64,000 bases of DNA from Serratia marcescens. GTDB taxonomy: Bacteria; Pseudomonadota; Gammaproteobacteria; Enterobacterales; Enterobacteriaceae. This document shows positions 1-64,000 of this stretch, piece after piece (the first letter of the stretch is position 1; every line of letters starts with the position of its first letter). Made by a program: the position numbers and the translations under genes. The notes under the pieces were generated by a model. That model did not search any database, was not told the origin of the DNA, and worked only from the letters and a program-made list of their open reading frames with translations. The DNA lies in the NCBI GenBank assembly GCA_015548865.1, contig JADMXW010000003.1:186001-250000 (forward strand). Reading direction: 5' to 3'.

Positions 1-553
1 TCATAAAGCATATAACGATCAATTTATTATTTTCAATAGATTACATCTATTATTTTTTATTATTTGATCGTCCTACACGATCAAATAGCATAAAGATACT
101 GCTTATTCAGCCGATAGTGTGCAGAGTAATACGGGTATATTTTGATCCATAAGATGCCTTTTGATCATTTGATCCACAGATACGTTAAAATTTTAGTACA
201 TATGTAAAAAAATGAGAGTGGTGCGAAGCGGCTGACGCGGTACTGGTTTACAGGAAATTCTGGCGTTTTACTTCTACAATTAAACAGGGGTTTGACGTTG
301 CTGGCGTCAGCCTGATCGTTTGAGATCAAAACACAACATCGCACTGCTTGAACACCACGCTAATGGAAGTACAAGATATTTTATCTAATTGTTTTTATTG
401 ATTAATTACGGTTTGCGGTTCCGAGCAATATTGAGAGTTAGCCGAGTGCTTTTCGATCCTGTAGGCGAGTATCACGGATCTAAAGGTGTTAGGACGACTA
501 AACCTCAGTATGTTCGTGGAGTTATCTTGTCATAGCATGAAGCAGAGGAAACG
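1..553. other. AT-rich intergenic region with repeated TTGATC motifs
   Basis: No convincing gene is visible. The stretch is AT-rich and carries repeated GATCAA/TTGATC heptamer-like motifs near positions 17, 64, 78, 142, 161, 169 and 324, plus a 10-bp perfect hairpin listed separately. It lies directly upstream of the PAS-like gene and probably holds its promoter and regulatory sites, which is inference. Confidence 0.5.
61..87. promoter_or_regulatory. Perfect 10-bp inverted repeat
   Basis: The arms TATTTGATCG (61-70) and CGATCAAATA (78-87) are perfectly complementary around a 7-nt loop. There is no downstream T-run on the plus strand, so an operator is as likely as a terminator. The arm contains the TTGATC motif that recurs across the first 330 bp. 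Confidence 0.45.
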
Positions 554-952
554 ATGAGTCTGATATTTGGACAAAATGAGATCATAAACATGCTGAGCAA
601 ACCTGTACAAAATGACAGGCGTGCAGTCGCCGTTATTGATGATAAATGCAAGGTTCTCTGTGCTAATTCTGCATTTAATGCCCACTTTGGGCTACATTCT
701 GAGGCGAAAAACCCAGTATCAATTGATGACGTCTTGCCCCTTAGCGTAAAGTTTGCCTACCACGACTTTCTGACTAACAGTAACGTTATGAGCACGCGCG
801 TAGTGTCAGATCTTTTGTCGGATGGTTTCACGAAAAAGCAACTGGGCACGCTTTCTTTTTCAAAGCTGAATGTTGAGAACCGTGTGTTTTCTCTGATGAT
901 CTTGAATCAAGAGATCAACGAAGCAGCTCCTGCCATTAACCTTGTATCTTAG
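554..952 (+). CDS. Small orphan PAS-like domain protein
   Basis: The 132-aa product has the look of a single PAS fold. Residues about 22-50 (AVAVIDDKCKVLCANSAFN and onward) fit the first strands and helix of a PAS domain, and the strands LGTLSFSKL and RVFSLMIL close the sheet. No output domain (kinase, GGDEF, HTH) is attached and no membrane segment is seen. PAS domains sense small ligands or redox state and mediate protein-protein contacts, so a partner protein encoded elsewhere is expected. The start ATG has an AGAGGAAAC ribosome-binding site. The gene stands alone: the next gene begins 306 bp downstream. The family is assigned by fold impression only and the function is unknown. Confidence 0.7.
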   Translation: MSLIFGQNEIINMLSKPVQNDRRAVAVIDDKCKVLCANSAFNAHFGLHSEAKNPVSIDDVLPLSVKFAYHDFLTNSNVMSTRVVSDLLSDGFTKKQLGTLSFSKLNVENRVFSLMILNQEINEAAPAINLVS

Positions 953-1258
953 GGAAATAAAACAAGGATGTTCGAGAAATTATTAACATTACGGAATTAT
1001 TGTTTTCTAAACACAATATAAGCTACGTCTATTCTGGCGTAGCGAGTGTTATTAACGCATCTTAACACAAATTATTGCCCGTTTATTTTTCCTCACCCGA
1101 TAGTCCCCATCGTATAGCATCCGTTATCTACCAATGAATATGACGGTATTGTGTCCCTGATACGCAATACGCGTTTTTTTTCTTTTTCCGGTTCCCCTTT
1201 TGATGACGTCCATTGGCATACCTATTAACAGCAATGAAAAACTGACAGGGGTATAAAA
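953..1258. other. Intergenic region upstream of TonB receptor
   Basis: AT-rich and without a supported gene. It has a small hairpin near 1023-1042 (CTACG/CGTAG arms) and should contain the promoter of the receptor gene. I could not recognise a clear Fur box or FecI-type promoter here. Confidence 0.4.
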
Positions 1259-3607
1259 ATGAAACCATGGCGAGCAGGGCCGGTAACGCTTGCGCTGAGA
1301 GTGGCTATTTGGGGTATTGCGCTGGGGAGCGCTGCATCAATCACGACTGTTTCGGCAGCGACACAGGAATTTTATGTAACAGCCGGAAATCTGGCTCAGG
1401 CATTAAACCAATTGGCGCAGCAATCTGGCGTTCTGTTGTCTTACGATCCGACGTTGACTGAGGGTAAACAGAGCAGCGGATTGCAAGGATACTACGAGGT
1501 AGAGCAAGGGTTTGCGCAGCTGTTGGCTAACACTGGTCTGCGTGCCGAGCGCCATGCTGATGGCAGCATTTCTGTTGTGGCACAGCCCGCGGCGCAGGCA
1601 ATGCCCGCAGTGCCTGCGCGTAACGACCAGATCGTTGTCACTGCACCGCCAAATACAGCGTTAAAGCTGGATGTTCCGGTATCGGAAACGCCGCGTGCGA
1701 TGTCCGTAGTTACACAGCAGCAGATGGAAGAACGTGGTGCGAAAAAGGTCGATCAAGCACTGCGCTATAGTCCTGGGGTATTGGCTTCTTATTATGGACC
1801 GGATAACAAAGCGGAGTGGCTCTCCATCCGTGGTTTCAAAGATCAGTCACGCTTCCAGAATGGACTGGCCGCCATTAATGAAAACGCTTATTTCGTTCAG
1901 CAATTTGAAGCCTTTGGTGTGGAACGGGTTGAAATTCTGAAAGGGCCCGCCTCTGTGTTGTATGGGCAAAACCCGCCAGGAGGCTTGGTCAACATGATTT
2001 CCAAGCGCCCAACGCGCTTACCGCAGGGACAAATTTCGCTGGATTATGGCTCCAATGATTACCGTCAATTGGGCATCGATAGTGCTGGCCCGTTAAATGA
2101 CGATGGAACTGTGCTCTATCGCGTGGTGGGATTAGCACGCGGTACCTCGGGTGAAATGGATCATGCCAAGAGCGATCGTTTCTATCTGGCACCCAGCATG
2201 ACGTTCCTGATGGGGGATGACACCGAACTGACAGTATTGGCAAGCTACATGGACACGCATTCTGATGTCACCAGCGGTTTTAAACTGCCGTATGGCACGC
2301 TGCACAATACACCGTTTGGGAAAGTGGGTTACAGAACATCGTTGGGTGAACCTGGGCTCGATCGCAACAATACCCGCCAATTTACGTTGGGCTATGAGTT
2401 CACCCACCGTATTAACGATACCTGGACATTCCACCAGAACGCCAATTACAACTATCTGAATATGGATCTGCGTACTGCCTATGCTTCCTATCAGGTTAGT
2501 GAGCGTGAAGCTCAGCGAGGTATGGTTTACCGAGACGGTTTTGCACAAAACTGGGCGACAGATAATCGTATGGTAGGGGAGTGGCAATGGGGAGACGTGG
2601 AAAACACGTTGCTGTTGGGGGTTGATTATCGTCGTGCCAACTCACAAAGCCGTGATGGTGATTTCTACGGTATTGGCGCCATTGATATGTTTAACCCGGT
2701 ATATGGCAATGCCGTTCTGCCGCTCAATGACTTGTATTCTCATCGCACTGGACGCCACCAAATCGGTTACTACGTTCAGAACCAGTTCCGCTATGACGAT
2801 CGCTGGATTGCCTTGATCGGTGGCCGTTACGATAAGGCAAAATCACGCGATCAGAATCTGACCAGCGGCACTGATACCCGTAAGGATGACGACAAGTTTA
2901 CTAAAACTGCTGGATTGATGTATCTGTTTGATAACGGCGTTTCACCTTATATCAGCTATGCAGAATCCTTTATGCCGGTTGCTGGTGTCGATGGCAGAAA
3001 CAACCCCTACAAACCGTCAACGGGCAAGCAGACTGAAGTTGGGATGAAGTATACGCCACACGGTTTTAACGGCTATGCAACTGTCGCCCTGTATAATTTG
3101 GTTCAGGATAACGTGCCGACCACCGATCCTCTGCACCCTAGTATTTCGACGCAAACTGGTCAGGTTCGCTCTCGTGGTGTTGAGTTGGAAATGAGTGGTG
3201 AGGTGGCCCGTGGCCTGACGGTGTTGGTCAACTATAACTATGGAAAAGTTGAAACCACCAAATCGCTTAATCAGGCCGAAGTGGGCAAACGCTTTGTTGA
3301 GCAGCCATTACAGCAAGCGTCCGGTTGGGTGAATTATGCGTTTCAGGGGACGCTCTCCGGCTTATCCGTGGGGACCGGAGTGCGTTATGTTGGCAGTTCA
3401 TATGGTGACTCAACGGAAAGTCCTGATCTGAAAGCCCCGGCGTATACCTTGTGGGATGCGATGATTGCCTATGACTTCACCAAAGATTGGCGCTTGCAGG
3501 TTAATGCGACCAACCTCAGCAACCGTGAATATGTCAGTGTGTGCAATTACTGGTGTTATTACGGTGAAGGTCGCGTTTTCAATGCTAATCTGAGCTATCG
3601 CTGGTGA
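1259..3607 (+). CDS. TonB-dependent siderophore receptor with STN signalling domain
   Basis: The 782-aa outer-membrane receptor imports ferric siderophores using TonB energy. A signal peptide occupies residues 1-34. It is followed by an STN (secretin/TonB short N-terminal) domain at about 36-105, which in known transducers contacts the FecR-type protein in the periplasm. Next come the plug (about 120-250, with VEILKGPASVLYGQNPPGG) and a beta barrel ending in the terminal aromatic, SYRW. Cysteines near the C-terminus (SVCNYWCYYG) resemble those of hydroxamate receptors of the FhuA/FoxA type, so a hydroxamate ligand is plausible but unproven. The start has an AGGGG site 8 nt upstream. The neighbouring ECF sigma and FecR-like genes fit a cell-surface-signalling circuit in which the receptor switches on its own transcription. 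Confidence 0.93.
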   Translation: MKPWRAGPVTLALRVAIWGIALGSAASITTVSAATQEFYVTAGNLAQALNQLAQQSGVLLSYDPTLTEGKQSSGLQGYYEVEQGFAQLLANTGLRAERHADGSISVVAQPAAQAMPAVPARNDQIVVTAPPNTALKLDVPVSETPRAMSVVTQQQMEERGAKKVDQALRYSPGVLASYYGPDNKAEWLSIRGFKDQSRFQNGLAAINENAYFVQQFEAFGVERVEILKGPASVLYGQNPPGGLVNMISKRPTRLPQGQISLDYGSNDYRQLGIDSAGPLNDDGTVLYRVVGLARGTSGEMDHAKSDRFYLAPSMTFLMGDDTELTVLASYMDTHSDVTSGFKLPYGTLHNTPFGKVGYRTSLGEPGLDRNNTRQFTLGYEFTHRINDTWTFHQNANYNYLNMDLRTAYASYQVSEREAQRGMVYRDGFAQNWATDNRMVGEWQWGDVENTLLLGVDYRRANSQSRDGDFYGIGAIDMFNPVYGNAVLPLNDLYSHRTGRHQIGYYVQNQFRYDDRWIALIGGRYDKAKSRDQNLTSGTDTRKDDDKFTKTAGLMYLFDNGVSPYISYAESFMPVAGVDGRNNPYKPSTGKQTEVGMKYTPHGFNGYATVALYNLVQDNVPTTDPLHPSISTQTGQVRSRGVELEMSGEVARGLTVLVNYNYGKVETTKSLNQAEVGKRFVEQPLQQASGWVNYAFQGTLSGLSVGTGVRYVGSSYGDSTESPDLKAPAYTLWDAMIAYDFTKDWRLQVNATNLSNREYVSVCNYWCYYGEGRVFNANLSYRW

Positions 3608-3624
3608 TCATTTCACCTTAGGCA

Positions 3625-3652
3625 TCAAGCCCTGCCTGTCAGCAGGGCTTGA
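3625..3652 (+). terminator. Hairpin terminator after receptor gene
   Basis: An 11-bp perfect stem (TCAAGCCCTGC with GCAGGGCTTGA) and a 6-nt loop lie 18 bp after the receptor stop codon. The following T-run is short, so termination efficiency is uncertain. Confidence 0.65.
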
Positions 3653-3700
3653 GTTTACTGATAAACCCACCTAAAACAGTCATTTTCGCTCACTTCCGTT

Positions 3701-3780
3701 ATTCCCGTGCAGACGGGAATCTCTTGCAGGTAAAACACATTTCTTCTGGCAGAGATCCCCGACTTTTGTAGAGGATGGCG
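3701..3780. repeat. 80-bp dispersed repeat, copy A
   Basis: This segment aligns without gaps to 13190-13269 with 64 of 80 positions identical. It opens with a hairpin (ATTCCCG...CGGGAAT) and ends with GAGGATGGCG. Both copies lie in intergenic DNA. A 25-bp part of the same element is present at 19328-19352. Confidence 0.8.
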
Positions 3781-3810
3781 AGGGCGAAAGTGATTGACTT
3801 TATGTTTAAT

Positions 3811-3829
3811 GATAATGAAAATCATTTCA
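3811..3829. promoter_or_regulatory. Fur box upstream of ECF sigma gene
   Basis: The 19 bases GATAATGAAAATCATTTCA match 15 of 19 positions of the Fur consensus GATAATGATAATCATTATC. They lie 24 bp before the sigma-factor start, so iron-dependent repression of the sigma and FecR-like genes is expected. Confidence 0.8.
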
Positions 3830-3852
3830 TCATCATTAAATGAGACACAACG

Positions 3853-4377
3853 GTGAACGGTAACGCGGCTACCTATGCTGACTCCGTCGAATCCTCGGCG
3901 GTAGAGCGAATTTATCACGAGCATCATGTCTGGTTACAGGCGTGGCTGCGTCGGCGTTTGGGATGCTCACAGCAAGCGGCCGATCTGGCTCAAGATACGT
4001 TCGTGCGTTTGGTCAGTACGCAGCAAGCCACACAACTGCGTGAACCCCGCGCTTGGTTGACCACCGTCGCCCACGGTCTGGTGGTGAATTTCTGGCGGCG
4101 GCGTGATATTGAGAATGCCTATTTGCAGGTGCTGGCGGAACAGCAGCTTGAGGTGGAGCCTTCTTTGGAGCAGCATGCGATTATTATTGACACCCTGTTG
4201 GAAATCGATCGGATGCTCAGTACGTTGTCTGCTAAAGCAAAACAGGCGTTTCTTTGGGTACATCTTGATGGGTTGACTTACCTGCAGGTGGCCGATCTCC
4301 TCGGCGTTTCTGACCGTATGGTGAAAAAATATATGGCACAGGCAATGTTCGCCTGCCTGACCTGCCAGGAACGCTAA
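3853..4377 (+). CDS. FecI-like ECF sigma factor
   Basis: The 174-aa protein has sigma-70 region 2 at about residues 18-85 (AADLAQDTFVRLV, REPRAWLTTVAHGLVVNFWRR) and region 4 at about 115-170 (LSAKAKQAFLWVHLDGLTYL and the VADLLGVSDRMVKKYM HTH). It matches the iron-starvation FecI/PvdS group, which directs RNA polymerase to receptor promoters after release by FecR. The start is a GTG; no in-frame ATG is suitable nearby, and a Fur-like site lies just upstream. The FecR-like gene begins 8 bp downstream. The sigma gene here follows the receptor gene rather than preceding it as in fecIRABCDE. Confidence 0.92.
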   Translation: MNGNAATYADSVESSAVERIYHEHHVWLQAWLRRRLGCSQQAADLAQDTFVRLVSTQQATQLREPRAWLTTVAHGLVVNFWRRRDIENAYLQVLAEQQLEVEPSLEQHAIIIDTLLEIDRMLSTLSAKAKQAFLWVHLDGLTYLQVADLLGVSDRMVKKYMAQAMFACLTCQER

Positions 4378-4385
4378 TTCCCGCC

Positions 4386-5321
4386 ATGCGAGCTGACGAT
4401 ATTCCCCAAGATGTGTTTTACGATGCTGCTGAATGGTATGCCATTCTCTATGCGGATGATTGTACTGCGAATGATCGTCATGCCTGGCAGCAATGGCTTA
4501 ACAGCCATCCGTTGCACCAGCAGGCGTGGCAACGTGTTGAACAGATTCATACCCATTTCCATTCCGTCGATAAAACGGTGGCTTCCCGTGTATTGAGCCG
4601 CCGGGGAACTGAACGGCGCCACCTGTTAAAGCTGTTGGCGTTGATGACATTGTTAGGCGGCGGTGCCTATAGTGTTCCCTGGGAAACCTATGCTGCAGAT
4701 TACCGTACCGCCAGAGGAGAAAACCGTCGCTGGGTGTTGGCTGAGGGGCTAACGTTAAGCCTTAACACCGATTCAGCTCTCAAGCGCTACGATCAGAATG
4801 GGAATATTGCCTCGCTGCGGCTGTTGAAAGGGGAGTGCCTGCTGGAAAGTAGAGCGCCTTACCCGTTACAATTTTCCACGCCACAGGGTGTACTGACGCT
4901 GAATTCACCTTGCCGGTTTGATGTGCGCTGCGATGAACGTGAAAGTACGCTGGCGGTATTTCAAGGTGAAGTATTGCTCCGCCCTGTGAAGCAATCACAT
5001 ACGACCGTGCGCGTTACCGACGGGCAACAAGTTACCTTTACTGATGCCGTGAGTCAGGCTCCACAACCGGTAGAAGGCTTCCGTCAAAGCTGGCTGGACG
5101 GTGTGTTGCTGGCAGACAATATGCGACTGGATACCTTGATGCGTGAATATGCGCGCTATCGCAACGGCTACTTTCCTCTGGATAACAAGGCGGCGGCTTT
5201 GCGTATTTCCGGCGTATTTCCTTTACAAGACGATGACCGTTTTTTCAGCGCGCTGACCCGAACCCTTCCCATTATCGTCGAACGACGTTTTTCCTGGTGG
5301 ATTACCCTGCGCGCCCGCTAA
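4386..5321 (+). CDS. FecR-like anti-sigma regulator
   Basis: The 311-aa inner-membrane protein has a cytoplasmic DUF4880-type N-terminus (about 10-55, with FYDAAEWYAILYADDC) that binds the sigma factor. A membrane segment follows at about 79-95, then the periplasmic FecR domain (about 105-205, YRTARGENRRWVLAEGLTLS and onward) and a C-terminal STN-contacting region (about 235-300, LDTLMREYARYR). In known systems it holds the sigma factor inactive until the loaded receptor's STN domain signals. It starts 8 bp after the sigma gene and they surely form one operon. Confidence 0.92.
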   Translation: MRADDIPQDVFYDAAEWYAILYADDCTANDRHAWQQWLNSHPLHQQAWQRVEQIHTHFHSVDKTVASRVLSRRGTERRHLLKLLALMTLLGGGAYSVPWETYAADYRTARGENRRWVLAEGLTLSLNTDSALKRYDQNGNIASLRLLKGECLLESRAPYPLQFSTPQGVLTLNSPCRFDVRCDERESTLAVFQGEVLLRPVKQSHTTVRVTDGQQVTFTDAVSQAPQPVEGFRQSWLDGVLLADNMRLDTLMREYARYRNGYFPLDNKAAALRISGVFPLQDDDRFFSALTRTLPIIVERRFSWWITLRAR

Positions 5322-5514
5322 TCCCTTCTGGTTTTTCATGCTAAAAACGCTAAGAATAGGACGGGGTAAAAGCAGATTCATTACTGGGCTTGTTTTCAAG
5401 CGATTTCCCTCATGCCGCTTTTCTCATGTGAAGAGAAGAGTGCTAAACCGAGTGCTATTCTTGGTGTCATAGGTACGCTGGCAGGCCCGATCATTACGCA
5501 TACAGGATGTCGTC

Positions 5515-6525
5515 ATGCAGTTATTGAATTTAAAGCAGGCCAGGTGGCTGAGTCTGTGTTTCATGTTTGGGGGATTGCTGCTGCTGTTGTCACTACGGCT
5601 GTTAACGTGCTTTGTCGCCGGTTTTTTGGTGTATGAAATCGTCAATTTGCTGACACCTCATTTTCAAAAAATTATCAGTGGCAAACGTGCGCGCTGGGTG
5701 GTAGTGGCGATCATCAGTACGCTGGTGGTGAGTGTGCTAAGCCTGCTTTTTGGCAGCCTGACTGGGATCGTGATGCAGGAGATGCGCGACACGTCGGCGT
5801 TTAATACGCGTATTGGCTTGATTCTCAATGATGTACAGCGGCATATCATGGTTTATTTGCCGGGTTATTTGCCCGTCAGTGTAGAAGAGTTACAGCACGA
5901 GTTTATGCGTTGGGTGCAGGAACATATCGTGATGTTGCAAACCATGGGTAAAGATTTTCTGCACGGTTTTGTCACCATGTTGATTGGTATGGTCTTGGGG
6001 GCGATTGTTTCGTTGTACAACGTGCAAGAGGATACGGAAAAACCGCTGCTGAAGTCAGAACTGATGCGACGTGTCTCGTTACTTTCTATGTCTTTTCGCA
6101 ATATCGTTTTTGCTCAGGTAAAAATCTCCTCGGTTAACACGATTCTCTCAGCCGTATTTATTTTGGGTGTCTTGCCCTGTTTTGGCGTGCATCTACCATT
6201 TGCCAAGACGCTGGTGGTGCTGACCTTCATCTTTGGCTTGATACCGGTGATTGGTAATCTGATATCCAACTCCATCGTGTTTATTTCCGGTTTGTCGATA
6301 TCCCTGCCAGTCGCGTTGGCGGCGCTGGTTTATCTAATGCTGATACATAAACTGGAATACTTCCTTAATGCACAGATTGTTGGCACCCGTATTAAGGCGC
6401 ACGCTTGGGAAATTTTGTTGGCAATGCTGGTGTTTGAAGCGGCGTTTGGCATTCCGGGCGTGATTGCTGCACCGATTTATTATGCCTACCTGAAAAGTGA
6501 ATTGAAGGAAGCAGCGCTGATTTGA
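5515..6525 (+). CDS. AI-2E/PerM-family membrane transporter
   Basis: The 336-aa protein has seven to eight hydrophobic segments in the order typical of the AI-2E transporter (UPF0118/PerM) family: two near the N-terminus, one after a soluble stretch rich in charged residues (about 90-150), then a cluster at 195-330. The motif FGLIPVIGNLI near residue 240 and the terminal AFGIPGVIAAPIYY are characteristic. Members export small molecules or act in ion tolerance and the real substrate is usually unknown; nothing here ties it to autoinducer-2. The chosen ATG has an AGGATG site. It lies 193 bp after the FecR-like gene and converges on the GPH transporter. Confidence 0.88.
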   Translation: MQLLNLKQARWLSLCFMFGGLLLLLSLRLLTCFVAGFLVYEIVNLLTPHFQKIISGKRARWVVVAIISTLVVSVLSLLFGSLTGIVMQEMRDTSAFNTRIGLILNDVQRHIMVYLPGYLPVSVEELQHEFMRWVQEHIVMLQTMGKDFLHGFVTMLIGMVLGAIVSLYNVQEDTEKPLLKSELMRRVSLLSMSFRNIVFAQVKISSVNTILSAVFILGVLPCFGVHLPFAKTLVVLTFIFGLIPVIGNLISNSIVFISGLSISLPVALAALVYLMLIHKLEYFLNAQIVGTRIKAHAWEILLAMLVFEAAFGIPGVIAAPIYYAYLKSELKEAALI

Positions 6526-6541
6526 GTCACATAAAGAATAA

Positions 6542-6567
6542 TGTCAGCCCGAGAATACGGGCTGACA
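6542..6567. terminator. Bidirectional terminator between convergent genes
   Basis: A perfect 10-bp stem (TGTCAGCCCG/CGGGCTGACA) with a 6-nt loop fills the 49-bp gap between the AI-2E-family gene and the minus-strand GPH transporter. Confidence 0.8.
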
Positions 6568-6574
6568 GAAAGGA

Positions 6575-8101
6575 TTAGCGTTCGGAAGTCGCAATCTGAG
6601 GTTCAGCGGCTTGCGGTTGTACGCCCAGTGGGTTATTCCCCCAGCACTGTTCATATTTCCAGCCAGTTAACTCTTCCGCGACGGCTCTGGCGTGCGCTGG
6701 CACATCGGCAATAGCGCCGCCGGCCTTGATACGCTCAATCTCTTCCAGCAGGATAGAGTGGTTTTCACGATCAAGTTTCATTTGCGTGGTGTAATAGATT
6801 GCCACCAGTGCCAGTCCGATAACGCCTAGCGAGAACACACCGACAATCGCCAGCACAGCGCTTTCAGGTTGTGCAGCATGACCTGAAACAAAACCGAATT
6901 GAGTCAGCGTCCACCCCATGGCAAATACAATCACTGAACGCACCATTTTGCCTGCGAAGGTCATTGCCCCTGCGTAGATCCCTTCACGGCGGCGGCCCGT
7001 GAGCACTTCATCCACATCGGCCAGGAAGGTGTAAACCGTCCATGGAATGTAATAGATACCGCCAGTACTCAACCCGAACACGGCTGTGATACCGAACAAC
7101 ACCGCGATAGTGGCCCCTTCAGACCAGTTGGTGAAGTAGAGTGCGGCGTAAGCGATGACGCTCACGATCACCACCATCAGCGCCAAACGGAATGGACGCG
7201 CAAAGCCCATTTTCACACAGATACCGATGAATGCGGCAGTGGATATAAGCTGCATGATGGAGCTGAAGCTGTTCAACTGCGAAACCAGCGCCGTGTTTTG
7301 CTTTAACCCGAACACAATGAAATAGGTAAAAGCAGAGGCAAATAACCATTCAGCGCCAAAACCGAAGAGATACATTCCCAGATGCTTGCGGAAAATACGC
7401 AAACGGAAGGTGGAAAGCATGTCCACGCTCAGTTTTTTCAGCGTCTGCCACAGGTTTGCGGTTTTTTCATGCACCAGTTCATTCAATGGGCGTTCCCAGG
7501 ACGTGGTGTACAGGGCAATCATTGCTGCACACATGATGAACCCATAGGTCAGGCCGGTATAAAAGAACGGTGTGGCAGAGTCTTTACCATAGATGGCGAT
7601 AAACTGGCCGGGGATAAAAGCAGCCAGAAAATTAGCCAGCTTGCCGAAAATCGCTTTAGAACCGGTCAATTTGGAGCGGATCTTGAAATCGTGCGTCATT
7701 TCGGTCGCCAGCGTTTCGTATGGCACCATAATCGAGGTGTAAATCAACTCAAACAACACATAGGTTGCCATGTAGTACCAGAAGCCGAAGCCGCTGACCC
7801 ACAGAAACGGATAGACCAACACCAGTGGCACACCCAGAAGAATAAAGAAACGGCGACGCCCAAACAGACGACCTAACCGAGTATTGTGAAAGTTATCACT
7901 GATATAACCCATCACCGGATTGCTGATGGCATCTATGATGCTGGCAACGGAGAAAATGGATGCTGCTTCAACCAGCGTAAGTCCACAAAAGGTGGTATAG
8001 AAATACATCAGCCATGCGCCGCTGATCGCCAGCGCGCCGCTGCCAAGCAGGTTTGCGCTGCCGTAGCAGAACGTGTGCTTAAAGGAGATAGGTTTACTCA
8101 T
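6575..8101 (-). CDS. GPH-family cation symporter, TogT-like
   Basis: The protein has twelve predicted membrane segments and the MelB/GPH signature region near the N-terminus (ISNPVMGYISDNF, then RLGRLFGRRRFFILLG). These transporters take up glycosides, pentosides or hexuronides with a cation. The overall sequence, including the C-terminal tail TGWKYEQCWGNN, recalls TogT, the oligogalacturonide transporter of Dickeya; that substrate is inference. I place the start at the ATG giving MSKPISFK, preceded by TAGGC. An upstream in-frame ATG at 8137 would add 12 residues but has a poorer site. A KdgR-like palindrome lies about 140 bp upstream, in keeping with pectin-catabolic control. Confidence 0.85.
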   Translation of the reverse strand: MSKPISFKHTFCYGSANLLGSGALAISGAWLMYFYTTFCGLTLVEAASIFSVASIIDAISNPVMGYISDNFHNTRLGRLFGRRRFFILLGVPLVLVYPFLWVSGFGFWYYMATYVLFELIYTSIMVPYETLATEMTHDFKIRSKLTGSKAIFGKLANFLAAFIPGQFIAIYGKDSATPFFYTGLTYGFIMCAAMIALYTTSWERPLNELVHEKTANLWQTLKKLSVDMLSTFRLRIFRKHLGMYLFGFGAEWLFASAFTYFIVFGLKQNTALVSQLNSFSSIMQLISTAAFIGICVKMGFARPFRLALMVVIVSVIAYAALYFTNWSEGATIAVLFGITAVFGLSTGGIYYIPWTVYTFLADVDEVLTGRRREGIYAGAMTFAGKMVRSVIVFAMGWTLTQFGFVSGHAAQPESAVLAIVGVFSLGVIGLALVAIYYTTQMKLDRENHSILLEEIERIKAGGAIADVPAHARAVAEELTGWKYEQCWGNNPLGVQPQAAEPQIATSER

Positions 8102-8667
8102 GATCATTTTGCCTACATTTTTAAAACAATATTTCATTTGGTGTGAACCGATATTCCTATCATTTGCTCTATTCCTATGAAAGTAAACTGACGATCACGC
8201 TTTTAGGGTGATTTAATGGCAATTTGTCAACTTGATCATGAAATAACATTTTTTAATTTGACCGTTATTTTTTGATATAATTTCTTATTTATAATCACGC
8301 AATGCGATAATTTATTATTGCAACACAATAAATTTTGTTTTTATCTCCTTCTGTTTGAAGAACTTCTGACGCTATTAACTGCTAAGAAAAAGGTGATCAT
8401 CATCATAAAAAAAGATGAATGCTGATAACTGGCATTTCATTGAGGAAAGCAGCCTTTTGCCTGCGTACTAGCAAGAAGTACGTATACTGGGAACCGTGAG
8501 CGGGAAAGGAAGAGAAAATGCATCTGTCGCAAATGCTACCGGTGTCGCAGTTGCTACCATGATCGCAATAGTTTTTACTCACAAACTGATACCATCAGAT
8601 GGCAGAATTCGTTGCTGTCTGGGAGCAACGGAAATAACACAGCCAATTAATTTAATTAAAAAACCCT
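8102..8667. other. Intergenic region between GPH transporter and HTH gene
   Basis: AT-rich and without a supported gene. It holds the promoter region of the transporter with a KdgR-like site (8239-8253) and that of the small HTH gene. The open frame 8496-8726 has no ribosome-binding site or family resemblance and is rejected. Confidence 0.5.
8239..8253. promoter_or_regulatory. Possible KdgR operator
   Basis: TGAAATAACATTTTT fits the palindromic KdgR consensus TGAAAYNNNRTTTCA except for the last two bases. It lies about 138 bp upstream of the TogT-like start. KdgR represses pectinolysis and oligogalacturonide-uptake genes in soft-rot bacteria. The match is in AT-rich DNA, so chance is a real possibility. 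Confidence 0.35.
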
Positions 8668-8877
8668 ATGCCAATAATAATAAATCTGGATGTGGTGCTG
8701 GCACAAAAGAAGATGCGATCGCGTGAACTGGCCCAACGTATCGGCATTACCGAACAAAATTTGTCGTTGTTAAAATCAGGTAAGGTGAAAAGTATTCGCT
8801 TTGCAACACTGGAAAAAATCTGTGACGTACTGGAATGCCAACCCGGCGACATTCTTGCCTGTCGCCGGAAAGAATAA
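8668..8877 (+). CDS. Small Cro/C1-type HTH regulator (YozG-like)
   Basis: The 69-aa protein is a single helix-turn-helix of the XRE/HTH_26 type. The recognition region RELAQRIGITEQNLSLLKSG (about 18-37) and the closing LEKICDVLECQPGDIL (about 48-63) are typical of YozG-like regulators. In many bacteria such genes sit next to a DUF2975 membrane protein; none is visible here. No strong Shine-Dalgarno precedes the ATG, but family members begin with the same I-I-I-N-L-D strand, which supports this start. It ends 15 bp before the end of the convergent dehydrogenase gene. Target genes are unknown. Confidence 0.88.
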   Translation: MPIIINLDVVLAQKKMRSRELAQRIGITEQNLSLLKSGKVKSIRFATLEKICDVLECQPGDILACRRKE

Positions 8878-8892
8878 GTATTCGAAGTAGTT

Positions 8893-10383
8893 TTAGACGG
8901 GCAGATTCTGCGCCAGTTGGGTGACAGCGGCTAGCGCGCCTTTGTCGCGCAGGTGCAGATAAGACGCTGTCAGCGCTTGTACCAGTTGCTGGTCGGTGCC
9001 CAGGTCATGACCAAATACCGCTGTCAGTGCCAGCAAGCCTTGCACGCGGGTTTCATCGTCCTGGGTGGATGTGACGATGCTCTGTAAGGTGGTATTCATC
9101 GGATCGCGAATATCAATTGCCTCTCCGTTATCATCGCGTCCGCCAATGTAGCGCATCCATCCGGCCACGCCGAGGATCAGTGCATCACAACTGCTGCCAT
9201 TGTGCCGATGCCAGCGTAGCCCATCGAGTAGGCGCTGCGGTAATTTTTGCGAGCCGTCCATCGCGATCTGCCATGTGCGATGGTGCAGCGCGGGGTTGGC
9301 AAAGCGCTTGAGCAGGCCTTCGGCATAGTCTGTCAGGTCAACACCCGTGATGGTTAACGTTGGCGCTTGCTCTTCCAGCATCAAGTGGCGTACGGCATGG
9401 CGAAAGTGCTTATCTACCATGCAATCGCTGATATGGGTGTAACCTGCAAGGTAGCCGAGATAGGCCAGAAATGAGTGGCTGCCGTTCAGCATCCTGAGTT
9501 TCATGGTTTCATAAGGTACGACATCTTTCACCACCTGTACCCCGGCGGCCTCCCAATGCGGTCTACCCAGTGTAAAATGATCTTCCACAACCCACTGAAT
9601 ATAGGGCTCGCAGGCAACAGCACAGGGATCTTCGACACCGATAGCTTCCGCCACGTCGTTCAGCGTTTGTGCTGTAGTTGCTGGTACGATGCGGTCTACC
9701 ATAGTAGAAGGAAAGGCAACTTCACGGTCAATCCATGCTGCCAGTGCGGGAGCAATCAGCCGGGCGAAGTCAAGCACTGCGCGTTGGGCCGCCTTGCCAT
9801 TTTCTGGCATGTTATCGCAGGAGAGCACGCTAAAAGGGTGGATGCCCTGTTCATGACGTCGACGTAACGCTTCGGTGATGATACCCGGCACTGACAGGGG
9901 CTCCCGTGGATAGCGTAAATCATGCTGAATGTGGGTATTGCTGGTATCCAGATGACCGTGAGCACCTGCCAGGCAGTAGCCCTTTTCTGTAATGGTCAGG
10001 GAGACAATCTCCGTTTGTGCATCTGCAAGCTGTGACAAAATGGCCTCTTTGCCTTCAACGGCAGCGTGCAGTGATGCACATACCGCACCCACTACGATAG
10101 CCTGGTTGCCGTTTTCCTCCTTTTCCAGCACGGTAAACAGGTGCTGCTGCTCACGCAGTGCTGAAATCAGGCTGTCATCGCTGAACAGAACCACTTCGCA
10201 TAACCCCCAATCGCCGCCTTCCTGATTGAGTACACGGTGAGTTAGCAGCGCTTGATGGGCACGGTGGAAGGCACCAAACCCGATATGCACAATACGTGGA
10301 CGTAAGGCACTACGGTCATAGCGAGGAGTATCGACGCTATCTGGCAGGGTTACAGTAGCGATATTTTTCTTTTTATCAGTCAT
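8893..10383 (-). CDS. Mannitol dehydrogenase family oxidoreductase (fructuronate reductase-like)
   Basis: The 496-aa protein belongs to the long-chain mannitol dehydrogenase family (UxuB, YdfI, YeiQ). The N-terminal Rossmann region begins RIVHIGFGAFHRAHQA (about 30-45). The catalytic C-terminal part has KLRMLNGSHSFLAYLGYLAG with the conserved lysine and asparagine/histidine of this family. These enzymes interconvert a keto sugar or keto-uronate and its polyol/aldonate with NAD(H); fructuronate reductase would fit next to a TogT-like transporter. Length is close to the E. coli paralogues (about 486-488). It is on its own transcript. Substrate assignment is inference, family assignment is firm. 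Confidence 0.85.
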   Translation of the reverse strand: MTDKKKNIATVTLPDSVDTPRYDRSALRPRIVHIGFGAFHRAHQALLTHRVLNQEGGDWGLCEVVLFSDDSLISALREQQHLFTVLEKEENGNQAIVVGAVCASLHAAVEGKEAILSQLADAQTEIVSLTITEKGYCLAGAHGHLDTSNTHIQHDLRYPREPLSVPGIITEALRRRHEQGIHPFSVLSCDNMPENGKAAQRAVLDFARLIAPALAAWIDREVAFPSTMVDRIVPATTAQTLNDVAEAIGVEDPCAVACEPYIQWVVEDHFTLGRPHWEAAGVQVVKDVVPYETMKLRMLNGSHSFLAYLGYLAGYTHISDCMVDKHFRHAVRHLMLEEQAPTLTITGVDLTDYAEGLLKRFANPALHHRTWQIAMDGSQKLPQRLLDGLRWHRHNGSSCDALILGVAGWMRYIGGRDDNGEAIDIRDPMNTTLQSIVTSTQDDETRVQGLLALTAVFGHDLGTDQQLVQALTASYLHLRDKGALAAVTQLAQNLPV

Positions 10384-10585
10384 TTATTTTTTTTTTGCAG
10401 GTGATCATCAGCTAAAGGTAGCTGTGATTTTGCACCAGCGCAATGGGGGAACTCGGGAGGGGAAAACTTATGCTCGTTTCTCCTAACTTATCGTATTTTC
10501 TTCTAGCTGTGGCTCAGTCGCAGAGATTTTTGTCTGCTATTTTAGGAAGATACCCACAATCCACACGCATTGAAAGGTCTGCGCG

Positions 10586-11869
10586 ATGAAACTGGAATCC
10601 CTCGTGTTACACCATGGCTACACCTCGGAAGCAACCACTAAATCTGCTGCCGTACCGATTTACCAGACAACCTCTTACACATTTGATGATACGCAGCATG
10701 GCGCTGACCTGTTCGATCTCAACGTGGCTGGCAATATCTACAGCCGCATCATGAACCCAACCAACGCGGTGTTGGAAGCGCGTTTGGCTGCGATTGAAGG
10801 CGGGATCGGTGCGCTTGCGCTCGCCTCTGGCATGGCGGCTATTACCTATGCGCTGCAAGCGCTAACGCAGGTGGGGGACAATATTGTCAGCACCAGCCAA
10901 TTGTACGGTGGCACCTATAATCTGTTTGCACATACGCTTCCGCGTCAGGGTATTGAAGTACGCATGTTCTCTGCTGAGGATTTCTCTGCGCTCGATAGGT
11001 TGATTGACGATCGTACCAAGGCGGTATTCTGTGAATCCATTGGTAATCCAGCGGGCAATGTGGTGGATATTGCACAGATTGCTGCCATCGCCCATCGGCA
11101 CGGTGTGCCAGTAATTGTTGATAACACTGTGGCAACGCCGGTACTGTGCCGCCCGTTTGAACACGGTGCCGATGTCGTGGTGCATTCCCTCACCAAGTAT
11201 ATTGGTGGGCATGGCACCACTATTGGTGGCGCTATTATCGATAGCGGCAAATTTGACTGGGTTGCCAACAGGGCCCGCTTCCCGCTACTCAGCGAGCCAG
11301 ATCCCTCTTATCACGGTGTGGTGTACACCGAGGCATTCGGCCCAGCGGCGTTTATTGGCCGCTGTCGCGTCGTCCCCCTGAGAAATACGGGTGCGGCGCT
11401 GTCACCTCACAGTGCTTTTTTGTTACTACAAGGATTGGAAACGCTCAGTTTGCGCGTTGAACGCCATTGCAGCAATGCAGAAGCACTGGCAGGCTATCTG
11501 TCGTCTCATCCGCTGGTTACTTGGGTAAACTATGCCGCTTTACCGGATAGCCCGTATAAAACGACCTGTGACAAAATCTCTGGCGGAAAAGCGTCCGGAA
11601 TTATCAGCTTTGGCATTAAGGGCGGCAAAGTGGCCGGCAGCCATTTTATTGATGCGTTGCAGATGATCCTGCGACTGGTGAATATTGGCGATGCCAAATC
11701 ACTGGCGTGTCATCCGGCCACGACCACCCATCGTCAGCTAAATGCACAAGAGTTAGCACGTGCGGGTGTGAGTGAAGATCTGGTGCGTATCTCCGTCGGA
11801 ATTGAACATATTGACGATATTATTGCGGATGTGTCGCAGGCGCTAGAGGCTTCACAGCGAGGAGAGTAA
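10586..11869 (+). CDS. metY: O-acetylhomoserine sulfhydrylase (MetY-type)
   Basis: The 427-aa PLP enzyme belongs to the Cys/Met metabolism family. The PLP lysine is K204 in HSLTKYIGGHG, preceded by the cofactor-binding IVDNTVATP stretch. The N-terminus (SEATTKSAAVPIYQTTSYTF) and the YSRIMNPTN motif match O-acetylhomoserine aminocarboxypropyltransferase/cysteine synthase rather than MetB or MetC, which are about 40 residues shorter. It makes homocysteine directly from O-acetylhomoserine and sulfide. Most enterobacteria use O-succinylhomoserine and trans-sulfuration, so this is an accessory or alternative route. The start has an AAAGG site. It is a single gene followed by a hairpin. Confidence 0.9.
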   Translation: MKLESLVLHHGYTSEATTKSAAVPIYQTTSYTFDDTQHGADLFDLNVAGNIYSRIMNPTNAVLEARLAAIEGGIGALALASGMAAITYALQALTQVGDNIVSTSQLYGGTYNLFAHTLPRQGIEVRMFSAEDFSALDRLIDDRTKAVFCESIGNPAGNVVDIAQIAAIAHRHGVPVIVDNTVATPVLCRPFEHGADVVVHSLTKYIGGHGTTIGGAIIDSGKFDWVANRARFPLLSEPDPSYHGVVYTEAFGPAAFIGRCRVVPLRNTGAALSPHSAFLLLQGLETLSLRVERHCSNAEALAGYLSSHPLVTWVNYAALPDSPYKTTCDKISGGKASGIISFGIKGGKVAGSHFIDALQMILRLVNIGDAKSLACHPATTTHRQLNAQELARAGVSEDLVRISVGIEHIDDIIADVSQALEASQRGE

Positions 11870-11909
11870 CAGGGCGGATTGTTGTTCGAAAAATAATGGT
11901 TTTTAAATT

Positions 11910-11927
11910 CCCCGGCTTACGCCGGGG
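11910..11927. terminator. Terminator hairpin between metY and L,D-transpeptidase
   Basis: A GC-only 7-bp stem (CCCCGGC/GCCGGGG) with a TTAC loop sits 40 bp after metY and 24 bp before the end of the convergent gene. It probably serves both directions. Confidence 0.7.
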
Positions 11928-11951
11928 ATAGTATTAGGGATATTGCGCAAA

Positions 11952-12995
11952 TCAGGAACGGTTAGCATCCGTCTGCGGTGCAGCAGTATCAACCGGTTGC
12001 TGAACTTCATCTGGTACCACTGCGGGGGTTTCTTGCGGTGCCAACGCTTCTAACGGTTGTGCGGGTTCTTGCGCGCCGTTGATCTTGGTTGGCATACCTG
12101 AACGCGTTCTGATGGCGTTATCCACATCGCTGGTGTTCACACTCGGATCAGCAACCACCTTGCTGACTTTTGCGGTAATACTGATGGGGGCCGGAGAGTC
12201 TGAGTGAAACTCTTCAACGGTACGAGACAGGGGATCGTGTACTTCGATGTAGCGAGATCCATCTGGCTCAACGGTGGCTTTTACCGGCTCATTGATAAAC
12301 TGAACGCGGGTGCCAACCGGCACATTGTTGAACAGGTATTTGATGTCATCAGCGCGCAGACGCACGCAACCGTGGCTCACACGAAGGCCGATACCAAAGT
12401 TGGCATTGGTGCCGTGGATCGCATACAGATTGCCGATGTAGAGTGCATAAAGCCCCATTGGATTATCCGGGCCTGCTGGATAGACTTTTGGCAGGTACTC
12501 ACCGCGTGCTGCATATTCTGCGTGCATTTTGGCCGTTGGCGTCCAGGTCGGACCCGCTTTTTTGCGCTGTACGCTGGTGGTCCAGTTTACTGGGGTATCT
12601 TTACCCAGTTCACCGATACCAATGGGCAATACGATGACAGTTTTGCTGCCCTTCGGGTAGTAATACAGGCGCATTTCGGCGCTGTTGATAACGATACCTT
12701 CGCGCGGCGCATCTGGCAGGATCAACTGCTGCGGAATAATCATCTTGCTGCCCGGTTGCGGTAGGTAGACATCCACATTGGGATTGGCTTCCATCAGGTT
12801 GCTCAGGCCCATTTGATACTGGGAAGCGAACGCTTCCAACGGTAGTGTACTGTCCGTTGGAACGGTGATTTCCAAGTTCTCCCCGATCAAACGGCTATTG
12901 GCCGGTGGCAGCGGATAAACAACGGCGAATGCTGATTGACTAAAAGCAGCAACGGCCAGAAGGGTGGTTAAGATCGCGCGAATACTCATCTTCAT
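11952..12995 (-). CDS. Periplasmic L,D-transpeptidase (YbiS/YcfS/ErfK group)
   Basis: The 347-aa protein has a signal peptide (1-24, cut after AFA) and a LysM-like region at about 40-90. The YkuD catalytic domain (about 98-235) has the HGT...SHGCVRL motif: H194, H208 and C210. This group joins Braun lipoprotein to peptidoglycan or forms 3-3 cross-links. The C-terminal 60 residues are rich in Pro, Ala and Gln and look disordered; they make the protein longer than a minimal enzyme, as in other enterobacterial ErfK-type members. It is monocistronic. The exact paralogue cannot be decided from sequence alone. Confidence 0.92.
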
Positions 12996-13304
12996 ATCTT
13001 TATTGAGTGTGTGATGCCCAAAGGGCTGTGGTGTCGGTTTTTGTTAGCGGTTGAACCGCCCGGATGCGCATTATATGGTCAGAACTGCCTCGGAGGGAAA
13101 TGGCATGTGCAATGAATCACATTTTTTGCCTCTGGGATGCAAAAAAGGGGGGATGACGGTCATGCCCATTTTCCCGCCTTCCCTATGTCATTCCCGCACA
13201 GGCGGGAATCTCTTACAGGCTAAACGCATTCCTTCTGTCCGAGATCCCCAGCTTTCGCCGAGGATGACGATATAAGACCCCGCGTTGCACCGAGGAGACT
13301 GGCG
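12996..13304. other. Intergenic region carrying repeat copy B
   Basis: There is no supported gene. The region contains the promoter of the transpeptidase gene and the 80-bp dispersed repeat at 13190-13269. An open frame at 13051-13275 runs through the repeat and is not believed. Confidence 0.5.
13190..13269. repeat. 80-bp dispersed repeat, copy B
   Basis: Aligns without gaps to 3701-3780 (64/80 identical). It begins with a perfect 8-bp hairpin (ATTCCCGC/GCGGGAAT) and ends GAGGATGACG. It lies between the L,D-transpeptidase gene and the end of the ABC operon. Confidence 0.8.
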
Positions 13305-14105
13305 TTAGATAAAACGGCTCAGGAAGGCCTGAGTGCGCGGATGTTGCGGTGTTACCAGCACATCATCCGGGCGACCTTGTTCTACCACCACGCCTTGATC
13401 CATAAAGATCACCCGATCGGCCGCTTCGCGTGCAAAACCGATCTCATGAGTGACGACGATCATGGTCAAGCCTTGCTCAGCCAGAGATCGCATTGTGGCC
13501 AACACTTCACCGACCAGCTCTGGATCGAGTGCCGAGGTGGGTTCGTCAAATAGCATCACTTTCGGGCGAATAGCCAGCGCACGCGCAATGGCGACACGCT
13601 GCTGCTGCCCGCCAGAGAGGTGGCGCGGATAGGCATCTGCTTTGTGTTCCAGTCCTACACGTTTTAACAGCTCCATAGCATAAGCCTGCGCTTCATGGCG
13701 GTCTTGTTTATGCACGCCGACCGGTGCTTCAATGATGTTTTGCAGCACAGTCATGTGGGGGTATAGGTTGAACTGCTGAAACACCATGCCAATGTGGCTG
13801 CGCTGGCGTGCAATGTCGCGTGCCGACAAGGCATAGAGTTTCTCACCGCGTAATTGATAGCCGATCTGCTCATCGCCCATCATGATATAGCCTTCATCCA
13901 TCTCTTCCAGATGGTTGATGCAGCGCAGGAAGGTTGATTTCCCTGAACCTGATGGCCCTAAAATCACCACGGTTTCACCGCTGTTTACATCCAGATCGAT
14001 ACCGCGCAGGACATGATTATCACCAAAATATTTATGGACGTTTCTCGCTCGCACCAGTGGCGTTTTTTCCGGAATTTCCGTCGCGGCGGAATGCTGATTG
14101 CTCAT
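13305..14105 (-). CDS. Polar amino acid ABC transporter, ATP-binding protein
   Basis: The 266-aa cytoplasmic ATPase is of the GlnQ/HisP type. It has Walker A at 50-58 (GPSGSGKST), a Q-loop in [12 protein letters not shown], the signature LSGGQQQR at 163-170, Walker B VMLFDEPT near 184-190, and the H-loop histidine in VVTHEIGF. The start codon overlaps the permease stop (TAATG), so translation is coupled. It energises the importer formed with the permease and binding protein upstream. It is the last gene of the five-gene operon. Confidence 0.93.
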
Positions 14106-15007
14106 TAAGATGCCTCCTTGCTGGACGCACTGGTTTTAGTGGGGGGCGTGCGACGAGTTTCTGATGCTGGTCGGCGTTCACCACGAGAGTAATAGCGTTC
14201 GATGGCTGATTGCCCAACGTTAAGCAGCGACGTAATAAACAGGTACCAAATCACTGCCACCATCAGCATCGGAATCACTTCAAACGTGCGATTATAGATA
14301 GCCTGTACCGAGTAAAGCAGATCGCCCATGGCGATTACACTGACCAATGAAGTGGCTTTGATCATGCTAATTAACTGGTTGCCGGTAGGCGGAACAATCG
14401 CGCGCATCGCCTGTGGAATGATGATGCGGCGCAACGCACGGCTGCGGCTCATGCCAAATGCCTGTGAGGTTTCCACTTGACCGTTATCGACTGAGAGCAG
14501 ACCGCCACGAATGATTTCCGCCATATAGGCTGCTTCATTAAGTGCCAGACCGGCAATAGCGGCTGTAAGCGGTGTAATCAGATCGTTGGTGTTCCAACTT
14601 ATCCACTCTGGGCCAAAAGGAATGCCCAGCGATACGCGTGGAAAGAGAGTGGAAAGGTTGTACCAGAAAATTAGCTGAACCAGCAGCGGTGTGCCGCGAA
14701 AAAACCAGATGTAAAGGCTGGAAAGCCCGCTCAGCAACCGATTGCTGGACATGCGGCCAATTGCCAGCAACAGTCCCAATATAACGCCGATGATCATGGC
14801 CACGACGGTAAGGCCAAGGGTCACCGCCAATCCTTCGAGAACAGTTTTCTCGTTGAACCACTGATAAACCACATGCCATTCAAAGTTTTTATTGGTGCTG
14901 ACAGACCAGAGGACGTAAAAAGCGATAACCAGCGTTAAACCCCAGGAAAGCCGCTGGCTAAAGCGGCTGGGTGGCAGGGCTCTGGCAACATTTCTCAGTG
15001 TATCCAC
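14105..15007 (-). CDS. Polar amino acid ABC transporter, permease
   Basis: The 300-aa inner-membrane protein of the HisM/GlnP family has about five to six membrane segments between residues 20 and 265. It carries the conserved inner-membrane motif [18 protein letters not shown] and the coupling helix region [19 protein letters not shown], which contacts the ATPase. The C-terminus is a charged tail. Translation appears to start at a GTG with GAGAGG upstream. Only one permease gene is present, so a homodimer is likely. Confidence 0.92.
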
Positions 15008-15071
15008 GACGAAAGAATACCTCTCAACGTTGTTGGCGGTGTAATAAACGGCTTCTGGAAAGAAACGTTGA

Positions 15072-15950
15072 CTACTTGGCTAAATTGACGCCCGGCGCAG
15101 GCAGCATATTGTCAGACAAGTGCCATTTCTTCATGACTGCGGCATAGGTGCCGTTATCAAACAGTTGTTGGTAGGCTGCTTGAATTACTGGCGTTAAGGG
15201 GGAATCTTTGGCGAACACCGACCCTTGGTAGAGATCGTTGAAACCGTTGTGTTGCCCTGTGCCCGCCAGTTCAAGCTGTCCATTGGTTTGCTCAACGAAA
15301 TAGGTCAGCGGCGCCTGAGAGGAGAAGAAGGCATCGGCACGACCAGAACGAACGGAAAGAATTGAGGTGGGCTGGTCAGTGTAAGACTGCACCGCAATGG
15401 CAGGTTTTCCGGCGGCAGTACAGGCTTCAGACTGTTTGACGATCACTTGTTCAGCAGAACCGCCGGACATCACGGCAATACGCTTACCGCAGGTATCGTC
15501 CAGCGTATTGATTTTTTCTGGGTTACCGCTTTTCACTGCGAACACGACAAATTCACGGACAAAATCGACAAAGTCGTTTTTCTCCTGACGTGCAGGGAAA
15601 TCACCGATGGGTCCCAGCGCAAACTGGTAACGTCCAGACTGGATACCGCTCAACAGGCCAGATAGCCCACTGACGGAAGCATGTTCGATTTTAACACCCA
15701 GCAATTCACCCAGCGCTTTGGCGAGATCGGCGCTAGCACCATCAAGAGAGTGTGTGCCATTAACAATTTGGTAAGGAGGGAATGAACCGTTATTGACGGC
15801 ATTCAACACGCCGGTTTTTTTCACATCATCCGGCAAGCGATCATGCAAACTTTTGTCCAGGGTCTGGGTCGGTATATCAGCGGCCAGCGTGCTTGCAGAA
15901 AACAGTGAACCCATGAGTAGCGCAGTATATCCCAGTCTTTTCAGTGTCAT
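15072..15950 (-). CDS. Amino acid ABC transporter, periplasmic binding protein
   Basis: The 292-aa protein has a signal peptide (1-23, cut after TLA) and a type II (SBP_bac_3) fold: ligand-contacting segments near SFPPYQIVNG and DGASADLAKALGELLGVK, and the second-lobe motif GKRIAVMSGGSAEQVI. It should deliver a polar amino acid or derivative to the permease encoded 64 bp downstream. The amidase gene next door suggests the ligand may be an amide or a compound later deamidated; this is inference. The start has a GGAG site. Confidence 0.92.
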   Translation of the reverse strand: MTLKRLGYTALLMGSLFSASTLAADIPTQTLDKSLHDRLPDDVKKTGVLNAVNNGSFPPYQIVNGTHSLDGASADLAKALGELLGVKIEHASVSGLSGLLSGIQSGRYQFALGPIGDFPARQEKNDFVDFVREFVVFAVKSGNPEKINTLDDTCGKRIAVMSGGSAEQVIVKQSEACTAAGKPAIAVQSYTDQPTSILSVRSGRADAFFSSQAPLTYFVEQTNGQLELAGTGQHNGFNDLYQGSVFAKDSPLTPVIQAAYQQLFDNGTYAAVMKKWHLSDNMLPAPGVNLAK

Positions 15951-16024
15951 GCGGTGTTCTCCTCTGCCTTTGTTGGAATGCAGATGTCAGTGATGGTAGT
16001 GAAAGTCAGTGATGGCGGTGAAAA

Positions 16025-16828
16025 CTATCCTTGTATTTCGTGTGGTAAACGTGGTGCAACAAAACGACGGTTAGCCAGCGCCGGTAAAACGTCTCGAGCA
16101 TAAGCAGTGCGTTTTGGATCGATATCAGCATAGACTAGTGCGGGCGTTTCGGGTGCCTGAACGATCACAACACCGAGCGGATCGACCACCATGCTGTTAC
16201 CGATGTTTCGCACACCACACTCGCCAACCGCCACCACATAGGTGGTGTTTTCCAGAGCGCGAGCGCGAACCAACAGTTCCCAGTGCGTCTCTTTCAGCGG
16301 CCCTTTAACCCAGGCTGCAGGGAGTACCAGCAGATCGGCACCATCCAGTACTAAACGACGGGCGAGTTCGGGGAAACGGACGTCATAGCAGGTCATTAGC
16401 CCCACGTTTAACCCGGCAACATTGACCAGCGGTGGAACATCTTCTCCCGGCACCACGTTTTCCGATTCTTTCATGGCGAACGCATCGTACAGATGTAATT
16501 TGCGGTACTGCGCGATGATTTCGCCGTTACGAACGGCAACCAGCGTGTTCCAGACTTTATCTGTGCCGTTAGGAACATGGATGCTCATCATGGTGGTCAT
16601 GTTGTTGCCTTGGCTGGCTGCAAGCACCTGCGTCATAAACGGGCCATCAAGGGGTTGCGCGGCGGTCAGCACCAGCTTAGGGTTGGTGATATCGCGTGCC
16701 AGAATACCTTCAGGTAGCACCAGAAGATCGGCACCGGCCTGTTCGGCCTGTTCCATTAGCGAGAGCGTGGTGGTGACATTGTTTTGCCACTCTTTATCTA
16801 CCGCGAATTGTCCCAACGCAACTTTCAT
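16025..16828 (-). CDS. Carbon-nitrogen hydrolase (YbeM-like amidase)
   Basis: The 267-aa cytoplasmic nitrilase-superfamily enzyme has the catalytic triad in place: E40 (LPEG), K110 (YRKLHLYDAF) and C147 (LMTCYDVRFPE). It most resembles enterobacterial YbeM, of the deaminated-glutathione amidase (Nit1) group, which hydrolyses amides of keto acids. Here it is embedded in an ABC uptake operon rather than alone, so a different amide substrate brought in by the transporter is plausible. The start follows an AGGGG site. Confidence 0.88.
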   Translation of the reverse strand: MKVALGQFAVDKEWQNNVTTTLSLMEQAEQAGADLLVLPEGILARDITNPKLVLTAAQPLDGPFMTQVLAASQGNNMTTMMSIHVPNGTDKVWNTLVAVRNGEIIAQYRKLHLYDAFAMKESENVVPGEDVPPLVNVAGLNVGLMTCYDVRFPELARRLVLDGADLLVLPAAWVKGPLKETHWELLVRARALENTTYVVAVGECGVRNIGNSMVVDPLGVVIVQAPETPALVYADIDPKRTAYARDVLPALANRRFVAPRLPHEIQG

Positions 16829-16869
16829 AGCAACCCCTGTTATCCATCACTTAGTTAAGGTTCACATCA

Positions 16870-17826
16870 CTACCGGCATGACCATGGGAACAGCGTTTCA
16901 GGCGTTAAGCATTCCTCCGTGATCTTCTGTGCATGCAGTTCACGGGCGAAATCAGCGATCATCACTTTATTAACCTCAAAACCGTTGTCATTCCAGTTAG
17001 CGGGTAAATCCTGTGCAGTTCTACGCAAATCATCCAGAAGCCACGGCGTGGTGTCGGCATACTTAATGCGTTTGTTCATCCACATGGCATAAGATTGATC
17101 GATAACCTCACTCAATGCTTCCGGTAGCCAAGGGTGCGCTTGGGCTATCTCGGGTTTGATGCCAAGAACATGCATTCCAGGGTTGTAGCCCACCGCATGG
17201 AAGTAATCTAATTCAGCTTGGCGAAAATCCCGCTGCAACTGGCGTAGCCCTGAATGACCGCTGAAATATCCATCCGGCATAAAGGGGGTGAAGATGGCAT
17301 CCAGCCCGCCATTTTTCAGCAATGTGACCAGTGGCTGTTCTCCGGGGGCGGCTTCAATTCTTCCCGGTTGACCAAACTTGCCAAGCCTGTCTACTATCGG
17401 GTGTGCCTCGGTGAGACGGCCTGCATACCAATAGGCATCTTCCGTTTCGACCCCTTCACGACGCAGTAGCGCGCGTGTCCAGGTGTTGCCAGAGTCTTGC
17501 CAGCCAGTAACGCCAATACGCTTTCCTGCCAACTGCGATAACTCGGTTAACGGGCTCTCTTCCGTTGTCAAAATGCAGCGCTGGCGGAACCCCCGCATCA
17601 AAAAATGCGGGAGTGCCAGCAAACTTTCATCGCCACGCGCACGGCTTTGCGCGTAGCGGCTGAAAGAGACTTCGCCTGCATCGTAATGCGGGCTGTGGGC
17701 TAAATCATCGGGCAACGTACCCACCCTGTCGATCGCCAACGTAAAGCCTTTTGGTTTGATGTCGCCTAAAGCGAGTGGGGTAAAATAATCCCAATCGCGT
17801 ACTGCCAATCTAATTGTTATTGTCAC
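16870..17826 (-). CDS. NMT1/thiamine-pyrimidine-like substrate-binding protein
   Basis: The 318-aa product resembles periplasmic-binding-type proteins of the NMT1/4,5-dihydroxyphthalate-decarboxylase group. The central GKRIGVTGWQDSGNTWTRALL (about 103-123) is typical of the ligand-binding hinge, and the second lobe follows (LVTLLKNGGLDAIFTPFMP). No signal peptide is evident, which is unusual for a transport component and would suit a cytosolic binding or catalytic role. I start it at a GTG with GGGG 8 nt upstream; the longer reading to 17895 has an unlikely N-terminus. It is the first gene of the operon and divergent from the MocR regulator. Confidence 0.78.
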   Translation of the reverse strand: MTITIRLAVRDWDYFTPLALGDIKPKGFTLAIDRVGTLPDDLAHSPHYDAGEVSFSRYAQSRARGDESLLALPHFLMRGFRQRCILTTEESPLTELSQLAGKRIGVTGWQDSGNTWTRALLRREGVETEDAYWYAGRLTEAHPIVDRLGKFGQPGRIEAAPGEQPLVTLLKNGGLDAIFTPFMPDGYFSGHSGLRQLQRDFRQAELDYFHAVGYNPGMHVLGIKPEIAQAHPWLPEALSEVIDQSYAMWMNKRIKYADTTPWLLDDLRRTAQDLPANWNDNGFEVNKVMIADFARELHAQKITEECLTPETLFPWSCR

Positions 17827-17984
17827 GTTGTTTTCCCCGGTGAAGGCTAACAAATCCGCACATCTATTATTATTTGCTTGCTTACAATCGCGCATTTTTT
17901 ATACGCAATGCGACTTTTTTTGATACTAGATCGTCATTTGTATGTGTACAATAAGATTTTTGTTATTGAACAAATTATTTTTAT

Positions 17985-19316
17985 ATGACGACAAAAATCG
18001 ATCCCAACTGGCTGGCAGGAATGCTTACCAACCCCACGATTCGAGGGATTGCGATGGATATCGCTGCATTGATTCGTGAAGAGCGTATCGCTATTGGCAG
18101 CCAATTGCCGTCAGTTCGGGAACTGGCCGAAATATTGGGCGTCAGTCCAGCAACTATTTCGGCTGCTTGGTCTCAACTGCGGCGACAGAAGGTGATTGCC
18201 GGACGCGGAAGAACCGGGATGTGGGTATGTGGGCAACATGTGTCACCTCGCCCGGAACGTTTCGAGAAAATCGGTAATTTTGGTGACACGATATTGGCTG
18301 ATATGACGCTTTCTGCTCCCGATCCATCGTTGTTACCGGATTTGTCGCTTGCACTGCATCATGGTTTGTTAACCCCCAATTTGAACAGCTATCAGCGCAC
18401 AGCCATCATCCCGGAATTGGAACAGGCTGTGCGCCGCCATTGGCCTTATCCGGCAGAAGCGTTTATCACGTCGGATGGCGGTTTTGATGGCATGTATCTG
18501 GCATTGCAGGCACTGCTCTTTCCAGGATCGACAGTGGCGGTCGAAAGCCCTACAGCAGCGCGCGTGCTGGATATGCTCGATCATCTGGGCATGAATGCCA
18601 TTATGGTGGAGTGTGATGTGTATGGCCCTGAACCCGAGGCGTTAAAACAGGCGTTGCTGCAAAAGCCAACAGCGTTTGTTTTCCAGCCCAGAACGCATTC
18701 GCATACGGGCAATGCTATGAGCCATGAACGTCTGACCGAGTTGGCTGGGCTGCTTGCTGGACACGACAATGTGCTGATTTTAGAAGATGATGGCGTTGGT
18801 GAATTATCGACTCATCCGGCGATCAGCCTGGGACGCTACTACCCCGATCGCACGGTGCATATTCGGTCCTACTCTAAGGCCTATGGGCCAGATTTACGTT
18901 TGGCGGTGATATCAGGCAGCAAAACCTGCATGGGACAAATTCAATCCTTTCGGCATTTTGGTACAGGATGGAGTAGCCGGATACTGCAAGGGGCTCTGGC
19001 CTATTTATTGACGGATGCACAAGCCCAACAGAGCATCGCTCATGCGCAAGAGGTTTATCATCAACGACGGCAAGCGTTAGCAGACGCATTGGCACGACGT
19101 GGCATCTATGTGCCGGAAAACGACGGCCTTTGTATTTGGTTGCCGGTGCCTTCAGAACGTTATGCCTTGGTGACACTGGCAGCACGCGGCATAGCCGTAC
19201 AGCCGGGAGAACGGGCTGGAGTAAAAAACGGACAATTTATTCGGCTCAGCATCTGCCAACTGTCCGATCGTCTGGTGGAGCCTGTGGCAGAGGCTGTCAG
19301 TCAGATCTTTCGATAG
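17985..19316 (+). CDS. MocR-type (GntR/aminotransferase) regulator
   Basis: The 443-aa regulator has an N-terminal GntR winged helix (about 15-80, with SQLPSVRELAEILGVSPATIS) joined to a fold-type I aminotransferase domain (about 110-440). The PLP lysine is K298 in RSYSKAYGP. MocR proteins use PLP or its adducts as effector and often control a divergent operon, here the amidase/ABC genes starting 158 bp away. That intergenic region is AT-rich and should contain the operator. It converges on nifJ. Confidence 0.9.
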   Translation: MTTKIDPNWLAGMLTNPTIRGIAMDIAALIREERIAIGSQLPSVRELAEILGVSPATISAAWSQLRRQKVIAGRGRTGMWVCGQHVSPRPERFEKIGNFGDTILADMTLSAPDPSLLPDLSLALHHGLLTPNLNSYQRTAIIPELEQAVRRHWPYPAEAFITSDGGFDGMYLALQALLFPGSTVAVESPTAARVLDMLDHLGMNAIMVECDVYGPEPEALKQALLQKPTAFVFQPRTHSHTGNAMSHERLTELAGLLAGHDNVLILEDDGVGELSTHPAISLGRYYPDRTVHIRSYSKAYGPDLRLAVISGSKTCMGQIQSFRHFGTGWSSRILQGALAYLLTDAQAQQSIAHAQEVYHQRRQALADALARRGIYVPENDGLCIWLPVPSERYALVTLAARGIAVQPGERAGVKNGQFIRLSICQLSDRLVEPVAEAVSQIFR

Positions 19317-19321
19317 TGGGG

Positions 19322-19361
19322 CCCGACGAAATCCTCGGCTTTCACAGAGGATCTCGTTGGG
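19322..19361. terminator. Bidirectional terminator derived from the dispersed repeat
   Basis: The arms 19322-19336 and 19347-19361 form a 15-bp stem with two imperfect positions and a 10-nt loop, between the convergent MocR gene and nifJ. Bases 19328-19352 match the last third of the 80-bp repeats (20 of 25 against copy B), so a repeat fragment appears to supply the terminator. Confidence 0.75.
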
Positions 19362-19371
19362 TATATCGGCC

Positions 19372-22300
19372 TTATTCTTGTGTGTTCTTCTCTGCTTTAC
19401 CTGCCATCATCGTCAGGAAATCAAAGCGACGACGCAGATCCTGTTCCGCTTCTTCATACAACCTCGCGGTTTCTTCAGGCATTTGCGTATTCAGCCGACG
19501 GAAACGTTGCTCTTTTAACAGCGTCTCGCTCAGGCTGCTTGATGGTGGACGTGAATCCGTGACTAACGCCGGTTTGCCTTCTTCCACACGACGGGGATCG
19601 AAGCGATAGAGTGGCCAGAATCCGGTAGCTGTCAGTTGGCGCATCTGATCGTGACTGAACGCCAGATCGTAGCCATGCTCTTCACAGGGGCTGTAGGCGA
19701 TAATTAGTGATGGACCCGGCCAGGCTTCCGCCTCTTGAATCGCTTTCACCGTTTGGTTTAACTGTGCGCCCAGTGAAATCTGTGCAACATAGACGTGACC
19801 GTACATCATCACGTTGATACCCAGATCCTTACGCGCTTTACGTTTGCCTTTTTCACCAAATTTGGTGACCGCACCCAACGGTGTCGCCTTGGATTGCTGA
19901 CCGCCCGTGTTGGAATAGCACTGGGTATCCAGCACCAACACATTGACATTTTCTGTCAGGCTCATCACATGATCCAGACCGCCGTAACCAATATCATAGG
20001 CCCAACCGTCACCGCCAATCAGCCAGATGGATTTGTCTACCAGGTGGTCTGCGTCGTGGCTGAGTTCTTGTGCAACGGGTTCATTGAGGTTGGCAAGCAG
20101 TTCACGTAACTGTGCGATTTGCTGGCGTCGCAGATCCGGTGCAATATTCTCTTCCTGCAATGCGTTCACCAGATCGGCAGGGAGCTGCGGTGCCAACTGC
20201 AAGAGCTGACGTAAGGCGCGTTGGCGATGTTGATCCACACTGAGACGGAAACCTAAACCAAATTCGGCATTATCCTCAAACAGTGAGTTTGCCCAAGCCG
20301 GACCGCGTCCATTGGCGTCGGTTGTCCACGGCGTCGTGGGCAGGTTGCCGCCGTAAATGGAAGAGCATCCGGTGGCGTTTGCAACCAGTAAACGATCGCC
20401 ATAGAGCTGCGTTAACAGTTTGATATAAGGCGTTTCACCACAGCCGGAACAAGCTCCTGAGTACTCGAACAGCGGCGTAATCAACTGTGATGTGCGGATA
20501 TCGATACGTTCCAGCTTGCTCTTATCGATTTCTGGCAATTGCAGGAAGAAATCAAAGTGAGTTTTTTCCACACTCAGGTTATCCAGGCGAGACTCCATAT
20601 TAATGGCTTTGATCTCAGGGTGTTGACGGTCTTTCGCTGGGCAAACTTCAACGCACAGGTTGCAACCAGTGCAATCTTCTGGGGCGACTTGCAGTACATA
20701 CTTCTGGCCACGCATATCACGCGCTTTCACATCCAGTGATTGCAGTGAATCGGGAGCGTTGCTCATGGCATCAGCGGGCACCACTTTGGCTCGAATAGCG
20801 GAGTGCGGGCAGGCGGCGACACAGTGGTTACACTGCGTACACAGCTCTGGTTTCCAAAGTGGGATGGCCTCTGCAATGTTACGTTTCTCCCACTGGGTGG
20901 TGCCGGTGGGCCAGGTGCCATCTGGCGGCAGGGCGGAAACGGGTAAGGTATCGCCAAGTCCGGCCAGCATGGTTGCAGTCACTGTTTTAACGAAATCCGG
21001 TGCGGCATCGGACACCACGGGTGGGCGTTGTGGGCTTTCTGGATTAACGGTTTCCAGCTCAACGGACTCCAGCGCGGCCAGCGTGGCTTCCAGCGCCTTC
21101 CAATTGCGGGCGACCAGCTCTTCGCCTTTGCTACCGTAGCTTTTTTCGATGGCACTACGCAGTTTCTCCACCGCCACGTCACCGGGCAAAATCTGGGAAA
21201 GATGAAAAAACGCCATTTGCATCACGGTGTTGATTCGTGCACCCAACTGACATTCACGGGCAATTTTGGCCGCATTAATGCAATAGACTTTTGCCTGACG
21301 TAGGTTCAAACCTGCCTGCACCTCTTGTGGCAGGCGGTGCCAGAGATCGTCTGCACAGTAAGGGGTGTTAATCAGAAAAATACCGCCGGGTTTCAATCGC
21401 TCCACCATGGCGTATTTGTCAATGAACTGCCACTGATGACACGCAACAAAATCTGCCTGATCGATCAGATAGGCCGAATTGATGGGGTGTGGCCCAACGC
21501 GCATATGCGATACCGTCAGACTGCCCGCTTTTTTGGAGTCATAGACGAAATAGCCCTGCACAAACATTGGCGTGCTGGAGCCAACAATTTTGATAGCATT
21601 CTTGGTGGCGGAGACGGTGCCATCGCTGCCGAGCCCGTAGAACAGCGCTTCCAAACCGGCGCTGGAGGGGAAATGTTGCTCAGGCAGCGGCAATGAAAGG
21701 TGGGTCACATCGTCGTAGATTCCAACCGTGAAGCGCGGTCTTGGGTTTGCAAGCGCTAACTCATTAAAGATGGCCTGCACACACTGCGGTGTGAACTCTT
21801 TTGATGATAAGCCGTAACGACCACCAATAGTGCGAGGAAGCGTTGCACGCTCTCCACGAGAAAAGGCCTCCGCCAGCGCGGTCATCACATCCAGATAAAG
21901 GGGTTCTGCCAGGGCACCCGGTTCTTTGGTGCGATCGAGCACTGCGATGCTCTGCGCCGTTTGTGGAATGGCGGCGAGCAAATGTTGCGCGGAGAACGGG
22001 CGATACAGGCGCACTTTAAGCACGCCCACTTTTTCACCCAGAGTCAGCAGGGAATCTACCACTTCTTCACAGGTACCGACGCCCGAACCCATCAGCACAA
22101 TCACGCGAGTGGCTTCTGGGTGTCCGTAATATTCAAACGGCTGATAGCGACGCCCGGTGGCTTCTGCAAAAGCCTCCATGGCCTGCTCAACGTGAGAATA
22201 GGTGTTGTTGTACCACGGGTTTGTGGCCTCACGTGCTTGGAAGAAAGTATCCGGATTGGATGCTGTTCCACGGATCACTGGACGTTCAGGTGTAAGCGCT

Positions 22301-22905
22301 CGCTCACGGTGCGCTGCAATAGCACCCTGAGGCAGCAGTTTCAGCAATATCTCATCACTAAGCGGTTCCACTTTATTAATTTCATGTGAAGTGCGAAAAC
22401 CATCGAAGAAATGGATAAAGGGTACTCGACTGTTTAGTGTGGCGATTTGTGCAATCAGGGCAAAATCTTGCGCTTCTTGCACAGTGTTGGCACACAGCAG
22501 GGCACATCCCGTCTGGCGCACCGCCATCACGTCGGAGTGATCGCAGAAGATAGAGAGTGCATGAGTGGCGACGGTGCGAGCGGCAACATGCAGCACGAAA
22601 GGGGTTAACTGCCCGGCCAGCTTGTATAGCGTCGGGATCATTAACAACAGCCCCTGAGACGAGGTGAACGATGTCGCTAACGCGCCCGTTTGCAACGCCC
22701 CATGCACAGTGGCAATAGCCCCACCTTCAGACTGCATTTCGATCACCCTGGGGGTATCTCCCCACAAGTTCTTACGCTCATCGCTCGACCACGCGGCAGC
22801 CTGCTCTGCCATGGAAGAACTCGGGGTAATTGGGTAGATGGCGATGACGTCGTTCGCTCGCCAGGCTACAGAAACAACTGCGCTGTTACCGTCAGTGGTG
22901 ATCAT
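19372..22905 (-). CDS. nifJ: Pyruvate:ferredoxin/flavodoxin oxidoreductase
   Basis: The 1177-aa single-chain enzyme oxidises pyruvate and CoA to acetyl-CoA and CO2, reducing flavodoxin or ferredoxin. Domain I begins at the N-terminus (YPITPSSSMAEQAAAW). Two 4Fe-4S clusters are set by CTQCNHCVAACP (about 689-700) and CTGCNLCVEVCP (about 745-756). The TPP-binding domain has the third cluster's CSGCGETPY (about 816) and GGDGWAYDIGYGGLDH. Length agrees with E. coli YdbK and Klebsiella NifJ. The start has TTAAGG. No nif genes are in the window, so a role in anaerobic or oxidative-stress electron supply is more likely than nitrogen fixation, although that cannot be excluded. Confidence 0.96.
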   Translation of the reverse strand: MITTDGNSAVVSVAWRANDVIAIYPITPSSSMAEQAAAWSSDERKNLWGDTPRVIEMQSEGGAIATVHGALQTGALATSFTSSQGLLLMIPTLYKLAGQLTPFVLHVAARTVATHALSIFCDHSDVMAVRQTGCALLCANTVQEAQDFALIAQIATLNSRVPFIHFFDGFRTSHEINKVEPLSDEILLKLLPQGAIAAHRERALTPERPVIRGTASNPDTFFQAREATNPWYNNTYSHVEQAMEAFAEATGRRYQPFEYYGHPEATRVIVLMGSGVGTCEEVVDSLLTLGEKVGVLKVRLYRPFSAQHLLAAIPQTAQSIAVLDRTKEPGALAEPLYLDVMTALAEAFSRGERATLPRTIGGRYGLSSKEFTPQCVQAIFNELALANPRPRFTVGIYDDVTHLSLPLPEQHFPSSAGLEALFYGLGSDGTVSATKNAIKIVGSSTPMFVQGYFVYDSKKAGSLTVSHMRVGPHPINSAYLIDQADFVACHQWQFIDKYAMVERLKPGGIFLINTPYCADDLWHRLPQEVQAGLNLRQAKVYCINAAKIARECQLGARINTVMQMAFFHLSQILPGDVAVEKLRSAIEKSYGSKGEELVARNWKALEATLAALESVELETVNPESPQRPPVVSDAAPDFVKTVTATMLAGLGDTLPVSALPPDGTWPTGTTQWEKRNIAEAIPLWKPELCTQCNHCVAACPHSAIRAKVVPADAMSNAPDSLQSLDVKARDMRGQKYVLQVAPEDCTGCNLCVEVCPAKDRQHPEIKAINMESRLDNLSVEKTHFDFFLQLPEIDKSKLERIDIRTSQLITPLFEYSGACSGCGETPYIKLLTQLYGDRLLVANATGCSSIYGGNLPTTPWTTDANGRGPAWANSLFEDNAEFGLGFRLSVDQHRQRALRQLLQLAPQLPADLVNALQEENIAPDLRRQQIAQLRELLANLNEPVAQELSHDADHLVDKSIWLIGGDGWAYDIGYGGLDHVMSLTENVNVLVLDTQCYSNTGGQQSKATPLGAVTKFGEKGKRKARKDLGINVMMYGHVYVAQISLGAQLNQTVKAIQEAEAWPGPSLIIAYSPCEEHGYDLAFSHDQMRQLTATGFWPLYRFDPRRVEEGKPALVTDSRPPSSSLSETLLKEQRFRRLNTQMPEETARLYEEAEQDLRRRFDFLTMMAGKAEKNTQE

Positions 22906-23256
22906 GATTTAACCTTAACTAACTTGCTCACAAAATGAAATACGATTGCTTTTTTGCATTATCGCATCAGAGAAATGGGTTTGGATGAACCATACTGTGC
23001 TCAGATGTATAAATATGTGTGAATTAGTATCTTTGCAGACGAATGTATCATATAACCCGGTTACCGCCTATATTGCAAAGGGCATCCCCTTCTACATGAA
23101 TCATAAGGATATTAATAAAAATCAGTAAGTAACATCGCTATATTGAAAATTGTTAATATTTCTCTTAAACCGATATTGCCGTAACAAAAAATGCGATATG
23201 TTACCTAAACCTCGGTGATCTAGAGCTATTTACCAGGGGCATAATAAGAGGATAGG
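22906..23256. other. Divergent promoter region of nifJ and 142-aa gene
   Basis: AT-rich and without a supported gene. It must hold the promoters for nifJ (minus) and the 142-aa gene (plus). No clear FNR or SoxS site was recognised. Confidence 0.4.
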
Positions 23257-23685
23257 ATGATGGCAGATGAGTTGCAGAACAAACTCGTTACGGCGTTAAC
23301 GTCTCTGCGCGATCAGGGGAAAACGCCGACGCAGGCCGTCGAGCATATTATTCAGGCATTAGGCGGGCACTATCATGATATTTCCCGTATTAGTGTATTA
23401 AATGCCAAACTGATTGCCGATGTACTGTATACGGTGTATCAGGGAACGATCGCCGCACAAGAACTGGCGGTACTGCTGCGCAATATGCGTTATGGTGGAC
23501 CCGATATCGCTTTGGCGATTCGAACCACTTTCACGACGCTGGATGCGAGAGCGATTGGAGCACTGCTGTTGGATGAGCAGGTTTATCCAGAAAGTGAAAA
23601 ACAAGAGGTGCATGCTGCGCTTCATCATGCGCAATTTGCTGTTCCGGAATGCGATCAGGCGGTGGAGGCGCTTTACGCTGTTTAG
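23257..23685 (+). CDS. Hypothetical 142-aa protein
   Basis: I do not recognise the family. The protein is soluble and mostly helical by composition, with an acidic N-terminus (ADELQNKLVTALTSLRDQGK) and a short His-rich run (ALHHAQFAVPEC). Two ATG codons in tandem follow a strong AGGATAGG site, which supports real translation. It is transcribed divergently from nifJ, with no close downstream partner, and is followed by a hairpin. No signal peptide or membrane segment is seen. Confidence 0.75.
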   Translation: MMADELQNKLVTALTSLRDQGKTPTQAVEHIIQALGGHYHDISRISVLNAKLIADVLYTVYQGTIAAQELAVLLRNMRYGGPDIALAIRTTFTTLDARAIGALLLDEQVYPESEKQEVHAALHHAQFAVPECDQAVEALYAV

Positions 23686-23704
23686 CGATGTACTGCTTGT
23701 GCTG

Positions 23705-23731
23705 CCGCCATTCCAGTTTCTGGTATGGCGG
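23705..23731 (+). terminator. Hairpin after 142-aa gene
   Basis: A 7-bp stem (CCGCCAT/ATGGCGG), extended by three further pairs after a mismatch, lies 20 bp after the stop codon. There is no T-run, so it may be a weak or Rho-assisted terminator. Confidence 0.5.
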
Positions 23732-23952
23732 TCTAAAGAGTTCGTTTGATACCCTTACTGAGACTTGTCTGGCTTAATGTTGTCGCCTCTCCGATCTAAT
23801 AGCCTATTTCATTAGAGCTATTCATTTACCATTTTGGCCCGCAGCGCCTGAAATCCTCACTTACTCTATGTACGCGCTGACTTCAGCATTTTGCCCGTAT
23901 CCAAACTGGCTGAGCCAATGATGCCTACCGGAAGAGGCTCTAAATTAAGCCG

Positions 23953-23975
23953 GATTTTATAAAAATCGTTTTTTT
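23953..23975 (+). terminator. AU-rich hairpin with T-run
   Basis: GATTTT pairs with AAAATC and is followed by G and seven Ts, the general form of an intrinsic terminator but with a weak stem. No gene immediately upstream needs it, so a short transcript could end here. Confidence 0.3.
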
Positions 23976-24181
23976 CCCTATCTCAGATGTCCTTCTTACT
24001 GCTTGGCGGCGATCTGTTACGCATAATTATGTGTAGCTGTGTAATTTTGTGGTTTTCGTTTCTGTAGACGTTGGCACGAGAAAATATTCTGCAATGTTGT
24101 GGTTTTTACTCCTTGATTGCATGAACCACACCTACGGTGTACCACAAGAATTAAGGCATCATCGCGGTTTTGGAGGAGAAA

Positions 24182-24841
24182 ATGCAAGAGGTCATTCGTT
24201 ATCGCTGTATTCGTGGAGACGATTACCGTTATGTGTGGGTTATTGGGGACCTTCATGGATGTTATCAACAATTAAAGCATCAATTGGTTACTCGAAAATT
24301 TGATGAACGCTGTGACTTGCTGATTTCTGTCGGCGATCTTATCGATCGTGGGCCGCAGAGCGCTGCATGCCTGGCATTACTGGAGTCGCCCTGGTTTACT
24401 TCGGTGGTTGGCAATCATGAGTGTATGGCACAAGCCGTATTGCGAGGTGATTGTAGTCACCACTGGCGTGATAACGGTGGTGATTGGTATTACGACCTGA
24501 GTGCGGTACATCGCCATTCAATCGATCGGCTGATTCACTTGTCGGGATCGCTGCCACACATTCTGGAAGTAAAGCTGCAATCGCGCCTTTATGTTATTGC
24601 TCACGCAGACTACCCCTCCACACGTTATTGTTACGGATTGCCTGTTAATGTAGATGATGTGGTGTGGGGGAGACGCCGGTTGTTACAAGCGCAGTCTGGT
24701 GTGCATCAAAGAATTGAAGGGGCTGACCGCTTCATCTTTGGGCATACACCAGTAAATAAGATTTGCACGTATGCAAATCAACTCTATATCGACACCGGTG
24801 CTGTGTACGGAGGCCCCCTTTCTATGGTGCGGCTGCGCTAG
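24182..24841 (+). CDS. Ser/Thr protein phosphatase, PphA/PphB type
   Basis: The 219-aa metallophosphatase has all three metal-binding motifs: GDLHG (22-26), GDLIDRG (51-57) and GNHE (77-80). The later histidines are in VIAHADYP and FIFGHTPVNK. Length matches E. coli PphA (218 aa). These enzymes dephosphorylate Ser/Thr and His/Asp residues and have been linked to misfolded-protein signalling. The start is the ATG 4 nt after GGAGGAG; a TTG four codons earlier lies inside that ribosome-binding site and is not used. It stands as a single gene. Confidence 0.94.
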   Translation: MQEVIRYRCIRGDDYRYVWVIGDLHGCYQQLKHQLVTRKFDERCDLLISVGDLIDRGPQSAACLALLESPWFTSVVGNHECMAQAVLRGDCSHHWRDNGGDWYYDLSAVHRHSIDRLIHLSGSLPHILEVKLQSRLYVIAHADYPSTRYCYGLPVNVDDVVWGRRRLLQAQSGVHQRIEGADRFIFGHTPVNKICTYANQLYIDTGAVYGGPLSMVRLR

Positions 24842-25013
24842 TTTTTGGCCCACTTGTTCCTTTCCTCAATGCCTACTATCGGCCTGACATTTACTTTTGT
24901 TCGAAATAGTCTCGCTGAGTGATTTTTATCGCCCAATTAACAAATTGCTGTTCATACTGCAATCTCTCTGAGGTAGCATCGTGAGGCAATGTTGGCGTTT
25001 ATAATGGGAAAGG

Positions 25014-25508
25014 ATGATGAATATAGCAATTTATCCCGCTCAGAAAGCAGATGCGGGCGTAATCTTGGATATGATTATTGAGCTGGCGGAATATGAACTT
25101 GCCCGTAATCAAGTGATTGCGACGCAGGAAGACATTGAAAAAACGCTATTTGGCCCTGATGCGCGCACGGAAGCTCTCATTTGTGCCATTGACGGGGAAC
25201 CGGTTGGGTATGCAGTATTCTTTATGAGTTACTCCACCTGGCTGGGAAAAAACGGTATTTATCTTGAAGATCTCTATGTAGCCAAACGTTTCCGTCAGCA
25301 TGGTGCGGGCAAAGCGTTGCTGGCACATGTGGCAAAATTGGCTAAAGAGCGAGGCTGTGGTCGTTTGGAGTGGAGTGTACTGGACTGGAACCAGCCCGCT
25401 ATCGATTTTTACGACAGTATTGGTGCTAACGCGCAAAGTGAATGGATTCGCTATCGTTTGGACGAGCAAGGTATCGAGAATTTTTTACGTAAGCATGCAA
25501 GAGCATGA
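25014..25508 (+). CDS. GNAT N-acetyltransferase (diamine/thialysine acetyltransferase-like)
   Basis: The 164-aa protein has the GNAT fold with the acetyl-CoA loop RFRQHGAGKALLAHVAKLA (about 93-111). Upstream of it are the beta strands typical of the spermidine/spermine (SSAT1-like) group: GYAVFFMSYSTW and GIYLEDLYV. The C-terminal WNQPAIDFYDSIGA is also shared by that group. It would acetylate a polyamine or a lysine analogue. Two consecutive ATGs follow GGGAAAGG and either may be used. It is monocistronic and convergent with cybC. Confidence 0.88.
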   Translation: MMNIAIYPAQKADAGVILDMIIELAEYELARNQVIATQEDIEKTLFGPDARTEALICAIDGEPVGYAVFFMSYSTWLGKNGIYLEDLYVAKRFRQHGAGKALLAHVAKLAKERGCGRLEWSVLDWNQPAIDFYDSIGANAQSEWIRYRLDEQGIENFLRKHARA

Positions 25509-25525
25509 GCTGAGTCTTTTTAGCG

Positions 25526-25555
25526 ATCCGGTGGCCCTCTGAGTGGCCACCGGAT
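25526..25555. terminator. Bidirectional terminator between acetyltransferase and cybC
   Basis: A perfect 11-bp stem (ATCCGGTGGCC/GGCCACCGGAT) with an 8-nt loop occupies the 52-bp gap between two convergent genes. Confidence 0.8.
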
Positions 25556-25560
25556 GAAGG

Positions 25561-25938
25561 TTATACACCGAGCTTTTTGTGGTACTCCGCGCGGGTTTTT
25601 TTCAGATTATCTGTTGCCGTTTTCGCTTCCTGTAATTTCCCAGCATCTACCAGAGCAATCGCATCGTCGATTTGAGTAATCAGCTTGCCCAAACCTTCGT
25701 TAAACACCTGGCTGTCAGGCCCTTTGTTAAATTCCGGATCGGCCTTGGCCTTGGTGGCGTGTTCCTTCATGGTCTGTAATTCAGACTTTAGCGTAGCCGC
25801 ATCGCTGGCACTGTTGGCGCCTTTGTAACTGCCCGCCATGGCGCGCATTTCCTCTTTCACCGATGCCTGTCCTGCCAGCGGCAGTGTCAGCGTGATGCTT
25901 GCCAATGCGATGCTTACTGCGATCATTGCTCTCTTCAT
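25561..25938 (-). CDS. cybC: Soluble cytochrome b562
   Basis: The 125-aa periplasmic four-helix-bundle haem protein has a signal peptide (about 1-24). The two axial ligands of the family are present: a methionine early in the mature chain (M31, in VKEEM) and H120 in the last helix (TRAEYHKK). The Q-I-D-D-A-I-A-L and L-K-K-T-R segments match the family. It carries a non-covalently bound haem b and its physiological partner is unknown. The length and the 25% or so of Ala/Lys are as expected. Confidence 0.9.
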   Translation of the reverse strand: MKRAMIAVSIALASITLTLPLAGQASVKEEMRAMAGSYKGANSASDAATLKSELQTMKEHATKAKADPEFNKGPDSQVFNEGLGKLITQIDDAIALVDAGKLQEAKTATDNLKKTRAEYHKKLGV

Positions 25939-26475
25939 TGCTTACTCCTGTTGGGTGACGCTTTTACGGAAGGGATACCCTTGTCGTTTGTTATTGTTAT
26001 GTGAATAAGTATTCATGACTCTGTGAGCGGGGTCAAATGATATATCTCGTTCAATAGACGACGAAAATCTGGTCAGTATGAGCCATTTTACCTTATGCCA
26101 ATGTTAATTAAATAGCCGGTAATATTTAAATAATTCTATTCTTGATATGTTAATAACATTAATTATGTTGTATGTGAAACTGAAGTAAAATTAAATGAAA
26201 AATAAATACATACATTGTTTTTTTTAAATAAAAAAACTGATGTTTTATCTGTTGTTGATTGATTTCACGATGATAAATATAAATATAGCTTTGTTGTGGG
26301 TGTAATCCCCTACGAATTAATGGGGTGTTTTGTTATATATTCAATAACGTTGGTGATGTAGTTTTTTACTTGCAGTGTTTAATTTTCCTGATCACCTCTG
26401 ATGTGTTTTTTAATTTAAACGAGATGGTTGGTTTATGTGAAATTTAATTTCATTAATGCATAACGGGAGTGTTTT
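25939..26475. other. AT-rich intergenic region before RTX island
   Basis: This is the most AT-rich stretch of the window, with long A and T runs. It holds the cybC promoter and that of the RTX gene. There is no supported gene. The composition suggests a horizontally acquired boundary and possible H-NS binding, which is inference. Confidence 0.45.
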
Positions 26476-28137
26476 ATGAAAGATTCATGGAGTGATGATA
26501 ATATTTTAATAGAGAGGGAAAAAAAGGAAATTACTAAATTTTGCCATGAGTTTCAAGATTCATTTAAGGCAAGTCTACAACATTTCTTCGGAAATTATAA
26601 CGAGCACTCACAATCTATTGAAGCTTCACTTAATGATGATGCCAGCTTCAGGCAGTCAGTGGTAAGGCTTAAGGATAATGAACATGATATCGAAGGTTGG
26701 GTTGATGTCGTCGGTCGGGGGGCACGCTTGGTTAATCAACATATGGGGAACCCTACCTTGGCGAGTAAAGCTGCAATGAGCGGAGTATCATCGTTTTTAT
26801 GCTCCAGATATCTAGACGTTTATAGAGGCTCTCATGCTTCAGATACTTATAGAGATAGGGCTTATAAGCTACATTCTGAAGTAACAAAACGCGGAATTCA
26901 TACTTCTAATGAAACTGAGTGGTTACTGCCTCCGAGAAGTTCTTTATCTGAACAAGATAAAAAAGGTATCGATATTGTAACGCTCGTTGGTGTTGCTGGA
27001 CACGATAGCATTATAGGGACTAAGCATGATGACAAATTATATGGAGGCAGTGGTAATGACCTGTTGCGAGGGAGAGAGGGTAATGATGTTTTGTATGGCG
27101 GAGAGGGACATGACAATTTAAATGGAGGGATAGGAAATGACGAATTAATGGGGGGAACCAACAACGATCTCTTACAAGGAGGAAGTGGTTCCGATATCTA
27201 TCATTTTCGTTCAGGAGATGGCAACGATATCATCACAGAGTGCAAACGAACACCTGATGATGTCGATATATTACGATTCGGTTCGGGAATATTACCGGAG
27301 CAAGTAATCTTACAGCGTAGCCATGTTAGCAGCAGGAATGATTTGACGCTTAAGATCAGGAACAGTGACGATAGCGTTACCATCAAAGATTTCTTTGGAC
27401 AGTTAGGACCGCAAGTGGAACGTGTTGAGTTTTCTGATGGATCTCATTGGAATATGGCAGCGTTTGCCCAGAAGTATGGTGGTGTTGGAGATATAAACCA
27501 AATTCACTTAAATATCATTGGAGGCGCGCTAGGTCAAAATCACTGCGTTGCCCTTGAAGGCTCATCAACAAGTGGCGTCTGTGATGAGCGTTTCGATGAC
27601 ATTAAAGACATAAGCCGTTCCTGTCTTACTGGGGAAAAATCTACTGTCACCGTCGCCACGTTGCAACATGGCGATGGTGATAAAACGGTCCGTTATGGCT
27701 ACGGGATGACACCGGCAGATGTCACGCTTACAGAGGTAAAAAGTACTCCTGGCCTGGGGGGGACTTATTATAATGACGTTATTCATTCAAGCGATTTTAA
27801 TGATGGCTTATTAATCATGGAAATCAAAGGCGTTCCATCACACGAAAACCAAGTTTCTGATTTTCCAGCACGTCATAACACGAATATTACAGAGTTTTAT
27901 AACGGCACAGTGTGGACCTCGCAGGATATTAGAAAGCACTTCCAGGAAGGGACTCCCTTGCCTACTGCACAACCTGCCGTGCCGAATGTGGGCGGTTCGA
28001 TTCCTCAGCTGCATCAAGATGTCGTTCAGTTTATGGCTGCTGGAGAAGAAGACGATGCTAGCGCCTCCCCCGTGTCGCTGCCGCTAGCAACAGCCTCATC
28101 GAATCAAAATATTCAGCAATCTTCTCTCGCGTATTAA
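26476..28137 (+). CDS. RTX-repeat secreted protein of unknown function
   Basis: The 553-aa protein has no signal peptide. Residues 1-170 form a charged, helical N-terminal domain that I do not recognise. Residues about 176-245 hold six to seven glycine-rich calcium-binding nonapeptides of the GGxGND type (LYGGSGNDLLRGREGND and onward). Residues about 250-335 (SGDGNDIITE, DDVDILRFGSGI) match the haemolysin-type calcium-binding-related module. A second, degenerate copy of that module follows near 400-430 (GDGDKTVRYGYGMTPADV). Such repeats fold on calcium outside the cell after type I export. ABC and HlyD genes follow at once. The gene is visibly AT-richer than its neighbours. Enzyme, toxin and surface-layer roles are all possible. 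Confidence 0.88.
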   Translation: MKDSWSDDNILIEREKKEITKFCHEFQDSFKASLQHFFGNYNEHSQSIEASLNDDASFRQSVVRLKDNEHDIEGWVDVVGRGARLVNQHMGNPTLASKAAMSGVSSFLCSRYLDVYRGSHASDTYRDRAYKLHSEVTKRGIHTSNETEWLLPPRSSLSEQDKKGIDIVTLVGVAGHDSIIGTKHDDKLYGGSGNDLLRGREGNDVLYGGEGHDNLNGGIGNDELMGGTNNDLLQGGSGSDIYHFRSGDGNDIITECKRTPDDVDILRFGSGILPEQVILQRSHVSSRNDLTLKIRNSDDSVTIKDFFGQLGPQVERVEFSDGSHWNMAAFAQKYGGVGDINQIHLNIIGGALGQNHCVALEGSSTSGVCDERFDDIKDISRSCLTGEKSTVTVATLQHGDGDKTVRYGYGMTPADVTLTEVKSTPGLGGTYYNDVIHSSDFNDGLLIMEIKGVPSHENQVSDFPARHNTNITEFYNGTVWTSQDIRKHFQEGTPLPTAQPAVPNVGGSIPQLHQDVVQFMAAGEEDDASASPVSLPLATASSNQNIQQSSLAY

Positions 28138-28149
28138 TGGGGTCAGGGC

Positions 28150-30252
28150 ATGTCTCAGGACAAATACGTGTGGCAAGGGTTGGCATTGATTGCCGGATAC
28201 CACGGTAATGCAGTCAACATCGAGGCATTACAAGCACAGTTCGCCACTGATGCACACCATGATATCAACGTGCAACTGGTTCGCGCCGCGCGTCACTGCG
28301 GTTTTCGATGTCGATATTATCCCCGTATCTCTGTTTCAGGAGACATGCCCACACCTGCTTTGATTTGTTTGCCGGAAAAAGGGTATGTCTTGCTGTTGGC
28401 AATCAAAGAGGGAAAGTGGCTGATACAAGAGATATCCCGCGATCGACCTGAAATTTTTCAGCCCACGCAGGGGCAGACAGTGAGCGGTTTCTTGTTCACT
28501 CGGCGTTTTTTCTCTGGCGGCTTGGCGCAGGAGTTTAATTTACGCTGGTTTGCTCAGGCTTTTGTTCGCTACAAAAGGCTGATTGCTGAGATCATACTTG
28601 CCTCCTTTTTTATTCAGATATTGGCGCTGATTCTTCCGTTATTCTTTCAGATTGTTGTGGATAAGGTATTGGCGCACCAAAGTTTGTCTACTTTGGATGT
28701 GCTAGCGCTGGGGATGATTTGTGTCACGCTGGCGGATGTGGTGCTGGATGGGTTGCGTAATTATCAATTGGCCCATACTTCGCAGCGTATTGATGCCACA
28801 TTAAGTTCGCTGCTCTATCGTCATCTGCTGTCGCTTCCCTTGGGATGGTTTCGTGGGCGTCAGACCGGGATGACCGTCGCGCGGGTACATGAGCTCAAAA
28901 CGGTACGGGAATTCTTGACCGGCAGTGCCATGACGTTAGGTTTGGATCTGTTATTCACTGTTGTCTTTTTTGTCGTTATGGCGATGTATAGCCTTTCTTT
29001 GACCGTCGTTGTGTTGATATCCCTGCTGCCTTATATCGTCTTGTCTGCTGCAATTACACGACCACTACGGAATCGATTAGAGGATCAGTTTCGGCAAGGT
29101 GCGAAGAATCAGGCTTTTCTGGTTGAGAGCATCACGGCGATTGAACCTGTCAAAGCCATGTCTGTGGAGCATCACCTGACGCGCCGCTGGGATGAACAGA
29201 CGGCGGCATTTGTCAGCAGTAGTTTTAAAACCAGTAAGTTGAGCAATATTGCCAATCAGATATCGCGTTTTATCAGCAGGATAACCAGTGTGGTTATTTT
29301 GTGGTACGGCTCTCGGCTAGTGATTGATGGGGGTATGACCGTTGGAGGGCTTATTGCCTTTAATATGTTTGCTGGACAAGTTACCGGCCCCATCTTACGT
29401 CTGGTGCAATTGTGGCAGGATGTGCAGCAGGTCTCTATTTCCGTTAAGCGCCTGGGAGACATTCTGAATGTTCCGCCCGAGCAACAGCAGCAAAGCGGTG
29501 TAACGCTTGCGGAAATACAGGGAGCCGTACGTTTTGCTGATATCCGATTCTCCTATCGTATTGATGCGCCTCCCGTATTGGATGGCCTCAACTTATCCGT
29601 GCATGCTGGGGAAATCATTGGCGTTGTTGGCCGCTCTGGTTCGGGCAAAAGTACCTTGGCTCGGCTGATACAGCGTCTTTATCTTCCCTCGGCTGGACAG
29701 ATCTTTATTGATGACACCGACATTGCGCATACCGATCCGCATTGGTTGCGGCGAAGTGTCAGTGTGGTATTGCAGGAGACACAGCTTTTTTCTGGCACAG
29801 TGCGCGACAACATTGCGTTAGCGCTGCCTAACTCCCTCATAGAACAGGTTATTTCTGCGGCCACTCTGGCTGGCGCGCATGAGTTTATCAGTGCGCTACC
29901 GCTGGGCTACGACACTCCGGTCGGTGAACAAGGCAATCTCTTTTCCGGTGGGCAAAAACAGCGTATCGGTATTGCACGAGCCCTTATCACTCAGCCTAAA
30001 ATTCTGATTTTGGATGAGGCCACCAGTGCGCTGGATTATGAATCAGAACGCGTAATTCAGAACAATATGGCCGAAATATGCCGTGGCAGAACGGTATTCA
30101 TTATTGCTCATCGGTTGTCGGCGGTGCGCCGTGCTGACCGTATCATTGCCATGGCATCAGGCAAGGTGAGTGAGCAAGGCTCGCATGACGAGCTTCTGGC
30201 TCAGGGGGGACTGTATGCCCGACTTTATGCTTTGCAGCAAGGAGAAGTGTGA
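28150..30252 (+). CDS. Type I secretion ABC exporter (HlyB-like, degenerate C39 domain)
   Basis: The 700-aa exporter has an N-terminal C39-peptidase-like domain (1-125). The catalytic cysteine is absent (ALIAGYHG where peptidases have a DCG motif), so it should bind the RTX substrate rather than cut it, as in HlyB. Six membrane helices follow (about 145-425). The ATPase domain has Walker A GRSGSGKST (about 497), Walker B ILILDEATSALD and the H-loop IAHRL. The signature reads FSGGQKQR instead of the usual LSGGQ. It begins 12 bp after the RTX gene and overlaps the adaptor gene. Confidence 0.94.
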   Translation: MSQDKYVWQGLALIAGYHGNAVNIEALQAQFATDAHHDINVQLVRAARHCGFRCRYYPRISVSGDMPTPALICLPEKGYVLLLAIKEGKWLIQEISRDRPEIFQPTQGQTVSGFLFTRRFFSGGLAQEFNLRWFAQAFVRYKRLIAEIILASFFIQILALILPLFFQIVVDKVLAHQSLSTLDVLALGMICVTLADVVLDGLRNYQLAHTSQRIDATLSSLLYRHLLSLPLGWFRGRQTGMTVARVHELKTVREFLTGSAMTLGLDLLFTVVFFVVMAMYSLSLTVVVLISLLPYIVLSAAITRPLRNRLEDQFRQGAKNQAFLVESITAIEPVKAMSVEHHLTRRWDEQTAAFVSSSFKTSKLSNIANQISRFISRITSVVILWYGSRLVIDGGMTVGGLIAFNMFAGQVTGPILRLVQLWQDVQQVSISVKRLGDILNVPPEQQQQSGVTLAEIQGAVRFADIRFSYRIDAPPVLDGLNLSVHAGEIIGVVGRSGSGKSTLARLIQRLYLPSAGQIFIDDTDIAHTDPHWLRRSVSVVLQETQLFSGTVRDNIALALPNSLIEQVISAATLAGAHEFISALPLGYDTPVGEQGNLFSGGQKQRIGIARALITQPKILILDEATSALDYESERVIQNNMAEICRGRTVFIIAHRLSAVRRADRIIAMASGKVSEQGSHDELLAQGGLYARLYALQQGEV

Positions 30253-31580
30253 TGAGTGCGCACTATCGTGAATTTCTGCCTGCGGTAATTGAAATCCAGG
30301 ACACCCCCCCCTCTCCTATAGGCAGAGCCATTTTATGGGTCATTATGGGCTCACTTGTCCTTGCCGTAGTGTGGGCAGCGTTTGGAAAGGTTGATGTTGT
30401 GGCTGTGACTCAGGGCAAGGTGGCAGTGAAGGCGCTGTCTCGTCCTGTCAGTACGGCGGTAACGGCAGAAATTGCTAGTGTATTGGTGCAAGACGGCATG
30501 CTGGTTAATCAGGGACAAGCACTCATTAAACTGAACAGCCAGCATCTGGATGAACACGCCGAAGAACTGTGGTTGAGGCAAAAGATAAATCGTTTTCACC
30601 TTGTGCGATTGGATATGCTCAATCGGTATTACAACAGACAAGATTGGTCGAGTGTATTTCCGGAGCGTTACCGGCGTGAAGATACCCCGCTAGCAGATCA
30701 GCTTGCTGCCCTGCTGATAACCGAGATAGAGAATGATCGGTATGAGAAAGGGGTATATGAAAGTAAAAAAGCGGTGTTACATGCACAAATGATGGGGTAT
30801 CGATCTCGCCAACGGTTGGTTGAAGAACAGTTGCAGGTATTGCAAGAGCAATATGATGCGATTGAACGCTTGTACCATAAAAAAATAACCAGTCGCGATA
30901 GCCTGTTAGAGATTAAAAAGAAATATCTTGAGGCGCGCCATGCCGTCGATGGTGCGGCGGCAAACCTGGAAGAGAGCCAACGCAGCCTGGTGCAGTTGGA
31001 ACAGGAGCAAAACAGCACGGAGGCGAAAAAAATCAATTCGGTAACACAGAATAAGACTGAACGTGAACATGAAAATCACCTGCTGGCGAGCCAACTTAAA
31101 CAGATCAATGCTCAGATAGCACAATATACTTTGCGCTCACCTGTTGGGGGCATCGTTGATTCGCTAGCTTTCCGCGATGCGGGAGGCGCAGTCGAACCTC
31201 CCCAGGAACTGCTCAAGATTGTCCCGGTTGATAGTGAGCTCGTGGCAGAGGTGTTGATCAAAAATCAGGACGTGGGCTTTTTACGCGTGGGGCAACCGGT
31301 GACTGTAAAAATTAACACATTTGATTTTACGCGCTACGGCTGGATAGAGGGGACGCTACAGAAAATTTCGGCTGATGCTACTGAGGATAAAGCGCTTGGA
31401 CTGGTTTATCGCGCTGTAATTACATTAAAGAACAGGACGTTGCACGTTGGACGGGATGAATGGCAATTGGAACCTGGTATGCAAGTGACTGCGGAAATCA
31501 AAACTGGGAAAAGGACGTTCCTTAGCTATCTCCTCAGCCCTGCAATGGAGGCGCTGAATGATGTGGGCAAGCAGCGCTAA
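30252..31580 (+). CDS. Type I secretion membrane-fusion protein (HlyD-like)
   Basis: The 442-aa adaptor has one N-terminal membrane helix (about 27-47), a lipoyl half (VSTAVTAEIASVLVQDGMLV), a long coiled coil (about 90-285), the second lipoyl half (YTLRSPVGGIVDSL) and a beta barrel ending near residue 430. It bridges the ABC exporter and an outer-membrane TolC. I use the ATG that overlaps the exporter stop codon (TGATG). There is no TolC gene in this operon; a TolC-like gene of the neighbouring cluster or the housekeeping TolC must serve. Confidence 0.94.
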   Translation: MSAHYREFLPAVIEIQDTPPSPIGRAILWVIMGSLVLAVVWAAFGKVDVVAVTQGKVAVKALSRPVSTAVTAEIASVLVQDGMLVNQGQALIKLNSQHLDEHAEELWLRQKINRFHLVRLDMLNRYYNRQDWSSVFPERYRREDTPLADQLAALLITEIENDRYEKGVYESKKAVLHAQMMGYRSRQRLVEEQLQVLQEQYDAIERLYHKKITSRDSLLEIKKKYLEARHAVDGAAANLEESQRSLVQLEQEQNSTEAKKINSVTQNKTEREHENHLLASQLKQINAQIAQYTLRSPVGGIVDSLAFRDAGGAVEPPQELLKIVPVDSELVAEVLIKNQDVGFLRVGQPVTVKINTFDFTRYGWIEGTLQKISADATEDKALGLVYRAVITLKNRTLHVGRDEWQLEPGMQVTAEIKTGKRTFLSYLLSPAMEALNDVGKQR

Positions 31581-31622
31581 AAATATGCTATCCATTGCCC
31601 AGAACGTCATTTGTCAGAAGAA

Positions 31623-32213
31623 TTATTTTTGTCTTTGTGAATAAACCGTTGGTTTAGCAACGGTCATCTGATTTAGCAGTTGCTCCCGCTCTTGCCATAC
31701 ATGAGCAAACGAATCGGTCATCGGCGGATCAAATTTGTGTTTCTTGAGAAAGTACCCGACACCAAGGGCGGCAATGTAGGTTTTATTATCCAGCGGTGTT
31801 TTGTGTTCCAGTAAGGTCTCGATAAATTTTTTACCGCGTTGTGTGATGGCCGGGTCTTTTTCCTGAGAAAGCTTATTGTTACGGGGGATTTGTTGGCAAA
31901 TGCGAGTGGCCGTTCCTCTCAGTCTGGTATTTTTAAAGATGTCATCGACAGAGGTGACAGCAATGCCGATTGCATTGCAGCGGCCTTCATATCCCTCTTT
32001 AGCTGCACGGCGGTACGTGCTTTCTAGACAAGGGTGTTTACCTGTAGTGTGAAACAAATACGTCTCGTGTCTTATCGTCAGTGGTGAGAGTAAGCAGTTT
32101 TCAACTTTGAGCGTCATCTGGGCTATTTTTTTTTGCGGGGCGCACTTTTCCTTGTGTTCATACATGTTAATGAGAGCGCTGATGCTATGAGCTTTGTCGA
32201 GCGGGTTAATCAT
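31623..32213 (-). CDS. Hypothetical 196-aa Cys/His-containing protein
   Basis: I do not recognise this protein. It is soluble, basic and has six cysteines scattered through the chain (KCAP, ENCLL, HPCLES, GRCN, RICQQ) but no signal peptide or lipobox. The C-terminal half looks helical (TQRGKKFIETLLEHK, ALGVGYFLKKHK). The ATG has a good AAGGATGAC site. It lies 152 bp downstream of the M50/HlyD fusion on the same strand and converges on the HlyD-like gene. It could be the last gene of the giant-exoprotein operon or a separate cargo or regulator. It is not an HlyC-type acyltransferase as far as I can see. Confidence 0.7.
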   Translation of the reverse strand: MINPLDKAHSISALINMYEHKEKCAPQKKIAQMTLKVENCLLSPLTIRHETYLFHTTGKHPCLESTYRRAAKEGYEGRCNAIGIAVTSVDDIFKNTRLRGTATRICQQIPRNNKLSQEKDPAITQRGKKFIETLLEHKTPLDNKTYIAALGVGYFLKKHKFDPPMTDSFAHVWQEREQLLNQMTVAKPTVYSQRQK

Positions 32214-32365
32214 GTCATCCTTCCTTGTTGTTCCTTATGAAGGATCAAGTATGCGTTATAGTCAGTTGTTTTCTTCTTGAAAACGTTCCCTATGGTATTG
32301 ATGCTTGAGGGGGAATCACGTCCTACGATATCATTGCCTAATGACGTGTTCTATGGTATCGACGT

Positions 32366-34495
32366 TCAGAATGATAACTCGCGAATCATCACTGCCGAAG
32401 CGAGTTTCCAGCCGCGCACCAGCAGGCTTTGCGCTCCACCTTTCATTACCACTGTGCCACGTAGCACCTGTCCAGGCGCGTGAAAATCGGGCGGGAGCCG
32501 TAGCAGAACACGATATACCGCTTGTTCTGGGTGGAGCTTACGCTGTGCATCACTCAAGGTGGCGATTGCACCACCATAAAGGGATGCTAACTCCGGCACG
32601 TTGTTTAGATCGCGTACGGCAGTGCTGTCAATATCTGTGATGGTGAGGGGCATAGCACTGTGGTTAACATCCTGAGCATAAAACGTACCGGGACTACCGA
32701 TACGAAGGCGCTGCCAATCTCTTTCAGAAACGAAGGCCTCGACCAGCCCGCCGATGGGTTGTGTTATCACCGCCAGCCATTCACCCTGACCGAGCCACTC
32801 GCCTTCAGATAGCGGCGTGGCCATATCTGCTACTATGCCAGTCATCGGGGCGCGTACCGTTAGCTGTTCGGATTGGCGTAACAGCACCTGTAAACGCTGT
32901 TGTGCGGCATCCCGTTCTTGTTTGACGCGCAGGTGATCGCCTGCGGCCTCTTTATTAAATAACTGGAACGTGCTTTGCCACTCCAGTGTGGCAATTTGCT
33001 GCTCCAATTGTTGTCGCTCGTGGGTCAGAGGTTCAGCCGAGAGCTGAAACAGTACTTGTCCGGCCTGAACCGGTTGACCAACCTTTACCTCGATACGAGC
33101 GAGCATGGCAGGTAGCGGCGTGTAGAGGCTACTTTGCTGCTCCGCTCGCAGTAAAGCGGGTGCGTAAACGCTTCGTTGCCAAGGCAGTAGCAGGAGAAGG
33201 AGTACAAGGGCACTGAGCGTCAGGGTGATCATCATATTACGGTTCATACGGTAATCCTTGCGGCGTTGGCTCCACGCGCGTAGCTCATTTACGATGGGCA
33301 TCACCACGAAAACCCCGATCTCCACGGCAAACAGCAGCATGCCCAACAGTTTAAAGGCCATGTGGTAGACCAGAATTGCGATACCGGTAAACAGGAACAG
33401 ACGGTAGATCCACACCGTAAAGGCATAGCCGACCAGCGTGCGTTGCAACCAGCGGGGAAAAACCTCTGGTGGTGCATCCCCAAGGCCAAACAACCACTCG
33501 CGCATCTGCCAGCGGCCCATGGTGAAACCGCGCTGTTGCAAGTTTGGCACCTGCAAGGCATCCGACAGCAAGAAATAGCCATCGAACCGCATCAATGGAC
33601 TCAGGTTGACTGCCAGTGTCATGATCCAGGTTGTGGTTGCCAGCATAAAGGCAGCGCTGCGCAACATGCCATCAGGTAGGAAACTCCAGGCCAAGGTGGC
33701 CCAGGCCGCTAACGCCAGCTCAGTCAGCATACCAGCGGCCCCGATGATTATGCGTTGACGCCGCCGCGTCAGTTTCCATGATCCCGAGGTATCCGTGTAG
33801 AGCATTGGCATCATCACCAGAAATGCTACGCCCATGGTGGCGACGCGCGCGCCAAAGTGTTTACAGGCGTAGGCATGTCCGAATTCGTGCAGGATCTTGG
33901 TAAAGCACAGTGTGAGCCCGGCCAGTGCGGCACCTTCCAGCGTGAAAAAATGCAGAAATGTGTGAGTGAAGGTGTCCCATTGCCGTCCGACGAGGAACAG
34001 CCCCAACACGCCAGCCAATAATGTCAGCGTTAAAAACGGGCGGCGATAAAAGGGGGCGATCCAGGGTAGCGTGGCGCTAAGAAAACGGTCTGGATGCCAT
34101 AAAGGGATACGGAAAAAAAGATAGTTCTTTAATAACATGCGCCACAATGATACCCGTGAACGCGCTACTTGCTGAGAAAATTGCGCCAGTGCCTTATCGC
34201 CGCAAACGCGTGTCAGACTGTTGGTTTGCAGAAATTGGTTAAAATAGTGCACATCACTCTCATCCAACACCAGCGTAGAGCTGTGTTGGATGTCTGCAAT
34301 AATGCGTGCAGCGTTCCCCAAAGACCAGCGAGATAGCATCGCCATCTCTGGCCAACCGATACGAAAATAGAGACCGCGTAGTGGATCTTCCAACGTCCAA
34401 CTGGGAGAACCATCACGGTTCGCTGGGCCGACATGTAAAATCAACTCATCCCGTAACGGGCTGAGTGCAGTGGCTGAAGGGGTTCCCGGTAGCAT
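32366..34495 (-). CDS. M50 site-2-protease/HlyD-type fusion protein
   Basis: The 709-aa protein has three parts. Residues 1-120 are cytosolic, with a winged-helix-like look. Residues about 150-440 are a multi-helix membrane M50 metallopeptidase with the zinc motif HEFGH (203-207) and the distal aspartate in LMRFDGYF (D305). Residues about 455-700 are a periplasmic membrane-fusion module with paired lipoyl halves (ARIEVKVGQPVQAGQVLF and LTVRAPMTGIVADM) around a coiled coil. Such fusions are annotated as putative peptide zinc metalloproteases. The active-site residues are intact. The start overlaps the upstream stop (TAATG). In this cluster it takes the place where an ABC ATPase would be expected. 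Confidence 0.88.
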   Translation of the reverse strand: MLPGTPSATALSPLRDELILHVGPANRDGSPSWTLEDPLRGLYFRIGWPEMAMLSRWSLGNAARIIADIQHSSTLVLDESDVHYFNQFLQTNSLTRVCGDKALAQFSQQVARSRVSLWRMLLKNYLFFRIPLWHPDRFLSATLPWIAPFYRRPFLTLTLLAGVLGLFLVGRQWDTFTHTFLHFFTLEGAALAGLTLCFTKILHEFGHAYACKHFGARVATMGVAFLVMMPMLYTDTSGSWKLTRRRQRIIIGAAGMLTELALAAWATLAWSFLPDGMLRSAAFMLATTTWIMTLAVNLSPLMRFDGYFLLSDALQVPNLQQRGFTMGRWQMREWLFGLGDAPPEVFPRWLQRTLVGYAFTVWIYRLFLFTGIAILVYHMAFKLLGMLLFAVEIGVFVVMPIVNELRAWSQRRKDYRMNRNMMITLTLSALVLLLLLLPWQRSVYAPALLRAEQQSSLYTPLPAMLARIEVKVGQPVQAGQVLFQLSAEPLTHERQQLEQQIATLEWQSTFQLFNKEAAGDHLRVKQERDAAQQRLQVLLRQSEQLTVRAPMTGIVADMATPLSEGEWLGQGEWLAVITQPIGGLVEAFVSERDWQRLRIGSPGTFYAQDVNHSAMPLTITDIDSTAVRDLNNVPELASLYGGAIATLSDAQRKLHPEQAVYRVLLRLPPDFHAPGQVLRGTVVMKGGAQSLLVRGWKLASAVMIRELSF

Positions 34496-35850
34496 TAAAC
34501 CCCCAGCCAGACGCGCAGCGTCGCCAGCGGTTTACGCAGCAGATAAGCGACCAGCAGCGTACGCTTACCGTACAGCTTGGCCGTGCCTTTTAGCCCGACT
34601 CGCCGTTGCGTATCGTCTTCGGTAAAGCGTGCGCGCAGGCGGTAGGCAATCACATTATCTGGCGTGAGCGCCGCACGATAGCCGATTTGCGTCAGTTGCG
34701 CATCCTGAGCGGCATTGGGAGCAACATTCAGGAATAACCGAACGTCTGCACCGGTTTCAAGCGCAATGGCATCCGCAGCAGGCAGTTGGATCTCTAACTC
34801 CACATCTTTCGGATCGGCCACCATCATGATCCGCTCTCCGACTGCCACGGAACGGCCAATCCATTCGCTGGCATCGTCAAACACAGCCACACCGTCGCGT
34901 GGTGAAGTTAACTGCATACGTTCCAGTTGGCGCTGAAGAAAATCTCGCTCACTTTGCGCCTGTTCACGGCGGCTTTGCAGAACAGCCAGACTGGCCTTGC
35001 TGTTAGCATCAAACAGAGCCTGCTGCTGAGCCTGCCGATACTGGGCATCGGCAGTGGCAAACGTCTGGCGGGCGGCTTCTAATCGGTTTTCCAGTTCGCG
35101 TACATCCAACCGTACCAAAGGCTGATTGGCGCGAATGGGTTGGTTGGGGCGCACCAGAATATCGTCTATCACGCCAGCGACAGGTGCACGCACCATTACG
35201 GGCTGATGCGCCACAATCTCTGCTGGGGCCAGCACGGACTGACGCACCGGTATCAGCATCACTAACACCAGTGCCACTGTGCTAAGCAGAAAGATACGGC
35301 GTTTTTTCGGGTGCGTTGGTGTAGTACGGCGTTGTTTATGCAAACTGGACCAGGCGTGAGCGTAAGGTTCTGCCAGTGTTTCCAGTAGCAGGATCTCCGG
35401 TGCCAGCCATGCTGTTTCGCGTGCCAAAATCAACGTGAGTGAGGTATCACCCTGAGCAGATCGCAATGGCAACCACAATACGTGTTCGGGTAGATGCTCA
35501 TGCCATAACGCCTGATCGTCAACGGGCAGATCCTGACAGCGTACTGTACCGCTCAGGCGCTGTTCTGCCTGCCATTGGCGGCACCACCGGCTAAAGGTGC
35601 TGCAAAAAGGCGCATTGTGATCGAGTGATGCCAACCCGGAAACGGCCTCTAATCGCTGCTGATCGTTGCTCCACAGCAGCGCCTGGCGATATTTCACCAG
35701 CGAATGGGTTTCATTGACGATGAAAAATGCCAGTTCATCGGGTGTTTCACGCGCTCTGGCACGTCGTTGCAGTTGCAACAATTCAGCCAGCAGCGCGAGC
35801 TGTGGGTCTTGCTCTGCATTTGCTGCAGGCGCGGCTGTTGGGCGATTCAT
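34495..35850 (-). CDS. Membrane-fusion adaptor with GAF-like cytosolic N-domain
   Basis: The 451-aa protein is split by one membrane helix (about 186-205). Residues 1-180 are cytosolic and resemble a GAF-type sensor fold (FFIVNETHSLVKYRQALLW, HVLWLPLRSAQGDTSLTLIL). After the helix come the lipoyl half VMVRAPVAGVIDDILVRPNQ, a short coiled coil (about 245-310) and a beta barrel (LTSPRDGVAVFDDASEWIGR onward). Adaptors normally have only a few residues in the cytosol, so the large inner domain is unusual and could sense a signal or contact the M50 protein. It overlaps its upstream neighbour by ATGA and its downstream neighbour by TAATG. Confidence 0.85.
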   Translation of the reverse strand: MNRPTAAPAANAEQDPQLALLAELLQLQRRARARETPDELAFFIVNETHSLVKYRQALLWSNDQQRLEAVSGLASLDHNAPFCSTFSRWCRQWQAEQRLSGTVRCQDLPVDDQALWHEHLPEHVLWLPLRSAQGDTSLTLILARETAWLAPEILLLETLAEPYAHAWSSLHKQRRTTPTHPKKRRIFLLSTVALVLVMLIPVRQSVLAPAEIVAHQPVMVRAPVAGVIDDILVRPNQPIRANQPLVRLDVRELENRLEAARQTFATADAQYRQAQQQALFDANSKASLAVLQSRREQAQSERDFLQRQLERMQLTSPRDGVAVFDDASEWIGRSVAVGERIMMVADPKDVELEIQLPAADAIALETGADVRLFLNVAPNAAQDAQLTQIGYRAALTPDNVIAYRLRARFTEDDTQRRVGLKGTAKLYGKRTLLVAYLLRKPLATLRVWLGV

Positions 35851-36590
35851 GGCATTGTGCCATCTGGCGGTGTTATTTGTGCGACACCACTCATGCCTGG
35901 CAATAATCCTGCGCTTGGCTGGGATAAACGACCGAACACTTTCACTGACTGGCTCACGGGTTCCACAGAAGATGATATGCGGCTTATTTCCGCCGGGTAG
36001 GATAGCCCGGTTTCATCCAGCGTAACCTGGAACGAGTTACCTTGCTTCAGCCACACCAGCCAGCGAGAGGGTACGATCATCTCCAGCTCAAAGGCACTGT
36101 CGTCATAGATTGCCAGCAGTTCTTTGCCTTCGGGTACGGATTCCCAACGCTTGACTTTGGTTTCTGTAACACGACCGGAGAAGGGGGCTTTGATCGCACA
36201 ACGCTGCAACATAGCGCGATTCACGCCGCTCTCCGCCTGTGCCATCGTGACGGTAGAACGCGCTTGATCCACCTCGGAAAGGCTGATGGCATTGAGCTTG
36301 TCGAGGCGGTCAGCGATCGCCAGTTTTTTACGTGCGGCGTTTTCCGCCGCAGTGGAGTAGTTCAATTTCTCACGCAGCACGGTGCAGTCGAAGGTCAACA
36401 GGGTATCCCCCTGTTTGAAGTGTTCGCCTTCTTTCACCGTAATATCTGTGATTTTTCCAGCGATTTCGCTCGACAGTACGCTATAGCGCTGTGCACTAAG
36501 CTGGACGCGAATATCCCCTTGTGCGGCCTGCCCCCACAGGGGCAGTGCCAGTGCGCTAGCCAGCAGCAGAGGTCGCATCATGCTGATCAT
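35847..36590 (-). CDS. Short periplasmic adaptor (RND/HlyD type)
   Basis: The 247-aa protein has a signal peptide (about 1-23, AQA) and then a minimal membrane-fusion fold: lipoyl halves at about 38-62 and 128-150 (CAIKAPFSGRVTETKV), a short helical hairpin and a beta-barrel domain. It should connect inner-membrane components to the TolC-like protein whose gene lies just upstream (TAATG overlap). A GGGAGG ribosome-binding site precedes the start. It is shorter than efflux adaptors (about 380 aa) because it lacks the membrane-proximal domain. Confidence 0.88.
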   Translation of the reverse strand: MISMMRPLLLASALALPLWGQAAQGDIRVQLSAQRYSVLSSEIAGKITDITVKEGEHFKQGDTLLTFDCTVLREKLNYSTAAENAARKKLAIADRLDKLNAISLSEVDQARSTVTMAQAESGVNRAMLQRCAIKAPFSGRVTETKVKRWESVPEGKELLAIYDDSAFELEMIVPSRWLVWLKQGNSFQVTLDETGLSYPAEISRISSSVEPVSQSVKVFGRLSQPSAGLLPGMSGVAQITPPDGTMP

Positions 36591-38353
36591 TACCGCGAAC
36601 CTCCCGCCTGAAGGGATTGCAGATTATCCCACATATCGGTGTTGACGACGCGATACGGTTTTGCTGCGGTCGATGCAGTTGTGGGCGCGGGTACCATCAG
36701 AGTAGTGGCGGTTGGCAAGGGGGCTGGGTGGGGCGTAACGACGGGTGCCGTGGGTGCAGCAGCCAGTGACAAACGTGGCACGGCGACACCACCTTTTTCC
36801 AGCGTACCCGTAGTGTGGGCGATGCTGTTGCTCAGTGCAGCCAGGCTTACATCGTTGACGTTATCCGGTAACACATCCAATCCAGCCGCCTGATATACCG
36901 CCCCCAGTGCGTTTTGTACGTCGGCAAAGCTGCGATCGCGTGCACGCGTGGTGAGAATAGTTTCCGTACTCACCCGCACCTGTTCCATCTGTGTTTCTGC
37001 CCGATGCTGTACGCTCAGTGCGGTCTGATTCAGAATACCACGCTGGATGCGCGCCAGTTCCTGGTAGCGGCCAAACATGCGCGCACTTTGTTGATACTCC
37101 TGCCAGGCCACATTCACCTGTGTCAGCACGGCCATGCGCAGTGCCTGACGACGTACTTCTGCCAGATTTTCATTGGCTTCACCGGCACGTTTCACCGACG
37201 ACCAGGACAACACGTTAAGCAGGTTGCCGCTGACCTGAACTCCGGCGCTGGCCCATTGTTGATTAACCAGATAGCTGTTGCTGTCACTGTTCACGCCAGC
37301 AAACAACGAGACACCCGGCAGCAAGCGCAACAGCGATTTACGGGTTTCCAGCACGCTGTTTCGTGCCAGATAGCCCTCTTCGCGCACTTCTGGGCGTTTT
37401 ACCATGGAAAAGTTTTCCAGATCGTCGAGTGAATAGGCGATCTTGGGTGCTACCAAACTGCTTTCATTGGGTACAACAACGTCAAACTTGCTGGACGGCG
37501 GCAGGTTCATCAGCGCAGCCAGACGTGATTTCGCCACCACCAGATCGCTGTCGACGATCTCAAGCTGGCGTACCATCTCCAGCATGTTTTTCTGGAAACG
37601 CAGCGCTTCTACGGGGGCCAGCAGGCGTTGTTGTTCAGTTTGGCGCGCATATTCCAGCGTCTGGCGCGCCTGCGCCAACGCAGTCGTGACTTCTGGCTGT
37701 AAACGCTGGGCAGTGGCGGCTTCCCAGTAGGCGGTACGTACCTGCCGGGTGATATCGGCCACCACACGGCGGCGCCGCTCTTCTGCCGCCAGTGACTTGT
37801 TGGCCTGCACCTTGGCGTTAAAGTAGCTGATGCCGAAATCCAATACGTTCCAGCTTAAGGACAAATCGGCGGTGCGCGTGGTTTGATCCTGGCTGGTGGA
37901 AGGTTCCAGAGACTCTCGCCCGCTGGAGATTGATTTACTGCTGGACGCCGCAACGCTGTCGCGCGTCTGCATCCCTGCGCGTGCGGTCAGTTTAGGCAGC
38001 AACATATCCAGATTCTGGACGCCGAGCAGGTTATCTTCCATTGCTTGTTCCAGCAGTGCCACACGTTGCTGTAGGTTGTATTTCAACGCACGTGCAATGG
38101 CTTCTTCCAGTGTAATGGTACCGCGTACCGGCTCCTGATTGGCGAACATCTGCGTTCTGTCGCTGAGCGCTTGCACCACTTGCTGCTCTGTGGTGATGGG
38201 GTCCGGTTTGACTGCGCATCCTGCGACACTCAGGCAGGCTAGGGCGACGGCAATGCGCAGTGTTTTCGTGCCTGAAAGCCGTTGCAGCATGGCAGTGGTG
38301 GACTGATTGTGGTGTTGCTGGTCATCCCAGAAAGTGGCTGTGTGCTGATTCAC
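36590..38353 (-). CDS. TolC-family outer-membrane lipoprotein
   Basis: The 587-aa outer-membrane channel has a lipobox (SVAGC, C46) after an unusually long n-region. It then has the TolC/OEP repeat structure of long helices and short strands (about 85-500), for example ALKYNLQQRVALLEQAMEDN and AWQEYQQSARMFGRYQELA. A proline/alanine/threonine-rich tail (about 530-587) follows, which is not typical. The start appears to be a GTG with AGAGGG upstream; an ATG 21 codons later has no ribosome-binding site. It should form the outer-membrane conduit for the giant protein and perhaps for the RTX protein as well. Confidence 0.9.
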   Translation of the reverse strand: MNQHTATFWDDQQHHNQSTTAMLQRLSGTKTLRIAVALACLSVAGCAVKPDPITTEQQVVQALSDRTQMFANQEPVRGTITLEEAIARALKYNLQQRVALLEQAMEDNLLGVQNLDMLLPKLTARAGMQTRDSVAASSSKSISSGRESLEPSTSQDQTTRTADLSLSWNVLDFGISYFNAKVQANKSLAAEERRRRVVADITRQVRTAYWEAATAQRLQPEVTTALAQARQTLEYARQTEQQRLLAPVEALRFQKNMLEMVRQLEIVDSDLVVAKSRLAALMNLPPSSKFDVVVPNESSLVAPKIAYSLDDLENFSMVKRPEVREEGYLARNSVLETRKSLLRLLPGVSLFAGVNSDSNSYLVNQQWASAGVQVSGNLLNVLSWSSVKRAGEANENLAEVRRQALRMAVLTQVNVAWQEYQQSARMFGRYQELARIQRGILNQTALSVQHRAETQMEQVRVSTETILTTRARDRSFADVQNALGAVYQAAGLDVLPDNVNDVSLAALSNSIAHTTGTLEKGGVAVPRLSLAAAPTAPVVTPHPAPLPTATTLMVPAPTTASTAAKPYRVVNTDMWDNLQSLQAGGSR

Positions 38354-38458
38354 CGGGTTATTCCCTCTTGTAATGGGTTTATTCTCTGTCGCTTACAGAT
38401 TGATTTTCTTGCAAGTGACTGAATTTAGGGTTAAATGACGCAATGTGTCCTGCACGTA

Positions 38459-41400
38459 TCAAGCGCGCAGACGGCTCAATTCACTCAGTGCTGCCAGCAG
38501 AGCATCTTGCTCGGCACGTGGTGCGCTAAGTTGTTCGTTAAACGCCGTTTTTCCCGTGGGCAATGCGGCTTCAATGCGACTGTCCTGCACGCTTTCCTCT
38601 GCCAATGACGGGAGCGGGGCGAAGGCTCCGCGATCCGTTGGCATGCCTACCGTTGTATCTTGTCCGGTTTGCAACGTGACAGGTATTGTTCGGCGCACGC
38701 CATCGGCAGCCTGTGCTGTCAATGCTAACTGGATCTGGTTTACCTGCACTGCGTCAGGATCGGTGATGCGTAGCTGACCACTGCGAGCATCGAACTGAAG
38801 CCAGACGGGCAGAGGACGTCCATTGGCTAACTGCAATGACAGCGATACGCCACTATCACGTGTGCTGAACAGGCGTGAAGGCAGCGTAAACACCAGGGCG
38901 CCAGTGCTGTCGCGCAGCAAAGCGCCTTGTAGACTGCTGTAGGCAGATTCCAGTGAGGTGGTTTGACCGGGCACGCGCTGGAACAAAGACGAGTCCGCAG
39001 CCGGGGCAGGTATGCTGTCTCGCTGGGCTGCATTGCCCCGAGCGGCAAAATTCACCGTTTCCAGCGGCGGCAGCAGCGTTTGCATCACCGGATCGAGTAC
39101 CCACGGTGCTGCTGCCCGTTCTGATGCTGCGTGAGGCAGTTGCACCGAGAAGTCCGTAGGCAGCACATGGGATGTTGCTATCGGCGAGTCTGCTCGAGAC
39201 AGCGCTGTCACGATCGCGCTCAACGGCTGTTCCTGTTCCCGTTCATCCAGTGCGTCAGGCATGTTTAACAGCGGGCTGGTCAGGATGACAGGGGCCGGTA
39301 CTGTGTTATCCGGCGTCTCCGGTTGCGGTTCGACAGTGGCTTGTGCCACGTTCACGATAACGGAGTGCGTGGCCTGCGCTTTGCCATCGCTGGCGACGAT
39401 GGTCACGGTAAACTCACCCGACGCCGTGGGTGTGCCCGAAATGGTGCGGGTTGCCGCATCAAAACTCAGTCCGTCCGGCAAGCCGCTGACGTTCAACGTC
39501 AGGCTGTCGTTGTCGGCATCGGTAAACAGGTTTTCCGGCAGGGTGTAGTGATACTCGCTGCCTGCTTGCAGTGCGCCCAGGTTTAGCCCGGCGGCGTCGT
39601 TGTACACGGGAGCGCTGTTATCCGGTTCAATATCGGGTGCTTGCGCTACCGTAACCTCGACGGCGTGGGTGGCCTGCGCTTTGCCATCGCTGGCGACGAT
39701 GGTCACGGTAAACTCACCCGACGCGGTGGGCGTACCCGAAATGGTGCGGGTTGCCGCATCAAAACTCAGTCCGTCTGGCAAGCCGCTGACGTTTAACGTC
39801 AGGCTGTCGTTGTCGGCATCGGTAAACAGATTTTCCGGCAGGGTGTAATGATACTCGCTGCCCGCTTGCAGTGCGCCCAGGTTCAACCCGGCGGCGTCGT
39901 TGTACTCGGGAGCGCTGTTTTCGGGAACATCGCTGCCTTTGAATGTGATGACGGTTTTTTCGTTGAATTCGGTCTTAAGATCCTGCCGCCAGTCTCCCTC
40001 CTCATAAACGGTCAGGCTCACCGTGCGGCTACCTGTAGCGTCTGCGTCGCTGTGGCTGTAGGTAATACCATCGATCAACTGTGCTGTGCTGGCACCGTCC
40101 CGCGTCACATATAGGGTAACGATGGCAACGCCATTGCTGACACTGACGCGGTATTCCATGTTGCTTTCACCAACAAAAACCTGGTAGTCAATGGTCTTAT
40201 CGAGCGAGATTTCTCCACCTTCTACGTGCAGAACATCACCTGCACTGGCTGGGGAGACGGAAATCTCTATCCGATGGATTTTTTGGCCAGCTTCAACGGT
40301 GTCAATGACCGTATTCTTGAACAGTGTGATCGCATCGCTGCCCGGTGTGTAGGTGGTGTTTACGGGCTCAGAGCTAACCACTGCCGGATCGTTAATTCCG
40401 ATGAGATTCACCACGGCAGTGAACTCCGCCGTATGGTCTTGTCCATCATTGAAGTTGATACGGAAAGTGGCCTCAGCGCCGGCAAGCGTCGGGTCGTTGC
40501 TGGTAGATTGGTAAGCAATGGCTCGCAGCACCTGCTGTGCTTCAGCTTGGGTGACACCCACCAAGAAGGTGATGGTCAGTTTACCATTGGTATCAATCGT
40601 GACATCGGCGATGGCCTTATCCCCTGACCAGATCTTGCCATCCTCTGCCAGGCTCAGGCCACTGTCAGAAGAAAGTCCAAATTGATCGCCAGCCTGTGCG
40701 CCGCCGGTGCGTTCAATCACTAGCGTGGCACCTTGATAGCTGCTTTGATCGTTGAGGGGGGCAGACAACGTACCGCCAGGAAGCAGTGCGACTGCATCGC
40801 CTCTTTCCGTAAAGGTTTCGCTGGTGGGAATGAGATCGAGAACAATGATCCCTTCTGGTGTACCGTAATTCAGGGTTCCCGTGAGGTATAACTGTTTTCC
40901 ATCGGCGCTGAATGAAGCGTAGCGTACCTCGTTTAACGTTGTGCCATTGTAGTTGGCAATATCGCCAAAGCCTTCCACCGCCTGAAGCTGTGTCAGGCTG
41001 CCGTCGGTAGCGCGCGCATAGAGAATGACGCCATAAGTGTTGTAATTGTCACTACGACCCAGTTCTCCGGTGATCACCACGGAGGTGCCATCGGGGGAGA
41101 CCAGCACTTGTTTGACGCTGGTGACACCTTCGCCAATCGTCAGGGTTGATGTTGCGGTGAGCGTGCCATCTTGATCTACCGTGAAGATATGCAGCGATTG
41201 GTTATTATCTACTACATACAGTGAGTTGCCGTCGGGTGAGACGCTCAGGGCGGAGGCGTAATAGCCGTCTTCACTGGTCGTCGAGCCCGCGATGGATTGC
41301 TTATAGGTGAGTGTACCGTCGTCACCCACACTGAACCGGCTCACCACTGTGTCGCCACCTGACGTGGCTACAAACAGTGTTTTGCCGTCCGGCGACAGGG

Positions 41401-44400
41401 TCAAGGCATTGGCTCCATCAAGCTGTAAGCCACTGTCTCCCGCATCAGTAAAGGAGCCACTTGACGTCAACGTATCGCCACTGCGGGTAAACACCAGCAG
41501 GCTGTCGCCACTCGTGATGTAGACCTTGTCGCCGTTAGCCAGCACATCGCGTACCATGCCGAGATCGCCACCAACAGTGCCGATTTCATGTAAATCGCTG
41601 GCATCAAACAGGGCAATATTATCGGCTCCCATCACATAAACACTGCTGCCATCGCTGGAGACGCGCACTTGTGCAGCACCCGTCAAGCCAGTGATGTCAG
41701 TGCTTTGGGTCATGTAGAGCTTGCCGTCGGTATCTCGCTCAACCAGATAAAGAACGTTAGACTCAACGTTCTGTCCGGTACCCGTTGTTTCGTCATAAAC
41801 CCAATCGCTGTGAGTGCGTACCAGGTAGATTTTATCGCCCACCACCGTGATGCCTTGAACGCCAGTAAAGAGAGAGTTGCCTTTCTCGTCTTTCACATCG
41901 AACAGGCTGTCATAATCGAGTGCGCCCGTTTCGGCCCCAAGATTTGGTGTCAGGCGCGTATCGCCTACAGTGACCGTGCTGTGGATGTCCAGCGTTGTGG
42001 TGTTATTGTCGGCATCAACCAGTTGTGTCAGCGTAACGGTGACGGCACCTTGCGTAGCATCGCTGCTGACTACCTGATAGTGGATATTGTCAATCAGGGT
42101 GTTTACGGCATCAGGGGTATTGCTGCTGCTATTCAGTGTGAGGGTGATGGTGGTTGTGCCATCGTTAACTGCTACGTGATACTGATGACCTTGCTCTGTC
42201 ACACCAGCCGCGCTGGTGGCGGTTAACGGGATCGTTTTCCCATCAATGACCAGTGCGTCATTGGCGCTGGAGCGGTTTACTGTGAAGGTTAATTCAGAGA
42301 GCGCAGAGCCCGCGTTGCCGAGCCGCGTATCCACGTTATCGAACAGATCCACCGCGCTGGGCAGTCCGTTGGGCGTAATGGTGGCAGTGGTTTGTTTACC
42401 TTCTGCCGTCAACGTGGGTTCAACGGGCGAGTCTGTTAACAGCAGTGCTACGGCGGTTTCGGCAGATTTGCCGCCGCTATCGCGCACGGTGATACTCAGG
42501 TCAACCCGTGCGGGTGATTCTGCGTTGGTGTTAAGGTAAGTGACCTGCTGCAATACCTGATTGGCGGTGGCGTTGTCCACATTAGCGCTAAAGGTGATGG
42601 TCAGTACGCCATCCTGAGTAGCGAACGTGGCAATGGTCGCCTTGCCTTGCATGACTTTGCCGTTTTCCAGACGCAACCCGGAACCATTTTTAAAACCGAA
42701 TTGATCGTCTGCCGAGGCACCGTTGGCACGATTAACGGTCAGCGTAGTGCCTTTATAATCCGTTATTTGATCTGCATCGACATCAGAGAAGTGTAATCCC
42801 TCTGCGAAGGTGGTCGAGCCATTGGTGGTGTAAACCGCATTCGGTAATGCCGAAAGTATCGCTAATCCGGTGTCGCCGGAACTGCGCCCACTGTAGAGAT
42901 TGAGCCCATCAGCACTGACCGCAATGTGATTGGTGCGCGATCCGGTACTGAGGGCGCTGACATACGTCAGCGCACCGGTAACGGCATCGCGGCTGAATAC
43001 CAACACTGACCCACCGTTCATACCGGCATAGAGTGCGGTACCATCCTGTGAGATAACCAACTCACGCACGGAAAGCGCGTTACTGGGGGTGTAGCCCTTA
43101 TTATAGAGATCCACCGTGCCGACATAGGTCAAACTGCCGTCGCTGGCGTTGCGACTGAAAATGGAGAGGGTGGCTTGTTGCCCTGAGCCGACATAAGCAA
43201 AATTGCCGTCGGGGGAGAGGGTAATATCTTGCAGATTGGCTAAATAGCGATTATCGCTTGGGCGCTCAGCACTGTTTGGATCGGCGCTAATACTGGCATC
43301 ATTGATCGCGCCGACGTAAGTCAGTTTTCCAGTTTGCGTATCGCGAGAAAGCACCGTGATCATGCTGTTACTGCTGTTGGCAACGTAAACAGATTTACCG
43401 TCACCAGAGATGACAATTCCGCTTGGGGCATTCATGCCGAGCGTTGCTGAGCCACCTTGATATGCATCTAAATACGTGAGGGCGCCGGTATTTGGATCGC
43501 GAGAGAATTGTGCCAACACCGATTTACCGGTGCTGCCATCAACTGTCGTCAAGCCGTTGATGGTATAGAGTGACTTTCCGTCGGCTGAAATCACGATTTC
43601 GGTAATCTGTGCATCCAGCCCTGTGACACCCCCTACGCCTTGGGTTGCCACGATGCCTGCGTAGGTGTATTGGCCGGTTGTTGCATCGTAGGTGAAGCGC
43701 ACCAGTGAGTAGGTGGTGGCATCGCCGCTGTGCCCAGCGACGTACAGATCGCTGCCATACATCGCCATGGTGGTAATGCTGTTCAGGCCGTTAGCCTCAA
43801 TCGTCACCGTCTCAGGGTTGTCACTCTCGCCCTGAATAAAGGTTTGCACCAAGGTTAATTCGCCTGTCGTGCTGTTACGGCTGTAGATACGCAAGGTGCT
43901 GTTTCCACCCGCATTGGCCCCATCACTGCCGCTGACCAGCAGCGTTTTGCCATCAGCAGACATTGCGATCGCCGTGACGTATTCGCTGTATCCGCTCAGG
44001 GTACCGTTGTTGTAATAGAGCGTGGCATCAGGATTAATGACACTGTTTTGCCAGCCAGGTGCATTATTAATGGCCAACGCGATGGTGGCACTGATAGCAA
44101 TGTCGCCGGTGTCGTTTCCTTCACCCTCAGTGCCACCGTTATCGCGCAGGCTGGTCAATGTGATGGTACGTGTGCCAGTGGTAGCCTGTTCGGTATCGTT
44201 CACGTAGGCGATGCCGTTGACCAACGTTTGTGCCGCAGCGGCGGTCACGCCTGCTTCATGACTAATGACCAGTGTTCCTGTGCCGTAGCTGCGGGTGTAC
44301 GTATAATGGTAGTCACCGGCCTGACCGCTGCTGTCGCTCGCCAGATTGATGCGGGTGCCTGCGATGACAACAAATTCGTTCGCGGCGTTATCTACGCCGT

Positions 44401-46588
44401 CAATGGTGAGTGTCAGTTCGATAATCGACTGGCCAATTTCACCCGCACTGACGGTCGTGTTGCTAAACGGATTGACCACTGTGCCATGGGTATCATAGGC
44501 CTGATTGTCAATCGCGGTGGCATCGAGCGTTGGGGCGGTATTGTTGGTGATAAGCACATCCAATGTGACGGTCTGGCTGTCTGCCTTACCGTCATTGGCG
44601 CGCAGGGCCAGTTTGACGAGAGTGCCATTGGTGTCGGTACCTGTATTGCTGTAGGTAATTTGGTGCAATACGGCATTGGCATCGGTTTTACTGGCACCCG
44701 GCAGGAAGGTGAGGGTGAGGGTGCCAGCGCTTTGGCTGAAGGTGGCGATAGCGGTATCGCCTTTCATCACTTTCCCGTCGATTAGTTGCAGGTCACTGCC
44801 TTGCGCAAACCCGAACTGGTCGTCGGCTTGTGGGGTGGTTGCACGGGAAAGCGTCAGCGTGGTGCCGTTATAATCCCCATTGCCTTCAGCCAGGCGGTCA
44901 TTGTTGGCATCAGACAGCGTCAAGCCGTGTGCCAGCGTAATTTCTCCACCGCGCAGCAGCGTTTGGATAGGCGAATAGCGACTGATGCCGTTGCCCGAAA
45001 CCAAAATGGAGTTGCCATCGGCGGCGACGGCGATGTCACCACCGTTAGTAGTGCCGGTACTACTGCCCGTGAGCGCCAAGCTGCCATTTTCGCCCACGGC
45101 GTAAACGTTCAGGGTGCCCGCAGTGGTCGCGGCGTAAAGCTGAGTGCCATCGCTGTTAAGCGTCAAGCTGCCGATGTTATCGCTGGTGACGGTGTTGATT
45201 AGCGTCAGCGTATTATCGCTGCCTAACTGGTAAATGGCGATATTGGCGCTGGTCGGGTCACCGACATACAGCAGCTTGCCATCTTTGGACGTGGCCATGG
45301 CATAATCGACAGGACTGTTTCCCGTTTTTGTCAGCGAGATTCCGTCGATCAGCGTCAGGATGCCCGTATCGGGGTTACGTTGGTAGACTTTGAGTTCATG
45401 GGGGTAGAAGAACAGTGCACCGCTGTGAAGGACATAGACGTAATCACCAGAAGTCGCAATCATGCCGTTACGGTGTGCGTCCAGTGTTTGTACCCGTGTT
45501 AAAGCCCCTTCGCTATCGCGATTGTAGACATAGACTTCACGTCCGTAGTTACTGGTCGCATCGACATAGATCTGTTTGCCGTCATCGGAAATTACTAACC
45601 CGCCCGTTGAACCGCCGCCCTCCAGTGCGGTGGTGCTGACATAGGCCAACTCGCCGTCGTTAACGCTCAGGTGAATCAGATTACCATTACCGGCAATGGT
45701 ATAGACCGATTTGCCATCGGCACTGACCACCAAATGGTTAACGGTGCCGAGATTTTCAACCACCAGGCTCTGCTGCTGGGTTAAACGACCGGTGCTGTCG
45801 ACAGCAAATACGGTGATGGTATTGTCGGAGCCGGCGGCATACACATGGCTTCCATCCGCGGAGTAGGCGATTTCCGTCGCTTTCGCCAGCGTGCCTGCGG
45901 TAAAGGCTTCCGCTTCTTGTAATGTGTTACCGGAAAGGTCCGGTGCTACGTTCACCTTACTGTCAATTGTCACGGTGGAGTGAATATCCAACGTTGCCGT
46001 AGCATCTTGATCGCTCAGGCTTTTCAGCGTAACGGTGACATCACCGCTCGCCACGGTGTTGTCTAGCGGTTTATAGGCAATGCTGTCGATCAGTTTGGCA
46101 ACATCTGCGGGTTGATAAGCCTCTGACGATGCAATACTCAGCGTGATGGTGGTTGTATCACCGCTGACGGTGACTTTGTAGCTGTAACTGTTGTCGTGGG
46201 TAGCATCTGTCCCAGTGGTTGTGGGCTTCAACGCAATTTCACTGCCATCAATCATCAGCGCTTGATTGGCTCCGGAACGATCGACGGTAATGACGAGTTC
46301 TGTCAGTTCTTTGCCGCTGCTATCAACACCGGTATCAGTGGATACGGAAACGTTACTGAACAGATCCACAGCGGCGAAGCCGGTATCTCCATCATTGATC
46401 GTGAGCGTGCCGTGAGCGGGGGTGGCATCCACACCGGGCGCACTTTCGGTAGGCGCAATAACCTCTGCGGCAACAGCATCTGCTGTGGCGACGGCGGCGG
46501 CGTCAAACATCATGCGCGGTTCCAGCACCCATGCCTGACGGGGTGGGCGTGCAGGTGCATTACCGGCTTTGGAACGGAAAAATGTCAT
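38459..46588 (-). CDS. Giant LEPR-motif beta-propeller/Ig-like exoprotein
   Basis: The 2709-aa protein begins with a basic stretch and the motif WVLEPRMMFDAAA (about 20-32), the LEPR-type N-terminal tag of very large exported proteins; no Sec signal peptide follows. Three blocks of YVTN/lactonase-like beta-propeller repeats lie at about 220-530, 870-1250 and 1550-1930 (SADGKSVYTIAGNG-type blades). They are separated by cadherin/Ig-like modules (FTVNRSSANDALVIDGKTIP type). Two nearly identical 100-residue Ig domains follow at about 2215-2415. The last 290 residues contain one more Ig-like unit and a low-complexity tail without RTX repeats or a sorting motif. It is likely a surface adhesin or matrix protein. 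The start has AAGGAC. Confidence 0.9.
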   Translation of the reverse strand: MTFFRSKAGNAPARPPRQAWVLEPRMMFDAAAVATADAVAAEVIAPTESAPGVDATPAHGTLTINDGDTGFAAVDLFSNVSVSTDTGVDSSGKELTELVITVDRSGANQALMIDGSEIALKPTTTGTDATHDNSYSYKVTVSGDTTTITLSIASSEAYQPADVAKLIDSIAYKPLDNTVASGDVTVTLKSLSDQDATATLDIHSTVTIDSKVNVAPDLSGNTLQEAEAFTAGTLAKATEIAYSADGSHVYAAGSDNTITVFAVDSTGRLTQQQSLVVENLGTVNHLVVSADGKSVYTIAGNGNLIHLSVNDGELAYVSTTALEGGGSTGGLVISDDGKQIYVDATSNYGREVYVYNRDSEGALTRVQTLDAHRNGMIATSGDYVYVLHSGALFFYPHELKVYQRNPDTGILTLIDGISLTKTGNSPVDYAMATSKDGKLLYVGDPTSANIAIYQLGSDNTLTLINTVTSDNIGSLTLNSDGTQLYAATTAGTLNVYAVGENGSLALTGSSTGTTNGGDIAVAADGNSILVSGNGISRYSPIQTLLRGGEITLAHGLTLSDANNDRLAEGNGDYNGTTLTLSRATTPQADDQFGFAQGSDLQLIDGKVMKGDTAIATFSQSAGTLTLTFLPGASKTDANAVLHQITYSNTGTDTNGTLVKLALRANDGKADSQTVTLDVLITNNTAPTLDATAIDNQAYDTHGTVVNPFSNTTVSAGEIGQSIIELTLTIDGVDNAANEFVVIAGTRINLASDSSGQAGDYHYTYTRSYGTGTLVISHEAGVTAAAAQTLVNGIAYVNDTEQATTGTRTITLTSLRDNGGTEGEGNDTGDIAISATIALAINNAPGWQNSVINPDATLYYNNGTLSGYSEYVTAIAMSADGKTLLVSGSDGANAGGNSTLRIYSRNSTTGELTLVQTFIQGESDNPETVTIEANGLNSITTMAMYGSDLYVAGHSGDATTYSLVRFTYDATTGQYTYAGIVATQGVGGVTGLDAQITEIVISADGKSLYTINGLTTVDGSTGKSVLAQFSRDPNTGALTYLDAYQGGSATLGMNAPSGIVISGDGKSVYVANSSNSMITVLSRDTQTGKLTYVGAINDASISADPNSAERPSDNRYLANLQDITLSPDGNFAYVGSGQQATLSIFSRNASDGSLTYVGTVDLYNKGYTPSNALSVRELVISQDGTALYAGMNGGSVLVFSRDAVTGALTYVSALSTGSRTNHIAVSADGLNLYSGRSSGDTGLAILSALPNAVYTTNGSTTFAEGLHFSDVDADQITDYKGTTLTVNRANGASADDQFGFKNGSGLRLENGKVMQGKATIATFATQDGVLTITFSANVDNATANQVLQQVTYLNTNAESPARVDLSITVRDSGGKSAETAVALLLTDSPVEPTLTAEGKQTTATITPNGLPSAVDLFDNVDTRLGNAGSALSELTFTVNRSSANDALVIDGKTIPLTATSAAGVTEQGHQYHVAVNDGTTTITLTLNSSSNTPDAVNTLIDNIHYQVVSSDATQGAVTVTLTQLVDADNNTTTLDIHSTVTVGDTRLTPNLGAETGALDYDSLFDVKDEKGNSLFTGVQGITVVGDKIYLVRTHSDWVYDETTGTGQNVESNVLYLVERDTDGKLYMTQSTDITGLTGAAQVRVSSDGSSVYVMGADNIALFDASDLHEIGTVGGDLGMVRDVLANGDKVYITSGDSLLVFTRSGDTLTSSGSFTDAGDSGLQLDGANALTLSPDGKTLFVATSGGDTVVSRFSVGDDGTLTYKQSIAGSTTSEDGYYASALSVSPDGNSLYVVDNNQSLHIFTVDQDGTLTATSTLTIGEGVTSVKQVLVSPDGTSVVITGELGRSDNYNTYGVILYARATDGSLTQLQAVEGFGDIANYNGTTLNEVRYASFSADGKQLYLTGTLNYGTPEGIIVLDLIPTSETFTERGDAVALLPGGTLSAPLNDQSSYQGATLVIERTGGAQAGDQFGLSSDSGLSLAEDGKIWSGDKAIADVTIDTNGKLTITFLVGVTQAEAQQVLRAIAYQSTSNDPTLAGAEATFRINFNDGQDHTAEFTAVVNLIGINDPAVVSSEPVNTTYTPGSDAITLFKNTVIDTVEAGQKIHRIEISVSPASAGDVLHVEGGEISLDKTIDYQVFVGESNMEYRVSVSNGVAIVTLYVTRDGASTAQLIDGITYSHSDADATGSRTVSLTVYEEGDWRQDLKTEFNEKTVITFKGSDVPENSAPEYNDAAGLNLGALQAGSEYHYTLPENLFTDADNDSLTLNVSGLPDGLSFDAATRTISGTPTASGEFTVTIVASDGKAQATHAVEVTVAQAPDIEPDNSAPVYNDAAGLNLGALQAGSEYHYTLPENLFTDADNDSLTLNVSGLPDGLSFDAATRTISGTPTASGEFTVTIVASDGKAQATHSVIVNVAQATVEPQPETPDNTVPAPVILTSPLLNMPDALDEREQEQPLSAIVTALSRADSPIATSHVLPTDFSVQLPHAASERAAAPWVLDPVMQTLLPPLETVNFAARGNAAQRDSIPAPAADSSLFQRVPGQTTSLESAYSSLQGALLRDSTGALVFTLPSRLFSTRDSGVSLSLQLANGRPLPVWLQFDARSGQLRITDPDAVQVNQIQLALTAQAADGVRRTIPVTLQTGQDTTVGMPTDRGAFAPLPSLAEESVQDSRIEAALPTGKTAFNEQLSAPRAEQDALLAALSELSRLRA
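39361..39620 (-). repeat. Ig-domain tandem repeat, unit 2 (C-terminal copy)
   Basis: This 260-bp segment matches 39661-39920 at 246 of 260 positions with an exact 300-bp offset. It encodes the second copy of a putative-Ig (He_PIG-like) domain ending ASDGKAQATHSVIVNVAQ. Confidence 0.85.
39661..39920 (-). repeat. Ig-domain tandem repeat, unit 1
   Basis: First copy of the 300-bp tandem unit in the giant gene. Most differences from the other copy are synonymous and the two encoded domains are almost identical, pointing to recent duplication or gene conversion. Confidence 0.85.
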
Positions 46589-46637
46589 GGTGTCGTGTCC
46601 TTATAAAAGAAGCAAATCACGTCATGGCTGGCGGGGA

Positions 46638-48257
46638 TTACTCCACCAACCGCACGTAGCCGCCTTCGGTTTCGATTTGGCTGGCAATGCGATTCAACCG
46701 TTGAATCAATTGATCTTCGACGCCCTCTGCGCCGAACCCTGCGCCATCAACAAAGCTCATGCGTTTCTCACCTTCGGTGCAGATAAGCAGGCCAGGAGTG
46801 GCTTCCTCGTCAAACAGGTTGCGACCGAAATCCTCCGGGTCGCCGGGGCGGATACCCACGAAATAGAACTTGAGGTTGCGGTCGCGGAAGCTGGCACACA
46901 GATCGCGAAAGCGCTTGCGGGCGAACTGGCGTGAAACGTCTGTTCCGGTGCTGCCAGAAAACTGATTACGTTTGAAGTTGTAGCTGTCGGTGTCGAACCA
47001 GTTGCCAACGGTATTGGCCATCATCACAATCACTTTTTGCCCATCGCCCTTGCCGTCCTGATTGAAGTCGAGCGGCAGCTTGGCATCGCCCCAGCCTTCA
47101 GAACCGCGCATGTTGGGTGACAGCGCAGCGGCAGCCCATCCCATTGCAATGGCGTAGTTGACGTTGAAACGCGGCGTAAACTGGGCAATGCGCTGCTCCA
47201 GCTTGGTTTCTTCGTTGGTGAGTGGCAGGAGTGCTGCGTTGGGACAGCCGCGATCGGCCACCATCCAGCGCACATCATTAACGCCGCTGGCCTGGCCGAA
47301 ATCAGGATTAGGTCCGATCCAGGAGATCGGTTCCGCCCCGGGGCTGCCGTTCTGCGGTAGGTCGTGGCGGTAATAGACGCCAAACTGTGCTACTGGCGGC
47401 TCATCCCAGAAGAAGTTTTCTTCTGCACCCAGACCGCGGTACATGCATAGCAAGTTTGCGCGCCTGTCGGGAATGCGGCGATCGTCCAGGCCGCGATAGC
47501 CCGCGCGGAACAGCGTGGTGAGCTCTATCGGGTTGAGCGCGGTGGGCGTCGCCCATCGACGAATACGGTTGGTATCTTCCGCGTCGTAGACGTTGACCGA
47601 TTGGCTGTAAGGCACCAGAGAGAGCCACAGGTTGTCTCTTTTTCCATCGGCACTGCTCAGCATGCGCTCGACAAATTTGCGACTGACGCTTTTCAGCGCG
47701 CGGATATCGGCATCGCTCATTTCACCCGTGACAGGCATCATGAAGGCGATTTCTGTTGGGCGGTTGATCACTTCCGCCGTGGAGTAAACCGCCTGTTTTC
47801 TAGCACCCAGATTCAGCAAGCTGGGCTGGGTAGTGAAGCTGGCTTCAACTTTATAGGTTTTGCGCGTGTCGGTTTTACGTCCTTCGGTGACAGTGATGTC
47901 TTCGCGCGTGAGCTTATTGTCGAGCGTGTTATTCAATCCGAGGTTATTTTTAACGTATTGATAGGCCAGCTCTTTAATCTGTTCTGGGTCATACTCTTCG
48001 CCATTGATGGTCGCTTGATGCGCGACGGCCAGCGCCGCTGCATCTGTAGCGCGCTTTATCTGAGTGGCATCGCCGGTGGCGGTTGAGGTATCCACAATGA
48101 AGGCGGCGCTGACCAGCAGAGCCATAGTGCCAAGCACGTAGAACGCTGTGCCCGCACCGGTTTCCTGATGCATAAAAGCGGACAACGCGGCGTGCCACAA
48201 GGGGCGCACTCTTCGTCTGTCTTTTTTCAGTTCACTGTTTTTCATCGCTTTTTTCAT
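46638..48257 (-). CDS. tadG: Tad pilus assembly protein TadG
   Basis: The 539-aa protein has one N-terminal membrane segment (about 35-58) within a TadE/G-like prepilin region (ETGAGTAFYVLGTMALLVSA, then DATQIKRATDAAALAVAHQA). A large extracytoplasmic domain in the position of the von Willebrand A domain follows. The metal site of that domain is degenerate (FMMPVTGEMSD instead of DxSxS). TadG is the largest minor pseudopilin-like component. It is 127 bp after tadF, a wider gap than elsewhere in the operon and containing a small GC hairpin (48298-48315). The giant gene starts 49 bp downstream. Confidence 0.88.
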   Translation of the reverse strand: MKKAMKNSELKKDRRRVRPLWHAALSAFMHQETGAGTAFYVLGTMALLVSAAFIVDTSTATGDATQIKRATDAAALAVAHQATINGEEYDPEQIKELAYQYVKNNLGLNNTLDNKLTREDITVTEGRKTDTRKTYKVEASFTTQPSLLNLGARKQAVYSTAEVINRPTEIAFMMPVTGEMSDADIRALKSVSRKFVERMLSSADGKRDNLWLSLVPYSQSVNVYDAEDTNRIRRWATPTALNPIELTTLFRAGYRGLDDRRIPDRRANLLCMYRGLGAEENFFWDEPPVAQFGVYYRHDLPQNGSPGAEPISWIGPNPDFGQASGVNDVRWMVADRGCPNAALLPLTNEETKLEQRIAQFTPRFNVNYAIAMGWAAAALSPNMRGSEGWGDAKLPLDFNQDGKGDGQKVIVMMANTVGNWFDTDSYNFKRNQFSGSTGTDVSRQFARKRFRDLCASFRDRNLKFYFVGIRPGDPEDFGRNLFDEEATPGLLICTEGEKRMSFVDGAGFGAEGVEDQLIQRLNRIASQIETEGGYVRLVE

Positions 48258-48384
48258 CTATTGGAATCCTGATTGACCAAATTTGGGGTATAGCTATCCC
48301 GCCCGAATAAGCGGGGAAAAAATACGACATGGCTCTGTATCGGTGCGCGTGGTTATGGTGGGTCTTTATGCCCGTCACGCGTCA

Positions 48385-48981
48385 TTATGTTTTATCGTTA
48401 TCCAACCCGGCTTCTTTGCTCAGGGTTTCATCTAAATCCACGACGCCGATGGCAACCCGGTTGATTGCCGTGGCGTGCAATAAGCCGCCCAATGACATGC
48501 CGCCCAGCAAGGCGACATCTTTACCCTGGCGACAAATCTCCACCACCATCATGGAGGTGTTCTTGCTGCCGTTTTTCTCATCGCGTTCGGGGAGATCTGG
48601 CAAATACGGCGTATCCAGTTGGGTTTCGCTTCCCACACACAGGCCTTTCGCCGTGCCGCGGCTCAACTGCCAATAAAGATCGCCTGTCTGGCGCACGTTG
48701 CTGATCAGTAACTGATAGTTTCCCAGTCCCTGCTTCGGCAATACGGTATCAAGCAACCCTTGCAGCCCGGTTTCTGTCAGATCTTGTTGCATCGCCAGTA
48801 TCGAGACGATGGCACCCGCGCGCTGTTCCATACGTGAGCGCTCCAAACCAATGCTGTACATGTCGGCACACAACGAGCCAATAGCCAGAACAATAGGAAA
48901 TGCCAGCGCGGTTTCCACCGCAGCAACACCACGGCATGAGACACAAAATCGCTTTACATAGCGCAACAGTGTCTTACTCAT
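48385..48981 (-). CDS. tadF: Tad minor pseudopilin TadF
   Basis: The 198-aa protein has the TadE-like N-terminal prepilin region: a basic start, then RGVAAVETALAFPIVLAIGSL (about 19-39), with the glutamate of the pseudopilin motif. It is processed by TadV and needed for Flp fibre assembly in characterised loci. The ATG with GGAG 7 nt upstream overlaps the tadE stop by 8 bp; a longer reading to 49005 lacks this site. Confidence 0.85.
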   Translation of the reverse strand: MSKTLLRYVKRFCVSCRGVAAVETALAFPIVLAIGSLCADMYSIGLERSRMEQRAGAIVSILAMQQDLTETGLQGLLDTVLPKQGLGNYQLLISNVRQTGDLYWQLSRGTAKGLCVGSETQLDTPYLPDLPERDEKNGSKNTSMMVVEICRQGKDVALLGGMSLGGLLHATAINRVAIGVVDLDETLSKEAGLDNDKT

Positions 48982-49504
48982 TGCGTAACTCCGTGCCGAA
49001 CACATGCTTGTACTGATAACGGAAGGTAGTGCCTAGCGTTAATACTTCTGGTAACGGCGTGATGAACGCCTTTTCAATCTGCACGGTGACCGACCATACC
49101 GGTAGCGTGGTCGTGTTCTCTTCGTCGTTTTGTGCGTTGTTGGATGTATTACCGCTGGCAGTAAAACCACCCAATTGGTTCAGGTTTTCAAAATGCAGCA
49201 CATTGACAGTGAGATTGTCTGCATTGAGGTAGCCATAGGCCGAATCCACCATGCGCGTTTTAAGGCGTGTGCTCATCTGCTCTGGGCTGACGGTGTTGAG
49301 ATTATCGAGGCGGAAACTCTGTACCGCTTTATCCAACGCCGCGCTGCCAACCGCGATCACCAGCCCGATACGTGCCAGCTCAAACAGCATCATTACGCCA
49401 ACCATCGCGACAGGCACTAAAAAGGCGACCTCGGTCGCGACTACGCCGTGCGAGGCGCGCCAGCGCAGAACATGATGTTGGAACGTATCGCGCATGCTTG
49501 CCAT
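48974..49504 (-). CDS. tadE: Tad minor pseudopilin TadE
   Basis: The 176-aa protein has the characteristic N-terminal hydrophobic prepilin segment with its glutamate (HGVVATEVAFLVPVAMVGVM, about 19-38) followed by an extracytoplasmic domain. Its start overlaps the tadD stop (TAATG) and its end overlaps tadF, so translation is tightly coupled. Confidence 0.87.
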   Translation of the reverse strand: MASMRDTFQHHVLRWRASHGVVATEVAFLVPVAMVGVMMLFELARIGLVIAVGSAALDKAVQSFRLDNLNTVSPEQMSTRLKTRMVDSAYGYLNADNLTVNVLHFENLNQLGGFTASGNTSNNAQNDEENTTTLPVWSVTVQIEKAFITPLPEVLTLGTTFRYQYKHVFGTELRNE

Positions 49505-50370
49505 TATTCCGGGTTACTCAGTTGCAGACGTTGGCGACTGGAGGCCAGCAGCGTTTCGCCACGGGTTTTATCCTGCTGCATCTGTTGCAAACGTTGGTGC
49601 AGCGAGGCTACCAAGGCATCAATCCGCTGTGGCTGAGCGATGGCACTGAGCGCAGTGCGTGCATCTTCTTCCCGATCGCTTGCGAGATAGGCCAGTGCCA
49701 GATTAAGTTTGCCTGTCGTATTGCCGTCATCCAGTGAACGCAGAAGCGGGATAGCCTTGTCAGGGTTGCCGCTGGCAAGCCAAGAGAGCGCCAGATTGTT
49801 GATGGCGGAGACGTCTGCTGGGTTTACCTGCAACGCTTTTTCGAACATCTGACGCGCTTGAGCGTGTTGCCCTGCGCTGTCTATCACCACACCCATGCCA
49901 TTGAGCGCAAGCGTGTTGTTCGGCTGCGCCTTCAGCGCGCAGGTGAAATCTTTCTGTGCCATGGTGTTACGCCCCAGCGCTAACTGGGCACGGCCCATCC
50001 CTAAACAAACGGCCAATGCTTCTTCGGGAGACATTTTGTCCGTGTCGCCGCCTAATGCCTGACGTGCCCGGCTGTACAATTCCAGCGTTTGCTGAGGTGA
50101 ACGGGCCAATGCTGCGACGCTGGCGTATTCCAGCATTTCTGCTCCTTTCAGCATGTTACGGCTGTCCAACCGCGTGTAGACGTCGGTTGCGGCTTCCACC
50201 CGGCCTTGATCGCGTAACAAACGCGCCAGGCGCAGTCCCTCGTCTTTATTGCCCTTAATCGCCATTGAACTACCACAACCGACCAGCACCATACTGAGCA
50301 GCAATACCGTCAGTGAGAAAGTACGGCGGCGGTGAGCGATTTTTTTACTCAAGGTTATCTGACCAAACAT
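49504..50370 (-). CDS. tadD: TPR lipoprotein TadD
   Basis: The 288-aa lipoprotein has a lipobox (LVGC, C32). Tetratricopeptide repeats follow over about 40-260, for example ALGRNTMAQKDFTCALKAQP and QHAQARQMFEKALQVNPADV. TadD is required for pilus assembly, presumably by helping secretin or fibre assembly in the periplasm. I use the ATG preceded by GGAG, 22 bp after the tadC stop; upstream ATGs overlap tadC and have no ribosome-binding site. Confidence 0.88.
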   Translation of the reverse strand: MFGQITLSKKIAHRRRTFSLTVLLLSMVLVGCGSSMAIKGNKDEGLRLARLLRDQGRVEAATDVYTRLDSRNMLKGAEMLEYASVAALARSPQQTLELYSRARQALGGDTDKMSPEEALAVCLGMGRAQLALGRNTMAQKDFTCALKAQPNNTLALNGMGVVIDSAGQHAQARQMFEKALQVNPADVSAINNLALSWLASGNPDKAIPLLRSLDDGNTTGKLNLALAYLASDREEDARTALSAIAQPQRIDALVASLHQRLQQMQQDKTRGETLLASSRQRLQLSNPE

Positions 50371-50392
50371 CTTCACGGACTCCATCGGTTGT

Positions 50393-51352
50393 TCATTGCA
50401 CCAGCAGGCGTACCACACGCACCAAGGCGGGGGCAGCCATAATGGCGATAATCGGTGGCAGGATCAGCGTCATCAATGGCACGCTGAGCTGTGCGGGCAG
50501 CTTTCCTGCTTTCTCTTCCAGCCCTAAAATCAGCGTTTTGCGGCTTTCGTCCGCAATAGTGCGCAGGGCCTGAGAAAGCGGGGTGCCATAACGTTCTGCC
50601 TGAATGAGTGTTGCTACCATGCTTTCGATTTCGCTGACACGGGTACGCTCTGCCAGGTGCATCATCGCCAAGGTACGATCGGATAAAATCTGCAACTCGG
50701 CGGCGGTGTAGTGCAGTTCATCCGCCATTTCCGGTGAGGAAAGGCCCAGCTCTTTTGAGACTACGTGCAGTACACGTCCGATGGGCAAGCCCGCTTCGGC
50801 GCACACTACCATTAAATCCAGTGCGTCCGGCACCGCACGCGCCAGCTTTTCGCCTCGGCTGGCGGCACGCCAGCGCAGCCACCACTCGGGCAGCAGCGTG
50901 CCGACAAAAAAGCCGATGAGGCCCGTTGCGACACCTGTCAGGCCGAGGCGATCGGCGGCTGGTAACCATCCCCATACCAGCAGCACCGCAATCAATGCAC
51001 CTGTGATAAATTTCCCCATCACCAGCCAGCCCACAGCCTCGTGACGGCGTAAACCCGCCAGATCCAGCATGCGACGCAGGTTACGGCGATCGCGGTCTGA
51101 ACCCGTCAGTCGCTCGCCCTGCATTGCAACGGGTCGTAGCAACGTTTCCAACCAAGGTGACAATGCTGCTCCCTGACCGCGCAGGATTGTGTCTTGTGAA
51201 TCCGTTTCGGTGCTTGCTGCAGGCAGATGCCCGCGCAGGCGGTTTTCCAACAGTTTGTGCTGACGCGCTTTATGCTGTGTACGGCCAAGCACAATGCCAG
51301 CGATGATCAACATCAGGGCCAGCAGCAGTAAGGGGTCGCTTAATAACGTCAT
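50393..51352 (-). CDS. tadC: Tad platform protein TadC
   Basis: The 319-aa inner-membrane protein has the type II secretion F domain (about 160-290, VPDALDLMVVCAEAGLPIGR and AERYGTPLSQALRTIADESR). Membrane helices lie at about 5-23, 112-150 and 290-315. It pairs with TadB as the platform that couples the TadA ATPase to fibre extrusion. It begins 12 bp after tadB. Confidence 0.92.
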   Translation of the reverse strand: MTLLSDPLLLLALMLIIAGIVLGRTQHKARQHKLLENRLRGHLPAASTETDSQDTILRGQGAALSPWLETLLRPVAMQGERLTGSDRDRRNLRRMLDLAGLRRHEAVGWLVMGKFITGALIAVLLVWGWLPAADRLGLTGVATGLIGFFVGTLLPEWWLRWRAASRGEKLARAVPDALDLMVVCAEAGLPIGRVLHVVSKELGLSSPEMADELHYTAAELQILSDRTLAMMHLAERTRVSEIESMVATLIQAERYGTPLSQALRTIADESRKTLILGLEEKAGKLPAQLSVPLMTLILPPIIAIMAAPALVRVVRLLVQ

Positions 51353-51364
51353 TTCGGCTCTCGC

Positions 51365-52345
51365 TTATCCAACACGCTTGACCATCAAATGGGTCACCAA
51401 CATCCCGAGCGAGACGCTGCTCAGGGCGTAAATCAGCACCGAGGTACCCACTGGGTCAGAGAACAAAAAGCTGAAATCCTCCGGTGATTTCATATACAAA
51501 TAGGCAAGACAGCAGGGGAACAGGGCGGCAACAATCTTGGCGGATGCACGCGCTTCTGAGGTTTTTGATTGCACTTTAAGTTGCAGTTCACGCCTGTCGC
51601 GCAGCGTGGCAGAGAGCCGCTCTAATGTCTCACCCAATCGACCGCCGGCTTCTTGGTTAATGATCAGAATCACCACAAAGAAACGGTATTCCGCCATCGG
51701 CACCCGTGTGGCAGAGGTTTGGATCACCTGGCGTAAGGGAATGCCAAGCTTGAGCCAGTGATCGATGGTTTTGAATTCGTTTGCCAGCGGGCCGCTCAAG
51801 TGCTCTGCCACAATGGCAAACGTATTTGCTACGGGCACGCCCGCACGGCAACTGCGCGTAATGGCATCGATGGCTTCCGGCAGGCTTTCGCGCAAGGCTT
51901 TCAGGTGTTTTTGCAGCGTGGAACGGAACAGCAGTACGGCCGTACTGACAAACAGCAGCAGGGAAAACACCAGCCCTAATGTCAACGGGAGCAGAGTGCG
52001 TTGTCCCATGATCATGCCGATCAGCAGGCTGACTGCCCCCAACACCAAGGCACGTTGGGTGAGCGTTTTTTTCCAGCCGATAAAGGCCAATTGTGCCCAG
52101 AGGATAGCCAGAGCACGCCCTAGCACCGGCACTCGCATAAAGGGCGTGGTCACTTCATCGCGCAAAATGGAGTCGGAGGCTATCTCTGCGACAACCGGAC
52201 TGACCTCGTTTAGTACCTGCTGCCAGCGCTGTTCACGCTGCTGGCGACGCTGGCGAGATTTCTGCCAGGCGGCGATGGCTAACACCAGCGCAAAGACGCA
52301 GCAAAATATCAGTAAGGTGATCAGATTCAGGCGTGCATCACTCAT
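51365..52345 (-). CDS. tadB: Tad platform protein TadB
   Basis: The 326-aa inner-membrane protein has the same type II secretion F domain as TadC (ESLPEAIDAITRSCRAGVPV and NQEAGGRLGETLERLSATLR). Membrane helices lie at about 8-25, 85-135 and 270-320. The start is the ATG following AAGGAGAG, 17 bp after the tadA stop. Confidence 0.92.
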   Translation of the reverse strand: MSDARLNLITLLIFCCVFALVLAIAAWQKSRQRRQQREQRWQQVLNEVSPVVAEIASDSILRDEVTTPFMRVPVLGRALAILWAQLAFIGWKKTLTQRALVLGAVSLLIGMIMGQRTLLPLTLGLVFSLLLFVSTAVLLFRSTLQKHLKALRESLPEAIDAITRSCRAGVPVANTFAIVAEHLSGPLANEFKTIDHWLKLGIPLRQVIQTSATRVPMAEYRFFVVILIINQEAGGRLGETLERLSATLRDRRELQLKVQSKTSEARASAKIVAALFPCCLAYLYMKSPEDFSFLFSDPVGTSVLIYALSSVSLGMLVTHLMVKRVG

Positions 52346-52362
52346 CGGCTCTCCTTCGCTCC

Positions 52363-53766
52363 TCACTGCGCATCAAACAGGTGCGCTTTGTCGCTGTAGA
52401 ACTGAGGGCGCTGAATGTGCTGCACATATTCACCGGTGAGCATGCCTTGCCCATCCATGCCCTGGATTTGGAAGCTGAACAGATCCTGAAGTTGGATCAC
52501 CTCGTTTTCCATACCGCACACCTCGGTTATCGACACCACGCGACGCATGCCGTCGCGCATACGTTCAATCTGTACGATCAAATGCACTGCACTGGCGATC
52601 TGACGGCGAATGGCCATCAGCGGTAGCTGCATGTTAGCCATCATCACCATGTTTTCCAGACGCTGGATGGCATCGCGTGAGGTGTTGGCGTGCACGGTAC
52701 AGAGTGAGCCGTCATGGCCGGTGTTCATTGCTTGCAACATGTCGAAACTCTCACCGCCGCGCACCTCACCAAGAATGATACGATCCGGGCGCATACGCAG
52801 CGCGTTACGCATCAGATCGCGTTGATCGACACGTCCGGTACCTTCGGCGCTGACCGGTCGCGTTTCCAGGCGTACCACGTGTTCCTGTTGCAATTGCAAC
52901 TCGGCGGCATCTTCGATGGTGATAATGCGATCGGTACTGCCGATTTTCTGCGACAGCGCGTTAAGCAGCGTGGTTTTACCAGCACCGGTTCCACCAGAAA
53001 CGATGACGTTCACGCGTGCCTGCATCGCCTTATTCAGCACATCCGCCATGGCATAGGACATGCAGCGGCGTTCCGCCAGTGTTTCCAACGACAGGTTACG
53101 TCGCATGAATTTACGAATCGAAATGGTGGTGCCGTCGATAGCCAGCGGATAAGTGATCACGTTAACGCGGCTGCCGTCGGGCAAGCGGGCATCGACCATC
53201 GGGCTGGCCTCATCGATACGCCGCCCTACCGCTGCCGCAATGCGCTGCGCGGTGTTGAATACATGTTCTTCATCGATGAAGGTAATCGGTGACAGTTCCA
53301 ATTTACCGAAACGTTCGATAAATACCTGTTGTGCGCCGTTAACCAGAATATCGTTGACGGTATCATCTGCCAGCAGTGGTTGAATTGGCCCGATACCGGT
53401 CATTTCATCCAGCATTTCGGCGGCGATGGCCTCTTCTTCCTGCCGCGAAAGCTGGAGGCGTTGTTCGTCGCAAATCCGGCGAATCACGGTTTCGATTTGT
53501 GCCAGCAGTTTGTCGCGTCCCATCATGGCCGCTTTACCCGCGTCTATCTGATCGTAAAGCTGTGTGCGGATCAGACGGCGTTGGTTGGTGCGGTTGTCCG
53601 TTTGACGCGGGGTTGCGGTAGGTGCCGCCGCCGAACTTGCTGCGGACTGCGGGCGAGTTTCTGTAGCTGGACGCGCCTTCAGCTCTGTGACGGTGGCAGC
53701 AGGTGTTGCCTGCGGTACGCTTTTGCTGGCGTCCTGTTTTTGCTGCTGGCTTCTGCGAATCAACAT
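52363..53766 (-). CDS. tadA: Tad pilus ATPase TadA
   Basis: The 467-aa cytoplasmic secretion ATPase belongs to the GspE/VirB11 superfamily. An Ala/Thr/Pro-rich N-terminus is followed by the N-domain (about 85-235), Walker [10 protein letters not shown] (258-266), an Asp box ([14 protein letters not shown]), Walker B ([11 protein letters not shown]) and the His box ([10 protein letters not shown]). It powers Flp fibre assembly. The start has AAGGTAA. Confidence 0.96.
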
Positions 53767-53794
53767 GGTCAGTTACCTTTTTAAAAACGCCGCA

Positions 53795-54994
53795 TCAGGC
53801 GCGTTTTAACCAGCGTGTAAACCAGCGTTTTTCTGCCGGTCGGGTACGCACGCCGCAGGCCAGATCGACCAGTTGGCGCAAGCCCTGCAAGAAGGCAGGG
53901 GCCGCGGTCAGATTGAGCGCACCCAGTGTCAGGCTATGCGCCAACGCGTGGCCGGCATGAGGCAATACCACGTCAATCTTGCGTCCGGTGAACTGCTCAA
54001 ACTGGTCGCGGGTGAGCGGCGCAGTGCTGGCAAAACGGCTCTGATTATGAACCAGCAGCAGGCGCTGGCCTTCGCTTTCATCACCGATCTCGTGCAGGAT
54101 ACGGCGCACATTGCGCGCATCTTGCAGCGTCAATTCGGTGACGATAATGCGCAGATCTGCATAGGACAGGACTTCTAACGCGCCGGTTGGGTAGCTGCTT
54201 GGCAAATCCCAAATCACCTGATTGAACATGCGGCACAGTACGCTGCCGAGGTTCAGCACGTTGTCTACGTTAACCGGACTGAGTTCACCCAGTTCTGGCT
54301 TTTGCGCCAGCATATGCAGACGAGTATCCACGCGTAGCAGGGCACGTTGCAGCAGACGGGTATCCAACTCCTGCGTTTCCAGCACGGCAGCGAGTCCACC
54401 GTCTTGCGTTTGCCCTTGTAACAGCAGCTGATCGCCGTTACGACGGTCGTAATCCACCAAGGCAACCGGCAGATGGCGTTCGCCGGAGAGCAAGCGACTC
54501 AATCCCATCGCCACTGTACTGCCGCCGCATCCGCCGCTGGCGCTTACCACCGCAAGGGTTCTGCCCATCCGTGCGTATTCCGGGCCAGACTGTTGGCCTT
54601 CGCACTTGGCGAGCGTTGCTGCCAACAGATCGAGGGTGAAGGGTTTGACCAGATATTCCACCACGCCAATTTGGAGCAGTGCACGATAAAGGCCGATATC
54701 CTGTGCTTTGCCTGCCGCGACTACCTGGGTGGTGGGGCCACACACGCCCAGCAACTCTTCCAGTGCGGGTAATGGCCAGTGCGTGTCATCAAGATCGACC
54801 AACAGGATACGCGGCGGCACATTTAGCTCGCACCATTGGCGCGCGGCAGTAATGCCGCCGGGCAACACCGGTACGGCACGCTGATTCAGTCGGGAAAGCA
54901 GATCGCTGACGTCAGCCGCCTCGCGGGCGTCATGCACGAAGGCAACCAGCGGTTGTGCCAACGCTTCGCCATCGGTAAGGGTAATATCGCTCAT
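53795..54994 (-). CDS. tadZ: Tad localisation protein TadZ (CpaE-like)
   Basis: The 399-aa protein has an N-terminal atypical response-regulator receiver fold (about 10-130) and a C-terminal MinD/ParA-like ATPase domain (about 145-385). The Walker A loop reads SGGCGGST, without the usual lysine, so ATP hydrolysis may be impaired; TadZ/CpaE proteins are known to vary at this site. TadZ places the Tad machinery at the cell pole. It lies between rcpB and tadA with short spacers. Confidence 0.9.
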   Translation of the reverse strand: MSDITLTDGEALAQPLVAFVHDAREAADVSDLLSRLNQRAVPVLPGGITAARQWCELNVPPRILLVDLDDTHWPLPALEELLGVCGPTTQVVAAGKAQDIGLYRALLQIGVVEYLVKPFTLDLLAATLAKCEGQQSGPEYARMGRTLAVVSASGGCGGSTVAMGLSRLLSGERHLPVALVDYDRRNGDQLLLQGQTQDGGLAAVLETQELDTRLLQRALLRVDTRLHMLAQKPELGELSPVNVDNVLNLGSVLCRMFNQVIWDLPSSYPTGALEVLSYADLRIIVTELTLQDARNVRRILHEIGDESEGQRLLLVHNQSRFASTAPLTRDQFEQFTGRKIDVVLPHAGHALAHSLTLGALNLTAAPAFLQGLRQLVDLACGVRTRPAEKRWFTRWLKRA

Positions 54995-55008
54995 GGAATG
55001 CCTCGCCC

Positions 55009-55686
55009 TTAATCTTCTTCAAAGTTAATGTCGATGAGCTCTTTCACTTCACCTTTGTGATAGCGTTCGATGCTGTTAACGGCGGTGACGCCATCCGCAT
55101 CGTCCAGTGCTTTGGCCTGGATCAGATCGCGCGGTTCAGCCACCATTTTTGCCAGGTTGTTTTGCGTCGCACAGCCCAGATAGCCAACGCCTTCAAAAGG
55201 TTTCACCATCAACTGATCGGGATTGTTGACTTCGCAGCGAGTGGTTTTTACCGCCAGCGCTTCTGAAATCACTTCCAGATCGCCGGTTTGGCCGCTTGCG
55301 GTAGAACGGCGTAATTGCTTCACGTTGCGGGCATCGGCTCCAGCATTTTTCAGCACGGTAGCCAGTCGGTCTGCCATCTGCTCGCCGCGCACCGAGTGCG
55401 GGATAAGCGTCAGGTTTTGTTTGGCGAGGCGCCCCTGATCCTTAAGCATGACGTTAAGCTGCTTGAGCGATTCTGGTGTAAATCCGCGTCCGTTAGGCGC
55501 AACCGCCAGTGTTACCGCCAGTGAGGTAGGGCGGACTTCGATCGGCTTTAATGCCGGTTGTTCGAAACGATCGGCACGCATTTTATTGATGCTGCTGTCG
55601 CCGCATGCGGCCAATAACAGCGCACAGGCGCAGAGCGTCATGGAGAACAGCGTGTGCGGTGTGCGCTTTAGGATGTCGTTATTCAT
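55009..55686 (-). CDS. rcpB: Tad lipoprotein RcpB (CpaD-like)
   Basis: The 225-aa lipoprotein has a lipobox LLAAC (C28). The CpaD-like region includes LAVAPNGRGFTPESLKQLN and the C-terminal GVGYLGCATQNNLAKMVAEP with a conserved cysteine, followed by the RDLIQAKALDDADG segment. CpaD/RcpB proteins gate or stabilise the secretin. I take the ATG after GGTGA; an in-frame ATG six codons upstream at 55704 is also possible. Confidence 0.88.
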   Translation of the reverse strand: MNNDILKRTPHTLFSMTLCACALLLAACGDSSINKMRADRFEQPALKPIEVRPTSLAVTLAVAPNGRGFTPESLKQLNVMLKDQGRLAKQNLTLIPHSVRGEQMADRLATVLKNAGADARNVKQLRRSTASGQTGDLEVISEALAVKTTRCEVNNPDQLMVKPFEGVGYLGCATQNNLAKMVAEPRDLIQAKALDDADGVTAVNSIERYHKGEVKELIDINFEED

Positions 55687-55710
55687 GTTTTTCACCGTTG
55701 TCATCCCAGG

Positions 55711-57150
55711 TTAGTAGAGGTAGCCGACGGAACCGAAGCTTGGTGTGACGGCATCCAACGTTCTTACCCCTTGCCCCGGCGTTTGCAGCTCTCCTGCATT
55801 GACTGGCTCAACGACATAGGCAGTGGCGATGATCACCAGTTCGGTTTCTTCATGGCTGGTGGATTCGTTTTCAAAGGCGCGTCCCAACAAGGGGATGCTG
55901 CTTAGCCCCGGTACGCCCGTCACCGTTTGACCATTGGCACTGCGCAACATGCCTGCCAGGGCAAAGCTTTGCCCACTGGCCAGTTCCACTGTGGTATCGG
56001 TACGGCGCACTTTCAGCGCTGGCACGCGTGAGCCGCCGGGAATATCAACCGCACCCACATCTGTCAGTTCGCTCACTTCCGGCGCGATGTGCAGGCTGAT
56101 GCGGTTGGCTGAAAGCAGCGTTGGCGTCATACGCAGGATCACACCGTAAGATTTGTAATCGATGCTGACGCTGTTGTTGGTGATAAGTACGATAGGCACT
56201 TCGCCCCCGGCGGCAAATGCGGCGGTTTCGCCAGACATCGCTGTCAGATTAGGTTCTGCTAAAACGGTTGCCATGCCCTGTTGGTTTAACGCGGTTAACA
56301 AACCGCTTAAGCGTGAGCGGCCAAAGCTTAAAAAACCGGCATCGGTTGGGTTGCTGAAACGCCCAGTGGCAGAATCAAACAGTCCCAGTCGCGTTCCGCT
56401 ACCTGCGTTGATGTTGCCGCTGCCCGTGCTCAGTGAGGCTGCCCAGTTGAAGCCCAACTCGCTGGTTAACTTGCGCGAGACCTCCACCACACGTACCTGA
56501 ATATTGATTTGTGACGGCGTTTTGATCTTGAGCTGGTTAATGACCTTGGCCGAGGATTCGCTGCTGCCCGGCAGTTTTTCACCTCCGCCGCCGCCACCAC
56601 CTTGTCCACCGCCTTGTGCTCCGGCGGAAGCGCTGATGTAAGCCTGCACGCTGTCTATCACGCGTTTTGCATCTTGCGGAGTGTCTACGCTGCCGCGCAC
56701 AATCACACCGCTGGGAATGGATGCTTCCAACTGGATGTCTGCGCCGGGAAATTCGCGTTTAATACGCTCGCCCAGTGCTTTTAAATCGTGCTCGGAAACC
56801 AGACGAATGGCGTTGATGACCGTGCCGTTTTCATCCATGGCGTAGAGCGTGGTCGTGCCGACGCTTTTGGCATAGACAAACAGGTTGCCCGGAGAAGGCA
56901 GTTCAAAGCTGGCGATATTGGGGTCTGCGACCAGCACGCTGTCCGGTAAGCCATCAAGTTGCAACAGACGTCCTTGATGAACCGTCAGGTGCACCACATT
57001 GGTTTCTGCCACTTCGGATACGCCTGCAGCCAGTGCGGTATTGGGTATCACTACAGCAATGGGTAACGCCGTGCTGAGCAGACTCACAGTGAGTAATCGT
57101 TTGCATGTTTCCCGAAGGTGCGATTTCAAGTACAGCGAAAACATCGTCAT
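55711..57150 (-). CDS. rcpA: Tad outer-membrane secretin RcpA (CpaC-like)
   Basis: The 479-aa secretin has a signal peptide (about 1-42). The N-terminal region (about 50-135) contains a pilus-secretin N-domain and a BON-like domain (ALGERIKREFPGADIQL). A poly-glycine linker lies near 190-200. The secretin domain (about 215-450) ends with VPGLSSIPLLGRAFENES, the conserved multimerisation segment. It forms the outer-membrane pore for the Flp fibre. It lies 81 bp after rcpC. Confidence 0.94.
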   Translation of the reverse strand: MTMFSLYLKSHLRETCKRLLTVSLLSTALPIAVVIPNTALAAGVSEVAETNVVHLTVHQGRLLQLDGLPDSVLVADPNIASFELPSPGNLFVYAKSVGTTTLYAMDENGTVINAIRLVSEHDLKALGERIKREFPGADIQLEASIPSGVIVRGSVDTPQDAKRVIDSVQAYISASAGAQGGGQGGGGGGGEKLPGSSESSAKVINQLKIKTPSQINIQVRVVEVSRKLTSELGFNWAASLSTGSGNINAGSGTRLGLFDSATGRFSNPTDAGFLSFGRSRLSGLLTALNQQGMATVLAEPNLTAMSGETAAFAAGGEVPIVLITNNSVSIDYKSYGVILRMTPTLLSANRISLHIAPEVSELTDVGAVDIPGGSRVPALKVRRTDTTVELASGQSFALAGMLRSANGQTVTGVPGLSSIPLLGRAFENESTSHEETELVIIATAYVVEPVNAGELQTPGQGVRTLDAVTPSFGSVGYLY

Positions 57151-57231
57151 TTACGTTAATTCCGTTATGGCTTTTATGGTTCCATCAACAGCCTGCGGTG
57201 CGGCACTTTCAGACTGCCTGAATACAGTTCG

Positions 57232-58164
57232 TCAGCGAGCGGGGAACACCAACACACCTTTCTGCTCACCGTGATACACCTTCACCTGATGGCTGGATAA
57301 CCCGTTATAAATATTGGTGCTTTGCGAGAGGGTGGTGACGCGTGAGTTACCCAATTTCTCATCTTGAGCATCGGGTGTGGCACTGCGCAGCGCCAGATGT
57401 AACATGCCCACCTCTTTCGCAACCGCCAGTACTTCAGCTTGCTCTGGCGTCACTTCGACGGTGACAGTTTGGTAACTGGGTGCGCGGGTGTTGTTATTGG
57501 TGGCCGGTGTGCGGCTGCGCGCATTGGCGTCCAATGCGACATCCTCTTCCACATCGAGACGCGGACGTACGTCGGTATCGGTTTGATTATTCAGCGCCAA
57601 CACCCGCAGATCGCGCACAATAGTCTGAGAGGCTAATAGTGGCCTGACGACGGGTTGTGTACGGCTGGGCGGCAGCTCTGGTTGCTCATTACGTCGCAGG
57701 CTCAGAATGATGTCGACGCGATCGCCTGCTGCTACCAGACCAGAGTTGCTGGCAACAGCATTGGTCGGAATGGAGATGGCTCGCATGCCTTTGCGCAATA
57801 CGGAGGCCACAAAACCGGGCTCGCCCGGCTTCACCAGCACATTGCTGGTGAGCGGTGCGCCCTGTACAACGGTTTCACGCAGCGTGGCACCCAACAGCAA
57901 TGATTGGCTGTCTTTGCCACGAATGAAGTTGAAATTACGAGAGACGGGGCCCTCCACGGCCTGCCAGCGCAGGGACGCAGTATCAATAAAATCGCCAGGG
58001 TGCAGATCTTTCGCTGCCACCAGAACGGCAATGGGCTCCGGTGCACTGACTGCCACCGGCGGCGGTGCGGGGGGCGTTGCGGCGAGATGGCTGCGAACCA
58101 TTAGCGCAACGATTCCTGCCAGAACAAGAGCGCCTGACAGTACATAGGTAGCGTTTACTTTCAT
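57232..58164 (-). CDS. rcpC: Tad periplasmic protein RcpC (CpaB-like)
   Basis: The 310-aa protein has an N-terminal signal or anchor helix (about 7-24), a proline-rich spacer and an SAF domain (about 45-105, VLVAAKDLHPGDFIDTASLR) followed by the CpaB/RcpC domain (AISIPTNAVASNSGLVAAGDRVDIIL). It is needed for secretin stability or pilin modification in other Tad loci. Its ATG follows a short AGGCAAG site. Confidence 0.9.
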   Translation of the reverse strand: MKVNATYVLSGALVLAGIVALMVRSHLAATPPAPPPVAVSAPEPIAVLVAAKDLHPGDFIDTASLRWQAVEGPVSRNFNFIRGKDSQSLLLGATLRETVVQGAPLTSNVLVKPGEPGFVASVLRKGMRAISIPTNAVASNSGLVAAGDRVDIILSLRRNEQPELPPSRTQPVVRPLLASQTIVRDLRVLALNNQTDTDVRPRLDVEEDVALDANARSRTPATNNNTRAPSYQTVTVEVTPEQAEVLAVAKEVGMLHLALRSATPDAQDEKLGNSRVTTLSQSTNIYNGLSSHQVKVYHGEQKGVLVFPAR

Positions 58165-58239
58165 TCAACTTGCCTGCTTTAGCGTGTGTGTCTTAACGTT
58201 GCGACGAATTTAAAACAATCAAATTCAAAACAATCGAAC

Positions 58240-58791
58240 TTAAAACAATGGAAAAATAAGGACATACATCGCACCAAACGCAATGGCGACGCCATAAGGT
58301 ATGCCTTGAGAAAGATCGGCGGGCAGTGCAGGGGGAAGCGGTAGTCGGCTTTTAAACAGCCGGTTGGTTGCCTGTATGCCCAGCGCCACAGCAGTGGGAA
58401 CGGTATTGAACAGTGGCAGCGTGAGTGCCAGAACGCCCCCCGACAACGCTGTTACCAGCACAAAAACAACCTGATGACCTGGGCCTACCCACAGGCACAG
58501 CACGCTCATCAGCTTGACATCGCCAGCACCTAACCGTCCTGTGAGGAACAGGATAAACCCAACGACCAGCACCACTGCGGCACCTGGAAGCGCCCACAAC
58601 ATTCCCTGTAACGCGGCATTGTTTCCTCCGCCGAGTCGTACCACATCGGTGATGCCGAACAGCAACCAGCCCAGCAGTAGAATCAGTACCGCCCGATTGG
58701 CGATGCGCCGCACGAGCAGATCGGTGCCAATACACCACCCTAGACACCCAAGCAGCAGCGCTGTTTGCAGCCACTGCGCGTTGACCGCCAT
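58240..58791 (-). CDS. tadV: Prepilin peptidase TadV
   Basis: The 183-aa membrane aspartic peptidase has about five membrane helices. The two catalytic aspartates are in CIGTDLLVRRIANR and in RLGAGDVKLMS (GxGD). It processes Flp and the TadE/TadF pseudopilins. I start it 7 bp after flp at the ATG giving MAVNAQWLQ; a longer frame back to 58881 would overlap flp and add an implausible proline-rich leader. Confidence 0.9.
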   Translation of the reverse strand: MAVNAQWLQTALLLGCLGWCIGTDLLVRRIANRAVLILLLGWLLFGITDVVRLGGGNNAALQGMLWALPGAAVVLVVGFILFLTGRLGAGDVKLMSVLCLWVGPGHQVVFVLVTALSGGVLALTLPLFNTVPTAVALGIQATNRLFKSRLPLPPALPADLSQGIPYGVAIAFGAMYVLIFPLF

Positions 58792-58798
58792 CTGGTGT

Positions 58799-59026
58799 TT
58801 ATTTCGCGCCGGAGGCGGCACCGCTACCGGTACTGGTGCCTGCGCTGGTGATCTGATCGGCGATAGCGCTGAATTTCTCATTCAGTGCTTTCACAAAGAT
58901 CCCATCGCCGCCAAAAATGGCGCCAATAGCTGCCGCCATCGCCGCAGCTAGGATGCCGTATTCAATCGCAGTGACACCGCTCTCATCGCGTAGGAAAGAA
59001 CGAAATTTTGCTTTCATGTTTCTCAT
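58799..59026 (-). CDS. flp: Flp-type major pilin
   Basis: The 75-aa prepilin has a short basic leader (about 18 residues) and the Flp processing motif G/VTAIEY, with E and Y at positions 5 and 6 of the mature pilin, followed by a hydrophobic helix (GILAAAMAAAIGAIF). The tail is rich in Ser, Gly and Thr. It is the structural subunit of the pilus built by the downstream tad genes. I start it at ATG 59026; a frame open to 59140 would add a hydrophobic extension not found in Flp pilins. Confidence 0.93.
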   Translation of the reverse strand: MRNMKAKFRSFLRDESGVTAIEYGILAAAMAAAIGAIFGGDGIFVKALNEKFSAIADQITSAGTSTGSGAASGAK

Positions 59027-59228
59027 GGGAAGATTCTCTTTATTCGCAGCCAAAGAAATCATGGCTAATTCTTGAGCGGCCATGATGATAACGAAAGCAA
59101 TAATGAGACTTATTATCAAACATCGCAAGTGACGTAACATTAATATTTGTTCATCTTTTTTTACGTAAAATTGTCCTTATTAATCAGAAGCTAAAACAGT
59201 CTTTGCACAATGCTTAACGAAGGGAAAC

Positions 59229-59248
59229 TCCCCCTGTTTTAAGGGGGA
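59229..59248. terminator. Possible terminator of yccM-like gene
   Basis: A 6-bp GC-rich stem (TCCCCC/GGGGGA) with an 8-nt loop lies just beyond the end of the yccM-like gene and upstream of the Tad operon. There is no long T-run, so this is a weak call. Confidence 0.4.
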
Positions 59249-59262
59249 TTAGGATATTGAGG

Positions 59263-60372
59263 CTAGGGATGACCGATTGATTGTGAGCCAGGAATTAGCT
59301 TGAAGTACATTTGTTCGGGGATGGGGCTCTCCCAGCCGCTGATAAGCATGGCGAAGCCAACAGTGGCGAAAAGGATGACGAGAATGAGAAAGGTCATCAT
59401 CACACCGGAGAGGGATGTTCTCTGCCACAAGGGGCGGTGGGACCCCCCACTTTTTACCAGCGAGCGTGGTGCATTCAACAGCGATAAGCTTAACGTTGAT
59501 GCTACTGGGCAAGATTCGACGCAGGTCATGCAGGCATTACATTCGGCGCTTCTCACCTGTATTAATTTATCGACAGGAATATTTGATGGACACGCTTTGG
59601 CACACTTGCCGCAGTCAATACAGCTGTTAGCGTCACGACGAATTTTGACGGGTGACAACAGCGAAAACAGGCCCAGCAGCGCACCATAAGGACACAGATA
59701 GCGGCACCAGAAATGCCGGATGAACAGGCTGATAACGGTGAAGCCAATAATAATGCTCAGGGTGATGCTGCCAATATTACGGAAAAAACTGAGCATTTTG
59801 ACATCGGCAATCAAACCATAGGGTGACATCAGAAACATATAAATACCTTGTGCAGGCATTGATAACGCAATATAAAGAAAAAAGCCTAATAGCAGGTATT
59901 TCAGTCCGCGTAGTGGAATATCCAACGCTTTTGGCAGCGTGAAATGGCGTTTGAATATTTTCTTGCCGATTGCTGCAATCAATTCTGAAAATGTTCCAAT
60001 AGGGCAAAGCCAGGAACAGAATGATTTTTTTAATAGCAGACTCGTTATAATAAAGGCCAGAAGCAGCAGCATTGATGCCAAATGAATCGGCGGGAAACGC
60101 CCGGTTTCCCACAGGAATTTGATATTCATCAGCCCGGCAATCGGTAACCATCCTTCGATACCGCCGGGTCTGGACACATAAGCGCTGGCACCGCCAGTTT
60201 CGAAGTAGCGTACCCAAAAATAGAAGGTAACGCCAATATAGATATTGATGACCAATAGCAGTGTTTGCGTTGCTCTGCGCCAGGTCAACGCATTACGCCA
60301 GTCATTCCATGGCAATTTGCCTCCCGTAGTGCCGGGACGGCGCTGCCAGCGTTTTTTTGTTTTTTCGCTCAT
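59263..60372 (-). CDS. yccM: YccM-like polyferredoxin membrane protein (NapH family)
   Basis: The 369-aa inner-membrane protein has about six helices, the two membrane-facing CxxxCP motifs (SWLCPIG and RYLCPYG) and a ferredoxin domain with two 4Fe-4S motifs, CIDCGKCAKACP (about 250-261) and CNACMTCVESCP (about 275-286). Its N-terminus RWQRRPGTTGGKLPWNDWRN and C-terminus SIGHP match E. coli YccM closely. NapH-like proteins pass electrons from the quinol pool to periplasmic partners; the partner of YccM is not known. It is monocistronic and read in the same direction as the Tad locus. Confidence 0.93.
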   Translation of the reverse strand: MSEKTKKRWQRRPGTTGGKLPWNDWRNALTWRRATQTLLLVINIYIGVTFYFWVRYFETGGASAYVSRPGGIEGWLPIAGLMNIKFLWETGRFPPIHLASMLLLLAFIITSLLLKKSFCSWLCPIGTFSELIAAIGKKIFKRHFTLPKALDIPLRGLKYLLLGFFLYIALSMPAQGIYMFLMSPYGLIADVKMLSFFRNIGSITLSIIIGFTVISLFIRHFWCRYLCPYGALLGLFSLLSPVKIRRDANSCIDCGKCAKACPSNIPVDKLIQVRSAECNACMTCVESCPVASTLSLSLLNAPRSLVKSGGSHRPLWQRTSLSGVMMTFLILVILFATVGFAMLISGWESPIPEQMYFKLIPGSQSIGHP

Positions 60373-60708
60373 TGCTCTTATCTTTATTATTGGACATGTA
60401 ACTACACCGTGGAAAGGTGAGGTTAAATTATCATGTCCCTGTCAGGGAATAATTGATTTATGTGCGTATTCAGCGCGAGCGTAATTATTGATTTGAATGC
60501 GAATTTTTAATTAAAGCTAGCGTTTAATCATAAAAATACACCTTTATGGGGATTGAAAAAATCATGCAGTTAATCTGAGTTAATCAGATTGTCCCATTTC
60601 CATCGATCAATGACCTTCGGGCAACTTATGCTTTTCTCCAGCGCGTTTTACACTGCGACTTCTTGATGCTCACATTGTCTGTCTGGATGTTATCCACGGG
60701 AGTTTTCC
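60373..60708. other. Divergent intergenic region of yccM-like and MBL genes
   Basis: AT-rich and without a supported gene. It contains a 13-bp perfect palindrome, TCCCTG-T-CAGGGA, at 60436-60448, 64 bp upstream of the yccM-like start, which could be an operator. No FNR site was recognised. Confidence 0.45.
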
Positions 60709-61485
60709 ATGAAATTGACGCAGATTCGTAATGCCACGCTGAAGCTGGACTACGCCGGTGCCACTTTCCTGATCGATCCTATGCTGGCGGAGAAAGACGC
60801 CTGGGCCGGTTTTGCCGGAACAGCCCGTTCCTGGCTCCGCAATCCGATGGTATCGCTGCCCTTGCCGTTAGCGGAATTGCTGGATGTGGATGCGGTGATC
60901 GTTACTCATACCCATCTCGATCATTGGGATGATGCAGCCCAACGTCATATCCCCAAGGACATGCTGATTTATACCCAGAATGTACGGGATGCTGCATTGA
61001 TCCGCTCGCAGGGTTTTTCACGCGTACACGTATTGGCGCAGGAGAATACCTTTACCGGGATAACGCTCTGGAAAACGGGGGGGCAGCATGGCAGCGATGC
61101 CCTCTATGCCAATCCGGATCTGGCGGCGCGCATGGGGGAAACCTGTGGGCTGGTGTTTGACAGTGCAGAAGAAAAACGCCTTTATATTGCGGGTGACACC
61201 GTATGGGCTCCTCCTTATATTGACAGTCTGGAACGTTACCAGCCCGAGGTGGTGGTGCTGAATATCGGGTGTGCCACTGTAGAGGGGGTTGGTCCGATTA
61301 TTATGGGCAAAGAGGATGCCAGTAGAACGCTTAGCCTGTTGCCGCAAAGCACTGTCGTGGCCTCACACATGGAGGCGGTGAACCATTGCCTGCTTAGCCG
61401 CGCCGAACTGCGTGAATATTGTCGGGAAAACGGCATTGAACAACGAGTGTTCATTCCCGAGGATGGTGAAATGCTATCGTTTTGA
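60709..61485 (+). CDS. MBL-fold metallo-hydrolase (UlaG-like group)
   Basis: The 258-aa soluble enzyme has the metallo-beta-lactamase motif HTHLDH (67-72). Further metal ligands are probably in TGGQHG (about 126), YIAGDTVW (about 165) and ASHMEAVNH near the C-terminus. It resembles the UlaG-like L-ascorbate-6-phosphate lactonase and related hydrolases, but the true substrate is unknown. The gene lies 60 bp before a GlxA-type regulator on the same strand, a common pairing in which the regulator controls the hydrolase. Confidence 0.88.
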   Translation: MKLTQIRNATLKLDYAGATFLIDPMLAEKDAWAGFAGTARSWLRNPMVSLPLPLAELLDVDAVIVTHTHLDHWDDAAQRHIPKDMLIYTQNVRDAALIRSQGFSRVHVLAQENTFTGITLWKTGGQHGSDALYANPDLAARMGETCGLVFDSAEEKRLYIAGDTVWAPPYIDSLERYQPEVVVLNIGCATVEGVGPIIMGKEDASRTLSLLPQSTVVASHMEAVNHCLLSRAELREYCRENGIEQRVFIPEDGEMLSF

Positions 61486-61545
61486 GTTCATTGGTGACGT
61501 CAAATGTGCATTATCCACAAAGAGATATCCTACAGGAAATAGCCT

Positions 61546-62502
61546 ATGTCTGCTCTACGCGTTGCCATTGTTGCCACTGAAGGATTCAGCCCATTTCATT
61601 TTTCTGTGCCCAGTATGATCTTTGGCAAAGCATTGCCGGAGCCTGGCCGGTTTGAGATGAAGATTTGTGCACAAAAAGCGGGAAGGGTACGGTCGGATAG
61701 TGGTATTTCCATTGATGTGGAGCACGGTCTGGCGCTATTGGAAACGGTCGATATCATTATCCTTCCCTTTTGGCATCACCCAGATGAGAAGCCCACACCT
61801 GAGTTGCTGGCGGCGCTGGTTCGCGCTTGGCAACGCGGCGCGGAAGTGGTGGGGTTGTGCCTTGGCACTTACGTACTGGCTTATGCCGGATTATTGAAAG
61901 GGCGACGCGCTGCTACACATTGGGAGTATGAACGTGATTTCAGCCGTCGTTTTCCTGATGTGCAATTGGACAGCAATGCGCTTTATACCCGTGATGAGCG
62001 TCTGATCACCTCTGCCGGGACGGCCGCAGGGATTGATTGCTGTCTGGATATCATCCGTTGTCACTATGGCAGCGCGTTGGCTAATCGCGTGGCGCGTCGC
62101 ATGGTGGTTCCCCCTTATCGGGATGGCGGGCAGGCGCAGTTTATTGAGCACCCGGTGCCGGTAACCACGCGCGACACACAGATCAATGCGCTGTTGGATT
62201 ATCTGCGCAGTCATATCGATAAACCGCATTCTCTGGATTCGCTGGCGGCTTTTGTCAGCATGAGCCGCCGTACCTTTACCCGCCACTTTATCAAGGCAAC
62301 AGGCATGACGGTGGGCGAGTGGCTCACCGCAGAACGTTTGCAGCGTAGCCAGATGCTGTTGGAAAGTAGCGATCATAGCGTCGAGGTGGTGGCGCAAATG
62401 GCGGGATTTGCTTCGCCGATTTCATTTCGACAACGTTTCAAGGCCCGTTTTAATCTTAGTCCGAGCGAATGGCGTCGGGCTTTCCGTGGACCGGTCTCTT
62501 AG
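61546..62502 (+). CDS. GlxA/FtrA-type AraC-family regulator
   Basis: The 318-aa regulator has an N-terminal DJ-1/PfpI-like amidotransferase domain (about 5-175, with the nucleophile-elbow cysteine in EVVGLCLGTYVL) and a C-terminal AraC DNA-binding domain (about 212-312). The HTHs are LDSLAAFVSMSRRTFTRHF and VEVVAQMAGFASPISFRQRF. These regulators sense a small metabolite. The start follows an AGGAAA site. It is likely co-transcribed with the MBL-fold gene. Confidence 0.92.
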   Translation: MSALRVAIVATEGFSPFHFSVPSMIFGKALPEPGRFEMKICAQKAGRVRSDSGISIDVEHGLALLETVDIIILPFWHHPDEKPTPELLAALVRAWQRGAEVVGLCLGTYVLAYAGLLKGRRAATHWEYERDFSRRFPDVQLDSNALYTRDERLITSAGTAAGIDCCLDIIRCHYGSALANRVARRMVVPPYRDGGQAQFIEHPVPVTTRDTQINALLDYLRSHIDKPHSLDSLAAFVSMSRRTFTRHFIKATGMTVGEWLTAERLQRSQMLLESSDHSVEVVAQMAGFASPISFRQRFKARFNLSPSEWRRAFRGPVS

Positions 62503-62529
62503 CGTCGCTAATACGCAGGGCTTTGTTCG

Positions 62530-63249
62530 CTATGGGCGCATCAGCGGCTCAATGCCGATCCACTCTTTCTTAGGGTGATAGCACAAAGGCATCGGCGGAA
62601 TTGCCACGTTTTGACCCGCGACCGTCATTTCGCCTAAATGGATAGTCCACTTTGCGTTTTCCGTGAAGCGTGGCGTTTTGAATATCACATAGACCGAACC
62701 GTAATTGTCGTTGTTAGTGAGTTTCGGGATACGGCGGTGCACTTCATCACTGTTAATGTCATAAGGGGACATGCGCGCGTATTTCATATCAGGAATCGGA
62801 AAATCGTAGGTGAGCATGCCGAGAAACAGTTCAGGCCGTGCATTCACCCTAGTACCATCCTCCAGCGTGACATAGGCCTGTCTGCTGTCGTAGATAACCG
62901 GAATGGCGGGTTCACCTTTTTTACCGGGACGAGAAGGGCGCAGGCGGTTTTTGTTATAGGCGATCAGTTGGACATAAAACTCCGGTTTGGCTTCCGGCCC
63001 ATTCACGTAGGGAATGGAGAATAATGCTTGCTCATAGCGGGAAGGGGCATAGGAAATCGCGTGGTCGTAGAGATAGGTTTCGAGCGTCAGTGTAGTTTCT
63101 CCCTGCGGGCTTGGCACGTTGAAGCTGTACTCACTCTGGCAAAGGTCCGTGTAGGCGGCGCGCTGGCGCTGCATTGGCACACAGGCACTGACTGATACCG
63201 CAATCAGTGTTGCCATTACGGCGCGTGAACGCCATTGGTAAGATGCCAT
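62530..63249 (-). CDS. Hypothetical lipoprotein
   Basis: The 239-aa protein has a lipoprotein signal with lipobox SVSAC (C23). The rest is soluble and rich in beta-type segments (SFNVPSPQGETTLTLETYLY; FYVQLIAYNKN; GSVYVIFKTPRF). I do not recognise a named domain. It is monocistronic and convergent with the GlxA-type gene, 27 bp apart. Location in the inner or outer membrane cannot be told with certainty; the residue after the cysteine is Val, which does not signal inner-membrane retention. Confidence 0.82.
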   Translation of the reverse strand: MASYQWRSRAVMATLIAVSVSACVPMQRQRAAYTDLCQSEYSFNVPSPQGETTLTLETYLYDHAISYAPSRYEQALFSIPYVNGPEAKPEFYVQLIAYNKNRLRPSRPGKKGEPAIPVIYDSRQAYVTLEDGTRVNARPELFLGMLTYDFPIPDMKYARMSPYDINSDEVHRRIPKLTNNDNYGSVYVIFKTPRFTENAKWTIHLGEMTVAGQNVAIPPMPLCYHPKKEWIGIEPLMRP

Positions 63250-63404
63250 AACTATCCTCTTTTATATTATTTTCCAAGATATTAGCTTAATTGTCGTCAC
63301 TTTAGTTTATTGGCTTTATCTGCACTTGCGCGTCGGCGGAATCTGAAAAGTTACGACGGAAATGATTACCTGAGTTAGCAAATGTTGACATTGAGCAACG
63401 ATCC

Positions 63405-63434
63405 TTTCGTTATGTGTGTAAATATATAACGAAA
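63405..63434. promoter_or_regulatory. 9+9-bp inverted repeat over promoter (operator)
   Basis: TTTCGTTAT (63405-63413) and ATAACGAAA (63426-63434) are perfect inverted repeats with a 12-nt spacer. An exact TTGACA lies at 63385-63390, so the repeat covers the expected -10 region. It ends 23 bp before the start codon of the next gene and looks like a repressor site. Confidence 0.55.
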
Positions 63435-63457
63435 TATTGCGTATTCAGGATGATGTT

Positions 63458-64000
63458 ATGCCAGTGACACGACGACGCTTACTTCAGGCGATAGCTGCCG
63501 CAGGGGTATTGCGGGTATGGCCAGCCTTTTCCGCCGACTCTCTGACGTTTGTTGTGGGAACCTTACCCGCACCACAAAATATTCACCGCGTGATCAGCGC
63601 AGGCGCACCTGCCGATTTGTTGTTGATGGCTGCGGCACCGGAAAAATTGCTCGGTTTCTCTTCCTTCGATTTCTCTCTGACGGGCAAAGATCTGCTGCCG
63701 GAAGCGGTTACACGCTTGCCTAAATTGGGCCGTCTGGCGGGGCGCGCGACGACGCTGTCGCTGGAAAAGCTGCTCGCGTTGAAGCCCGATCTGATTGTTG
63801 ACTGTGGCAATGCGGATGAAACTTGGACTTCACAAGCGCAACGCATCAGCACCCAAACACAAACCCCATGGCTACTGATCAACGGCACGCTGGCACGCAC
63901 GCCGCAGCAGTTACAAGAGATAGGGAACGCGCTCGGTGTAACGTTTCGCACCGAACCGCAAGCGGAGTTAGCGCGTCAGTTTATTGAAGAGGCGCAGACT
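63458..64000 (+). CDS. Iron-type ABC transporter binding protein (partial, 3' end cut)
   Basis: The frame is open to the end of the window (181 codons read). The N-terminus has a twin-arginine-like signal (TRRRLLQAIAAAG). The mature part has the helical-backbone binding-protein look of FepB/BtuF: ADLLLMAAAPEKLLGF, LPKLGRLAGRATTLSLEKLL and LKPDLIVDCG, the conserved 'what we think of X is at Y' strand. It should bind a ferric siderophore, haem or cobalamin for an ABC importer whose remaining genes probably follow outside the window. The start has AGGATGATGTT. The ligand is not determined. Confidence 0.88.
   Translation, partial: MPVTRRRLLQAIAAAGVLRVWPAFSADSLTFVVGTLPAPQNIHRVISAGAPADLLLMAAAPEKLLGFSSFDFSLTGKDLLPEAVTRLPKLGRLAGRATTLSLEKLLALKPDLIVDCGNADETWTSQAQRISTQTQTPWLLINGTLARTPQQLQEIGNALGVTFRTEPQAELARQFIEEAQT

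Follow-up and report, generated by a model that had tools for sequence, protein, structure and literature searches.

A conserved gene set that links giant LExR-tagged proteins to an RRE-like, M50 protease and HlyD fusion: a candidate export and processing system

The window analyzed here is a 64,000-nucleotide stretch of a Serratia marcescens contig. Its minus strand holds, at positions 32366 to 46588, a core set of five genes that run in one direction. HlyD parts occur in three of the five products, and a TolC-type lipoprotein is one other. The genes and their features are as follows.

38459-46588, minus strand: giant exoprotein gene (2,709 aa; orthologues in the three same-genus genomes compared)
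46502-46525, minus strand: codons of LEPRMMFD, the LExR tag, residues 22-29 (L, E, R and D do not vary among 24 aligned tags, the rows being chosen partly by the motif)
38528-38554, minus strand: codons of GKTAFNEQL, a C-terminal motif in many giants of the set (from a pattern count)
36590-38353, minus strand: TolC-like outer-membrane lipoprotein (Pfam OEP in two stretches, 2.2e-19)
35847-36590, minus strand: short HlyD/RND_mfp adaptor (TIGR01730, 2.7e-34, above cut-off)
34495-35850, minus strand: TM-anchored HlyD adaptor, 451 aa, with an N-terminal part of about 180 residues
32366-34495, minus strand: RRE-like, M50 (S2P) and HlyD fusion, 709 aa (HlyD_3, 4.7e-18; Peptidase_M50, 27.0 bits, just below the Pfam cut-off of 27.2)
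34211-34453, minus strand: RRE/PqqD-like domain of the fusion, residues ~15-95 (predicted fold of three strands and three helices)
33188-34042, minus strand: M50 membrane domain, residues 152-436 (seven TM helices predicted by AlphaFold2, with a positive-inside count)
33875-33889, minus strand: HEFGH zinc motif, residues 203-207 (H203, E204 and H207 invariant)
32420-33178, minus strand: predicted periplasmic HlyD domain of the M50-HlyD fusion, residues ~440-692

An initial annotation of this locus had proposed five co-directional genes of these types, the last four overlapping at TAATG, ATGA and TAATG, and the sequence bears out both points. The start that it gave for the cassette, 31623, was misplaced. 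It belongs to a sixth ORF (31623-32213, minus strand; 196 aa, no family, 57-64% identity in all three same-genus genomes compared) that lies outside the core set. By Pfam, no ATPase and no barrel family was found in the five window proteins. An RND pump is likewise lacking in these five proteins, and none is annotated in the set at the seven plasmid loci that we opened.

The TolC-like protein has a lipobox-type start (VAGC, judged by eye from the translation), and an internal ATG at residue 22 is a possible start. The short HlyD adaptor has a Sec-type start, also by eye. The two HlyD adaptors that had been claimed are present, but the GAF domain assigned to one of them went undetected by Pfam in the window's 451-aa adaptor. 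A GAF_3 match (2.7e-8) was found in one adaptor from a sister branch of the family, described below. Because a profile comparison aligned the HlyD halves alone, the GAF label is no more than plausible for the window adaptor, and we rejected it as an established feature.

On one side of the set, a gene of the TadE/G-like (Flp pilus) type, likewise on the minus strand (46638-48257), ends about 50 bases before the giant gene. It is syntenic in three same-genus genomes, and the giant gene may be co-transcribed with it. On the other side, a separate type I operon for an RTX protein, HlyB and HlyD (26476-31580, plus strand) is convergent with the set, and no TolC gene is among its three genes. Three same-genus genomes conserve HlyB and HlyD at 79-94% and the RTX protein only in part. 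Among four same-genus relatives, only G003 and G004 have an M50 gene whose full-length frame is free of breaks. The gene carries one internal stop in G002, whose tolC matches in two pieces, and it matches in two pieces in G001.

The set is widespread. By using tblastn, we found relatives of the M50 protein in 73 plasmid records, and in 54 of these the match spans at least 80% of the protein. Azospirillum brasilense is among the carriers of the set. The order first gene, TolC, HlyD, HlyD, M50-HlyD is found in all seven plasmid loci opened; the first gene is long in six of these and encodes 493 aa in Magnetospirillum. Because the same order recurs in seven of seven plasmid loci, the gene set lies far beyond chance. 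A scan of genome contigs gave at least 361 M50 relatives, of which the best 80 were retained (L020-L099). Among these 80, 64 loci have at least 4.5 kb of sequence upstream of M50; the TM-HlyD adaptor is present in 62 of the 64, this adaptor plus the short HlyD in 56, and all three partners in 50. Relatives also occur in Nitrospirota and Thermodesulfobacteriota.

Several loci have features of their own. A version of the set (L017) occurs with at least 99% identity in 24 of 5426 complete E. coli genomes; 21 of its 25 places there are on plasmids, and at least 80% of the query is covered in 22. Genes annotated as "tail fiber protein" flank the set on plasmids of Burkholderia anthina and Kosakonia cowanii (L015, L016). 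Locus L134 has the variant order hlyd-gaf-tolc-long ORF-M50, in which the long ORF (843 aa) carries an LEQR tag and the M50 protein has no HlyD part found by Pfam.

The window giant contains beta-propeller (lactonase-type) repeats and He_PIG (Ig-like) domains. It had been described as lacking both RTX repeats and a Sec signal, and this is correct: Pfam detects no RTX repeat, and no 19-residue stretch exceeds the hydropathy limit used. The tag near its N-terminus had been read as an LEPR motif. It is present and conserved, but the motif is LExR and not strictly LEPR, with the consensus LE-x-R-xx-FD(G/A)A. Because the 24 aligned rows were chosen partly by the motif, the tag profile was checked on other genomes. 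It matches all 33 chosen genomes, 24 of which contributed no training row. The giant lies within 8 kb of M50 in 28 of the 33, location on one contig being judged from positions; in the other five (L027, L031, L033, L069 and L077), the ORF upstream of the set reaches the contig or locus edge. Long ORFs downstream of M50 that were picked by position, a list that includes several unrelated genes or wrong frames, have LE-x-R-xx-(F/L)D, the third residue being P, Q, S, A or K. In L053, the downstream ORF has a Sec-like start in place of the tag. Giant genes sit either upstream of tolC or on the downstream side of M50, and some genomes have them on the opposite strand.

An N-terminal LEPR tag is also the feature of LEPR-XLL proteins (NF012209, LEPR-8K), a model that, as listed, names no machinery. 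The window giant scores 14.8 bits with this model, below its cut-off of 17. Four of eight proteins scanned pass the cut-off, all from the sister branch, whose giants carry LEPRxLLSAD where the window tag is LEPRxxFDAA.

A DUF4347 domain follows the tag in eight of nine giant N-termini scanned (for example, L094, L088 and L141), in both branches, and is absent from the window giant. Conserved SHG and YGC sequences in giant N-termini, with exceptions such as L054, suggest what we take to be a caspase-like Cys/His pair. The first gene of L019 (Variovorax) spans 48.7 kb, encodes about 16,000 aa and is annotated as a tandem-95 repeat protein.

Many giants also share a C-terminal motif. Of 39 giants or other long ORFs that lie upstream of the machinery, a few of them non-giants, 21 match the pattern G(K/R)xx(F/L)xxQ(L/I/F); the background gives 40 matches among 1561 ORFs, and shuffles give 39 among 1950. 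This excess is partly by construction, because the pattern was derived from the same sequences. By eye, the motif is absent from seven of the eight giants with complete frames downstream of M50. As a universal signal it is weak, given that 18 of the 39 upstream ORFs, some of them non-giants, miss the pattern.

Co-occurrence of the tag with M50 was assessed in two genome samples that overlap, an M50 match being counted as strong from 500 bits upward. Among the 396 genomes of the phylum sample, the tag is found in 61, a strong M50 in 64 and both in 61 (Fisher 9.6e-69). In 41 of the genomes with both, tag and M50 are no more than 40 kb apart on a single contig, and many of the remaining 20 are many-contig assemblies. 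In the class sample (281 genomes), the corresponding numbers are 13, 13 and 10 (Fisher 1.1e-13). Because the sampled genomes are related, both p-values overstate independence. The initial annotation had supposed that a distinct, conserved gene set is tied to LEPR proteins. The co-occurrence supports this idea: all 61 tag genomes among the 396 carry M50, so the absence of a conserved link, named beforehand as a refuting outcome, was looked for and not seen.

The exceptions were inspected individually. Among tag genomes of the class sample, G178 has a weaker M50 match 2.7 kb away, G186 has an M50 fragment on another contig, and G284 has no M50 at E <= 1e-30. A strong M50 without a tag match occurs in three class genomes. 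In G277 the M50 gene runs off the contig, in G246 the upstream ORF does likewise, and in G247 M50 has no partner in the 14 kb examined. M50 fragments without a tag match in G214 and G349 fall outside the 13. In the phylum sample, G418 carries an LERR tag, missed by the profile, on a long ORF beside the set; in G381 and G416, the latter with two sets, nothing tagged was found in the stretch examined; and the broken M50 of G565 (pieces of 348 and 268 bits) was counted as weak. At the G381 locus (L172), the complete set lies beside a long ORF whose beginning, by eye, resembles that of a two-partner (FHA-type) exoprotein.

The main new element of the system is the RRE-M50-HlyD fusion. Its membrane domain contains HExxH and NxxPxxxxDG, the motifs of M50/site-2 proteases, and none of 82 homologues departs from H203, E204, H207, N297, P300, R303, D305 or G306. 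An AlphaFold2 model of the protein has a mean pLDDT of 90.7. Positive residues number 3, 3, 4 and 4 in the cytosolic loops, compared with 0, 0 and 0 in the first three periplasmic loops; the HlyD part has 2 within its first 25 residues. The seven TM helices and this charge pattern place the N-terminus in the cytosol and the HlyD domain in the periplasm. In the predicted topology, the RRE-like domain and the active site would both be on the cytosolic side, and HExxH would accordingly be near the cytosolic end of TM2, as it is in known site-2 proteases.

Because HlyD matches filled fold searches with the whole model, the N-terminal domain was folded alone, and its predicted structure is a winged-helix RRE fold. 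At the level of sequence, PqqD family matches are weak in two of 61 window-branch members and lacking in the window protein itself, whereas nine of ten sister-branch members match below the gathering score. A sequence search of the PDB with the window-branch N-terminal profile gave no match. On the strength of the predicted fold, the RRE-like domain is a plausible, putative receptor for the LExR tag. Two family models of peptide-maturation proteases also match the fusion below their cut-offs: YydH/LiaK (NF058609, 7.2e-9) and daptide_HExxH (7.2e-40).

For what would power export, we looked at both ABC exporters and other ATPases. A phmmer search with one HlyB domain (E <= 1e-6) found no ABC inside the set in the 80 loci L020-L099. 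ABC ORFs are present in nine of these loci, all outside the set and five within about 2.5 kb. The nearest, in L056, follows M50 on the same strand at a distance of about 330 bases and is closest to ABC-F among NCBIfam models; the other four are closest to the drrA, PQQ-system, potA and urtE ATPases. By these models none of the five looks like a type I exporter, and we rejected an ABC inside the operon. The ABC protein beside M50 in L134 has ABC-F-type domains.

Exporters elsewhere in the genome were scored in 34 genomes with the LssB and PrtD models, and PrtD was run on only the seven genomes without a long LssB match. An ABC above the LssB cut-off is present in 16 genomes, 11 more have full-length matches at 465-577 bits, below that cut-off, and four more have an ABC above the PrtD cut-off. 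With the LssB model, the HlyB encoded in the window reaches 535 bits. Among the candidates scored, no ABC above either cut-off was found in G062 (Corticibacter populi), G076 (Nitrospira) or G083 (Alteromonas lipolytica), for which the LssB maxima are 367 bits, 339 bits and nothing at E <= 1e-100, respectively.

A different ATPase appears in the sister branch of M50-HlyD, which was recovered at about 165-390 bits in both surveys. There, a SecA-like ATPase gene adjoins M50 in 18 of 28 loci (L136-L164), with short open frames of about 530-840 aa. This count leaves out L134 (window-branch base), L140 (a fragment) and the weak or fragment matches of G137, G164, G186, G214, G263, G349 and one of G365. 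In the ten loci that lack the gene, two (L146 and L162) end at contig edges. An extra SecA is present in seven of eight sister-branch genomes versus one of 34 window-branch genomes; the extra sister-branch proteins are short, with open frames of 655-762 aa. In a 121-row tree made by a quick method, a branch with support 100 separates off the 95 window-branch rows, L133 and L134 lie at the window-branch base, and the 17 SecA-linked rows are all placed outside the window branch. The initial description of the cassette as ATPase-free is therefore true of the gene set, but not of the sister branch, which encodes this ATPase beside M50.

The outer parts of the system are like type I secretion, and its recognition and protease parts are like RiPP maturation. 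With type I systems (HlyB/HlyD/TolC and the LapA-type two-step systems) it shares a TolC-like channel, HlyD adaptors and a giant repeat substrate without a Sec signal. In LapA-type systems, too, the N-terminus is held and later cut (PMC7730722). The set differs from type I secretion in having no dedicated ABC exporter in any of the 80 loci, in having the RRE-M50-HlyD fusion as its inner-membrane part, and in the lack of RTX repeats in the window giant. RTX repeats are not universal among type I substrates. Type V secretion (autotransporter or two-partner) does not apply either, because the giant has no hydrophobic N-terminus and the five proteins include no barrel family, and an RND tripartite efflux pump would need the pump gene that the set lacks. 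That the giant protein fits neither classical type I nor type V export, as was first suggested, therefore stands.

RiPP maturation systems (the epipeptide protease EpeP/YydH and the daptide protease) have in common with the set an RRE-like fold and a profile-related intramembrane zinc protease. The set differs in that its partner is a giant protein, its protease is fused to an HlyD adaptor, and neither a small peptide nor a modifying enzyme was seen. EpeP is an M50 protease thought to cut and export an epipeptide (PMC10885120), and by analogy it is the nearest functional hint for the set. SecA2-type accessory Sec systems share a short extra SecA-like ATPase with the sister branch, but the sister gene sits beside M50-HlyD and HlyD genes, and it was not found in 33 of 34 window-branch genomes. 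We found no description of the system in searches of one open-access library; the set is undescribed in the available portions of PMC7730722, PMC10868602, PMC12322963, PMC4257694, PMC12710340, PMC10885120, PMC8939145, PMC10715155 and PMC10202637.

We propose, with somewhat better than even confidence in the reading as a whole, that the set is a dedicated, RRE-guided export and processing system for giant surface proteins that uses a SecA-type motor. In this reading, the leader peptide would be the LExR-xx-FD(G/A)A sequence close to the giant's N-terminus, gripped in the cytosol by the RRE-like domain of M50-HlyD. A SecA-type motor would then drive the giant across the inner membrane; this would be the dedicated SecA-like ATPase in the sister branch, whereas the window's branch would use housekeeping SecA/Sec. 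The conduit through periplasm and outer membrane would be made up of the TolC-like lipoprotein and the three HlyD-type proteins. The intramembrane zinc protease probably clips the tag region, which would free the giant from the inner-membrane complex. Because the SecA-like gene is absent in ten of 28 sister loci and there is no extra SecA in 33 of 34 window-branch genomes, the motor step is the weakest. Housekeeping SecA also normally requires a signal peptide, which the window giant does not have. The M50-bearing genomes in which no tag was seen, and the broken M50 frames in two of four same-genus relatives, likewise count against the reading.

The source of energy is where the main alternatives part from this reading. 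A type I-like route, in which the giant would leave C-terminus first through an ABC exporter acting in trans (for example, the neighboring HlyB, 28150-30252), is one that we regard as unlikely. M50-HlyD would then only grip the LExR end and cut it last as a release protease, much like LapG with LapA. In its favor, the TolC and HlyD components resemble those of type I systems, HlyB and HlyD have been retained beside the set in the window genus, 16, 11 and four of the 34 genomes have an ABC in the grades given above, and, given the GKxxFxxQL motif in many giants (21/39 versus 40/1561), C-terminus-first export fits equally. However, that motif is missing from most complete giants downstream of M50, the ABC genes near the set are of other kinds, and the Corticibacter, Nitrospira and Alteromonas genomes yielded no candidate above the cut-offs. 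Those same three genomes, together with the lack of an ATPase in the set and of a spare SecA in all but one of the 34 genomes, favor a different idea that seems to us decidedly doubtful: that M50-HlyD is itself the inner-membrane gate, and that the window's branch uses no ATPase, with proton motive force or folding outside the cell pulling the chain. The tie of EpeP to peptide export (PMC10885120) and the sub-threshold YydH/LiaK match are consistent with such a gate, but the sister branch adds a SecA-like ATPase. A seven-TM protease fold is not known to offer chains of this length a protein-conducting path. The SecA-like gene beside the sister M50 makes a SecA-type motor, possibly the housekeeping one, likelier than no ATPase; we infer that such a motor is the natural energy source and was lost or borrowed in the window's branch.

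The remaining alternative concerns the cargo. NCBI annotates parts of the set as efflux adaptors, and relatives of the M50 protein mature small RiPPs, so the set might export a small peptide or drug with the giant as a mere neighbor. We consider this very improbable, because the tag co-occurs almost perfectly with M50 whether the giant lies upstream or downstream, and the gene tables of the seven opened plasmid loci, which are incomplete, list no radical SAM enzyme. It is also rather unlikely, in our judgment, that the set represents a new secretion class, in which the RRE reads the LExR leader, the HlyD-fused protease both passes and cuts the protein, and the window's branch works with no ATPase either in the set or dedicated to it.

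If RRE-guided export with a SecA-type motor is correct, bacteria would have reused RiPP-type leader recognition to sort and export proteins of up to about 16,000 residues, through a conduit of the TolC type in which a protease, instead of an ABC pump, forms the inner-membrane part. The LEPR tag would gain a function, and giants without RTX repeats or a Sec signal would have a route to the surface. The sister pair with and without a SecA-like motor would offer a direct test ground for how such export is energized.
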